Below, piece after piece: positions 1 through 64,000 of a DNA stretch of 64,000 nt. The position numbers and the translations under genes were made by a program. Source of the DNA: Owenia fusiformis (taxonomy: Eukaryota; Annelida; Polychaeta; Sabellida; Oweniidae). The notes beneath the pieces are model-generated. The model saw nothing but the letters and a program-made list of their open reading frames with translations, searched no databases and was not told where the DNA came from. The stretch lies in assembly GCA_903813345.2 (NCBI GenBank), contig CAIIXF020000006.1, forward strand, positions 23,751,936 to 23,815,935, written 5' to 3'. How positions within the stretch are numbered: the first letter of the stretch is position 1; each line of letters begins with the position of its first letter.

Positions 1-1600
1 ACGTGATAGGCTTTAAAGTGGTAAAAGCAATTTTCACGGCCGAATCGGACTTCAATTCAGTCCAATTCGGCTGTAAAAAAATATAAAGAAATAGTTAAAA
101 AATAAATTGTAAACGTTTGCTAAATTCTGTCTTGTTCTGATTGAACGTGTCATTTTAAGAGCTACAAGAAAATGTTTTTTCAAATGCCCCTCGTAAAGAG
201 GGAAAGTAAGTGTTAATTGAGGGTAACATTTTAAAAAATTGCCTCAATCTTGCGGCGATCTTGGCAAAGATAAAATTAGAACGCGGCAATATTAACGAAT
301 GGTTGATATATTTCTTGCCACGCTCTACGACTCCCATGATGTGATCTTATAGCCTTTTACAGGGTTTAACTACCGCCCGGTCGCTTGTAATGTAATCAGT
401 AGTGCAAGCACGATCTTTCAAATCCCATAAGCTATATTTTAATGTGTGTGTACAATTTTCTCACCCACTATAAAACCATCAAATGCATACGTATTGAACA
501 GATCTATCAAAAATGTACATGCTGTCGATAGTTCCAAAGAAATGGCGCGTTTTGAGTAAATCGAACCTTTTCTCTGATATTTTTGTATTATTAGTTATTG
601 CATTACAAATACATCATTGAACAAAATTACACTGTATTTATTGGATAAAGAAATCCTAATAATATATGCCTCTTAAAATAGATAAGATACAAATTGAAAT
701 AAACTCCTGGGTCAGTTTAGGTATTCCCCATTAGAGCTACCCTTTGCATTCGTTTGACTTCACTTCTTAAAAGAGAGCTTCGTCTTCACTCTGCACGCAG
801 GGTACATTAGAGCCCATGTAATACAAAATCATGAAAATTGAAATATCTGTTTTATCAATTGACATTGAATTCTCAGCAGTGTTTTAGATTAGAATTCCAT
901 CCTACACTCCCCTATATTAGTTTAGCAACCAGAATCCTCCATTTAAAAGCGTGTTAAAGGTGCAATAATTAGTGCAGATGGGTCATTCAACGATCATGGA
1001 CCAGTGTCAAAATATATTTAAGTTTGGATATTTCATCAAGACTAACATCTATTTTTATTATCTACAAAGAAACCCTCTAGATAAACATTATTTTAGCTGA
1101 TATTCCTCTTGAAACATGGTGGATTTTAAAAATATAAAAGTGGAAGTCCCCTTTTTGAAGCTTTGAACTGAATTTACACTTCTTAATGCTGAAATTGATA
1201 ATTTATCCATACATTTTAAGAAAATAGGTATGTCAAAGAAGATGTTACACCAAATGTTGCCTTGATAGCTCAGAAAAAATGAAAAAACTTTCCTATTTTC
1301 TCTACAGTCCTTATTGCCCCTTTAAAGCCCATTAATGTTTGAACCTTTATTTTGTTCCTTTATTACGTTAAAATGTTACGTTAAAAGTATGTGCTTGAAT
1401 AAGAATGCAATGAACATATGGATTTGAACCTTGGAAACGGAACGAACGCAAGCAAGTGACACAGCCAAATCATGGTAGCATGTGTGCTACTATGAGAAAT
1501 CCGAATGATATTTATATTTATATCATACTTTGACGTGTTACAGGTACATAAAGCCGGTTTGTAAAAACTTATATTTTCATCAGCGGGCAGATAACTTATA
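1..1600. other. Non-coding, no gene recognised
   Basis: No open frame here has protein-like composition or a family motif. At about 736-815 there is a stretch containing 'cattcgtttgacttc' and 'ctgcacgcaggg' whose reverse complement recurs near 45,267-45,345, so part of this is dispersed repeat. A repeat end ('tacactcccct' followed by 'agtttagcaacc') lies near 903-930 and recurs elsewhere in the window. Bases 1,569-1,618 hold two direct copies of a 27-bp unit ending in 'cagcgggcagata'. Confidence 0.6.
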
Positions 1601-1636
1601 TTTTCATCAGCGGGCAGATATAGCTTTACGTCCCGC

Positions 1637-2396
1637 TCCGAGCGGGCAGATATAGTAGGGAGGTTAAGCAAGACGATTTTTTATGACGCGAACCGCAAAC
1701 GTAAACCTTTACGTTCCCGTTTGCGTACTATGAACAGACGTGCTTTAAGCTGAGCACTTTAGACGCAAACGCAAACCTCAAAATGATTTTTTTCTTTTTC
1801 TTAGCGGCGTTTCGTTGTATTTTCTACTTTAAAAATATAAAAAATATTACTTTATTGACAAATTGAAGTGTTAACAAAGGAGATGCTTCACACCCTGGTA
1901 GTGTTCTATGACATCTTGAATCTTACAAAATACAACTGGACGCAATAATATCTTTAAAGCAAGTCTTCAAGGCATTCATAGTTTTATTACTATGGTGTCA
2001 CAATATGTATAAAGAATTAGGATGAGTTGACATGTGGGTAATTGCAATTGCATGTAATCTCATCAGATTTTACATATGGAATGGGTGCCTCAATATTCAA
2101 GTTATATTTGATTAGATTGGACACAAATGATCTCGATATATACACAGATTTGTGTCAAACATATTTATATATTCGACCTATATCATATTTATCTCAATCG
2201 AACTTGATAAAGTATGAAAAATCCTTTACGGAACGACCTACCTAGACTTTGATTTTTCACGTTTGGATGTACGTAAACCGGGAAATAAGTAGAACAATAT
2301 GACGTCACATCCTGAGAAAAACCTGCGCGCGCCTTCCCGTTCGCGGTTTACGTTGTAAAAAGTGGTGTTGCTTAACCTCTCTAGTATATCTGCCCG
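1637..2396. mobile_element. TIR element of about 760 bp (non-autonomous DNA transposon)
   Basis: The left end (about 1,639-1,672, 'gcgggcagatata' then 'gaggttaagcaa') is repeated in inverted orientation at about 2,362-2,396. Inner arms are also inverted: cgcaaac/gtaaac-type motifs occur on both sides. No transposase frame is visible, so it is probably a non-autonomous element. Its boundaries and target-site duplication are uncertain. Confidence 0.5.
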
Positions 2397-2929
2397 CTAC
2401 GTCATAATCGCCGTACCATATTGGTTCATTCTTTTTTTAATAATTTTTTTTATTTCAAAGAAAAAGCATGTTAAAGCAATTGCAAAAAACAATTACAATA
2501 CAGTTCCATGGTAAACATACATTTTACAATTTTACAATACAATATTGGTTAAGCGTTATTCTTTAAGAAATGTTATAACATCTTTGTAACGTTCGCATAC
2601 TGTGAACTGAACGACAATGGAGAAAAACGCAGACAATCGCGATCTGTTTGATGCTTTAAAGAAGGGAAAATGCAGTATGCCCTGTTAATAATCAAAGATT
2701 AGAACAGGAAAATACGGCTATGGACAAGAATACAAAACTGGACACGAATATTCTAGAATAATTCCACGGTCTGTTACAAAGTTTCTGAACTGTGGCCAAA
2801 TGTGAACAATGTGAACCAAATGACCAAGATCGGTATGGGATAAACAGATCATCCTATAGTCGGTTCAGGATATTGGGATTTTCCCTTGACCTATAGGATA
2901 ATCTCCCTATCGTCATATCTGTCCTAACT

Positions 2930-3590
2930 AAAAGATTTTTTAACCAGACTGGGCAGTTACATTGTAAGAACTGACACTAATTGTAAAAATAAAGGATTCT
3001 TGCAAGACGTGATTAAGATTTTGCACGAATACCCTATTTTGTATGAATCATTGGAAATGTATTTGAAAAATTGCAGCTACACAAATGGAAAATGGCCGTT
3101 AATGGTCAAATTCAACTTAAATTAGGAAAACACTTGGACGGAATCAGTTTCCATTAACCCTAAGCTGACAAGATTTTCTAATGTTCATACCAAATATGAA
3201 AACATTGTCCATTGGAAACTAGGTATGAAATACCCAACGTATGCTTGGGATTATGCCCAACTTCTTTATCTCTTAATTCTCCATACAGAAGGTGACATGA
3301 TTTGTTTGAGTTGCAACGAAAATACGTCTGATATCGTCAAACATACCTTACTCTTTTGTCCAAAATTATTTAACACCAGAGATTGTTGGTTTGAAGACAT
3401 AGTAGACGTTTTAAATGTGGCAGATTCTGTTATGCTGTTCAACTCAGAAACAGATATTATAATAGAGACCCTTTTAGGGGGAAGATCAGATCTCCTTTAT
3501 AATATTGATCAAATTCAGTGGGAAAAATTTATCACTCTTTGTGCCAAGCATATTAAGCATATGTTAAATACATTTTTAAATTAGAACATA
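2930..3590 (+). pseudogene. LINE (non-LTR retrotransposon) 3' fragment
   Basis: The frame ending at 3,584 encodes a stretch with CLSC, then HTLLFCP and conserved Trp residues. This is the Cys/His arrangement seen C-terminal to reverse transcriptase in many non-LTR retrotransposon ORF2 proteins (C-x2-C ... H-x4-C). In-frame homology-like sequence appears to begin upstream near 3,110 but is interrupted. The RT catalytic core (YxDD) is absent, so this is a 5'-truncated, dead copy. Family assignment is from motif memory only. Confidence 0.5.
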
Positions 3591-4053
3591 TCCATAAATT
3601 GATATAATTTGAAATATTGAGGTTTCTATATTTACTCATGCAAATGTATCATAAAATACATAGTGTTGTTATTTTCATTATTGTATATTATATTGTTTTG
3701 TATTTATATGTCATGTATAATGTTTAACTCTCCATAGTTTGGAGGAAATATAGATTGAACAAACAAACTCCGCTACACCTCTCTATATAATGAATCTACA
3801 CCGTGAATCAAAATTTCGTTAAAAGGGAGTTTCTATTACAAATGAATGCATATTAGTTAAGTACCAATGCTAATTAGTATTTACGTTTGCAATTCAGACA
3901 TATAACTACGTCGTTCGGTTTAATCATCAATCGACACCTGTAAGAGATCCCTGCTCTTATGACATTGGAAATCATAATTGTTATTGTATATGGCCCATTA
4001 TAGGAAATAACTGGAGAAGTAATTCAATTATTTGACTTATGATGTATTTCCAG

Positions 4054-5492
4054 ATGCGCTTGATCTACCCGATAACGCGTGGCAAGATTACAAGAGAGGG
4101 GGTGAGAGAGATCGCCATATGATGAGGTTTGGACGAAGTTTGTTAGATAAAGACAAACGCACTAGATATATCCGTTTTGGACGATCCGTTGATTCTTCCT
4201 TAGATTCCCCCAGGGACGCAATGTTAACGCAAGCTCTCATGGGGTTTGGAGAATCAGATGCACGCCAAAAGAGGGCCCTTGGAGGGCATTACATGCGATT
4301 TGGACGCTCTGTAAACCATGTGCTAAATGTAGATAAAAAACTGATCGAAAATGAAATATCTAAAGATGACAATAATTATGACAAACGTTTCATGAGATTC
4401 GGAAAGAAAGATGGTGAAGACGAAAAACGTTTCATGAGATTCGGAAAGAAAGATGGTGAAGACGAAAAACGTTTCATGAGATTCGGAAAGAAAGATGGTG
4501 AAGACGAAAAACGTTTTATGAGATTTGGAAAGAAAGACAGTGACGACGAAAAACGTTTCATGAGATTTGGAAAGAAGGATGGTGAAAATGAAAAACGTTT
4601 CATGAGATTCGGAAAGAAAGATGGTGAAGACGAAAAACGTTTTATGAGATTTGGAAAGAAAGACGGTGAAAACGAAAAACGTTTCATGAGGTTTGGAAAG
4701 AAAGACGGTGAAGACGAAAAACGTTTCATGAGATTTGGAAAGAAAGATGGTGAAGACGAAAAACGTTTCATGAGATTCGGAAAGAGAGATGGTGACGATG
4801 AAAAACGTTTCATGAGATTTGGAAAGAAAGATGGTGAAGACGAGAAACGTTTTATGAGATTCGGAAAGAAAGACGGTAACGATGAGAAACGTTTCATGAG
4901 ATTCGGAAAGAAAGACGGGGAAGATGAAAAACGTTTCATGAGATTTGGAAAGAAAGACGATGAAGATGAGAAACGTTTCATGAGATTTGGAAAGAAAGAC
5001 GGTGAAGATGAGAAACGCTTCATGAGATTTGGAAAGAAAGACGGTGAAGATGAAAAACGTTTCATGAGATTTGGAAAGAAAGACGGTGAAGATGAAAAAC
5101 GTTTCATGAGATTTGGAAAGAAAGACGGTGAAGATGAAAAACGTTTTATGCGTTTCGGTAAAAGGGAAAAGGAGTTAGAAGAAAACAAGCGATTCATGAG
5201 GTTTGGAAAGAGAAGTAATGAACGACGTTTAGAAACCGAACAATTAAACGAAATTACTGATACTGGTGAATCGCCGGAAAACGAAAAAAGATTCATGAGA
5301 TTTGGTAAAAGTACAGACAAGTTATCTGCGCATGCGCAAAATCAATTATCAGGCTCAAAACGATTTATGCGTTTTGGAAAGAAGGACGATGTTGACACTG
5401 CTGAGGTCTCAGAGAAACGTTTCATGAGATTTGGTAAACGGGCTGACACGTTGGACATCAGCTCCCTCGGGACAGATGGTTCCAAAGAGTAA
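4054..5492 (+). CDS. FMRFamide neuropeptide precursor, main coding exon
   Basis: Prohormone cleaved in secretory granules to release amidated FMRFamide, a neuromuscular and cardioactive transmitter in protostomes. Each unit reads [10 protein letters not shown]: a dibasic cleavage site, the tetrapeptide, Gly as amide donor and another basic pair. I count 23 FMRFG copies. Eighteen of the intervals (19 copies) form a near-perfect 14-residue (42-bp) array with acidic spacers of the type DGEDEK. The N-terminal part carries three variants with single-Arg processing (HMMRFG, YIRFG, HYMRFG) and one decayed unit (LMGFGE). Copy 21 is followed by Lys-Ser rather than a basic pair. The frame opens at 4,032, but 'tatttccag' ends at 4,053, so I place a phase-1 splice acceptor there. 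The exon carrying the signal peptide is not recognised and probably lies upstream of the window. Stop codon TAA at 5,490-5,492. The clean open frame on the opposite strand is a shadow of the repeat. Confidence 0.93.
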
Positions 5493-6590
5493 TTGTCAGA
5501 CAACATGGTTGTTTGCAAAGGGTCCCTGTAATCAGTCAGTCTAAATATTACAGGCATTTAATTGCAAGTAACGTATTCTCCAAATTATCAATACATTTTC
5601 GAGTAATATAAAAATATAATTTTAGACAAAACAATAACTGAAAATGTGAAAGTTTGGTGAATATGGGACTCATATAGTTAACACCATGGAGATGAAGTCA
5701 GAAAGATGGAGTTGTTACAAAAACTGCGATTGAACAAGGACATTGAATGGCATTCTTCAAACTTTTCTCGGTTTATACTTCGTCGATAAGGGTTAGTGAT
5801 GTTATTTGCCAAAATACCTATCCAACATATCGCTCTTAACTCCAAATACATTCGCATTCGCATGATACCGAGATAATACCAAATGCGATGCAAATGTTAT
5901 AACTGTTACACCAGAGAGTAGAAACATTAGAATTATTCATTGAATTAAGGTACATTAAGTCCATAATATTAGGTTACATCCATACTATAATTATTATATA
6001 ATTATATTATCTATTAAGGTATTGCCATCAAAATATTGTTATATAATGTAAATATCGTATTTATTACATTAGCATTGGAAAATCAAATAAAAAGAAAACA
6101 AGACTGTAAATATGTTTATATTTTATCATTATATTAAAATAAACAACAGTATATAGAAGCGATATATGTACGTGTTTTCTATGTTGATAAATGATCAATA
6201 CAATGTTAAAGTCTTCTTCCAGTATCTTGTCGCCACTTGCTACTGAGTAAACATAGTCGATCATTCCGTCATCTTTTTAAGCATATATTCATTGAATTGT
6301 TGACCCTAAGAGTCGAATCTTCTGATTTTGCATGACTCGAGTCAGCCTAGGCCTTACCCGTTTTTGCTCTCTAGCTCCAACAACTTTGCTTCAAGTTCTT
6401 TTAAGAAAGATCTAAAATAGGAATAGCTAAGACAGTAAATAACTAGACTGGGGAAATTGAACAAGTTCAATTTCAGACTCCAGATGACAGATTTTTTTAA
6501 GTTTATAGATTAGATAGATAGAGATTAGATTAGATAGATAGGTAAGGAACATCAATTATCGAATTGATAAATAGATAAATAGATCAATTT
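5493..6590. other. 3' flank of the FMRFamide gene and intergenic DNA
   Basis: AT-rich sequence with no supported gene. The first few hundred bases presumably include the 3' UTR. A degenerate tagata/gatt microsatellite occupies about 6,506-6,541. Confidence 0.5.
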
Positions 6591-6599
6591 TCAATATTT

Positions 6600-8320
6600 T
6601 TTTCAGTACTCTTGACTTTCTAGAAGGATACCATCAGATCGATCTTTCTCGGATTTTCAAAACGTCACAACTTCCTCACCGGAAGTCGAATCGCAATATG
6701 GTTTGCAGATTCTGATTCTTGAGAAAATTCTACCCTTATTTCATATCTCACACATTAGATTTGGAGAATTTTTTATTTTGACCTACTTTCCGGACACCAT
6801 ATCTCAGAAACGGGTCAAAATACTTTCTGAGGGCAAAGGCTATCACTATGAACTTAATCTAAGCTATCAATATACCAAATTTCGAAGAATGTTTTGAAAG
6901 TATATAGTGTCAGAATTGCAAAAATAAGAAAAAACTATGAATTTGAAATAGATTTTGACCTAGGCATTTTGGTGACCTAATTTTGAATCTAGGTGGCTTT
7001 TTGGGTCCCCTTGTTTGAAGGGTTTCATTATATTAATCTATTAAATTATCTATATCTCTGTTTTTACAATTCATAAAAATCTTTTTTTCCCATTGAATTA
7101 ACATGGGGCACCAAATTTAGCGATTTTTGAGCTTTCAAAACGCAATTACTTCTGAACCGGAGGTGAAATCAAAATTTGGTTTGCAGATTTGGATTCCTGG
7201 GAAAATTCTACCCTTAATTCATAACTCATAGGTTAAATTTATAGAACTTTTTGTTTTGACCTACTTTTGGACACCATATCTCAAAAGTGGATCGAAATAC
7301 TTTCTGACGGCAAAAGGCTAACACTATTAGCAGTAGCACACTATTTGCTACCTGTATACAAATTTTTGAAGCAAATCATTTAAATGTAGTGTCAGAATTG
7401 CAAAAATAAGAATAAACTATTTTGACCTAGATTTTGATCTAGGGATCTTGGTGTCCAAATTTTAAAGTTAAGTAGCCTTCAAGGTCCCCTACTTCCATAG
7501 GCTTTCATTATTTTAAGCTGTTCTTAGTCTATATCTCGTATTTTACACTTCAAAAAATCATTTTTTTCCCATTGACATAACATGGGGCACAAAATTTAGG
7601 GATTTTTAAGCTTTCAAAATGTCATAATTTCCGAACCGGAAGTTGGGTCGAAATTGGATTTGCAGATTCGGATTCCTGAGAAAATTCTATACTTAATTCA
7701 TAACTCAAACGATAAATTAGGAGAATTTTTTATCTTGACCTACTTTTCGGACACAATTTCTCAAAAGTGGGTCAAAATACTTTCTGATGGCAAAAGGCTA
7801 ACCCTATTAACACATTCTTGGCTACATGTATTCAAAATTTCGAAGAATATAATTAAAGTGTAGTGTCAGAATCGCAAAAATAAGGAAAAACTTTGAATTT
7901 GACCTAGATTTTGACCTAGGCCCTTGACTGGATTTAGACCTAGACTTGACTTGGACCTGGACCAACACTGGACTTGGACCTGGACTGGACCTTGACTTGG
8001 ACCTGGAAATGGACTACTGGTACTCAATTTTTTTCACTTTTCTTGACTTTCTATAAGGGTACCATCAGATCGATTATTCTGGAACTTTCAAAACGTCATA
8101 ACTCTTGAACCGGAAGTCAGATTTCAATTCGGTTTTCAGATTCGGAATTCTGAGAAAATTTCCTATAAGGCTGATACCCTGGACATTGAATTGAATTTTT
8201 TGGACCTCGTTTTCGGACACTGATATCTGGAAATCGGTTCGATGAATCAAAAATATTGAAGGACGACCGAGATAATGGGAAAAAGTGGCAAAGTACTGGA
8301 TTTGACCTAGTTCTTGACCT
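6600..8320. repeat. Tandem array, about 480-bp unit, four diverged copies
   Basis: The landmark 'ctttcaaaacg' or 'tttcaaaatg' followed by an 'accgga' motif and 'gcagatt' recurs near 6,653, 7,133, 7,612 and 8,088, a spacing of about 480 bp. Later landmarks recur in register: 'gaaaattcta', 'gacctacttt', 'cagaattgcaaaaataag' and 'gacctag'. Copies are diverged, and the short open frames inside it (for example 6,703-6,897 and 7,654-7,863) are repeat shadows. The end at about 7,915-8,010 includes a short 'ggacctgg' low-complexity run. Confidence 0.75.
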
Positions 8321-9008
8321 TTGACCTAGATAAAAATTTGACCCCATTTCCCACCAACTAGACATAGTACCTTAATTAACCATACAATAGTCTTCATTGA
8401 ATACTTTATAGTTGTTGAGAAATCGTCCACAGTATAATAAGAAAGAATAAGAATAAGAATAAAGAAAAGAGGCAAAAACAATAGACTCCAGATTTTCATC
8501 TGGAGTCTAATAACAACAACACTCCGTAAGAATGACATCATAACCAATACTATAGATGGCGTGATTTATTTATCTTCAAGCTGTATGGCTTATTGTCTTC
8601 CATCCTCCGATCACATGGCTTCAAAATCAAGAATATATTCTTTCTTTTTACCCCCTGCGATAAGCAGTTAGCATTTCCCCGATTAAGAACTCGCAATCTG
8701 ATTGGCTGTTGCAACACTGCGACAGAAGTCATGTATAAGTCATAGCGCATAATTAGATCACATGATTCAGTTTAATCGGGCTATTTAGATATTAACTGTT
8801 TACGTAACAGAGGTGAGGTATTAAATCGACGATTCTAATGTCTTCTGAACTATTTGTTCGCAAACATGTGCATTTTCTTTGACATATGAAACTGATACAA
8901 GTTTTTGATAAAAATCTCGTTGGAATTCAACCTACAACTCGTAAAATGAGAAAAAAGAAAGATCGTACCTTCGCAGGTTCCGTCATTTTGTTACCGAAAC
9001 GAGCGTAA

Positions 9009-11596
9009 TCAAGTGGTGAACCGGTGCTTTAATCCAGTGATATGATTTACACCAATGTACCTGATTTTCTCTAATTTGGCGGCTTCCTGCTCAGCTTTTG
9101 CAGTCATCAATATGCTCTCTTGTTTTGCAGTCCCAAACCGTGTGTAGAGGTCGCTCAAATCATCGTCACAAGCTGCATTCGCTTTCCTGAATTGTTTCAC
9201 CTTGGCCTCGGTTGATTTCACTTTCGCTTCAGCAAGTTTTCGTCTCCTGCCTTCAAAATTAATACCATACGAAAGAGACTGGAAAAAAGCATATTAAATC
9301 ATTCAATGGACCAGTCTACAATATTGCACATCCTAGAATTTCATTAGAAAAGTGTCGATGCAAATTGAGTTTATATGAAAAAATCTATACTGGTCTAACA
9401 TTCCGATAAATGTGATTCTTGTTGAAAGTTCAAGAATGTTGTCAAAAGTTGATTGCATGACTTATTGTTTACCGGCATGTTTATTATCCCATCGAAGTAA
9501 ATAGGGATGTAGATAAGCCATCCGTCGGTTCGTTTGTTCGTCCGTCCGTCTCTGTTCATCAATCCGTCTTTTCGTTCGTTCGTTCGTCCGTTCGTTTGTC
9601 TGGACGTTAACTCAAATACGAGTTGACGTATTTGATTCAAATTTATTCAAGTTTATACCTTATGGGTATAGAACCCATGCCGCTCAATACACAATGGCCG
9701 CCATTTTTGTAAAAATCTGGTTTCTGATAACTCAAATACCAGTTGACGGATTTGGTTCAAAGTATACATGCTGATGCCATAAAGACACAAAATTCCAGCT
9801 TGAGAAGACGTTTAAAGATGGCTGCTGAATTTCAAAATGTCCGCCATTTCCGTAAAAATGTTATCTTTGATAATTCATATGCCAGGTGACTGAGTTGTTT
9901 TAATTCATATACTGTTTTAATTCATATGCTGGTGCCTTGGGGACATATGAGTCCTACTCTTGCATTTCAAGATGGCCACTAAACTTCAAAATGGCTGCCA
10001 TTTTACGTAAAAATGAAATCTTTGATAACTCAAATACCGATTTTCTACATGGCTGCTAAATTTCATACCAGTTGACAGATTTGCTCACATCATGAGTGTG
10101 GAATTTGACAAAAGGAGACAGTAGTACTCAATACGTCCTGCTTACTTATCATGTTATTCTCAAAATGACTATTGATTTAATAAATATGTTTTGTTCGGTG
10201 GGATTTGCTACTCCGCAGAGTTACCATTTTCTAGTTACGTATTGTTAGACTAAAAAGACGACATGGAGATGGAATTCAAAATTCCAAATACTGACATTAG
10301 TAGACTGTTAAGTACAACATACATTATATTTGATCTGACAATCTCTGGACTTTCTAGCGAATAAGGATCTTAATCCGGATCCTCTTGCGCATCTCCTTTC
10401 CAACGGGGCGACCTTTTTGGCGATAGTTTTATAATATCTTTCAACACGTTCCAAAATCCTAACCGCAACTTCGTATTCCACAGTTGCCTTTGCCAACATA
10501 TTAGTTGTACGTCGGTGACATCTATCAAAATTAGCATTTGCTACGGTCACTTCAGCCTCCAGTAAATTGAAGGTTGTCAATGCGTTGTTTGCCTGTGGTG
10601 AAACATCCAAAATGTTAATAAAAGGGTGTTGATCTTGAAATAAACCCATATGCATAATTCTGTATAATCTAATTAAAGCTATGAGTTTGAAATTACATAA
10701 TCATGTAAGTGTACTGTATTATTAGTTATTTAATGATTTGAAGTGCAATACAGGATATATTTTGCTCGAGAAATTCGGTATTGGAACGAGACGAAGTCGA
10801 GTGCCAATACAGAGACAGAATATATCCTGTATTGCACTTCAGATCATTCAATAACGTTCTATCGTGTGATACTCTGTATTGGTACTGAGATTGTCCCCTC
10901 TGTACCAATATGTTCTGTATTGCGACGGAGATGATCAACGGGGACAATCTCAGTAGCAATACAGACTGGTACAGCACAAGAACTGACCAATCATAAGGCT
11001 TCATTTTACAGATCATTCGAAAAATTGGGATGTCATTAATTATTGGCATATTTAAAGCTTTTCATAAACATTTGCATTGAGGTTTGACCAGCACACGCTA
11101 CGTCTATGTATACACAGACCTGATCATGAAAGACCATTCATAAACAATACAGCTTTAAACTCACGTCAGTTTTTGCCTTTCCCGAACTTCTCTGAGCCAT
11201 GAATTGCCTCGTTTTCTGTGTTCTGATCATCTCAGTAATTTCTTCAACATTGTCAGGAATTTTCATAGCTATTTAGAAAATCATGTAAAAGCGTATAAAT
11301 TAAACCTTACACTTAGTAATACATGTACGTGGGCGTGCCCGAAAACAGCATAGCACTGAAATTTGATTACTCCAAAGCAATTAGAGTTCAAGTGCTTGTT
11401 ATTAGCGTGTTCCTAACATACATTTTAGCTATAACTCCTAATAAATGAAGTAATAACCTTACGTAATGTACTTTAAGTTTTTAGAAAACAAAAGCAAATT
11501 TATGAACTCGAAATTGAGCTATACTTTCTCACCATTTGATGTCGAGACAATGATGAAATCAGCAAAAAGTGATGCTAGTAGTGCTGTCTTTAACAT
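9009..11596 (-). CDS. Small secreted, helix-rich protein, function unknown
   Basis: A four-exon model on the minus strand is phase-consistent: 11,594-11,596 ATG in exon 11,533-11,596; 11,165-11,268; 10,323-10,592; 9,009-9,278 (stop TGA). It gives 235 residues. The N-terminus (MLKTALLASLFADFIIVS) is a good signal peptide. The rest is Ala/Lys/Glu-rich with heptad-like spacing, so mainly alpha-helical or coiled-coil, with five cysteines spread over the last two exons. Exons 3 and 4 are both exactly 270 nt and phase 0, which may reflect an old internal duplication. I do not recognise the family. A possible alternative splice near 9,040 into 'MTEPAK' sequence would need a 34-base intron and is not preferred. 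Confidence 0.62.
9521..10105 (-). repeat. Dispersed repeat with (cgtt)n end, inverted relative to 44 kb
   Basis: A run of cgtt/cgtc tetranucleotides (about 9,521-9,605) is followed by several diverged copies of a unit of roughly 130-150 bp containing 'aactcaaatacc', 'agttgac' and 'ttcaaaatggc' motifs. The reverse complement of the same family is at about 43,960-44,660, also ending in the tetranucleotide run. The repeat sits inside intron 3 of the secreted helical protein gene. Confidence 0.6.
10726..11025. mobile_element. Foldback (MITE-like) element, copy 1
   Basis: Left hairpin arms 'gaagtgcaatacaggatata' and its inverse flank a centre at about 10,790. A second hairpin ('gagattgtccc' ... 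'ggggacaatctc') follows, and the element ends with 'acagcacaagaactgaccaatca'. Two further copies lie at 16,958-17,575. No coding capacity. Confidence 0.7.
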
Positions 11597-12430
11597 CGTC
11601 TGAAAAAGGAAATCCATGTATACTATAACACTCCAATTCACATAACCATGTACTCTATTGAATACCCATGACATAACTAAATGTGTTTTATGTTCGTATG
11701 ACAAAATTGACAAACACCTCTCGATGTACATATGTGGTAATCAATATCATCATAGTATGTAACAATCGTAACCATACATTTTCATTTTATTGAAAAGCAC
11801 GGAAACTTTCTCTTCTTTCTTCATACTTTTAAAGATATAATTTATTGATCATCGTTTATAGATAGTTGTTTAAATAGTTGTTTTTCAGTAGTTATTTAAG
11901 ATTACATATATTTGTTGTTGCAGAATTGTTGTGGATGTAGAAAGTAGAGAAGATTGAATCTGTATTGAAAATATCTTCATATATCATTTCATTTTACATC
12001 AGTTCTTATTAAAAGATTTATTTATTTCATTTTAAAATTTACTGATGCATTTTCATTCCATTCATTAGTGCATTTAATACATCTAAGTTTATTGGACAAC
12101 GTTGATATTCATAAAACCTTAATTGTATCGTATATCTGTGAATTCGGCCCCAAAATTAAACCTGCACATCGCTCCAAAACGCAATCTTGGGTTGTTTCGG
12201 GGGTGAACTTTATCATTTTGAGCTTAATGAAAGATTATAGAATGATGAACAAATGGGGCAAATCTTGTGTAGAAATACTTACGAAAAATGTGTCATTTCA
12301 AAGATTTTTCATTGAATTGCTTCGATCGGCGCCGACGATATGATTTTGGAAAGGTTTCTAAATGAAGAACGTGACGTCACTTCCGAATCATAGCATTCAA
12401 AATAAGTAGCTTTTAATTATTTCCACCATT
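11597..12430. other. Intergenic, nothing recognised
   Basis: AT-rich. A 91-codon frame at 12,068-12,343 has no family signal. The sequence 'gttttggagcgatgtgcaggttta' near 12,624 matches in inverse 'aaacctgcacatcgctccaaaac' near 12,158, so the tRNA-like gene lies between inverted repeats about 450 bp apart. Confidence 0.5.
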
Positions 12431-12436
12431 CATAAT

Positions 12437-12505
12437 AAGACGGTGGTGTAGCGGTAGAATTCTCGCTTAGCACGCGGGAGGCCCGGCTCGAATCCCGCAT
12501 TCGCC
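12437..12505 (+). tRNA. tRNA-like sequence: Gly-type body with an Ala (AGC) anticodon; probably a pseudogene
   Basis: An A box ('tggtgtagcgg') and B box ('ggctcgaatcc') are correctly spaced, and a T run follows at once as a Pol III terminator. The anticodon arm is ttctcgc-TTAGCAC-gcgggag. The stem is that of eukaryotic tRNA-Gly, but the loop reads AGC, the Ala anticodon. The acceptor stem and T stem pair poorly as read, so it may be a decayed tRNA or the head of a tRNA-derived SINE. Confidence 0.5.
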
Positions 12506-12509
12506 TTTT

Positions 12510-14554
12510 TATTTTTTTAACTAAATGATTGTTCTTTGATATTACGCAGAAAAAAACAATTTTTATTTACATAAACTTTATATTAGAGCTTAAAAATGTA
12601 AAAACAATATATGTCAACATATTGCGTTTTGGAGCGATGTGCAGGTTTAACTTTAACTCTTTTTTATTGATTATTCACAATAATTGTAACTATGGTCACA
12701 TATATCTGAAACAGTTCATAGAGTAAACAATGTAAAATGACACCAATTGTCATTTGTTACAGACACCGACCCCCGAACACGTGGAATTACAAAATAATAG
12801 ACTGTTTTTGCCAAACACACTTGCAAAATATGTCACTTTAATGACCGAGGAAAACATACTTTTGGCAAAAACGTATTTCAAATGTTTGAAAGAAGAAAAC
12901 TATATACTGTAAATGAGTAGTGCAATGATAAATGTAACTTTATTCATCTATATCTGCTACATACATGTACCTAGTGAAATCTGTATATTGATAAGTATGT
13001 ATAAAGTCTCTAGTCTCTCGTAAGCCGGAAACGGCTGGGCATATTCTAAAGCTTTTATTTTAAAAAAACATTAAACATATAGTATGAGACTTTCATAAAC
13101 TATTTTACTACTACTTACTATTATAATACTACAGTGTACTTACGTAATCCCGTTTCGTGTGTTATAATACTGTATGTTTGTATGACGAATAGCAAGACTT
13201 TCTGAAAATAATTAATCTTAAAAGATATTTAGCTCTTAATTTATTGTTATGATGTCAATGTATCGTTTGTATTAGATGATAATGCAAAAAAAAACAATTA
13301 TACATCGAAAAAGTCATTTTTCTGTGAATGTTCTCAGTAATTTCCCGGGAAACTATTCGGTTCTTATATACCAAACGTCTATCTTAGTAATCCATTGTTT
13401 ATTTAATTTTGTGCTTTCCATTGAACTTATATTTTAAAACATAACCACCACTAAATTATCCCCAAGGGCTTATATTTGCAAAACTACGTGGTAAACAGTT
13501 GAAGCCCCGCTCCATTGAACAGTTTAAAATCAGTTTATCATTTGAATTTTCAAATGAATATTACTCAGGAAAACAGTATGATTGTTGTATATCAGATACT
13601 TATGTACACTATTAGCAATTGTTTAAGTGTTATTTATGAGGGTAATACGTTCATTTATTTGTGTGAACTAATATAATGAGTTCAAATATGTTATGTTTTT
13701 TTTATTTACAAAATGTATTTATTTATTGATTTTATATTGTATCATAACATTATATTGATTTAGCAATGTCCTGTCTCAACTGTTATATATTTACTGACCG
13801 ATTAAAGAGCGTAGATGAGTGTATACTTATCGTATCGATGCAGTCATCAGTATACATGTAGAAGGTTTAGAGTGCTTAAATATTCATTTAAGATAGCTCA
13901 GTTACAAGCGTATCTTGATTCACAAGGTGTCGGTTGCTCCAACTTTGAACAGCCTGTGTGTTATAACACCTTGGGAGTCGAAGATATTTCAAACGTGAAC
14001 TTGTTCCAAACTCCGTCTGAAAACTCATTTCGACAGGGACGTGCACTTTAAAACCAGCCATGCTAGTGCGAAGACTGAAATAGCATTATCTCGCGTTTGC
14101 TATTGCGTGTGATAGATTGAGCTGGCTTGTACGTTGTCATATTAATTATTATGGGTGGCAAGATATCGCGTCTGTATATTTGAAGAACTTTCTGTAAGTA
14201 GTATATTTTCACATTTCCTGTTTAATTTGCCAATGTTTACAAAAGCTATCCTCCAGTTGGAATGATTATAATTGTTACGGCGGTCGCTACCTCGGGTAAT
14301 ACCTCGGGTACGATTTGCCAAACCTCGGCAAAAACGCCATTGAACTGTTGTCTATGGACAGCTATACACTGTAGATGATAGGATACGTCATGCTTGAAGC
14401 GAAACGTCGGTGATTGACAACAAAATACTTTCCAGCCTTCAACATTTGTGGTTATTTTATCATAAATGCAAACCGCCAAGAATATTTTAGGGAAAATGTA
14501 AGGGACTATCCATCCCCTTTCTAGGGGCACTCCAACCCTCCAACCTTCCTCACA
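12510..14554. other. Intergenic, no gene supported
   Basis: AT-rich, with scattered short frames. The 78-codon frame at 13,815-14,051 (+) has non-random composition but no recognisable motif or splice context. The 94-codon frame at 14,246-14,530 (-) would fall in the 3' UTR of the membrane protein gene to its right. Confidence 0.4.
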
Positions 14555-15182
14555 TCAGAATTCCCTGTCTAATGGATTTGATTTTTTCGCTGTGCTAGTA
14601 TCGCTTTTCCTGCCATCGCTACAGAGATCATAGACAAACACTGCTATTAGAGTTAGGACGATGAACAATCCACACAGAATGGCTGCCAAATCTTTAACTT
14701 TGATATTTGTGCCACTCACAGCTGCCTCTAAAATCAAATAAAATACAATCAATACTGAGTCGAATTTGTGTTTTTGATGTACTCGTTTAATAAGTATGCC
14801 TTTGAAGGCTTCTTTTCTTCTCTATTTTTCGCCCTACACTCCCCTCAAAAGTTTGACAAACGTAGTCAAATATTAGATTACGTATCAAGGCTTGTAAATG
14901 TTTGGCGACTTTTGAGGGACAAGATTAAAATTTCAAATACAGGTTACACAAAACCACTAAAGATGATAAAACGTATCAATCAATCGATCGATCATCCATC
15001 AATCATTAGAAATAATTAGAGTAAATAGATCTATCTATGATCCTTAAAAGTAATATTTTCATGAACATTACAAAAAGGTATTTTGTGAATGACGAATAAA
15101 TAAAATAAAATATACGTATGTTTAAAGAGAGTCCGTTACCTAAACCCGAGTCTGCAATGTTACTGATGGTCGTTGTATCCAT
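14555..15182 (-). CDS. 71-residue single-pass membrane protein
   Basis: Two exons in matching phase: 15,140-15,182 (ATG at 15,180-15,182, donor g|gtaacg) and 14,555-14,727 (acceptor ttttag, stop TGA). There is a short polar N-terminus (MDTTTISNIADSG...), then one hydrophobic segment (AAILCGLFIVLTLIAVFVY, about residues 30-48), then a short Lys/Ser/Asp-rich tail ending DREF. There is no signal peptide, so it would insert by its own transmembrane segment. A 'cag' acceptor just before the ATG suggests a 5' UTR exon upstream. An alternative reading is the last two exons of a longer type I receptor gene. Family not recognised. Confidence 0.5.
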
Positions 15183-15371
15183 ATTGTCTCTTACTGTTTT
15201 ACAGAACTAAATACATCGGCTACACATCATGTACATTTATCTAAACAATGTAACTAACTTTAATATATTGTAATATATATCCAAATCCACTGTCTGAAGT
15301 TTGTAAAATACACGCACAGGATATCTCGCAGCACAGACCAATATAAAACGTTACGTTTAATACACTAATTA

Positions 15372-15784
15372 TACAGGGTGTTCCAGAGTGAGAGAAACTT
15401 ACTTTTCGTTGTTTGTAGTGCGGTGGTATAATCTTTGAATGCAATTGTAGCTTGTAAGTATATACATGAAACGGACAGTGTTGTTATATTCCTATTGACT
15501 CTCATAATGATTAAATGGAAGTTTAATGAAGGAAAATGGCGAAAACCAGATTACCATTTCTTAATGTCTTTTTGACAAACGGTAAATAACGGATCGAATA
15601 TACTTATTTTGAACCAATCAGTATTACATTACCATACCAGTGAAACTGTCTTGGTACGGTATATCGAATGCTTAAATCGGTAATTCAGTTCAAACAATCG
15701 CATTTTCTGAGAGAGAGTACGTATATCAAAAGGTTTTGTACAGTATATGTTATTCACATTCGCATAAAATGGAACACCCTGTAC
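15372..15784. mobile_element. Mariner-type TIR element of about 410 bp
   Basis: The ends are 'tacagggtgttcca' on the left and its inverse 'tggaacaccctgta' on the right, with TA at each junction as expected for Tc1/mariner insertion. No transposase frame inside, so it is a MITE. The termini resemble those of the element at 52.95 kb. Confidence 0.7.
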
Positions 15785-15789
15785 ATATA

Positions 15790-16950
15790 TTGATAAATCA
15801 TATTCAGAATAAATCCTGGTTTAAATGTAAGATCTTTTAGGCTTGTTATGACTCCAGGAAACAACCGGTTGGACAAGCCAATACCTCGCCAAATACTATT
15901 AATGGCGATATTTATCTTTCTCGGTTTTGTTGTATTTGATGTCAATACATGCAATTAAACAATTTGTTTGGACGATAAACATAATCATTTATACAACAAC
16001 TTATTATTTGCATGTTAGCATTAAATAAATTGGTTTAAGAGAGGACTTTTCATATCGATGCCTTCAAAATCTCTGTTTCAAAGTTTTTCAGTGAAAGCGA
16101 AGTTATGAGGAATTTGTGAATTTATGAATCTGGTACACAACGGTGCTATTGCATATTCGTTTACCAGGTTGATTGTCCAGACAGGTGTTATAATCTGGCG
16201 CACACGCGCGCTCTGTCTTTCTTCACTATTATAACATTTATGAGGAAAAACATCAAAGTTAACAAATGAGAATTTGCAAATTTGAGTAGCGTATAGATCT
16301 AAAATTTATGTGAGGGCAAAATATTTTTCCCTTGGGACCCAATCTGGAGAATTTACCCCCCCCCCCTTATAAAATGAGGTTAATCAGTTCTTACGCTCCA
16401 AAAATGAAAAATGATCCCCCTCCCACAAACGCATTCTCCCAGATAAAGATAAGCAGCTATTCAGTTAAAAATATATTGTGTGTGAAAATCTTGAAACTTG
16501 GAAATCAACCTACTGCGCCACATTGACCAAATAAGGCGATGACATCCTGTGTTAACTGTTTTTTAAGTCGTAAAAGAAAACAATTAAGCGGATAAAATGC
16601 AGATAAGACGCTTGACTAGTAATCTCCTCGTAGAACAACACCGCGTCCATAGGCGGCAAAGGTAGGTTGGGAATGATATTATTTAAAGTTGGACTAAAAA
16701 ACTATTTTTGCATTAAATTGTTGTCAATCAGTCAACATTACATAAAGGACTGTGTTTCTTTATAGAGTGTTTTCAATAATTGATTTAAGAGGAAAACATT
16801 GTTGAATTCAGTTCACCATATCGATACCAATCCTTTACGATAATTGATATTTTTTTGATTCCATGAATTCTGCTATTCTAACACATCCTGTGCCATGTGT
16901 ATTGATATCAACGACATTATTTGTGTGCTATCGTCAGATCGTGATGTCAA
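15790..16950. other. Intergenic, nothing recognised
   Basis: AT-rich, with a C homopolymer near 16,356-16,367. No supported gene. Confidence 0.4.
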
Positions 16951-16957
16951 CACTATA

Positions 16958-17575
16958 AGTTATTGAATGATTTGAAGTGCAATACAGGATATATTCTCCT
17001 CGAGAAATTCCGTATTGGAACGAGACGTAGTCGAGTGCCAATACAGAATATCGAGACAGAATATATCCTGTATTGCACTTCAAATCATTCAATAACGTTT
17101 TTTTCGTGTGGTCCTCTGTATTGCTACTGAGATTGTCCCCTCCGTACCAATATTTTCTGTATTGCGACGGAGATGATCAACGGGGACAACCTCAGTAGCA
17201 ATACAAATTTGTACAGCACAAGAACTGACCAATCAGAGGGCTTCGTTTTACAGATCATACGATAATATAAGTTATTGGATAATTTGAAGTGCAATACAGA
17301 ATATATTCTGCTCGAGAAATTCTGTATTGTAACGAGACGAAGTTGAGTGCCAATACAGAATATCGAGACAGAATATATCCTGTATTGCACTTCAAATCAT
17401 TCAATAACGTTTTTATCGTGTGATCCTCTGTATTGCTACTGAGATTGTCCTCTCCGTACCAATATTTTCTGTATTGCGACGGAGATGACCAGCGGGGACA
17501 ATCTCAGTAGCAATACAGATTGGTACAGCACAAGAACTGACCAATCAGAGGGCTTCATTTTACAGATCATACGAT
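16958..17575. mobile_element. Foldback element, two tandem copies (copies 2 and 3)
   Basis: Two units (about 16,958-17,265 and 17,266-17,575) each repeat the architecture at 10.7 kb. The first hairpin has 'tgaagtgcaatacag' arms, the second has 'gagattgtcc' arms, and the unit ends 'gaccaatcagagggcttc'. The two units differ by scattered substitutions. The 88-codon minus frame at 17,124-17,390 is a shadow. Confidence 0.75.
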
Positions 17576-17579
17576 AAAA

Positions 17580-18940
17580 CTGTTTACCATGACCATGCGA
17601 TATATATTAAATTGCTTATTATTTCTTAAAAACGGCTTTAATGGTGATTTTTTGTCAAAAATCATTTTGCTGTGAAAACTCGGATAACATAACAAAGTCC
17701 ATCTTATTTTCTAACAGGTTAATAAAATATGTTTCCGACCATCTCTCAAAAGGGGTTGTTTGATATGTCGTACTCATTAATAAATAACACGTCTTATAAT
17801 GTCCATATGTTTTTCATCCTCCAACATATTCGAATTCAATTTACTAAATATATAAGCACGAGTGCCAAAGGGAAAGGACTCATCAAATTTCGCTGGCATC
17901 AATACACACGACGCAGACTTTAGTAGAACAAATGATTTTGAAATGACTTATCATTATTATCAGGAAAGTTAATCATTAATAAACACCTTTAATTATTGGG
18001 TTGTTTTGGCTTATATTACAAGCCAATGAGGTGTGTATTAATGATTAACTCAAAGTCTGTTTGGGACTATATCATTGGATTACTATGGGAAATTCCTCAA
18101 AGAGAACATTCTTGGGATTAAGGAAGGGGTACCATTTACACAATTTGAGAAATTATTGGCATACATGAAACCTATTTAAAACAGCATTAATATTATTTAA
18201 AAGTGATCGTAATAACGATTCCCAGCCCTCTGAGGTTTGAAACATAACAATACCTGGGTGTTAATCAATAGATAATCCTTGAAAATGAGAAATATTTTTT
18301 AGGATTATATGGTGCAATATTTTAGTCAAAAAATGTTTTAAAGTGTATTGATGTTTTTTAGATGAAAAAAACACAAGCAAACTGCGTAAAAAAAGCTCCC
18401 CAGATTCATTCTACAAACAGCTGGCGGTTCTTTGAGAATATGATGGATTTGGACCATAAGCTAAATGACGATATAAATGATTTCTAAATAAAGAGGGCAG
18501 GTCGATCAATCATCAGAGTTAATTCATACTTCTCTTTAGAGAAAGGTTTATAAAATAAATGCTACAACTGCCATCTTTATATTGGCCCAAAACCTATGAT
18601 TTACAAGAACGTCAGTACTGAGTCGTAAATCGTGAATGAAAACAGCTTATTTGGTATCATTTGATTGCGACCATGGTATTAAAATAGCATTTACGTCAGT
18701 AGGATTTGACATACAATCCCCTTCATTAGTTTGGCAACCTTAGCTCCCTCATTGAACTAAGGCACCTTGCATCCGAGATCTTATTAGTCCCTCTCTTATG
18801 TAATGGCGGATTAATCTCACCTTTGGTAAATGTCTCAGATAATCCCTAAGCGGATCGTGAAGATATTCTGCCACACTAGAATCGTCCACTAGCTAGTATT
18901 ATCTCCGCCAAAAGTTTTGGAAGAGACCTATTAAGGTTCA
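17580..18940. other. Intergenic or long intron, nothing recognised
   Basis: If the GalNAc-transferase-like gene is intact, its next exons should lie here on the minus strand. I could not find the DxH or WGGEN-type motifs. Near 18,715-18,780 is a copy of the dispersed 'agtttggcaacc' repeat end. Confidence 0.4.
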
Positions 18941-18944
18941 CCAT

Positions 18945-19559
18945 TACATGGAGAGTGGTTCAAAATAAAATGGTATAATTACACTGGCCCTGGGCAAATC
19001 ATCAATATTAAATTGAAGCTTTTGACATTCTTCGGGCCTTGTATAGGGGTCTATCCTATCTAATGACGAGATACTGTCACTCAATGTAGCAATCAAGTTA
19101 TACTTTGCATCAGAGGGTCTTTCGATGGATTTAAACAACGTTTTTTGGAATCCCTGTTACCGTATGCCTATATTTTGGCCAGTCCTCGTGACTCGCATTG
19201 GAGGCCAGTATCAATCCTTCTAGGTCTTCAAGGTGTTATTTAGGAGGAGCAGTTGGTAGATGAGCTGAAGCTGTTGTTTTGGGTGGGCTGTGGTTATTAA
19301 TTGCTTAAAGGGCTTGACGTGTTCTCAGGGGAATAATAGGCTTGTAATTCGCTGAAATTTCTCTAGTAATACCAATTATAGGTTTGTGTTTAGGGTTGGC
19401 GTTATATCCATGTTTTCCGAGTTTCTCATTTCGTATTTGGTTGATAAAGGCCCCGCGGTCCTCTGTTTTCTCATCACAGATCATGAAGTAGACGGTGGTT
19501 ATAAAAGAGAGAACGAGTAGCCTCAGGCACCACCTCCGCATCGACCTTGGCCACGTCAT
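18945..19559 (-). pseudogene. Polypeptide GalNAc-transferase-like 5' fragment
   Basis: Two pieces on the minus strand. The piece starting at 19,559 encodes a short basic N-terminus and a hydrophobic anchor (LRLLVLSFITTVYFMIC), the layout of a Golgi type II glycosyltransferase. The second, from an acceptor at 19,154 (taacag|GGATTC), encodes GFQKTLF, then a Ser/Asp/Arg-rich stretch, P-x-x-C, then LPRASVIIPFYFEPLSM. In ppGalNAc-transferases the catalytic domain begins with this order: a GF/GW-x-K-x-x-F segment, SD-x-I-x-x-x-R, R-x-x-x-C, then LP-x-x-SVII-x-F-x-x-E. A donor (at|gtaatg) follows at once. The two pieces do not join in frame with simple splice sites, and no downstream catalytic exons were found, so it is either a truncated pseudogene or a gene with missed exons. 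Confidence 0.55.
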
Positions 19560-21040
19560 TCTTAAGTCTAACTAGACGGAAATGTGCGTAATTGTTATAT
19601 CTCATTTCTGATGTGCTATAACTATTGCATCGTTTTTGTTCGTATCAATGATATTAACTGTGTTATTTTAACAATAACAATAGATAATCATCATCAATAG
19701 GTTTATTTTATGAATAATGTTTTTTAAATAATCGATCAATCGTCATGATATTTTCCAGCTTGTCAATTGATGCAATGTTTGTGAGGAAACATGTAGGTCC
19801 TCTGTGTGCAATGTTTTGTCTCCACCCCTGTTCTTGAATAAAGCAAATGTTTATTTGACAAGTTTAAGCATAGTTTTGCAACCACTGGGGTAAATGTTAC
19901 TCGAGTCTCTAGCTTACAGCTAGACGAAACTTCATTGATTTCGTATGTACTGTGCTACACGCACCTACACGCACCTAGAACTCATTTTTAATAAATTTTA
20001 TAAATATTTTTAAGAATATTAATCATATTTAGGATGAAGCGTTGCTTGTCTGGATTTAGATATTTCAAAATTTCATTTCGGAGTTTGACACAAGGTGAAA
20101 TTTTCTCGCTGTAGCTAAAAATGGCTTCCGGTTCTGGACGTGAATAACATTTGAAATTATTCTCGCTTAAAGAAATCAAATATAACAATAGATTCAGACG
20201 GGGATGTGAGCTGATGTTCTTCAAATCTATACATAAAGGTATATTTCATATTATTATGCCATATTTACTGTGCGTGTGACACAATGATTTACAATATTCA
20301 TAATACTAAGGCAGCTCAATCTTCCTCCTCAAAGCCGGAATATAGAGAAGGCTTTGGACCGAAGTAAGGTAAATGGGTTTTCTAGCAACACATCAAAATA
20401 TATGAGGATTCAAAAGTGTTGAAATTGAATATTTTAACAGTTCAAGACCGCTGTATATTATTGATTAAAGGTTCTTAGTACGAGTGTAGTTGAAATTTTT
20501 AGTGGCCTAGTTATTTTCAAATTTTGTTGATAAAATTTACAATCGTGCATATCGAGAATGTTATTTTTAGAGCATTGGAACATGCAATAGAACAAAACAA
20601 ATCTACTTAAGTAGAATAAGACAAACAATTTATTTAAATCTAGAGATAGATTCAGCGGAGACCACAGCTTATTTGTGAATGAACTGTGAATCAAAATTAT
20701 TCAAGGCTATCCTTGTGACTGTCCAGCAGACTTATAGATAAATTATTAAAAAAACTGTAAGAGAACAAATTGTGCTTTATAACACATACTGCTGTAGTAA
20801 TGTGGTAATGAAAATTCATGGTAATGAATAATTAATATTCCTCACTCAATGGACGACCATGTTCCAAAAGGTTTGGTTGTTTGAAATTTCTCGACAGACA
20901 TAGATAATGACGCAAGCAAAGATATCATATTTTATGAAATAAGTTATGCACAACCATCATACAGTTATTTGATATTTTAGATCAATGCCTATTTAGCCAA
21001 AAAGATTGGTGCATTATACAATTTATACATGTCATAACGT
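19560..21040. other. Intergenic, no gene supported
   Basis: AT-rich sequence with only short frames and no motif. It lies downstream of gene A's 3' end. Confidence 0.4.
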
Positions 21041-21046
21041 TCCTAC

Positions 21047-21921
21047 AAAGTTTATGTTTTGCTGTTCTTTTTGAAATATTGGGCCTGAGAAATATAAATT
21101 TTCATAATTTGGGCCTACATGTATGCTTGGTGTCAGTAAGGTCCACCAGACGCTACATAGATGGGAGACTATAATCCCTGAAACTAAGTAAAATGCGTAC
21201 ACTAAAAAATTATGAATGTGAACGTTTACTACTGATTGTTCAAAATAAAGCCTGTTTCTAATCAAAATTTAATTGTAAAATGTCCCATGCTAACATATAG
21301 CATAATAGCAGATTTTATGATACATTTTGTCATCCTATAAAGTTTATATTTTGCTGTTCTTTTTGAAATATTGGGCCTGAGAAATATAAATGTTCATAAT
21401 TTGGGCCTACATGTATGCTTGGTGTCAGTAAGGTCCACCAGAGGCTACATAGATGGGAGACTATAATCCCTGAAACTAAGTAAAATGCGTACACTAAAAA
21501 ATTATGAATGTGAACGTTTACTACTGATTGTTCAAAATAAAGCCTGTTTCTAATCAAAATTTAATTGTAAAATGTCCCATGCTAACATATAGCATAATAG
21601 CAGATTTTATGATACATTTTGTCATCCTATAAAGTTTATATTTTGCTGTTCTTTTTGAAATATTGGGCATGAGAAATATAAATGTTCATAATTTGGGCCT
21701 ACATGTATGCTTGGTGTCAGTAAGGTCCACCAGAGGCTACATAGATGGGAGACTATAATCCCTGAAACAAAGTAAATGCGTACACTAAAAAATTGTGAAT
21801 GTGAACGTTTACTACTGATTGTTCAAAATAAAGCCTGTTTCTAATCAAAATTTAATTGTAAAATGTCCCAGCTAACATATAGCATTATAGCAGATTTTAT
21901 GATACATTTTGTCATCCTAAC
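21047..21921. repeat. Three tandem copies of a 292-bp unit
   Basis: The landmark 'aaagttta(t)attttgctgttc' starts at 21,047, 21,339 and 21,631, giving a 292-bp period. Copies differ by very few substitutions and small deletions in the third, so the amplification is recent. It lies immediately 3' of gene A and may overlap its 3' UTR. The near-identical 75-77-codon minus frames inside are repeat shadows. Confidence 0.9.
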
Positions 21922-21967
21922 CCTGTTCCTTCCCGATTCAGATCATTGTAAATCCAATATCCTGTAT

Positions 21968-24310
21968 TTATGGAGGTGACACTTCTGAAAAAAATCAAAA
22001 AATTAACATTTAATAATGACTATATATAAAAAAATCAATAACCTCTAGGAACCAGATAGACCATTAAGATATAATAAATAAGACTCTACGGGAGGCGAAC
22101 AATCCGAAAAAACAAGCATTCAACGTTTTTCTTACCGATGTCTAAACCTGTGAAAAGTGACGTTACAGCCCCTATTGCAGCATCACAGCCACCGACGATA
22201 GTCCCTCCAGCAGGCGTAACACTCAAAGTTGCGGAACTTGAAGAAACGGCACAGGAAATATTGATTTCAATGGTTAAACTGCAGCCAGTACAAATTGTGG
22301 AAAGTGCCGTTTGTACACCTGTTGTAATTACGGATTCGCTAAGTGCTTGACATGCCGTAAATCCTACCGCACCATCTACCACAAATTTGGCCGTACACGC
22401 TTGGCCCACTGTATCTGAAAGAAAAGTATATATTGACTTAAAATGCGATATTAGCCTTTCTATATGAAAATATAACGATAGGCTGACTTTCATCTATGTT
22501 TTCAAAAATAGCACTTCTTATCCTCGATGTCGTAAAAATGAAACAAAAATCTGTAAAATGCATCTACAATTTACAAAATGAAATCATATTATTTTACAAG
22601 GTGTTTGAACATGTTCATGTATGTATCTGGTCATACGTACCGGTTACTTCATCAGCAGTGAGGCTCAAGGTGAATGCGCTGTACAAATCGGGAAGCACAA
22701 TAGTGGAGAAGACTGTCTCTAAGAAGTATGTTTCTAAGATTGCAATCTCATTTGCGACGTTTCCATGAATAGTCAAATCTAATTGGATCATGCTGCCATC
22801 ACCAGCGGCTGAACATTCACCAAGAGAAACGCCTAGAAAATACAATTAACAGCACTGATTAGTAGCTCTACATAGATGTGAGACAGAAAGATGTGCCAAA
22901 TATCAGAATGAACGTAATCTCCTACATTTTCCCTCCAATATCCTCACGTTACCGCAAATTGCATCCCTCAAGATCAGTCATGTTTCAAAGCAGATCATGT
23001 AATGCAATGAAATACTTTTGGGCCAAGGATGGCAAATTCCTGATACGCATGCTTAAACTGACTTACTCATAATGTTGCAGAATCCAGCACACTTGTCAAT
23101 AACATCACTGTAGGGCAAAGCGGTGCTTACAGCAGTTCGCAGAGCCAACTGGAATGCCGTAAGTTGAGCCTCTCCCAGACAGCTTTCTGTGCTTTTAAGG
23201 TAAACCGTGATCACCTTCTCGGTGGGACTTACTCCGAAGGGGGATATGAAGATCAGGTCAAGAGAGAATGCCGACATGATTGTAAAGTAATTATCACGGA
23301 GATCTTGCTGCATACTGATTGATACATCGTTCGCCTTCTTTTGTTCAAATGCCATCACGGTGACGTCAATAACGACCTCAGTGGCGCCATCGACGCATGA
23401 TTCTAACTCTAATGAGAGACGGCATCCTTTACATAATGAACTGATCAATCTGGTTTTAAGAGTTGGGATAACTGTATTGTCAAGTGTGCATGAATCAATA
23501 GCAATCTTGAGTTTAAAACCTGCAGCTGCGTCGGGGCAATCTCTAAAATGAAAAAAAAATCGTATAACAGTCGTAGTATGTATTAGAACAGGCAGGCAAG
23601 TATATATATCTATATATATATAGTGCAAACCTTTGACTTATCTTCAAAGTAAATGCATACTATCACTGGTACTCACATGTAACGCTGACGATACGTCAGC
23701 GTAACAAGATTGAAGAACTTCCGGGTTTCGTTTTCGGTAAGATATTTTTTTGTCGATTCTACACCACTTATAAGTCAAGTTGTGGACAATAAAGTGGTGT
23801 AGAATCGAGAAATTAAAAATATCTTACCGAAAACGAAGACCGGGAGTTCTTCCATCTTGTTACGCTGACGTATCGTCAGCGTAACTTGGTGAGTACCAGT
23901 GACTATTTAAAATTATAAAGATCAGGCGATTCGATTTCATAACTTACTCGTGTGCAAGGTATCCAACAGAGACTGCATTAAACAATGGAAGAGAATCGAA
24001 CCCTGCAACAACTGTGTCACTTATGGCAGCCTGAACAGTTGTGTAAATCAGACCCTTGACTGTATCAAAGTGCTCGCTCGGTATGGAGTCGGTGATGGGA
24101 ACTCTGATCATTAATACGTTTACGTCATCATCACAAGTCACACTCATTTCTCCAAGTGTGAATTCTATATTTACGACTGGTATAGTGCCTTCAAATCCGC
24201 TCTTCAATCCATTCAATGTGGTAGTTATCAACCCCAATGCTGTGTCGCCAGGGCAACTTGCCATGTTTAGTCTCACAGTCAGGTAAAGAGGTCCACTGAT
24301 ATCACAAGGA
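21968..24310 (-). other. Gene A: C-terminal array of unknown Cys domains
   Basis: Exons 23,948-24,310, 23,067-23,542, 22,641-22,832, 22,136-22,414 and a 17-nt terminal exon. I read four copies: TVRLNMASCPGDTA...; KLKIAIDSCTLDNT...CKGCRLSLELESC; VITVYLKSTESCLGEA...CAGFC...; and KFVVDGAVGFTACQAL...CTGCSLTIEINISC. The pattern is strand, Cys, amphipathic helix, C-x2-C (or C-x-GDC), strand, Cys, strand, helix. These copies lack the polybasic loop of the N-terminal copies. The protein ends a few residues later (EVSPP) with no membrane anchor. Confidence 0.7.
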
Positions 24311-27300
24311 CTGAAACAATAATGTAGTATTAATCGTATTGAAATATTTTTACAATGTCAAGCCATTTATATTCACATTATACCATGCACTCTTATTTCT
24401 ATGCAAGTCTGCACTCGTACAGAGCAAACCGCGCAAATCATGTGATAGCAGCGTTCTATGTTGGAAAGCAGCGCACCCCAAATACAAAAATACGTACTCT
24501 TGACAAAATTCAGATTTCGCATTTGTCTCAGCATAAATGATTGCGTTTTCGGCGGTATCTTTAGCCTCGAATCCAAATGCATTACACGTGGCGTAACCTT
24601 TACGGCACCATGAATCGCACTTCCCCTGAAAAACAAAATCCATTAAATTTTAATTTAAAATAAATTACAATCATGGCAGTCCAAGCACATTGCGATCTGA
24701 ATTTTAAGTAAAACCTGTTTATTTTGAATGTGGAAATAAATAAATAAAATATATAAACTATTTTATTTGTGATTCAAATGAGTCATTAATTTTACAATTC
24801 CTTCAGAAAGATATGTTTAACCTACTTTCATGAGATCCACTGCACTGCACTGAGAGCCTTTAACAGAACAGTCGTAGTCATAGTCATTGATAGACTCGAC
24901 AAAGTATTTCATGGCTCGTTGATGGCTGCACAATAAATCTATAAAATAGTTATAGTACATGTATTTGGTGAAAACTTGTCATGGCAAACATTTTGAATCT
25001 TTGAGAACCTAAAATTAGAAATCATGTTAAGTTTAATTCCTGATCGTCTAATTTAATGTGGTTCCTCATTGATGTATTTGAGCTCAAAGAAATAATTTAC
25101 TATTTTAGCGTGTTGTCGGACCGTACACACCCCTCCCCTCCATAAGTTTGACAGCTAAAAGTCCCCTTCTTGATCCCGTATTAAAGCACGTCTGTGTTTG
25201 AGGATTTAAATATGATCAAAGTGCTATTATCCTATTAAATAGCATAAAGGAACAAAAGAAAGACGCAAATATTAATAAGCTAAATAACCCGCTATCAAAG
25301 GGAGGTTTCAGGTTGCCAAAACTTATAGGGAGGAGTAAAATTATACGCCATTCTGCGTCATTGACATTGAATACAGCACACTTATCAAACGTGATCGAAG
25401 TTAACGAGCAAACTTTTCTATTTCTGTAATTGGAAAATATATCAAATTGTCTAAGGGGTTAGCATGGAGCATCCTTATCAAATAGAAAGTTTGGAGTCTG
25501 AAATGTACCTGAGCATGACACCTCGTTGCATGGCTTGCTCTCCCATTCAACAATATGACGACCATATCCACACGACCTGAAAAAAAGAGAGATCATTTTA
25601 CTATGACCGACAACTCTCTATTGGTAATTTATGCTCACTTGAGGACAGGCAAAATTACAGTAGTGTTACCATAGTCCTCGATGCTGTATTTATTTCACTA
25701 CACTCTCTTATTGTCTTATGACCATTCTATTTAACTTACCAAGACTTTCCATACTGAACGATGTCGAATTCAAAGAAGTCTTTCAGGGGTTTAATTATTG
25801 GAGTATTTTTCAGGTCTGTCCAGATAGCGGCCCATAATTTATCAGCTGCTTCCGCAAATGGTACGCTCAGCTTCCCACGCAAACGCATAGACGCCTTTAC
25901 ATCGCCTAAAATGAAACATGCATTGAAGGTTCAAGTGTATAGCTGATGAAAAACTAGCGATATAAAACTGAGTTGCTTATTTAAAGGCAAAAATATTCTA
26001 AAATTGGAACATTTTTTTGTTTAGCCTGCTCGCTATCTCTGATTCTCTCTTTAATGTAGCTGTCACACCGTACGTATGGTCAAATCGTTCACCACAGTGT
26101 GATTTAGGCAGACGGCAGGGTAACGCATGGATTCACAATGGGCACAGCAAATAGTTCTACAGCAAGATATCCCCCAATGCCAAAATCTCAAAGCTTCTTA
26201 GCTAATTCTAAGAAACAGAAAGATTTTAATTCTTTTCTTCAACACTTTTAACGATCATTTATTTTCCTACATGACAAGCGCTATACCTTAGCTTAATCCA
26301 GAGTTAAAAATCTTTGTGGAGAGGTTTTATGTTTTTTTATGAATTACAATGAAATATAGTTATAGTAATTATGATCAATTGTTTGCTGTTATAATATGGC
26401 TGACTACAACGCTTACCTCCAACACAGCCTATTTTGATGCCAGATGTATAGCAATATGATTTCGTATCGTCCCATCTACTTACACCGCACAAACCAAGGT
26501 TGAGGCTTACTTCGGGAAATGCCGCAGCTATTCCTTTTACAGCCGTTGTCAGAGGGTCAAGCAACGCCTGATTACATGTAGTCCCAACTGGCAACTTAAT
26601 CGTAAGCTCAGCGCGTACCTGACCGCCAGAATTGTAGACACATCTATTCGTTGAAACAAAAGAAAAATCATTAATTTATATTTTAGACGAACATTTAGAA
26701 TATGTATGGTTAGATTCCGAGATACTAAGTTATCCGATGGCCAAAATATGGCATTTGGGTAAGGGTTATCATTGAGTCATTGAAATGGTTCACTGACCAT
26801 ATTCTACGAAAGAATACCATTTGAAGCTACATTTGCCAAACAATCAGACAGCTGATATGTAACCTTGTAAATGAAATAGGTTTTACCTTGTTTTCTTTTC
26901 TAATACAAGACATTATACATGACATTATTTAAAAATAAAAATATAATAAAATCGACAATCAACTTACTGTTGTGGGACTTTTTTACCCCTGCTACACGGG
27001 CTGGAATAGAAAATTGGTGATTTATGAGCGAATTATGCATTGCAAATTTTAATTTGGAATAGTGTTTTCATATACATATACAACTTATTGTTGAATTTGA
27101 AGTGATGTAAAACTGACACGATATATTGATTGGTTAAATGTTAAACTGTATAAAATGAATAGCATTATTTATGGTTTACATGTTTACTCGAAGAGTTTCA
27201 CGGCATTGACTGGGAGAGGCTAGAGTTTTGATAGATGATACTCACTGTTGAAGTGGATAGGCCATCACCCTTACTCGATTTTTCCAATCTTGATTAATAT

Positions 27301-30300
27301 TAGCCAGGAAAGTTGATATTTCCATCTGAGTGGACATTTCTGTTTGTTGGTGGGATTCCTTTAGTTCTCCATTCACAATCAACCTTGATGTCACAAGACC
27401 CTCGTAACATTCAAATTCAGCCTGGGGCACAGTACAATCACCATCACAGTACTTGCCAAAGTTTGTTTTAAAGTCATTAACGACTTCCTTGATGAGGTCG
27501 AGACTGTTGGAGTTTGGACATGACGCCATGTAGATTCGAGTTTCCAGCGCAGATTGTGTTGGCATTAACTGGCATGAATCGCATGGTCTGAAGATTGAAG
27601 TTTAAAGAATGATTCGTTTCATAGAAAACATAATATTCACGAGTTCTAATGGGAACACCTAACACAAGGCGGAATCAAATATAGCAAAGAGTAGGCTATT
27701 ATAAATTGAAAGCTACGTAAAATCCGAAATGAATTTGCTTTATTATTGACCTCGCCACAAATGGGTAATACTTACACTTCTCCATCGACTGATTTGACTT
27801 CCAAGGAGACCTCATCTTTTACAACTCCCAATGTCGTCAATATTCCAGTCCCAGTAATACCTGAGAGAAGATCATCTAATTTCTCTTCCACAATATCATT
27901 CACGTCTTCAAGTCTTTCAGCAAAGTCAGCATTGATTTCAGCACGTGCACTATAAACCCCTGCCTTACAATCAGTATCAAATGAACCGATTGTGCAGTCG
28001 TCACAAAATGCCATGTTATTGTAACTGAATGAGGGTAGGTGTCTTCTAAAGGTATTCAAAAGGGATGTAGCAGCACTGGTGATAGTGGTACCAATAGTGC
28101 TGCAGTCTCCAAACTCAACAGCAAACTCCAAATAGTAAGTCGAAGTAACGCATGTCCTATAAAGAATATTCAAATATTTTGTTTTTGAGACTGGAGATAT
28201 TGCAGTTTAGTTAATTGTAAATCAACATATCTCTCATTATATCTACATTTAGAGTTTAATCTTTCACAACAAAAAGCTGTAAAACTATGCAAAATTTTAG
28301 AGAAACGACAGACATCTCTGAAAAGAAAATTGTAAACCTTGCTCTGTTTGTACAGTCTGATTTGGCTGACTTACTCAGATGATTTGGTTGACTTAGACTT
28401 GGACTTTGACTTTGACTTTGACTTCGATTTGGACTTGGACTTCGACTTGGACTTTGACTTCGACTTGGACTTTGACTTCGATTTGGACTTGGCCGACTTG
28501 CTTGATTTGCCTTCGTTGCAGTCCTTAAATCTCGTCTGGAAGCCAGTGTCACATGATTCTGAGCATGCAGACCACCCCGACCATTCACAATCTTTCGGGA
28601 TATGAAAATGTTGAATAATTAGTATTTGAGGAGTCTTGGGTTCGATATTCACTGGGGTGGACTGACTTTTTACATCACCCCCGCCCTTAGCACACGATTT
28701 CGTTCAGTGTGTTTTCATTAACCAAGGAAAACCATAGAAATATTTTTTTTGAAATTGTTCATTTGTTTATAATCCAATATTTTGCAATCATACAGCTTCT
28801 GGCATATAATAAATAATAATAAATAAATTATTAAATTTTGTTACCTTCAACTTCAACTGATTTTGTTTTGGCTGATTTGGACTTGGATTTCGATTTGGAC
28901 TTCGACTTCGACTTCGACTTCGACTTGGACTTGGACTTGGATTTGCCTTTGGACTTGCTCTTGGATTTACCACCTTTTGGAGCTATTAAACAAGAAAATT
29001 GAAAACTTTTCTCGTGTAAAACATATTTGTACAATCTCATTGTGCATTTGTTACAAACATAGTATAACATACATATGTAGTAAACATATAGTATAACATA
29101 CAACAAAATACAACGCATACATAAAAGCTCTTTTTATTGAAATATCCACTCTATTAGTTTCAAATAACTTCTTAAAACATAGTATATGGCTACAGTACCA
29201 GTACGTTTAATAATTCTACAACGTTTTCATACATGTAAATGCAATCAAAATTTTGCAAGAGTGCAAAGGGATTAATCTTGTTTCTGAAACTTTGAAAACG
29301 AAAAAGAAATACCCAAATTGTTATTATTTTTATCACAGACTGTTGTGAATACAAAATACTTCAACGAGACACAACACTGTAGAAATCCTACCTCGTTTTC
29401 TCCTAGCCGGAAGTGTTTCGTTGTCTTCCTCAGATAACTTACATGTACATCCGGGTTGATCACTGCCTCCATTGACGTAGAAGTCAATGTGACCCAAATG
29501 ACGGTAGAGACCGAGGCCATTGTCATCAGTATGGTAAACATCAACATATTTAGCATCTGATTTATCGAGGCCTTCTTTGCCATAGAAGTATCTAAATGGG
29601 TAAGATGTACAGTCCAGACCTGGAGTAAGAGATGAGCATAATTAAATAGCCGCACAAATCATTGTCTATAGGTTCCAAGCTGTTCCAATCCAATTGATGG
29701 ATTAAGCCTGGCTTAATCCATCTATGTTGGATTAAGCCAGGCTTCACCATGACATTCACATTTAAACTCAAATAGAATCAATACGCCTTGTAGTTTCAAC
29801 ATGTTAGCCATTTCAAAAATTGAATAAATCCTGCGGATTTATTGATAGGTTGCAATGTTCATATTATTATATGCATTCAGTAAATAATTCATGTAATAAT
29901 CTGAAGTGAATGTTCCCACACCTTCTGTCCCTCGTCATCACTTTCTCAGTTTAAGATTGCAACATTCTTTGATGTGATATAACACACCTCCTGTCCCTCG
30001 TCATCACTTTCTCAGTTTAAAATTGCAACATTCGTTGATTTGATATAACACACCGCTAAAATGAATTAGATCCAGCAACCTTTTCATTCACTACATCATA
30101 TAGGTAAATTATGTCTTAAATATTATATATAAACTTAAGATGTATCAATCTATAGGAATAAAGAATACTGTACCAGATATTCGCTCCAATTCTGTGTCTT
30201 TGCTCTGGCCCATGTATCCGCAAACGTGGCAGCCGAGACCTTCTCCAATACAATGTACCTTACTGTCACCCAAATTGTTCCTCTTTATTTCAGCCAATAT

Positions 30301-33300
30301 TCTACCGACTAGTCTTGCATCGGAGGCACCCTGGAGGTAGTCCTTGGCTCCCCAAGTCACACGAAGAACGTTGACATCTCCCTGGTAATGATCGGTGACA
30401 ATGTTGTTTATTTGACAATAAATGATATATATTGCTTTTACATTGATCACGTTGAACATGTACATGTATCAAAAGCATCAAATAAAACAAGCCCTATAAC
30501 CTAATAATAGAAAAGCATCGGTTTAAGTGCTCTTACCGTTTTCAACAATTCCTGTTGCATTTTAGACATCTGCTCATCATCTGTTTCAAGCTCTGAGCCG
30601 ACCAAGATATAGGTAGGATTATTTGCTTCATAATTCTCTCTTAAATGTAAATGAGCATGTATTACATGTATTTGTATATGTATTTGCTAAAATGTCTCTC
30701 AACTACTGTAACATGTAAACGATTTAGGAAGATTTCCTTTCGCTATAGATTCACTATTCCATAAAATATTGGCTGAAGTGTGTGCAACGCAGATAGTTTA
30801 GTAAATATATCATTTCGGGATAAGAATAACATATTTGTCAAACATATGGAATGCATATTAAAGTATTTTAATTTTGAACATGTTTTTGAAAACAAAAGTA
30901 CGTTTGGAATAAAAAATCTTCTAAAAACAATTAAACTTAAAATGCAAAGAAAATATATAGAATATAATGGTGGAGCCATAGAGAAAATAGAAAACTCGGG
31001 AATTATATGAAAACTGATATGATATATATGAAACACAATAAAATCTTGAATCTTATTTATGTCTCGGAATATCATAGACGTTCTATATACAAGAAATATC
31101 CGCTGGATATAACATTAATAGCATTAAACTGTTAAACTTAACGATAATTTTCTTTGTATTTGATCTTGGCCAAGTTTCCAATGTTATATTGAACTTACGG
31201 AATTGTATCCTCGTCCATACATACTCCATCGGAGTCTGCGCCAGTGTGTACTCTAATGTTTACTTTGATGTCAATAGGATTGCGAGGTAAGGGCAGCCAT
31301 GAGTACGGTTCTTCCTGTCGGTAACAACCAAGGTCCTTAAAACAGACCTCTTCGGAGCTCTTTTCCTCTTTGGAGCCGCTTCCGGATTTACTTTTCCCCC
31401 CGCTGCCTTTTTTCGATTTATTTGCGCCCCATCCACGACCCGGATGTCCACTGCTGAACAACGACCAAACTGGATGGATACTTTTTCGGCTGAAAATGTC
31501 GAATGCAATATTTTAAGAGTATATTGCATTCACAAAACATATGGTTCATATTTGATTATGTACCATAATGATTATAATTGATGACCCGATTCCAGTTGCA
31601 ATATTAAGCTAATTTCTTTATGGTATTCGGAAAAAGATTTTTTACTTTTCAATCCATTCCGATTCATGTTCATGATAAGATACAACACATAACATTACGA
31701 CTAACATTACATCAAGTTGTCGACTTGGCGAAATCCTTCAGATCTCTTCCCAGAGGATCCCTAAAAAAAGCTCGCCGTATATTTCTTGTTTCCCTGATTA
31801 ATCGTTAGAGTATATACACAGTTCCTATCACCACTATACTACAATGTCAAACAATATGAGCAATTTTAAACTTACTTAACGATGTAATGCATTGTGTCGT
31901 AAGCCAAGCAGTTATCATCTGGGTAAAGAAGAAGAAGTTTCACAAAGCCTACTTTTCCTCTCTTAACTCTTCCTTTCTTATTTTTCACTTTGAAACTCAA
32001 TACCAAGATCATCGGGGGATCTTCTTCTACTACTTTAGTCTCAATTGCAGAGATAACCTGGAAATGTTGCTTGTTTAATTGATTTGCTTATCAAATGCAT
32101 TTTACAGAAATCAAAATATGAAACACACGATGGCATTTTTCAAACACCGGTTTGTACTTAAACAAACCGTTGTTAATCACCATATCAACACTTTCATAAA
32201 ATAAAATAGCATTCAACAAGAGGTAAAAATCACTTTTACCTGTTTATCTGTACCAGGGGTACATGAACATGTTCGTTGAACATCACTCATAAAACCCTTA
32301 ATGCGTTTTGAAATTAAATCATTACATTCCGTTGTTTACATTTCAATTACAGGGTTAACGTACATGTACCTTTTGATTTTTTAAAATTATACTAAATACA
32401 TTAATATTTATAAAACCTTCAACCGTCTTAGATTGTGTAGTTTAGAGAAACATATTCTCATAAAAATATTCGGCACTCTTAGACGACAGGGGAGAAAATG
32501 ATCAAAGGAAATATGTAAAATAACACATTTTTCCAACCGACCAATTGCATGGGTAGATTAACAACGAAAAAATATAGCACTGCTCGAAAATCTTTTAACG
32601 TAATTAGAAAGGTAAATGTCTTCCAAATCGAATACACACGAAATCAAACATGAGATCCTTTATGTACTCCTCAAATAAATTTTTGAAAACCACAATCAAA
32701 CCTACATCATAGTTTTCGCTTCAAATCAGTTAATAGTGACATCCCATCCTGCACAAACAAATAAAACTGTAATAATTTTCTAGGACAACCAAAGGATAGG
32801 ATTTAGAATAGGCGAAAGCCTCTTGTCCGATCCATTTCGTCAAATTGTATTAATATAATGTATGTTAAACATATAGACGAATAAAATATTTTTAATAATA
32901 AATAATAGTGACATCGTACACCTAAAGTGTACGACGGTATATCTTGTCACTGTACGTTGTCGATGGTTAGGCATGATATATTGCCCGCAGAAATGACGTT
33001 ATTGTACTATTCTAATATGATACGTGACGTCACAATAGCTAGAACAATTGATTTACTTAGCAGTTATGTCCCTATCATTGAATATATGCCTGAGGTCTGT
33101 CACCAATATAGCCCGAGCTTGCGAGGGTTATTACGACAGACCGAAGGCATATATTCAATGATACGGACATAACTGTTGTATTACATACTTTTATATCATG
33201 GCTACGTTATATCAATGACGCCACGTGTCTGTGTGCGAGTGAAATTAGGAAGAAATGAAACATGATATCCCGATGACGTCATAAGATTGTCATGGTAAAA

Positions 33301-36300
33301 GGTTTGGCGGCTATATAGGAATATATAGCCGACCTTCAGCTCCATTGACTTCAATACAAATGCTTCGCTGGGTACCTACCTAATTGCTTCAAACGTCAAC
33401 AGTCAGCCAAGTACAGCATGAATATCAAACCCATCGAATGGTTATACTCGAAACGAGTAACTCACACCTCTTATTCCCATTAACATTGGGGAAATCATTA
33501 GACGGCTCATTCCCGCCCGCCAGTTTTCCTACTCCAGAGCGTTTCTTTGTTTAGTTTCAGTAATGAAACGCTCCGTCGTACATGTAAGAGCGTTTGGGTA
33601 AATAAGTCATACCATTTTATGAAAAGCCGTGACTTGAAAAAATAACAAATGTTGTTACAACTTTTTGAAACTTAAACCATTGAAACCGATTTCACTTGCC
33701 GGCGACTGATACTTTAGTCCTTTACGAAACCGAGCATGTCAAATTGGTTCGTTAAAACTCAAAGCTAGTCCACTTGTTAATATGGACTTGCATCAAATTT
33801 TTAACCCGTTGAAATCTTTCATTTCCAGATAAAACGAACGGCATAAGCATGCACAACTCATGTAGGGCTATAATATTCGTCGCCTTCGTGTGAAATCGGT
33901 TTCGATTATGGGAGTTTCAAAAAGTTATGACATATAAAGTTTTTTCGTTTTTCATGTTTTTAAAAATGTAAACCCTTAGGCTTCATTCTTTTATTCTTAT
34001 TTCATCGCCAGTGATGTGTTTGGTGTCTATATAAAATGTAGAAGTTCATCAGACATTCGCTTATTGCTCAGATTTCTATGACGTTTAATCTGTCAGATTA
34101 TGCAGTACTGATGATGATGAAATTACAATTCGCCTTCTAGTTCTATTCGTTTACCAGTAACAGGCTTTTCTAGCTTCATTCTCCTTACGTTTCAGAAATC
34201 TCTGATTTTGAACTTTGGAAAATATGTTTCTCAGATAAGAACATCATTATGGCACGCCCTATCGACCCAACTGAACAAAATATGAAGCTTTGTTTATCAA
34301 ATATTCCCGGGAGTTGAATACTTCATGAACGCGCTGCTACATCATGTACTTTGACATCAAAAAACAAACACCAAGTTTTGAATAATCGAGGGGTGTCATC
34401 GAGTGCGGTAATTTCGGTTTGGCCCATAGCTTTAACTTAGAAGAAGGTGTGAGGAAATTTTTAATTCAGTACACTAAGACTTACGTTTTCCACAAATGAG
34501 CGTCTCTTAGATCTAACTTTCCATCTAATTGTTAGTATAAAAATCTGGGCTTGACGCTTGCGTCTTTTGGTTGGATTTTCCGCTGCACATGTCAGCTCGC
34601 CGTCACTGAGAGAACAATCACCGGTGCCTAATGATCAGCAATTAAAATGAGAAAAGTTAAGTCATGTATCGTTACTGATAGTAAGGTCGTATTGAGTTGG
34701 TTTTTACCTCAACTGACCTACTTTTTGATAACTTTTTTATAATCTGAACAAGCACTTTTATTATACTAATCCATTATTGGCTTTCAAATGGAGCAGAGGA
34801 GCAACCGACCCTTCATTTTCCCTACCACACTCGCTCGTGTTCTGAGAGAGGTTGCCTACTGTACATTAAGGTGTTGATATTCAAATTCAAATCAACAATT
34901 TTAGACTCACAGTCTGAGCCAAGGCTTTCCCCAGCAGCAGAAACCAGGGCATCATTTTCACTTTGTTCAGGACACTGCTCAACTTCATATGAAACGTCAA
35001 TGGGAGCCTCAAATGTTTCATCTTCGGGAGCCTCTGTAAAATGAAGACCGCATAGCATAACAATAGTAGCTCATCATTATTGTTTTTTTTTTGTTTTTTT
35101 AAAAACAGTATATTGCCATAGACTTCTAAAAGTCGCACAACGGGTGGCTCGATTGGTGTGAAAGCATGTTGTTCTTCACTGCACATAATTATGAAACCTT
35201 TTTAAGATATAATGTTCATGTAGAAAAGGACATACGTGTGAACGTAAAATGATAATAGTTGGGGAAGGAGTAGGATCCCATGACGTTTTATTTGGAATGA
35301 TTAATTTTCAACTATTAGTTTATCGATTTTGGTCCAGCGTCATTTTAGCAATAAATATTTAAATTATCCCTAATTGTTATCGTCACTTCATTTTTGTTAT
35401 AATACATATAAGTATCAAAGTTTTCATAGAATGAATCCCAATGACTGCATTATTACCTTCAGCTGCAGATGCCTTTGTTGTTTGTTCATTCTCATTCCCA
35501 GCACCGCCTTCTAAAATTGACCGAAACATCATTAATAACTAGGCATTAGATGGACATCAGACATATTGATCGAAATACTAATTATACGATTGAAAAATAA
35601 TTCTTTTATGATATATTTTGTATGTTTCTTTAAAATGTAACATTTTGAGACATCGTACATATATTTACCTTCTGTGGATATCTTGGTCGTTATAATCTCT
35701 CCTTTAATGAATCTGCCCTTCGATCCTGCCACAACATTGTAGTCATTCACCAAAGGTGTTGGAGGATTATTCGTCTCAACTTTGTCCTTGATTGCCGCGA
35801 GTGCCTGGTAAATTAAGTATTAAAAAAATGAAAACTAGAGAGAGATTTTATGCTTCCACCCCCCCCCCCCTCACCCCCTCCACCATGACATATAAGCAAC
35901 GTACCAATAACATGATTCCAAACGTGTTGGAAATGCATGTTTTATGTATTTTTGTTTACTTTGTATGTTTGACTGAAATAAGTTAGTATTTGAATACATT
36001 TCTTCCATTCTATTTTTATTACGTTCAAGGACTGCATTCAAACCTGTTCCAGCGTTCGTTTGACTCTTGACCGTATCATGAAGGTGATGGTTAGAACGTG
36101 GGTTGCTCGTTTACGACGTGTACCAGTAGTTGTAGGAGTACAGTCAACGGTGCCATCATTCAGGGAACAGTCTCCCGTACCTGTCATCAATAAGTGACAT
36201 ATTTAAAGATATCGCACGGCACATTTGCCAGTATTAAGGGTTTCTTGAAGATGAAGGGATATTATCTATTAACGATTCAACATGGTAAAATTGTCTGTGT

Positions 36301-38709
36301 AGGTGGAAACAAATTTCGAGCCTATAAAACACGTTGACCAGACCAAGTCATTCAAACATAAAATATCGAGTATACAGCCAACCGGTCGAGTCAGACATTG
36401 AATATTTTGCTGTCTCGGGAAATTGCTCGTGTTAAAATACTGTGCTAATGGCATCTACTTACATGGTGCACCGATTCCATCGAAGGTAGCAGTGACTATA
36501 TCTGAATGTGCATCAACTACCGGACACCCTGTAGTGTCGTATGACACATTGACCGGTACTTGGTATGTTAAGCCTGGAAAGAAATTCAGCCATCAAACAA
36601 GAGTTAGGATGAAACTTTTTATAAATCCAAACCACATTTTTAGGTAAATCCCATAAAATATTTTATAGTCTATTAGATTTGACCGCAACCCCCCCCCCCC
36701 CACCTAATATGTGAAACAATGGTTTAAATACTGCCCCGGGTGGTTCTGACACTTTTGGTCGACATCATTGAAAGCCCTTCTTCCCGACTGGATTATTACA
36801 TTACCTTCAGCAAGAGGTTTTTCTGTCGTTTGTCCATTCCCATTTCCATTCCCAATGTAGTCTTCTAAAAAATACAAGAAACGGTCATCTATTACAAACT
36901 ATTGGCGTTAGATGCATGGATATCGAATTAACTCACAAATAGAAAAGACTAATATGACGAAGAAAAAGTTGTATTACGATGAGTTCTTAAAAATACTGTA
37001 AATCTTGGATTCAGAGAAGCCAAATTTCCCCCTTTGACTTTTATGCGAAACGTTTGCATTCCAGACTGTGCATTCTGCACAAGATAGTTACATAATACAT
37101 ATGGATCAGCGTATACATTGTTCATAGCTAAAGTAACAATAATGACAAATATCATATCATGTACGTATTGTAAATGAGGCTTACCAGCAATCTTAGTCTC
37201 CGCTGTGCCAACTACCACAACTGTAAAATGAATAATATATTTTTAAAAAATCATAAAATTTTAGCAGTCCTATTTCTCTTATCTTCTAATTGAAATCAGT
37301 GTTGATGACATTGCAGTTATATAACAGAAATAATCGTCGCCGTCAAATATTAATGCTGTTGGGATTGTTAATGGACTTACAGTAGATGCAGAGAGCGATG
37401 GCGATGATGGCTAGAGCAGTGAGGACAATGGCTGCCCCGATACAACAACGTCTGTTCTTACTAATAGAAGGACCCGACTTGTCTTCAGCAGGCTTTGTAA
37501 CAAACACCTGCGGTTGGGACTGCATTGATTTCTTCTCGTCATTAACATAACTATGGTTGTCCTGAGATCCAGCGTACGTGATATTGTCAAAGTATGACCC
37601 CGATTTTCCACTTACACTTCCCTGGATGTAGAAGTAAAATATCAAATGATTTCTGTAAACTCAAAATGATTTTCTACATTGCACGAGGTATGTGTTTCCT
37701 CATCGAATTTTAATTTACCTTACTATAAAATCAATGTCAACTTAACGTTAAAAAGGTAAATTCAGAAGGGAGCTGAAATTAAACACCATCAATATACCTC
37801 AATATATTTCTGTAAATATATTCGAAAAACATTTAAAAGTGCACTTTATTCACTTCTTTCAAACGGTCATATTGACAAAAAATAGTATCCAAGTCTATTG
37901 ATGGTGTAGGTTATTTCAGGTTACTTTTTATGATCAGCTAGGCACTGAATCCCTTTCATAGAATTACACTGAAACCAAATTCAAGGTCTCAAAAGTTTAC
38001 ATAAATATTCTTTTTTAAACTTTATTCTAAAAGTTTCATTAACATCCAATTCCATATTTTCATGCTATTTTCACATTTTCTTCTTGATAGTTTCAAATAA
38101 AACAACAGTATTTGTATATTAGCGCAAAATGAAGGACCTCGGGTGTAAAAACAGTAATTGGTACCCATACACTCCGATTTAGATGTAGATAAAAATATAT
38201 CTAATCTAATTCACGTTATAAATCTAATAATGTACCATTATAAACCATGTTTTGAAACTTTCACTTTACATAGAGAGACGCCTTCATTCCTTTCCATAAG
38301 TTTGGCAACTTACTTACCAAATTCTTACTTCACTTACCAAATTCTGTCCATGTACAAAGCGATTTTCTAAAAAATCATCAAATTTGTCATGAATGCGAAC
38401 TATTTTGATTAGGAATGGGTTTGATAAAATCCGATAAAAATGTCAAATTGCCAAACTTATAGAGGGTAGAGTATCATTTCACTTGCGAATTTTTCCCTCT
38501 TCTTTGACCTGTATATACATCAATGCAATGGCGAGTAAATAGTTTATGAAATAAGATGAACTGACCGCCGTTGAACTAGTTTGCTCTGATCCATTTACTG
38601 ATACTCTATATGCCTCGTATTTTCTGAAATAGTTATTGTCCTCGAATTCCTTAGAGTATATTCTCGGAGTCTCTCTCCGCTTTGACATCTTAAAGGATTT
38701 ATCGTTCAC
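21968..38709 (-). CDS. Gene A: membrane-tethered multidomain matrix protein with split pseudo-lipase
   Basis: Twenty-nine exons whose phases all agree, 5,268 nt, about 1,755 residues. Exons 5'->3': 38,566-38,709; 37,381-37,621; 37,185-37,220; 36,805-36,864; 36,463-36,573; 36,044-36,180; 35,669-35,804; 35,457-35,510; 34,911-35,033; 34,485-34,627; 31,876-32,057; 31,199-31,453; 30,537-30,639; 30,174-30,381; 29,392-29,619; 28,845-28,982; 28,375-28,591; 27,776-28,156; 27,246-27,587; 26,417-26,643; 25,740-25,905; 25,509-25,576; 24,826-24,938; 24,498-24,625; 23,948-24,310; 23,067-23,542; 22,641-22,832; 22,136-22,414; 21,968-21,984 (stop TAA). Order: cytosolic tail, TM (about 107-128), two unknown domains with polybasic loops, lipase N part (about 470-700), insert (about 700-1,233), lipase C part (about 1,234-1,313), four more unknown domains. 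It is paralogous to the divergent gene at 46.5 kb. Predicted extracellular structural role is inference. The small first exons and the last exon are least certain. Confidence 0.85.
23663..23902. mobile_element. Perfect-ended foldback MITE in a gene A intron
   Basis: 'tcactggtactcac' at the left is exactly inverted as 'gtgagtaccagtga' at the right. 'gttacgctgacg' arms and about 80 bp of further inverted sequence ('cggtaagatatttt' and its inverse) leave a short loop near 23,775. The element is almost wholly palindromic, with no coding capacity. It lies between the exons at 23,948 and 23,542. Confidence 0.85.
24498..24938 (-). other. Gene A: lipase C-terminal part with catalytic His motif
   Basis: Exons 24,826-24,938 and 24,498-24,625. 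LLCSHQRAMKYFVESI aligns to the family motif C-x-H-x-R-(A/S) that holds the catalytic His and the second lid cysteine. It is followed by several Cys (YDCSVKGSQC, GKCDSWCRKGY) where lipases carry disulfides. So Asp and His positions survive while Ser does not. No C-terminal PLAT domain follows; the next exon starts another unknown Cys domain. Confidence 0.72.
25125..25352. mobile_element. Short TIR element, 'cctccataagttt' family
   Basis: 'cccctcccctccataagtttg' near 25,132 is inverted as 'ccaaaacttatagggagg' near 25,317. The same terminus recurs near 903, 14,830, 18,715 and 38,290/38,455, so this is a dispersed MITE family. It lies in a gene A intron. Confidence 0.55.
25509..28982 (-). other. 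Gene A: insert between the lipase halves (Lys-Ser tract, TSP1, three unknown domains)
   Basis: Seven exons, about 513 residues. 28,845-28,982 encodes an alternating (Lys-Ser)n tract. 28,375-28,591 encodes a TSP1-type half module (CEWSGWSACSESCDTGF...R...C) followed by a second (Lys-Ser)n tract of about 20 dipeptides. 27,776-28,156, 27,246-27,587 and 26,417-26,643 plus 25,740-25,905 encode one copy each of the unknown Cys domain (landmarks: FGDCSTIG / CDDC; YMASCP / CDGDC; TTCNQAL / LCG). 25,509-25,576 adds SCGYGRH...KPCNEVSC, like the end of a TSP1 module. All sit between the lipase lid cysteines. Tract length may be polymorphic because codons alternate AAR/AGTC-type units. Confidence 0.8.
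28634..28725 (+). repeat. SINE-like fragment (tRNA-type B box)
   Basis: 'gggttcgatattcactggggtggactgac' followed by 'tttcgttcagtgtgttttcattaacc' matches the copies at 45.63 and 45.85 kb. It is intronic in gene A, just after the TSP1 acceptor region. Confidence 0.55.
29700..30054. repeat. Short intronic repeats: hairpin and 67-bp tandem pair
   Basis: At 29,696-29,748 three copies of 'ggattaagccaggctt' in alternating orientation form a hairpin. At 29,916-30,054 a 67-bp unit beginning 'cacacc(t)tcctgtccctcg' occurs twice with few differences. Confidence 0.7.
30780..31010 (+). pseudogene. Possible LINE tail fragment, antisense in gene A intron
   Basis: The frame has Phe/Lys-rich sequence (FNFEHVFENKSTFGIKN ... 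IKLKMQRKYIEY) that resembles the extreme C-terminus of some invertebrate non-LTR retrotransposon proteins. No catalytic motif is present. Weak call. Confidence 0.3.
31876..36573 (-). other. Gene A: two N-terminal copies of the unknown Cys domain with furin-like loops
   Basis: Copy 1 is exons 36,463-36,573, 36,044-36,180 and 35,669-35,804. Copy 2 is 34,911-35,033, 34,485-34,627 and the first part of 31,876-32,057. They share intron positions and phases and are separated by a short linker exon (35,457-35,510). Each reads: beta-type strand (YQVPVNVSY / DVSYEVEQ), CP, helix, CTGDCSL, a C about 8 residues on, then a polybasic loop (TRRKR / TKRRKR), a strand (VLTITFMI / IFILTIRW) and a helix. RRKR fits the furin consensus R-x-K/R-R in both copies at the same place. 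Cleavage there would free the ectodomain from the anchor unless disulfides hold it. Confidence 0.75.
33061..33175. mobile_element. Hairpin element in gene A intron
   Basis: The arm 33,061-33,100 (starting 'cagttatgtccctatcattg') is inverted at about 33,136-33,175 with few mismatches, leaving a GC-richer loop. It sits in the largest gene A intron (32,058-34,484), whose remaining sequence shows no other exon; phase 0 joins directly across it. Confidence 0.7.
37185..38709 (-). other. Gene A N-terminus: cytosolic tail and signal-anchor
   Basis: Exons 1-3. About 106 polar residues rich in Ser, Tyr and charged residues (ATG at 38,707-38,709; a second Met follows at residue 8). Then comes SKNRRCC and a 22-residue hydrophobic stretch (IGAAIVLTALAIIAIALCIY). 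There is no signal peptide, and the basic cluster lies N-terminal to the anchor, so by the positive-inside rule this is type II with the large C-terminal part outside. The tail has several Tyr (IYSKEF, ITYAG, HSYVND) that could be sorting or phosphorylation sites. A 36-nt exon and a Gly/Asn-rich 60-nt linker exon (36,805-36,864) lead into the ectodomain. Confidence 0.75.
38285..38475. mobile_element. Short TIR element near the gene A start
   Basis: 'cataagtttggcaactt' near 38,297 is inverted as 'ttgccaaacttatag' near 38,449, the same family as at 25.1 kb. It lies in intron 1 of gene A. Confidence 0.5.
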
Positions 38710-39365
38710 TAGTCATTAATGTTTGATACATGTATTTGTATTATTTACGAACTGTAGGAAGAGCACATGAAAGTTCGTCATATGCTCACAAATCGTTGTT
38801 GTTAGATGATAGTAGTTTGAGTTATAAACACGTCTAATAACGTAAACAATTTTAATATTGTGTCCACGTACGTAAATGTATAGGACAAAATGCTTATTTA
38901 GTTTGCTTCAAAAGAAATGAATGCGCACAGTCTGAATGAATGGGCACTCGGTATCAACGTCCTATTTGTAACGCCCGATATTGTAAAGAGATATTATTCA
39001 AATGTCTATTAATGCTTCAAACTTATGAGCGAATATTTTGGATGAAATATGTTTTGCGTAGTTTATAGAATTAATTGGAAGATTTTACAAACATGTCAGT
39101 GTGATTTATCTCATAAATTGATGTCATAAAATGCAATATACTTTAATGTGTTCCTTGAGGCGGTCTTGTGAGACGCACAATTAAAATAATCAGGTGTCAG
39201 TTAAGTTTCGAGGAAGTAATGAACTATAAAGGTTTTGATCCAAAGAATTATGTTATTTATCAATAGAATCACAAACACAATGCGTCTATTTTGTGATGAA
39301 ATCTGAGGTACACTAATACCTTTCACATTGATTTAGGTCTCTTATGAGTTCAAAATTTTGCAAAA

Positions 39366-40040
39366 TTAAGGGTAGGGGTAACACGGTAACTGGTCAACTC
39401 GTACCCAAGACAAGTCGTACCCAAGACAACTCGTACCCAAGTATATATTTTGTTTTGAATCAAGCATATCATTGGACTGGGAATGTGAATAGATATACGA
39501 TCGTACATATTATAATTGTAACATACTGTTCAGAATAGTTTAAAGTTTGAAGAAGACTTTTCGGAAGAAATTGATTTAATTTTGTGACATTTTGAGCTGA
39601 GTGTCAATTTATATTGACTATTATTTTATATTGATCACAGATTCAGGATTTTCGAGTGAAGAGACATATGTTTATAATCATTTTTCAAAATATTGTATGT
39701 TTATGAGTGTTTGGAATAAGTGTCAGATCTAATGTTGTAATTGTATTTATTTATATAAATGTTTGACAAAAAAATGTTGAGAACAAGCGCTTCAAGCACT
39801 TCTTTTATTTAATAAAAAATGCTTTACTAATCTATTGAGAAAAAATGTCGTCTAAATTCAAAAAATTTTTGAGGCTTATTTGATTCACATTATAATATGA
39901 AAGCATTAAAAACTCAATTTTTCCCCTAATATGCACCCATAATATACTGAAAATAAGCTTGGGTACGAGTTGTCTTGGGTACCAGTCGTCTTGGGTACCA
40001 GTTGTATTGGGTACGAGTTGACTAGGAAGCGGTAACACAC
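39366..40040. mobile_element. TIR element with iterated 15-bp end repeats
   Basis: The left end has 'actcgtacccaagac'-type units repeated three times (39,390-39,440), preceded by 'aacacggtaac'. The right end (39,958-40,035) carries four inverted units and then 'gcggtaacac'. No coding frame is present. Iterated subterminal repeats are typical of foldback elements. Confidence 0.7.
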
Positions 40041-42590
40041 TACACTTGAAATAATGCTTCGATTTTTCAGATTATTCGGCAAAAACATTTGCTTCAATAG
40101 GATAAAGACTGTAATATGGAAAACGGGGGGAAACCTCCTTTAAATAGTTGCATATACAGTACAGCTACACTACAATAAACACATCCTACTTGTCGATGAG
40201 ACTATGGCAACTTGAGTAACAAAAAATCAAGAAAAATATTCAAGATAACAAGAATTAAGGCCAACTCAAACATCAAAAACTTTGTGAGAAATAGTAATCA
40301 TACAAAGTTGGGGACTTATTAATTCGTCTCAAATGATGTGGGACATATAAAATCCAGTCTCAAGTCCATACTAGGATCAAAGAGGCCTCCTCGCTTTGCA
40401 AGACCACCATTTTAGTCGAAAAAACACAAATGCAAAAATTATCAAGATTATGCTTCGTCATCCGATCTAACTGGGGAAAAAAGTTAACCTTGAGAGCAAT
40501 TTTTTCACTAAGAATAAAATGTTTTGCAAATCTGCAAATATAAAAAGTACAAGTAATCTACAGCAAACTTAAGAGGCGAGTGCAAGTTGCGTGTACTTTA
40601 AATTAAACCTCTGTATTTGTAAGGACAACATGCCAATAGTTGTGTAATTGGATTTAATACTGAACTTTTTTAATAGTTGAATAGATGGGACTCAAAAACT
40701 AACAACCCAGAACACCTGATATAAACGGTTCCTTTGAGCAAACACAGTCTAACACCCTGCTTTGGGCTATACAGAAATCTTAAGAAGATTGATCGGGTGT
40801 CTATACAAAATCGCGTATCAAATTGAAATAGTTTCAAAATATTTTAAGTTGACAAGAGAATACAATACTTAGGTTGCCGTTGTTTTTTTCATTAGATCTT
40901 AATTTACCACAGTGGAGTTCTTACATTATAAATGAATGGTTGTTAAGTGCCCCTGTATAATTCTCCATCAAAGATGTAAATGTACGCTACTCTCATGGGT
41001 ATCCTCGAAACGCATGGTGACAAACATCCACTCTATACCTTTACTAGAGGTAAAATTAGACGATGTCTGGAACCTTTATCCGGAGAATGTCAAGCTGAGT
41101 CAATCCGAGGACAAAACGTCAAGGCCAATTTTTGTGAAATACTATTTTAGTCACGCTACGGGTTTTTACAATTATATTTTCATTATGACATTTGTAAATG
41201 AAACTGAAATCTCAGAAAACATGCAGTTCAGAAGGTGACAATGTGGCATGGTTACAATATAAATGCCAAAAGGAAAACGTAGGGTCTCTCAGAGAAAAAT
41301 TAATTAAGAAATCAATATCATTTCAATTTCAATTTAATCGAAATATTTTGATTCTGAAATATGTTTGCTACCACAATGTTTCATTGTGTGTAAAATTAAT
41401 AATTTCTGTTCATAAACGTTTGGTAATTGAAACCTTGAAGATTGCATAAAAATCCTCATCATGCGGATATCCCTTTAGGCATTTTAACTCATTTGGATGT
41501 TATAAATAAGCAAAAAGAAACGGAATGGTTTATTTAATGTACCTGACAATTGTATTGATGATATAGAAGGCAATATACATAGAATTAGCAAGTTTGTGTT
41601 AATAATGGTCTAATTCTTAATTGTAGTGGTTTTCTATTTGAAGAAACCTCGAACATCAACATTAATAAAGCATAAAGTCAAACAACTCCAAAGGCGGTCC
41701 ACAGAGTTCACGATGTGGTCAATACATGTATAAGCGTAACATTATTTTTCAATGAATAAAAAAAAGAATAAAAAAAAATTTAAAAAAAACTACAACAAAC
41801 AATAAATCCCAACATAATAATTCAAAACATGCAGTCAACGTACCTTATCCGAAACATCCATTCGGTATGCCATATACCGGTGGTCTGAACTAACAGACAT
41901 CCTTTATCTTATAGTGTTCCCTTATCTTATTTTACAATTTATCTTTTTCTTAGATGATACTAGAAGGATCTAATAAACGACCCTCTGGTTGGCAATCCGG
42001 GGAGAGAATGTGGAAACGATATATGGCAAGTGACGTAAAAGAAAGAGGTATTGTATTGTGTACTATAAAATATGTTGGTGTAAGTTCGGCGAACTTATTT
42101 GTGTTTTTGAATCCATTTGTCAATAGTATCTATTGATTCAATTCACCTTTCTTAGCTTTTGAAAATGTTTTCTTTAGTGGTTTTAAAAAACGCACGATTG
42201 CTTAAATTGAAATGTTTACCTGTTAGGTATATTGGCAATGAAAAGTTCAATGTTTGCAGCGTGTCGCTATGAGATCTTTTTCGACTTCAATAGGGTTCAT
42301 CGAGGTCTACGGAACGCCCTTGTTAACTTTTCGTCCTTAGAATAAACAAACACAAAAAAACTTTTTATCAAACCTTGGTAGTTTTAGTATTCTGCATCTC
42401 TAAGGAAAACATAAAAACAATAAATGGCACGTAAACGTTCAGATCACATGACACAGTTAAAAGACATACAACTTACAATCCACCGCTCGCAAGGATATAG
42501 ACAGAGAGAGAGCTACCACCGTAAAGCTACCTGTTTTAGAAAATTATTCTGCTCTACATAGTCTCAAAAATCACTCCGCCATCTATAAAA

Positions 42591-43939
42591 ATTCTGTTTC
42601 TAACCAAACTTGTAAATGTTTCCTGATAGATTAGTACTTACCCTATCGAGAATAAACCTTGATTCATTTATCAAACACTAGATGGCGCTGCGACGGGACA
42701 GAAAAGGAGAAAGAGCTTTTTATACAGAAAACCAAATAACCAACGGTAACCGCTAGTATCCCTACTCCGGACTATATTCTAATAGTGACACGGTTGAATG
42801 ATTTTGTGCCAGAAATCTTGTTTTTCTTAAACATAAGAGTGTTTCAAGACTTTTTGTCCAATTTAAGCCCAATCGCACCAATAGAAGAGCTTTTATAGCT
42901 GCTTTGTTAACCCCGGGGTCATTTATTTTAGGGCCATGCAGTTTTATACCTAACTGACCATTTTTGCAATAGAAATACTGCTACTCGCTATGGCTTAACA
43001 AAAATTCACAATATTTAGCATGTCAAAACGTTTATTCGCACTTCCATAATGTTTATTGCCAAAATCACTGAACCATGAAACAAAAAAATGGTCAAATCTA
43101 GTCATTTTTGATCAGAGATTACCCCAAATTAGCCATTATTTAGTGATTAATTTTCAGTAAATGAGCTTCTATATTAAATTATCATATCAGTTTTGCATAG
43201 CACTGTTCTTGTTTTAATTACATGCATGTTAGTAACTGTTTTCAGCCATATTTAGTCAGTCTATTGGGTTAAATGTGTCAAATTTGTCATATATTTTCAA
43301 GAAAAATTCAGACACAAAGGAAAAAGCTGTATTACATGCTATGATAATGGCTAAATCCTTAAATTCGGTAATAATTTGATAAAAGCCTGTCAACAACCTC
43401 TTAAAATCAGCACTAACAGCCCTCTTGTGCTATCCTGTAACAAAATACAGGCCAAAAATGGTCAAAACCTGTGATTTTTAGGTAAAAAATGAAAAATGCT
43501 GAATCAGCGAAAATCTAAATTGCTAATTCTTCAGATAATTTGATTTTTCTTAGAGATGCAAGGTACACATTGCTAAGAAAGTGTAATTTTTACAAAAATA
43601 ACGCTATTTCCCACCCTAGTACTGTCACCACCCTGTTGCTAATAGGGTCAAGATTGCAGTAAAAAATCCCATTGACGACCATTATAACGTTTCATTTCAT
43701 AATATATTCATGGGCACAGATCTAGCTCAGCGAAACAGTGCCCAGTGTTCATTCTGTTTCTAACCAAACTTGTAAATGTTTCCTGATAGATTAGTACTTA
43801 CCCTATCGAGAATAAACCTTGATTCATTTATCAAACACTAGATGGCGCTGCGACGGGACAGAAAAGGAGAAAGAGCTTTTTATACAGAAAACCAAATAAC
43901 CAACGGTAACCGATAGTATCCCTACTCCGGACTATATTC
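42591..43939. mobile_element. 189-bp direct repeats flanking about 970 bp (TRIM-like)
   Basis: 42,591-42,779 and 43,751-43,939 are the same length and, by eye, differ at one base ('ccgctag' versus 'ccgatag'). The interior has no open frame of note. The layout suits a terminal-repeat retrotransposon in miniature or a recent segmental duplication. Canonical TG...CA ends were not seen, so LTR identity is unproven. Confidence 0.6.
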
Positions 43940-43959
43940 GGAACAATGTTTTGATGAAT

Positions 43960-44660
43960 TACAGCCATCTTGAAAATATATTTTTGGATTATAGAGCTCT
44001 TTTGTCTCTAGCCCTAGGTATCAGCACCAAATCCGTCCAGTAGTATTTGAGTCATGAAAGATTATGTTTTTCAAAAAATCCGTTAACTGGTATTTGGGTT
44101 ATCAAAAATTACATTATTAACAACAAGTGGCGGCCATATTGATAATAGCGGTCATCTTGAAAAGTTCTTCTTGAGCACAGCTCTGTTATCTCTGGGCAAA
44201 AATCAAATCTATCCACTGGTATTTGAGTTATCAAAGATAAACATTTTAATTCAATTATCATCTTGAATATTTCTTCTCAAGCAGAGCTTCGGTGTCCCTA
44301 GGCATCAGCATATACAATTTGAACCAAATCAGTCCACTGGTATTTGAGTTATCATAGATTACGTTTTTACGAAAAATGGTGGCCATTTTTGGAATTTTGT
44401 CTGAGAGCCCCCTTGTCTCTAGGCATCAGCGTATAAGATTTGAACCAAATTTGTCAACTGGTATTTGAGTTATCAAAAATTACGTTCAGAATAGCGGCCA
44501 TTTTAAAATTTAGCCGCCATCTTGAAAATTCTTTCTCGAGTAGAGCTTTTATGTGCATCAAATCCATTCACTGGTATTTGAGAAATCGCCCGGACATACA
44601 AACGGACGAACGAACGAACGAACGGATGGAGAGACTGACGGACGGACGGCTTTCTCTATA
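43960..44660 (+). repeat. Dispersed repeat ending in (gacg)n
   Basis: Several diverged units with 'actggtatttgagttatcaaa' and 'gcggccat' motifs precede 'gaacgaacgaacg' at about 44,607-44,650. It is the inverse-orientation relative of the repeat at 9.5-10.1 kb. The frame 44,440-44,757 is a shadow. Confidence 0.6.
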
Positions 44661-45598
44661 TCCTCCTCGGAAAAAAATTAATAAATCTTTGGACAGCCTT
44701 ATAAATATGATATTCCGTCAGCTTCATTTCATTGTCGTTTTCCATTGGGTCGAATAAGTTAAAAACAACAGTACCTTGTGAATCAACGTATTTCTATTTC
44801 ATACTTTTGAGAGCTATACTCAAGCTATACAATATGAACATCAATGGTCGTGTCACTACCCTCAAAATGCAATCCAAGTACATTGGTATTGACTTACAAA
44901 TTTATTGACTTAAGAAAAACATAAACATTTCAGCAGACTGAATACCCCGGCCCAAGTCAGCTGCCCAAGTCTAAACCACACACTAAGAAACTCCCTAAAC
45001 ACGAATTCGCAGATAAAACATCCAATACCATCCTGACGACGGCCATGGCCATCTACTACTTAACAAAATGAAATCACGATACGAGATGTTGATGACGAAT
45101 ACATTTACAACGACATCTATAAAAAGGAGATAACCTTCAAACCTCATTGTCAGACAGAACCAAATATACATGACCAATGTCAGATCTGATTATAATGTAC
45201 CGATCATATTTGATGCTGTCGCATTCAGTATGTTCCCGCGTCTCAAGTTTTATTCAGTAAAAGACTATCCTGCACGCAGAGTCTGGTCATACATTACAAG
45301 ATGAAGCTCGCTTTTAAGAAGCGAAGTTGAACGAATGCAAGGGATAGTAAAAGACCCACTGACCGTGTTGTCTGGGCAGTAGGGACGAGAAAAGTCTCAT
45401 CCTCTACAAGTCATTGAGACTTCTTCACAAATGAATCGTATTCCGATCACCCTGGTCTGATCGCCAGGTTTTTAAATCGTACACCAACCACTTTAATATT
45501 TTGCAGTCTTAAATAACATTTACTCGTTTTCCTATTTAAGTAATGCATAATGTCATTATTTTATCAAAATCAGAGCACTTTTACACTTTTTAAATACC

Positions 45599-45985
45599 CT
45601 GCACTCTATTAAACTTATACTGTTTGTGGGTTCGATGCCCACTGAGGTGAATTGACTTCAAGTAGGATTTCATCCGTGTTTTTATTAACCAATACTTTTC
45701 CCTAAGGGGGGATTGCCCGTTGAAAAGTCCACTTGATATTATAAATAGAATGATTGACAACCTGGAAAGACATGTAAATCTAATATGGGGTCCAGAAAAC
45801 AGGATCTATGTTATGCATGGCTGAAATGTTTATGTGGAAGCCTCGGCCGGTAGCTCAGCACTCGCCCGGAAAACGTGGGGTCGAGGTTTCGATTCCCACT
45901 AGGGTGGACTTACTTTTCACATCATTCCTAAGCACAGTATTTCATTCTGTGTTTCCATTTTACTGTTTAGTTTGCACTCTATCAA
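45599..45985 (+). repeat. tRNA-derived SINE-like copies
   Basis: At 45,848-45,905 an A-box-like 'cggtagctcagcac' and a B-box-like 'gaggtttcgattccc' are spaced as in a tRNA head, followed by a tail shared with the fragment at 28.6 kb. A second, headless copy is at about 45,628-45,690 ('gggttcgatgccc'). The motif 'gcactctat(t/c)aaa(c/a)ttatactgt' recurs at 45,601 and 45,975. Confidence 0.6.
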
Positions 45986-46513
45986 AATTATACTGTTACA
46001 CCCATTGCCCATTGACAATCCTCTTAACCTATGAAAGAATCCCACACCAACGCATTTAACGACGTTTCAACGATGTTATAAATTGAGTCGTTGGCCGAAA
46101 GTTTATGAGTTAAACGTACAAGTACTTCGTATGATCAGGGCATGGTGGACACAAAATACAAGATCAAATGAGATTCGTGATCTTGAACATATGGTTTACT
46201 GTCTCAATATGGGCGTCTTTTAATAAACTCTTATTTCATGCACATCAGAGGCGCAAAGTCAAGAGACTCACTCTAAGTTGCCAAGTATTTATTTAGCAGT
46301 AATATATTCGCCTCTTGAAGAAATCATATAGACGTATGACCATTGAATCACAATCACGATCCTAATTACTTTTTATAAACTTGGTTTTATTGTTCTTGGT
46401 TTACTTTTGTTCTCGAGTCGACCTTGTTGGCGTTTCTTTTATACAGCTGGTGTTTTAAAAACGTTTGGGATTTTGGGAACTTTGTCTAGAGCAAGCCACG
46501 ACTGTGTTGTGGA

Positions 46514-47412
46514 ATGGATGTAACGGCGCTGGACAACCCAGCGTATAGTCATCTTTCTCTTGATGATAAAAAGGAATATTTGAAATACAGGTATAGTGAT
46601 TGTAATTTTTTCAATTGACCATGTGAATTAGCTACCAACGATTACTGCAGATATACCCCCTATGATTGGCAAAATACTATTTTTGGACCTAATTTTATGG
46701 GCTTCTATCTTCTGAATTTTCAATCCGGGTCTGATGATATTCATTTTGGCCATCTTTGACTGAAAGGAATTGTGTTTGATTAGGATCTTCTGTGTCATTC
46801 CAGAACCAGCCAACAGAAGAGCCTTGATGATGTTAAATTCGACACAAAATCAGATACCAGTGACCCACCATTCTCTGAGCCAGGGAGCGAAGAGGCTTTC
46901 GCATATTCGTATTCCAAGGACTTGATATCCAGACGACGGACGAAACGAGTACTATGTGTAGTAGTGGTGCTTGCGGTGATCGTCGCTGCGGCGGTTATCG
47001 GAGCTGTGGCTTACGGTATGTAGAGTCGGATATAAAACTCATTTATTTTGTTAGGGATGAAATAAATTTTAAGTTAATATACGTCAATACATAATTTCGT
47101 AATACGTTAAGTAATGCCTCAGTCGCATTTGATCCACGGCCTTCGTACGGCGGCCATAGCTTCCCAAAATCGAGAGAAGTGTTCAGTATAAAATACGGGG
47201 ATAAACAGTGGATTATTTATATCGATTTTGTGGAGCCGTATACGGCTGGCGTAAAGCAAATGTGACTGAGGTTAAAGGTATCTATGGCGATATGGCAAGT
47301 GATTCGAGATTTTAATTTTGCATACATGATTAGTGTTCTTACATTGTAGTTATATATAGCGATGTAGCCTCCAAGAACAGTGGATCGGAGAGTCTGCCGC
47401 AGGTCGCACCAG
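46514..47412 (+). other. Gene B N-terminus: NPAY tail and signal-anchor
   Basis: Exons 1-3. The tail begins MDVTALDNPAYSHLSLDDKK, which contains the NPxY form of endocytic or PTB-binding signal. RRRTKR immediately precedes the hydrophobic VLCVVVVLAVIVAAAVIGAVA, so the ectodomain is predicted outside (type II). For exon 2 I used the acceptor ending at 46,809 (aaccag|C), which keeps phase; an earlier AG would break the frame. Confidence 0.75.
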
Positions 47413-50400
47413 GTATGATCGAAAAACATTTATTTTCCATATTAATCATCCATTATAAGCGGAAACATTAAAGGCACTTGCACCTTGTTACTTATAAAAG
47501 TTAGTTCTTGTTTTTAGAGAATATGACCTACTATGTACCTATAAGAGTGGATTACAACGTATCCAACTGTCCGGATGCCGAAGACGAAGAAAAATTTGTA
47601 AATGACTATGTTGAGAAGGAACTGGCACCTGCATGTGTCAAGGGTGATTGTCGAATTGGAAATGTCAAGTCAGACTGTACTCAAACGGACACAGGTAAAG
47701 CAAGGCGAAGGCGCGCACTCAACAACAACCTTGGAATCGAGTGTGGCGTCGTTGGTAAAGACAAAGATGGCGTTAGTCAAATCGCTGATGACATCCAGCA
47801 GAAAATAGACACAGCTGAGTCCACGTTGGATTGGCTCCAGGAACAAGATTACGGGATCAACGTCGATGGTTCATCGGGTTCTTGTGCGGTATCTGACCCA
47901 GTTCTGGTGCCAGAGGATGAAATAGATTATGTGGATCAGATCGTCGTAACGGAGGAACCGCCCAACACAGGTTAGATATAAGCACAATGTTGCAACCTGG
48001 ATATGCCTTTTGACTTTTTCTTAAAATTAATATTACACTAAACAATTGACTAAACACCTTTCGTGGAAAAATACGTAGCAGTCAGAAGTGCCATAGAAAT
48101 CTACGTTTTAAACTCGTAAGAGCTGAATGAATAATTTTAACAAGATTAAAAGCAATGGGGCGATTAAAAGAGTGAAATATAAAAATCGGAGAGGGATTTT
48201 CAAACCCTGTAAGCCATCTATACTTGAAATAAAAAAGTTAGATGAAAAATTACTTGGTAAATAAATGAAAAATCAATTAATACTGCGGCAAATTTGCACA
48301 CGTGTATCTAGGCATGAATAAATTAAAATCTTTTTTTATTTCAACTGATTTGTATTTGAGTTTGGTTTTATTAAGTTTACTTTAACTAGATCATCGTTGG
48401 TTCTTGTCTCTATCAATATCAAAAATTGATTAAAGCAAAATGTGATCAGTCGATTGCATTTAATAGTTTATGGCGTACTGTGTGCAGATTGAGTTTAAAG
48501 CATATCGATAGATACATAAAATGTACACTAATCTTTGCTTTACAGGCTGTCAAGTGATTTTATTTGTATTTCATTAATTGTTTGAATAAACAATAAAATC
48601 AGTTTTTTTGCGGAATGCCATGTCGAGTATGATGATATGCGTAAATCATTCTTTCCAAACTCCAATTTGTCCAACTTGTCCCAATGTGCTGATGAGATCA
48701 TTTAAATGATATTTATCAATAAGATCGCGGCAGTCACGAAATCATCCACAATCCTCGATGGACAATTAAATGAATAAATGTTTAAGTGGGGGTGGTCATG
48801 TTACATGTTATTTCAGGCCAGGGGAAGTTATAACTGTTTTATTAATCATAATGTGTTCCGATCGAAAACGATGTCATGTTCTTTACATTAGGCCATAAGA
48901 AGTAGATTTTTTGTTTTGCGTCTTGGCAAAATCCAAATCATGCAAGGGTACAATGAAAAAAACACAAACTCAAGAAAAAACACAAACTTGTTTGATGAGA
49001 AATGTATACACTTCATGGGCATAGAAGGGATGATATACCAATTTGTAGTGATTACAAACACATATCTATACATTTTATACAATATATTTAAACATATTGT
49101 TATTATTCAAGGGAAAAAAATAAGAAAAAACACAATGTATGCCAAGTTATCAATAACACAGTCAATATTGACGCATGTCAAATTATACGCCATTTTGTCT
49201 AATTCTGATTGAACGAAAACCGATGGTACTTTCAGACCCTTGTGATTGCTATTTGAATGTGTTTGTTTTTTCTGATTTACTAAAAATCATGGAAACAAGG
49301 GGACGCAAAACAAAGAATCTTCTTCTTAAGGCCTTACGTTAATAAGACAATAGTAAGAAAATTATTTAAGGAATTTCTACTTTAAATACATTTTACTCAT
49401 ATATTATTAAAATGTACTTTTTCTATCATTTTAGAATGTCTTGGTGTTATCGTGGATTGGTATATTCCCGATGTTATGGACGACACGAAATATTACCAAT
49501 GTGTAGACGGGATGACAATACAAAGAGAGTGTGCCCCTGGATCTTGTGTTCCGCTTGATTTCGTCGCTGGAGAGAATCTTCCATGCTCAGTGACCTGTGG
49601 TCAAATTCCAGTTACAGACTCAACAGAAAGCCCAGAAGTAACTGATTCGCCTGAAAGACCAGATACAACAGAGTCGCCTGAAAGTCCACAAGTAACTGAA
49701 TCGATTGAAAGTCCGGAAGTAACAGAGTCCCCTGAAACTTCAGAAGTAACTGAGTCGCCTGAAAGTCTAGAAGTAACTGAGTCGTCAGAAAGTCAAGAGA
49801 GTACAGATTCGCCAGAAAATGGTATGATTATTGGATGGAAGAAATACGCACGTGCTTTTAAAACGTTAAGATTTAATTTTCAATTGTCTAAATCATATTT
49901 TTAGATTGTTTGGGAGTATCTGGAAATTGGTTTATCAAAGATATTTTCGACAATACAAAATTCTATCAATGTGAGTATGGGTTACCTGTCCATAGGGATT
50001 GTGCTCCGGGAAGTTGCGTACCCTTGTTCTTCGTCGCAGGGGAGGAGAATCCATGTACTGAGATATGTGATCAAGTCCCTGTGACTGATTTACCAGAAAG
50101 TCCAGAAAGTACAGATGCACCAATAAGCTCAGAAAGTACAGCTTCCCCGGGAAGTCCAGAAAGTACTGATTCGCCAGAAAGCACTGAAAGTACAGAATCA
50201 CCAGAAAATGGTATAAATGGGTACCGTTTAAAAATAGTGCAAAATACTAAAAATGTAATATTTTTACAAACATACGCATGCGCTTTATACACGTTTAGAT
50301 TTCATTTCATCAATTTATCTAAATTATTTTATAGAATGTTTGGGCGTAACCGAAAACTGGTTTCTCAAAGATTTATTTGACAATACTAAATTCTATCAAT

Positions 50401-53400
50401 GTGAGTATGGGTTACCTGTCCATAGGGATTGTGCTCCGGGAAGTTGCGTACCCTTGTTCTTCGTCGCAGGGGAGGAGAATCCATGTACTGAGATATGTGA
50501 TCAAGTTCCAGTGACTGATTCACCAGAGAGTCCAGAGAGTACTAATCCTCCGGAAAGTCCAGAAAGTACTGATTCACCTGAAAGCACAGGATCACCAGAA
50601 AATGGTATGATTGAATGAAATAAAATAAAATATCATTCATTTTTTTAATTATATTATATTTTCATATTGATAAAACTGCTTCAGATTGTTTAAATTTTAT
50701 TTCACCTACTTTGATAAATTATATCAACAGATTGTTTGGGAGTAACTGGAAACTGGTTTCTAAAAGATATATTCGACAATACTAAATTCTATCAATGTGA
50801 CAATGGGTTACCTGTCCATAGGGATTGTGCCCCTGGAAGTTGCGTGTCCTTTTTCTTTGTCGCTGGAGAGGAGAATCCATGTACTGAGATATGTGATCAA
50901 GTCCCTGTGACTAATTCACCGGAAAGTTCGGAGAGCACAGATTCACCAGAAAGTCCAGAAAGTACAAATTCTCCAGAAAGCCTCGAGACCACAGAATCAT
51001 CAGAAAATGGTATCAATGTTGGATATATGAATTAACAATTATCATTACAAGCTCTTTATTTTGATATTTTGATTTCACACAATTTACAACACACTTTAGG
51101 TTGTTTGGGAGTAACTGGAAACTGGTTTCTCAAAGACGTATTCGACAATACTAAATTCTATCAGTGTGACAATGGGTTACCTGTCCATAGGGATTGTGCC
51201 CCTGGAAGTTGTGTGCCTTTCTTCTATGTCGCAGGGGATGAGAATCCATGTACTGAGATATGTGATCAAGTCCCTGTGACTGATTCACCAGAAAGTCCAG
51301 AAAGTACGGATTCACCAGAAAGTACAGATTCCCCAGAAAGCCCCGAGAGCACTGAATCACCAGAAAATGGTATGGATATTGGAAAGTATTAAATAACCAT
51401 TATTATAACAAACTCTTTATTTTGATATTTGATTATAGATTATTACATATTGAAGGTTGTTTGGGAGTAACTGGAAACTGGTTCCTCAAAGACGTATTCG
51501 ACAATACTAAATTCTACCAATGTGACAATGGGTTACCTGTCCATAAAGATTGTGCCCCTGGAAGTTGTGTACCCTTGTTCTTTGTCGCTGGAGAGGAGAA
51601 TCCATGTACTGAGATATGTGATCAAGTCTCTGTGACTGATTCACCAGAAAGTCCAGAAAGTACAGATTCACCAGAAAGTTCAGAAAGTACCGATTCACCT
51701 GAGAGTCCAGAGAGCACAGAATCACCAAACGGTACAAATATTGTATGAACTTAAAAAAAAAATTTTTATTATAGAGGGCACAACATTACCCGATAATTGT
51801 AAAATATTGGATAAAACAAAATAACCATTTTACTACTAGCTCATTATTTTGATCACGTGTAAATTGTGACATATGTTTTAGGTTGTTTGGGAGTTACTGG
51901 AAACTGGTTTCTCAAAGACATTTTTGACAATACCAAATTCTACCAATGTGACAATGGTTTACCTGTCCATAGGGATTGTGCCCCTGGAAGTTGTGTGCCT
52001 TTCTTCTATGTCGCAGGGGAAGAGAATCCATGTACTGAGATATGCGATCAAGTCCCTGTGACTGATTCACCAGAAAGTTCAGAAAGTACAGATTCACCAG
52101 AAAGTACAGATTCCCCAGAAAGCCCCGAGAGCACTGAATCACCAGAAAATGGTATGGATATTGGAGAGTATTAAATAACCATTATTATAACAAACTCTTT
52201 ATTTTGATATTTGATTATAGATTATTACATATTGAAGGTTGTTTGGGAGTAACTGGAAACTGGTTCCTCAAAGACGTATTCGACAATACTAAATTCTACC
52301 AATGTGACAATGGGTTACCTGTCCATAAGGATTGTGCCCCTGGAAGTTGCGTACCCTTGTTCTTTGTCGCTGGAGAGGAGAATCCATGTACTGAGATATG
52401 TGATCAAGTCCCTGTGACTGATTCACCAGAAAGTCTAGAAAGTACAGATTCACCAGAAAGTTCAGAAAGTACCGATTCGCCTGAGAGTCCAGAGAGCACA
52501 GAATCACCAAACGGTACAAATATTGTATGAACTTAAAAATAAACATTTTTATTATAGAGGGCACAACATTACCCGATAATTGTAAAATACTGGATAAAAC
52601 AAAATAACCATTTTACTACTAGCTCATTATTTTGATCACGTGTAAATTGTAACATATGTTTTAGGTTGTTTGGGAGTTACTGGAAACTGGTTTCTCAAAG
52701 ACATTTTTTACAATACCAAATTCTACCAATGTGACAATGGGTTACCTGTCCATAGGGATTGTGCCCCTGGAAGTTGTGTGCCTTTCTTTTATGTCGCAGG
52801 GGAGGAGAATCCATGTACTGAGATATGTGATCAAGTCCCTGTGACTGATTCACCAGAAAGTTCCGAGAGCACAGATTCACCAGAAAGTCCAGAGAGCACG
52901 GAATCGCCAGAAAATGGTACATCTATTTAAAGTACATCATTGATATTCTACAGGGCGTTCAATAAGTACTGATAAAAATGCTGTAACTTTTTTAATTTTT
53001 ATATTTCTGACTAACTTTTCTACTGTGCATTGTTGAGTAGTGTACTGATATGTACTGTGAGAGTTACAAGAATGTACTCTCACAGGAAGGTGGTACTTGA
53101 TGGAGCCTAAGGTGGTTCGTCGAAGTTCATGTCTGCACGAATTTTTTGTCAAAATAACCGACCTAAAATGTGAATATTTTCATACATAATTTTATTTTTG
53201 AATCCATTTGACAGTTGGTAAATTAACATGGTACTAAGATACCTTGGTAACACCTATTGATGACATCAACGAGCAAACTGTAAGGTGGAAATGATACCAT
53301 GAAGCAATTCATAAGAATACAATTACATATCACAAGGATCCCATGATATCACAGAGCAATTTAAGATCAGATGATCAATTTAAGATTCATCACACGGACT

Positions 53401-56400
53401 CGGCAGAAATCATTATGAAAAACATGACTGCTGAACAGAATATCAAAAATATAGAGCATCAAATTAAAAGCAGCACCAAGTTCTATATACTCCAAGGGTA
53501 AATCAAAATACGACACAATAAATGACATTCATGAAGCTTATGGAAAGGAAACTATATCTACCCCTGCCAAATATCGTTGGTACCTATATTTCAAAGAGGG
53601 AGAAAGTCAGATGAAGATGAACCCAGACAGGGGTGACCAAGGGCTGTGACTTCCCCTCGTCAGATTAATACAATAAAAAAAATATTGGCTGAATTCCTAT
53701 CGGAAAATTTGCAGTCATAGCTGATTCAAGTGTTGGTGACAAATTGGTCATTTTGAAAAATTTTCGTGCATACCTGATCCACCACTAACCACTTTTGGCT
53801 CAACCCAGCACCACTTTCCTTGTATGAAAAAAAAGTTGTAGCATTTTTTATCAGTATTTATTGAAGTATTACATACTTTTGATTTCATGTAAATTATCTT
53901 ATATTATACATTTTAGATTGTTTGGGAATAACTGGAAACTGGTTTCTCAAAGACATTTTTGACAATACCAAATTCTACCAATGTGACAATGGGTTACCTG
54001 TCCATAGGGATTGTGCCCCTGGAAGTTGTGTGCCTTTCTTCTATGTCGCAGGGGAAGAGAATCCATGTACTGAGATATGCGATCAAGTCCCTGTGACTGA
54101 TTCACCAGAAAGTTCAGAAAGTACAGATTCACCAGAGAGTTTAGAAAGTACTGATTCACCTGAGAGTCCAGAGAGCACAGAATCACCAAATGGTACAAAT
54201 ATTGTATGAACTTAAAAATATACATTTTGTATAGAGAACACGGGATAACCTGAAAATGGTAGATATTGGATAAAACATAATAACCATTTTACTCCTTTAC
54301 TTTACTTTACTACTTACTCATTATTTTGATTGCATGTAAATTATAACATATGCTTTAGGTTGTTTGGGAGTTACTGGAAACTGGTTTCTCAAAGATATTT
54401 TCGACAATACTAAATTCTATCAGTGTGACAATGGTTTACCTGTCCATAGGGATTGTGCCCCTGGAAGTTGTGTGCCTTTCTTCTATGTCGCAGGGGAGGA
54501 GAATCCATGTACTGAGATATGTGATCAAGTCCCTGTGACTGATTCACCCGAAAGTTCAGAGAGCATAGATTCACCAGAAAGTCCAGAGAGCACGGAATCA
54601 CCAACAAATGGTATAGATTTGGATAATATTAGTTAAACATTTTCATTTCAAACTCTTCATTTTGATTGTAAATTATTACATATTTTTTAGGTTGTTATTT
54701 TGATTGCATGTAAATTATAACATATGCTTTAGGTTGTTTGGGAGTTACTGGAAACTGGTTTCTCAAAGATATATTCGACAATACTAAATTCTATCAGTGT
54801 GACAATGGTTTACCTGTCCATAGGGATTGTGCCCCTGGAAGTTGTGTACCTTTCTTCTATGTCGCAGGGGAAGAGAATCCATGTACTGAGATATGTGATA
54901 AAGTTCCTGTGACTGATTCACCAGAAAGTTCAGAAAGTACGGATTCACCAGAAAGTTCAGAAAGTACCGATTCCCCAGGAAGTCCAGAGAGCACAGAATC
55001 ACCAAATGGTAGAAATATTAGATGAAATTGAAATAACATTTCTTACTCTACATACTCCATTTGATTTTATATAAATTATTTTATGTTTTAGGTTGTTTTG
55101 GGGTTATTGGAAACTGGTTTCTCAAAGACATATTCGACAATACTAAATTCTATCAGTGTGATAATGGGTTACCGGTGCATAAAGATTGCGCTCCTGGGGC
55201 ATGTGTCCCAAGAGACTACGTTGCTGGTAGGGAAAATCCATGTTCTCTTCACTGTGACCAAATTCCAGTAACTGCTTCACCAGAAAGTTCAGAGAGAACG
55301 GATTCACCAGGAAGCCCAGAGAGCACAGAGTCGCCAGAAAACGGTATGGAAATGAATGATACAATAATCATTTTCCATTACGATCTAAACACTATGCTTT
55401 GCTTTCATATACATTATTATGCATTTTAGATTGCTTGGGAATAACTGGACACTGGTTTCTCAAAGATATTTTCGACAATACCAAATTCTACCAATGTGAC
55501 AATGGAATACCTGTCCATAGGGATTGTGCCCCTGGAAGTTGTGTGCCTTTCTTCTATGTCGCAGGGGAAGAGAATCCATGTACTGAGATATGTGATCAAG
55601 TCCCTGTGACTGATTCACCAGAAAGTTCAGAAAGTACAGATTCACCGGAAAGTTCAGAGAGTACTGATTCACCGGAAAGTTCAGAGAGTACTGATTCACC
55701 AGAAAGTACTGAAAAACCTGGAAGTACAAACGGTGAGTCATTTTCTATCACTGCATGCATAATTTGTCCAAAATACAAAAATACATAAAAAATAGTAATA
55801 AACAGGAATATTGAAGCTACAAAAGTAAACAAATGTCAATACCACATCAACAATGATAGTCGTTCAAAGAATTTCAAATGGTCCGCTTCCTACAAAATTA
55901 AGAAATCATTGGCTTATTATATTCCGCAAACCTTGGGACGTTTTAATTGTCTTACAAGTTTGTTTCTGACATCTTTTAGATTGAAATTGTTATAATTGTC
56001 ATTTTCCTCATGATTATCGACGCTTTGCTCTTAATGTTTTGCAGATTGTTTTGGAATCACTATAGATTGGTATTTGCAAGATTTCTTGGACAACACTAAA
56101 TTCTACCAATGCGCTCATGGAAATCCTGTCCATAAAGATTGTGCTCCTGGGACATGTGTTCCGAGAGACTATATCGCTGGAAGGGAGAATCCATGTTCTC
56201 TTCATTGTGACCAAATTCCAGTAACTGATTCTCCGGAGAGTCCAGAAAGTACTGATTCACCAGGAAGCTCTGAAAGTACTGATTCACCAGAAAGCTCAGA
56301 AAGTACTGATTCACCAGAGAACAACGGAGGTTATTAACTACTAAATTTAGACTAAATCAAATAAACTCACACTGTACATTGCTGAAGCAACAAAGAAACC

Positions 56401-59400
56401 TTGAACTTTCAATTTTGTAATATAAACATATTTTTGAATTCCAGATTGTTTTGGAATCACAATAGATTGGTACTTGCAAGACTTCTTGGACAACACCAAA
56501 TTCTACCAATGCGCTCATGGAAAACCCGTCCATAAAGACTGTGCTCCTGGGACATGTGTTCCGAGAGACTATATCGCTGGAAGAGAGAATCCATGTTCTC
56601 TACATTGTGACCAAATTCCAGTAACTGATTCTCCGGAGAGTCCAGAAAGTACCGATTCACCAGGAAGCTCTGAAAGTACTGATTCACCAGAAAGCTCAGA
56701 GAGTACTGATTCACCAGAGAGCAACGGAGGTTATTAACTACGAAATCTAGACAAATCAAATAAACTCACACTGTACATTGCTGAAGCAACAAAGAAACCT
56801 TGAACTTTCAATTTTGTAATATAAACATATTTTTGAATTCCAGATTGTTTTGGAATCACAATAGATTGGTACTTGCAAGATTTCTTGGACAACACCAAAT
56901 TCTACCAATGCGCTCATGGAAATCCTGTCCATAAAGATTGTGCTCCTGGGACATGTGTTCCGAGAGACTATATCGCTGGAAGAGAGAATCCATGTTCTCT
57001 ACATTGTGACCAAATTCCAGTAACTGATTCTCCGGAGAGTCCAGCAAGTACCGATTCACCAGGAAGCTCTGAAAGTACTGATTCACCAGAAAGCTCAGAG
57101 AGTACCGATTCGCCAGAGAGTAATGGAGGTTATTAACTACGAAATCTAGACTAAATCAAATAAACTCACACTCTACATTGCCGAAGCAACAAAGAAACCT
57201 TGAACTTTCAATTTTGTAATATAAACAAATTTTTGAATTCCAGATTGTTTTGGAATCACAATAGATTGGTACTTGCAAGATTTCTTGGACAACACCAAAT
57301 TCTACCAATGCGCGCATGGAAAACCCGTCCATAAAGATTGTGCTCCTGGGACATGTGTTCCGAGAGATTATATCGCTGGAAGAGAGAATCCATGTTCTCT
57401 ACATTGTGACCAAATTCCAGTAACTGATTCTCCGGAGAGTCCAGAAAGTACTGATTCACCAGGAAGCTCTGAAAGTACTGATTCACCAGAAAGTGAAGAA
57501 AGCACTGATTCACCAGGAAGTGAAGAAAGCACAGAAAGACCGGAGAGTGGAGAGAAAACTAAACCTGTTTACCCAGATAAATGCCTGTCATTCCAGAAAG
57601 AAAATGAAGGGTAAGGCCACTACACTTTTCGTGAAATATTTTATTTTGGATTATGGCGACGGTTTTGTGTATGAATCTTTACCTTTTGATATGCTTATGG
57701 ACTTCGAGGTTGGATTTTGTCGACTGTCCCTCATCATTTGTGACTGAATGCCTTATGAATAAATGTATGAATACTATTCTAGTATCCAATTATTTTTGAC
57801 TGATGTTTTGAGTATTGGCTATCAATTTTGGGGAGGAGGGGTAATTAGACACTGATTCGTTTCACAATGTATTGTGATTATGGATTCTCGATATCTAATT
57901 TCCTTATGACTGGTGTACTCTTGGATGTTTTCCTATCCTTGCTGTGTTCTGTAACCATTTTTGTTTTTTCCCAGTTTGCACTTGCACTTACATATTTACA
58001 CATAGTCCATTTGTCATTTTCTTAACGTATGAATATTTAAAAACATGATGTTTATCTCTGTGCAAATACTATCGTTAGGGTTTATTGGAGTGATTTAGAT
58101 GGGTTGCCCAAAAATTAACGTTGAGGAAATTTTTTGTATCTATCACCATGGTAACATACCAGGTACATGGTGGTATCCCGACGCTAAGTCAATAGTCAAC
58201 GCCATGTTAAGCCAATGCACCCCTCCCTAATTAGCCGATATACTTTTTTCCCCAAACTAACTTTTTGTCCAACCTGGTTAAATCACTTCAGAAAACCCTT
58301 GTTATTATAAATAAACCATAAAACATCGTGTTTTTAACAATTCATAGGTTCATTATAGTATAGTACAGGGGTGACAAATGGACTAACACGTCAGATTACT
58401 AAATTGAACGATGTTAAATGTTTCTTGAAACTGTTCAACAGTTACATCCGATGATACTGTGAAATGTTAAGATTTTAAAATGCACACAAATGGTACTTTG
58501 CAACAGTTACTACTAACAAAACAAATCAAATATTGTGCAAACCAAAAGAATCAGTGCTCGAAACCTCTGCATGACATACGAAATTAACATCTGAATCAAA
58601 GGTGGAAAGCTACATCGATTGTAATCGTTAACAACCTTATAAATTACGATCTGATCTATTTTATTTTATTTTAGAAAGCGTAGTTCTAAAGAATCGGGTA
58701 GTAGTTCTAGTAGCTCAAGCAGTAGCTCTAGTAGTAGCTCGAGTAGTTCCAGCAGTAGCTCGAGTAGTTCCAGTGACTCCAGTGACGGAGAGAAAGACGA
58801 TCAACCCGAAGAAGAACAATGTTACAGAGGTCTTGGTTGCTTCCACCCAGGTAGAATAGCTGGTTCGCGATGTGGAGTACCACTTTATCCTCGTTCCCCA
58901 GAGAAGTTTTGGTTCAATCTCAGAGGCTTTAGCAGATACTCCAAGGGACCTGAATGTGCTGATGAATTCAACTACGGGTGAGACTGCTTATTTTAAAATT
59001 CTATGGTCTCATATTTTGTCATGTTTCAAAAACAGTCATGATTGATATTTACAGAGTGTTTGGAGAAATTTGATGTTTTTATGCCTATATCATCATTTCT
59101 CTCTTAATACATAGTAATATGAATCTTCTTACTTTTTAGACCAACATTCGATGCTAATAAACCAATCATCTTCTTGGTTGGCTCAGAACTTGAGGCTGGG
59201 GCGGCCTGGCAAGTTCAAGCTCGTCTGGAATTCTTACGAAAGGTACCTGACATAACAGCCTTTGCTTGCATTAAAGTATCATCCAGCTAGCGAATTCAAC
59301 TAACGACGAATGCCTGTTAATTAGACTGCGATTTTAAATAAGGATAGTATCTGCTATGCATCTCGATGGCTACTAGATATCTCGTATAACCCGATTTATT

Positions 59401-62400
59401 TGAACTTCAAAATTTATTTATGTAGATTATCAATGTTCTCAGCCGGTAGTTAATACCAGGGAACGCTAGCTTGAATTGTTAAACCACAGTCTATTTTATA
59501 CACTGCAGTTGAAGTTCATAAGTTATATCAATTAAAAAGATATGATGTGGTTTATATAACAAGCTTAGATGAAAGAAATCAAAACAACGCTCCGAATTTC
59601 TTTGATGATCTTTGCAACTAGGTCTTTTGTCAACAATATTCGTTTTACAATGTAGATAAATGCCTACGTATTCGAAGTCAGTTGGAAAACAAGTGGAAGT
59701 TATCTCCAAGACTCTGCAGATGCTAAAATACTGGGTGCCATGTTGAATTACATTATCGATGAGAATCTTCTCGCCGGACGGCAAAGCGCCACAAGGACGT
59801 ATTGTGTGGGATATGGCATCGGTGCTCATATTTGTGGTTTCGCTGGAAAGAGGGGGACCTTAGGTAGAATCACAGGTGAACTATTTTCTCTATATGAATA
59901 TGGCATAGCAATAACTCTTACACCCCCCCCCCCATCATATAGGCCTTATATATGAAGTATGCCTTTGACAGCAAATAACAAAGGCGATAAACAAAAAGAG
60001 AACATATCGACTTATTCTTGCAGGGCTTGACCCGTATGGACCCACATTTAGCGAGTGTACATGGGAGAATCGATTGGACAAAGGCGATGCTGATATGGTA
60101 GACATCATTCATACAGATGGAAAGAATGGAATCTGGACTGATATTGGTAAGATTTTACCTATAATAAACCGATTTGTCTGTGTTCATTGTTTACAGTTTG
60201 CAAAGTAGTTTTATTTAATCAATACATCAATTTTTGGATTTACATAGCTACACACGATTATATCATGTATTTATTAAGATGACAAGATGTAAAACTGTTT
60301 TTTAAAAAAAGGTGAAAAGAAACAGAAAAAATGTTAAACAGTGCAATTGTTTTACAGCTTGTTTGATATAGGGCGACTGGATGCTTATAATAAGAATTAC
60401 TGTATATGTTTTTCTAGGTGATATCGACTTCTATCCCAATCAGGGTATCGAACAACCTGGTTGTGAAGAAGTACAACCAACAAGACCACCAAGTGGTGAT
60501 CGCGATGACGTCACTCGACCAACACGCCCTAGTGATGGACAACGCCCTTCTGACAAAGACGGAGACAAACGTATTAAGAGAGCTACAGATGGTAACGTTA
60601 CTCAATATACTTTCATTATAAGTTGTCCATGTAATAATTTCCCTTTCCAATATATGAGCCTCGCCATAGGAAAACCGGTCTTATCACAAAAAAATTAAAT
60701 TGTGCTACAGAGCCAAAAATGTGGCTCATATATTCATTTCAATATCATTTTAGGTTCAACAATGAATCCATAAGAAACGGATTATCAATTACTATCTGTG
60801 GAAAAAAAATTCACTAAACCAATTTATGTTTCAGATGATTGCGAAGACTTGTGCGAAACAACCACAGGTATGACACTATTCTATCAAAAATATACATTGC
60901 GGTTAAGAGAAACGTAGTCAATATTTGCATTTATATTGAATTTATTACCTATTACTTTAACATTTCTCCTTTAATGTTACTATGTTGGTCCTCTTGTTGG
61001 TCATTAATATTTATTTTACACCCTCGTAAAATATGTTACAAGTGACCCAAATATGTCTGCACTTTAACGTATACCCAGTGAAGTTAAGCATAATTTAGGG
61101 CAATAGCGCCACCTGTACCCTAAACAAAGATATCAGACAATTTTCATATGGATACGGTAACGGACGAGAAACGTACACAAAAAATTAATAAGAATAGAAC
61201 CACAATTTTTCCAAGTCGTATCTGTATAGTACTTGAATGACATCCTTATTAACGTTGCTATGGTAACAATATCTATGTTTCAGAATGTACTGGCATAAGC
61301 ACTGAATGGTACATCCAGGATTCTAACGATAACACCAAGTTTTATCAATGTGACCAAGAACAACCAGTCCACATGGATTGTGCACCGGGATCTTGTGTCC
61401 CCTCAGACTTTGTAGCTGGCGTTGAGAATCCATGTAGTGAGAGATGTGACGGTGCCGTTGTAACTAACCCACCAAGACCAACGACAGATCCACCAAAACC
61501 AGTCACTTTCCCGCCAAGACCATCCACAGAAAAACCAAACAGTAAGAGTTACAAAAATGATGACGACGAACTCTTTATCTGTATATAAGCGTATATTATT
61601 ACCACCTTGCCGGGCCAGTTCTAGGGGTTTTAGTGCTAGTTTAGAAGGCGTTCATTTTACTATATCGACCTGAGACCGAGGGCCGATTGTACTATTGACA
61701 ATGTATTGAAAGTGTTTCGAGTTCAATTGTTATCTGTTTCGGTCCATTCTGTATGAGTCAAGTAATTCACGTAACTTCACCAATTTTTCATTTCAGAATG
61801 TACTGGTAAAATAGAAAATTGGTTTATACAAGATCTAGACGACAATACTAAATTCTTCCAATGTGAGCACGGAGAACCTTTGCGTAGGGATTGTGCAGCT
61901 GGATCATGCGTGCCTCAAGATTTTGGGGAAGGCGCAGACAACCCTTGTACTGAGAGGTGCGATGGATGTATCGGGGAATGCACTGTGACGACAGGTAGAC
62001 TACTAATATCGACCCTGTTTTTCGAATACGAACGTTTGCATTGTTACAAAATATGCAATTCCAAATAAAGGGGAACCCCCGAACTCATATTATAGAGCTT
62101 AATAATGACAAATCAGATCCAGCAATTACCAACGATGATATGTACTGTATATGTTCTGTTTTCTCTTTTCGTTTCAGAATGCACTGGTGTTGTTGGGAAC
62201 TTTTTCCTCCCTGATCCCGAAGATAACACTAAATTCTACCAGTGTGCACATGGAAAGCCTGTCCATCGTGATTGTGGACCAGGATCATGTGTACCAAAAG
62301 ATTACCTAGCTGGTCTAGAGAATCCATGTAGCGAACTATGTGAAGCCCCAACCACAAAGAAACCAGAGACGAGGCCTCCTGTTACAGATGCACCTGAAAC

Positions 62401-63337
62401 TCAGCCACCACAAACGAGACCACCTCCAACAAATCCACCAAAGACAAGACCGCCAACGACTAAGCGTCCAGAAACCCGGCCTCCACAGACTCGACCCCCT
62501 CAAACAGAGCGCCCAGAAACTCGACCTCCTCCAACACGACCTCCAATAACAAGACCAGGTAAAAAAGTGTTTTCTGATATAAGTCAAGATAGGTGCATGT
62601 ATAATTATCAATGCATACGCGTATATCTAGACCAATGTATCTTACAAACAGTCCTTCTCTTTCAGAATGCGATACGTGGTCATCATGGAGCGACTGCAGC
62701 GCATCGTGCGATGGAGGAGTCAGGAAGAGATTCAGACAGTGCAAACCTGAGTTTAAACCGGATAGCATTGAAAGCGCTTCAAGCAGCTCATGTAGCTCCA
62801 GTAGCTCGAGTAGTTCTAGTAGCTCAAGTAGTTCAAGCAGCTCGAGTAGTTCTAGTAGCTCAAGTAGTTCAAGCAGCTCGAGTAGTTCTGGTAGTTCCCG
62901 TAGTTCTAGTGAATCATCTGAGGAAAATGAAACTCGTCCACCAACAACTCGCCGTCCTAAGACCCGCCCTCCAACAACAAAACCACCTCCAACTAAGCCA
63001 CCTACTACACGACAACCTCCAACAACAAGACCACCGACTACCACTCGTAAACTGACTACTCGACCTACAGTCATAACAACCACGAAAAGTAAAATATTTC
63101 ATATTGACTTTATTCAACTAAGCTTTGACATTTTGTAAATTGTTACCCGATGTTTTCTAGCTATTTGAGAAAGATACAGATTTTATTCATTTCGAAATTT
63201 ACCCATTTCAATTATTACCCGATGTTTTCTAGCTATTTTAGAAAGATGCTAATTTTATTCATTTCAATTTGAGTGATTAAATTAACCCATTTCAATTGTA
63301 GAGGATTGTGGCTATGACGACTGTTCGACAATTATAG
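46514..63337 (+). CDS. Gene B: membrane-tethered CBM14-array protein with lipase-like domain (3' end outside window)
   Basis: Thirty-three phase-consistent exons, about 2,739 residues so far. Outside the CBM14 array the exons are: 46,514-46,590; 46,810-47,015; 47,350-47,412; 47,518-47,970; (array); 58,675-58,977; 59,140-59,242; 59,656-59,875; 60,024-60,146; 60,418-60,591; 60,835-60,867; 61,284-61,541; 61,797-61,994; 62,178-62,558; 62,666-63,088; 63,302-63,337 (ends in phase 1, so it continues). Order: cytosolic tail with NPAY, TM (about 73-94), one unknown Cys domain with a RRRR loop, 18 CBM14-like modules with Ser/Pro/Glu/Thr linkers, poly-Ser, lipase N part, polybasic linker, three CBM14-like modules, TSP1 half module with poly-Ser and Pro/Thr linker. 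Paralogue of gene A. Predicted role: extracellular chitin-associated matrix protein (inference). Confidence 0.85.
47518..47970 (+). other. Gene B: single-exon copy of the unknown Cys domain
   Basis: One 453-nt exon holds what gene A spreads over three exons: strand (YYVPIRVDYNV), CP, acidic helix, CVKGDCRIG, DC, then KARRRRAL (polybasic loop in the same place as in gene A), then helix (ISQIADDIQQKID-like). The C-terminal part is acidic and leads into the first CBM14 exon across a 1.46-kb intron in which I see nothing else. Confidence 0.75.
51100..52664 (+). repeat. Recent tandem duplication of a two-exon unit (about 782 bp)
   Basis: 51,100-51,881 and 51,882-52,664 each contain two CBM14 exons and two introns. 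Introns as well as exons match almost base for base, for example 'gagggcacaacattacccgataattg' in both, so the duplication is recent. The exon at 52,665 continues the same pattern. Confidence 0.9.
52949..53868 (+). mobile_element. Degenerate mariner element between CBM14 exons
   Basis: Ends: 'tacagggcgttcaataagta' on the left and the inverse of 'ttcaataaatactgataaaa' on the right; the inverted repeats extend about 45 bp. Inside, near 53,520-53,635, a plus-strand frame reads NDIHEAYGKETISTPAKYRW ... YFKEG ... NPDRG, the helix-turn-helix region of mariner transposases. Upstream frames are broken and the catalytic DDD domain is missing, so it is an internally deleted dead copy. It lengthens the intron between exons 52,665-52,916 and 53,917-54,192. 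Confidence 0.82.
54681..54732 (+). pseudogene. Exon stub: acceptor plus six exon bases, then a second acceptor
   Basis: 'tattttttag|gttgtt' at 54,681-54,696 is a CBM14 acceptor with the first six exon bases. It then jumps to 'attttgattgcatgtaaatt', a copy of the intron sequence just upstream of 54,359, which ends in the acceptor used at 54,732. This is the expected junction of an unequal exchange between two CBM14 introns. Confidence 0.75.
56330..57243 (+). repeat. Tandem units of about 400 bp carrying one CBM14 exon each
   Basis: Exon starts at 56,445, 56,844 and 57,244 are spaced 399-400 bp. The intervening introns are nearly identical ('aaataaactcacactgtacattgc' and 'aagaaaccttgaactttc'). 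The exon at 56,045 is a close relative with a different upstream intron. Confidence 0.9.
57611..58674 (+). other. Gene B intron before the lipase domain
   Basis: No exon or element recognised. 'gcccaaaaattaacgttgagg' near 58,107 and 'caaactaactttttgtcc' near 58,254 are imperfectly inverted, possibly a decayed TIR element. Confidence 0.4.
58675..60591 (+). other. Gene B: poly-Ser lead and pancreatic-lipase-family N part, catalytic Ser replaced by Tyr
   Basis: Exon 58,675-58,977 starts with KRSSKESG and about 22 Ser, then EEQCYRGLGCF, the family start. Following landmarks: PIIFLVGSEL; AYVFEVSWKT; the elbow CVGYGIGAHICGFAGK, where family G-H-S-L-G is G-Y-G-I-G with the two central residues shifted, so no Ser; GLDPYGPTF with the catalytic Asp; KGDADMVDIIHTDG; GDIDFYPNQGIEQPGC. 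After this first lid cysteine comes a Pro/Arg/Asp-rich stretch ending KRIKRA, a furin-like site corresponding to ARRKR in gene A. The 103-nt exon (59,140-59,242) has the same length and phases as 30,537-30,639 in gene A. Confidence 0.88.
60835..62558 (+). other. Gene B: three CBM14-like modules inside the lipase lid position
   Basis: A 33-nt exon (DDCEDLCETTT) is followed by CBM14-like exons 61,284-61,541, 61,797-61,994 and 62,178-62,558. Linkers here are Pro/Thr/Lys/Arg-rich (repeats of TRPP and KTRPP type), unlike the acidic linkers of the main array. The second module has FQC for YQC, lacks the long linker and ends CDGCIGECTVTT. Confidence 0.82.
62666..63337 (+). other. Gene B: TSP1 half module, poly-Ser tract and last visible exon
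   Basis: 62,666-63,088 encodes CDTWSSWSDCSASCDGGVRK...C, a TSP1 N-half with the WxxW and C-x3-C motifs, like exon 17 of gene A. It runs straight into a poly-Ser tract of about 50 Ser and then a Thr/Pro/Arg linker. 63,302-63,337 encodes DCGYDDCSTII and ends in phase 1, so another exon must follow beyond or late in the window. The poly-Ser is coded by mixed AGC/AGT/TCA/TCG codons. The minus-strand Leu/Glu-rich frame is its shadow. Confidence 0.8.
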
Positions 63338-64000
63338 GTAAATCTATTTTGCTAGTAAAATTATGAAAATTATATTTCTTTAAAAGGCATTGTATATTAT
63401 TTCAAGATAATGGAATGAAACTTCCCAGATTCCATATATAAGCATCGCCTTGGGGATTTCAGAATTGGAAGAAAGAGCTTCATGTACACATTCCAATTTG
63501 TTAGCAATGTTTTATAGAAAAGATAAGGGGCTGTATAGTACATATGTTTGTTTTATTCTTTTTAATTCATGTCGATGTAATTGTAAAGTTGAAACTCTTA
63601 TCCCTAAATTGGGTGGAGAGAAATCTTACTATGTAATTCAAAGAAATAACTCAAAAATAAGAACACGATTATATGCATACAAATAGTAATGAATAAGATT
63701 GAATTCATCATGATTGTGCCAATAACGAACATTTATATCTTTGCGCATTTTTTTTTATCCTTGCTATAGAAAATAAAAAACTCAGGGCCGTATGTAGAGA
63801 GGGTTCGGGGATTCGTGCGACCCCCCCCCCCATCTTGACTAAAAGATTCGAACACACCGTTTCCAGAAATTATGCGAACTCCCGAAATTTTGAGTTAATT
63901 TTTGAAGTATTTCAGAAATTTATCGTTTTTTGATTACCTTAGTTAGATATTCGAGGTGTGCAAAGATGGAAATAAATGAGATGTATAACTTTATCCTTCA
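63338..64000 (+). other. Gene B intron or right edge, no exon recognised
   Basis: The 78-codon frame at 63,450-63,686 has no CBM14, TSP1 or lipase motif and no fitting acceptor. A C homopolymer run lies at about 63,821-63,830. Confidence 0.4.

Follow-up and report, generated by a model that had tools for sequence, protein, structure and literature searches.

Neighbouring Owenia fusiformis genes that probably carry a catalytically dead pancreatic-lipase-family domain with a large multidomain insert at the lid

In the pancreatic-lipase family the lid is a Cys-bounded loop of about two dozen residues. The insect yolk proteins are lipase-family proteins in which the catalytic serine is replaced by glycine and the fold is reused without catalysis; they are not known to carry a large insert in the lid or to have a membrane anchor, TSP1 or CBM14. 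Neuroligins and thyroglobulin likewise keep an α/β-hydrolase fold (cholinesterase-like) in extracellular proteins without catalysis, and we know of no block inserted at their lid. For proteolytically processed stems, the SEA domains of GPR126 and Notch2 are described, in sections of PMC6954182, as ferredoxin-like α/β domains that carry a furin-type site and are cleaved there, between strands 2 and 3. In tubeworms, sections of PMC12621633 describe sabellariid cement as phosphoserine-rich and FAM20C as phosphorylating S-x-E and poly-Ser.

Here we analyse two divergent genes, A and B, of a 64-kb window (the whole stretch of O. fusiformis DNA analysed). We consider it likely that both encode a membrane-anchored extracellular protein built around a catalytically dead pancreatic-lipase-family domain in which a large multidomain insert takes the place of the lid loop. 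This explanation is favoured because the open reading frames are in phase, the lipase coverage is complementary, the joined pieces match both Pfam Lipase and pancreatic lipase 1eth, and a second gene has the same split, and further because of the phase-1 lid donors, the Gly nucleophile, the aligned polybasic stem sites, the hydropathy and the CBM14 match. Counted against it were the failure of A and B to group as sisters in the lipase tree, the poor reunion of the TSP1 ends, the closer likeness of the gene B TSP1 half to other genomic units than to that of gene A, the gene B lipase match falling into two stretches, the lack of a gene A match to the gene B stem query, and an in-frame splice from exon x4 to exon x12. 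The features of gene A are as follows.

21968..38688, minus strand: gene A, 30 exons, 1,760 aa; GT-AG at 29/29 introns, phases fit, single terminal stop
37381..37621, minus strand: exon with the strongest hydrophobic stretch (aa about 93–113), putative type II anchor
35669..36573, minus strand: stem domain N1, 3 exons, RRKR at aa 201
31876..35033, minus strand: stem domain N2, exons 35033–34911, 34627–34485 and 32057–31876, RRKR at aa 351
29392..31489, minus strand: lipase N-half, 4 exons (31489–31199, 30639–30537, 30381–30174, 29619–29392); Pfam Lipase 29–242, 122.1 bits
28845..28982, minus strand: lid insert, Lys-Ser tract 1
28375..28591, minus strand: lid insert, TSP1 first half (TSP_1 23.8 bits, 2–28 of 49), then Lys-Ser tract 2
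25740..28156, minus strand: lid insert, Cys-bearing α/β domains (exons x7, x8, x8b, x9, x10)
25509..25576, minus strand: TSP1-like tail EWESKPCNEVSC, which ends the insert
24498..24938, minus strand: lipase C-half with the catalytic-His motif CSHQRAMKYF, 2 exons; Pfam Lipase 261–336
21968..24310, minus strand: post-lipase Cys-bearing α/β domains and stop (exons x14–x18)

The continuous, phase-consistent exon chain proposed in an earlier, sequence-only reading of this DNA holds, with GT-AG introns in phase, and extends in both directions to 30 exons; the lipase landmarks, the RRKR site, two (Lys-Ser)n tracts, the TSP1 first half, the Cys domains and LLCSHQRAMKYF all lie on the minus strand where that reading had placed them, and we confirm its observation on gene A. 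The lid begins at Cys696, with RRKR at aa 711. Where that reading had put the insert at about 530 residues, the large block at the lid position stands, and the exact value in the gene model is 524 aa (715–1238), with the bounding lid cysteines 545 aa apart.

Joined without the insert, the lipase pieces of gene A give one Pfam Lipase (PF00151) match of 156.9 bits spanning 30–336 of 336, and against the PDB they match pancreatic lipase (1eth, E 2.5e-30), with GLD and CSH aligned to its Asp and His motifs. Since the two pieces cover 29–242 and 261–336 (the C-half alone scoring 26.2 bits, slightly below the Pfam cut-off of 27), only the lid is absent from them. The N-half carries a GEGLG elbow and the Asp in GLD. 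The corresponding motifs of gene B, by similarity to gene A, are GLD and CNH, and its joined pieces score 132.9 bits, split into two stretches. In both genes the nucleophile Ser of GxSxG has become Gly (GEGLG in A, GYGIG in B), and Ser is kept in 11 of the 11 other elbow motifs found among the 17 lipase loci fetched from the genome, six of which (L006, L013–L016 and L018) had no match to the elbow pattern. A and B thus share with pancreatic lipase, PLRP1 and PLRP2 (PF00151; 1eth, 2ppl, 1lpa, 1bu8) a common catalytic-domain homology, the Asp and His motifs and the Cys-bounded place of the lid, but differ from them in the nucleophile, in the stem and tail domains and in the length of the lid, which is 23 residues in 1eth (counted on the alignment) versus 545 aa in A and 1,103 in B. 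Judged from these motifs, the domains are PF00151 homologues that we would not class as working lipases. Since the catalytic serine appears to be lost and the lid loop to be replaced by other domains, an enzyme fold has apparently been reused as a scaffold. Neuroligins and thyroglobulin differ in belonging to another hydrolase family. No passage confirming the non-catalytic reuse of the lipase fold in yolk proteins was found in the open literature searched, which included sections of PMC11703037.

Gene B, the divergent neighbour, runs in the window in the order anchor, stem domain, 18 CBM14 units, lipase N-half and start of the lid insert, and continues past it to at least G000:C6:23821040.

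46514..63337, plus strand: gene B, part in the window; gene model with 36 exons, 3,391 open codons, phases fit
58675..60591, plus strand: lipase N-half, with a GYGIG elbow and RIKR in the lid
60835..63337, plus strand: in-window part of the lid insert, with 3 CBM14, TSP1 first half and poly-Ser

Beyond the window (L001) the insert holds 2 CBM14, SKES repeats and the tail EWQFERCNVDSC, which the gene A tail matches in place and pattern. The lipase domain is split as in gene A and filled differently, with 1,103 residues between the lid cysteines in the gene model. By similarity gene B has 23 CBM14 units in total, one of which, when scanned, matched Pfam CBM_14 at 22.6 bits (cut-off 22.1).

Both inserts lie at a phase-1 lid intron position that ordinary relatives share. 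We inspected the lid of 11 of the 17 fetched lipase loci: 9 of the 11 have a phase-1 donor, and all five acceptors that were located are phase 1 as well (L003, L006, L009 and L019 yielded a donor only). Complementary Pfam coverage, phase-1 entry and exit at this common lid intron, and the same split with other content in gene B all bear out the earlier proposal that a multidomain block sits within the lid of a pancreatic-lipase-family domain, which for gene A is supported at the level of the gene model. A query of the genome (498 Mb, 525 contigs) with the lipase His part returned A, B (E 0.016) and a weak match on C9 (E 0.29). In a lipase tree of 11 rows and 127 columns anchored on gene A, a sister relation of A and B was recovered in 18% of bootstrap trees and was not rejected (p-AU 0.292); six loci that filled no more than 60% of the columns had been left out beforehand, no row was obtained for L014 or L015, and the anchoring of the L019 row is partly wrong over its first half.

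The TSP1 first-half pattern (W-x-x-W-x-x-C...C-x-x-G...R...C) is present in both inserts (TSP_1 23.8 bits in A and 33.8 in B; cut-off 21.6). We considered that the insert ends together form one TSP1 module; joined, they span 2–49 of 49, and the score falls in A (22.5 versus 23.8 bits) and rises by only 1 bit in B (34.8 versus 33.8). A common TSP1 origin was likewise not borne out: with 150 matches scored of 239 candidates, the best other genomic TSP1 unit for the gene B half lies on C1 (E 5.5e-5), gene A's half reaches E 0.0245, and the gene B half is closer to many other genomic units than to gene A's, so that a single TSP1 insertion shared by the two genes finds no support here.

The predicted features of A and B suggest type II membrane precursors that carry furin-like sites in both stem and lid. 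The 19-residue hydropathy of gene A peaks at 3.0 (aa 95), the second-best value being 1.66. Domain N1 is 37% identical to N2 and 30% to the gene B stem domain, and the three have four Cys in common, with polybasic sites that align to the same position; in this last respect they may resemble the furin-cut SEA domains of PMC6954182, but, compared with what its sections describe for GPR126 and Notch2, they are four-Cys domains and similar domains recur in the lid and after the lipase. Insert exon x8 resembles post-lipase exon x14 (38% over 53 aa), and the two structure models have the same β-α-β-β-α-β topology (pLDDT 76 and pTM 0.59 for x8, 72 and 0.62 for x14). The matches listed in fold searches with these models (50 per search) were general ferredoxin-like folds, with no SEA domain among them; the gene pieces scanned gave no Pfam SEA match, and no Pfam family matched the post-lipase ORFs of gene A up to an E of 1. 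With 11 Cys domains as we delimited them, a PDB profile search gave no convincing match (best E 0.28). Because comparing the profiles of the stem, insert and tail domains gave weak results (probabilities 13.4, 2.4 and 1.6%), their membership in one family rests on the Cys pattern, the x8–x14 similarity and the two modest fold models. Among the best candidates scored, genome queries with N1, x8, x14 and the gene B stem domain gave nothing convincing outside A and B, the last matching itself only and not the stem of gene A.

Since the x4–x12 splice is in frame and leaves a lid of 21 residues, the insert of gene A could be optional. Some transcripts would then join x4 to x12 and encode a pseudolipase whose lid has the usual length, and others would keep the insert as an alternatively spliced cassette, a situation that is compatible with our explanation and to which we give a real though minor chance. 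Both insert junctions are phase 1, the 21 residues left between the lid cysteines compare with 19 in L008 and 21 in L004 and L007, and skipping in gene B would likewise be in frame, leaving 45 residues; on the other side, in both genes a similar TSP1-like tail stands directly before the His exon, as if the joined form had been kept. The same in-frame junction would leave the lipase domain intact if the insert exons belonged to a second gene lying on the same strand within the lid intron, and the open frame running into x5 (28831–29133) happens to contain an ATG. Two genes nevertheless seem very unlikely, given insert phases (1 in, 1 out) that fit the host chain, the repetition of the arrangement in gene B with other content, and the likeness of x8 to x14 in sequence and modelled topology.

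That the lipase domain still acts, through another nucleophile or as a lipid binder, with the insert as an oversized regulatory lid, would suit the retained GLD/CSH and GLD/CNH motifs, but with Gly at the nucleophile in both genes we hold it to be highly improbable, although lipid binding without catalysis may remain. An artefact of gene model or assembly, or a decaying pseudogene, could be suspected from a first exon of gene A (38688–38599) that is prediction only, from the poor polypyrimidine tract at the acceptor of exon x2 and from 8 of 30 exons (e1, e10, x5, x6, x8, x11, x12 and x18) with a per-codon score no higher than that of the best intronic open run (0.17). It is scarcely credible when set against the absence of any N from the window and L001, the lack of an internal stop over 1,760 (A) and 3,391 (B) codons, the agreement of two separate genes and a codon-usage score that is best of six in the claimed frame in 27 of 30 gene A exons, the exceptions being the Lys-Ser repeat exons x5 and x6 and the terminal exon of 17 bases.

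For the explanation that we favour, a dead lipase domain with an exchanged lid, we suggest that exons with phase-1 ends entered a phase-1 intron pre-existing in the lid and that the fillings of A and B diverged after insertion. The precursor would be held in the membrane by its N-terminal anchor; a furin-type protease may cut the stem domains and also after RRKR at the start of the lid, with the lid disulfide and the hydrolase core keeping the two lipase pieces joined. This core, no longer catalytic, would present the insert to the matrix as a module clamped by the disulfide, contacts being made in gene A through polycationic Lys-Ser and in gene B through chitin binding and perhaps phosphorylated Ser-rich tracts.

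The sequence-only reading knew no such architecture from a described lipase, and we too found none in the open PMC literature searched, sections of PMC11371463 being in scope. The missing catalytic Ser, the matching split of gene B, the membrane stem and the phase-1 lid intron position are new beyond it. Should the transcript agree with the model, this would clearly exemplify how a complete block of exons can enter a defined functional loop of an enzyme: the intron that probably received it can still be seen, with its phase, in ordinary relatives from the same genome, and two neighbouring genes show different fillings. One could then ask how a hydrolase fold copes with a lid 500 to 1,100 residues long, and whether catalysis was lost before or after the insert arrived.

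A more speculative proposal, which we think improbable, is that A and B are partner scaffolds with oppositely charged lid modules, a Lys-Ser polycation in A and in B a polyanion of FAM20C-phosphorylated S-x-E and poly-Ser together with chitin binding; once shed and cut in the lid, the two would assemble with each other to form a tube, cuticle or adhesive matrix. If that were true, insertion into the lid intron would be a route from lipase to display scaffold. The word lipase is absent from the main text of PMC12621633. As modelled, the gene B insert resembles the sabellariid cement described in sections of that paper in its putative Ser-rich targets, with 64 S-x-E and a poly-Ser tract.

We have established that the exon chain proposed by the sequence-only reading lies in the window in its entirety, and that it extends to a gene model of the following form, within which splicing the last exon of the lipase N-half (x4) straight to the exon of the lipase His motif (x12) would also be in frame.

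38688-21968, minus strand: gene A, 30 exons and 1,760 codons, with GT-AG introns, consistent phases and a single terminal stop

Using a codon-usage score trained, for each exon, on the remaining exons and part of gene B (the divergent plus-strand neighbour), the claimed frame scored best of six in 27 of the 30 exons and failed to do so in both Lys-Ser exons and in the final one, which has 17 bases; per codon, the best open run within introns scored at least as high as 8 of the 30. The first exon is placed by an ATG and a donor only. Three tandem copies of a 292-bp unit (21041-21919) lie just beyond the stop, and about two copies of a 66-bp unit (29917-30054) lie within the intron separating lipase exons x3 and x4.

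The claim that an insert interrupts a lipase domain at the lid, the loop between two cysteines, is borne out: the N-half alone covers Pfam Lipase 29-242 (122.1 bits) and the C-half alone 261-336 (26.2 bits, cut-off 27), so that just the lid is lacking. Without the insert, the pieces give a single match (30-336, 156.9 bits) and match pancreatic lipases in the PDB (1eth, E 2.5e-30). The lid cysteines, residues 696 and 1242, are separated by 545 residues, whereas the equivalent stretch of 1eth, counted on the alignment, has 23. The insert, which follows PARRKR, has two Lys-Ser tracts (net charges +17 and +18) with a TSP1 first half between them, then alpha/beta domains that bear cysteines and, immediately 5' of the His exon, a TSP1-like tail of short length, EWESKPCNEVSC. 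One such domain (x8) shares 38% identity across 53 residues with post-lipase exon x14, and for both (pLDDT 76 and 72, a modest confidence) the predicted topology is beta-alpha-beta-beta-alpha-beta. Two invariant and two nearly invariant cysteines are common to 11 such domains, as we delimited them, in A and B; profile comparison between groups of these domains is weak.

A genome search with the His part of gene A gave one additional match (E 0.016), on the plus strand 5 kb beyond the window end, which is part of gene B (model start 46514). Gene B was read through 36 exons and 3,391 open codons, every phase fitting, and continues beyond. It encodes a membrane stretch, a stem domain, 18 CBM14 units, a Ser tract, the lipase N-half and RIKR, then three CBM14 units, a TSP1 first half, poly-Ser, two CBM14 units, SKES repeats, EWQFERCNVDSC and ILCNHRRAIDYF. 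The eighteen CBM14 exons upstream of the lipase (49435-57610, plus strand) are in many cases near-identical, with Thr/Ser/Pro/Glu-rich linkers. The lid cysteines of gene B have 1,103 residues between them, and its joined lipase pieces score 132.9 bits, split over two stretches. The insert holds 64 S-x-E sites, against 3 in that of gene A, and would be slightly basic (net +8) if unphosphorylated.

A and B thus both have the split lipase and an insert with TSP1-like ends, both have lost the serine, and their stem domains are related; what differs is the filling. The first stem domain of gene A, N1, is 37% identical to the second, N2, and 30% to that of gene B, which it retrieves in a genome search (E 4.8e-6); the stem domain of gene B, used as the query, matched itself alone among the best candidates scored, and not those of gene A. 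One aligned place in these domains holds RRKR, KRRKR or ARRRR. Since the genes are divergent, with predicted starts about 7.8 kb apart (38689-46513), they could be regulated in common.

Considering the origin of the inserts, we checked the lid in 11 of the 17 other lipase loci fetched from this genome. Nine have a phase-1 donor within the lid, and the acceptor is also phase 1 in all five where it was located; L011 and L012 have no lid intron and only four residues between the lid cysteines. Lid length varies widely among loci, L010 having 49 residues. Both inserts occupy the lid-intron place, phase 1 in and phase 1 out, and the simplest account is that an old lid intron received the inserted exons. 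Shortly 5' of the lid donor, an R-X-K/R-R motif also occurs in four Ser-bearing loci (L003, L004, L005 and L008, the first two near copies of each other), so the cleavage-like site probably predates the insert; the motifs of these ordinary lipases (RAKR, RRKRKKR, REKR) hint at furin-type lid cleavage beyond A and B. A and B may derive from a single event. The lipase tree does not recover this but is compatible with it; the related stem domains and the replacement of Ser by Gly in both genes favour it, and the TSP1 halves do not, the gene B half being closer to TSP1 units elsewhere in the genome (best E 5.5e-5) than to its gene A counterpart (E 0.0245).

With regard to mode of action, the N-terminus of each protein has a single strongly hydrophobic segment, preceded by basic residues and followed by extracellular-type domains, which suggests that A and B are type II membrane anchored. 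In GPR126 and Notch2, the SEA domain is cleaved by furin after strand 2 and before strand 3 (PMC6954182); by analogy, the stem may be cut and the ectodomain shed, and a cut at the lid RRKR/RIKR would yield a two-chain protein joined through the lid disulfide. With Gly in place of the nucleophile Ser in both, the lipase core most likely serves as a scaffold. FAM20C, according to a tubeworm cement study, acts on S-x-E and poly-Ser (PMC12621633). The proteins might plausibly act in a matrix or in adhesion. Taken as a whole, an anchored dead-lipase scaffold with a multidomain lid insert is the explanation that we consider fairly probable, if very slightly less so given the affinity of the gene B TSP1 half to other units. 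Elsewhere in the window, 4023-5492 (plus strand) encodes, in a single frame, an FMRFamide precursor with 23 copies of FMRFG.
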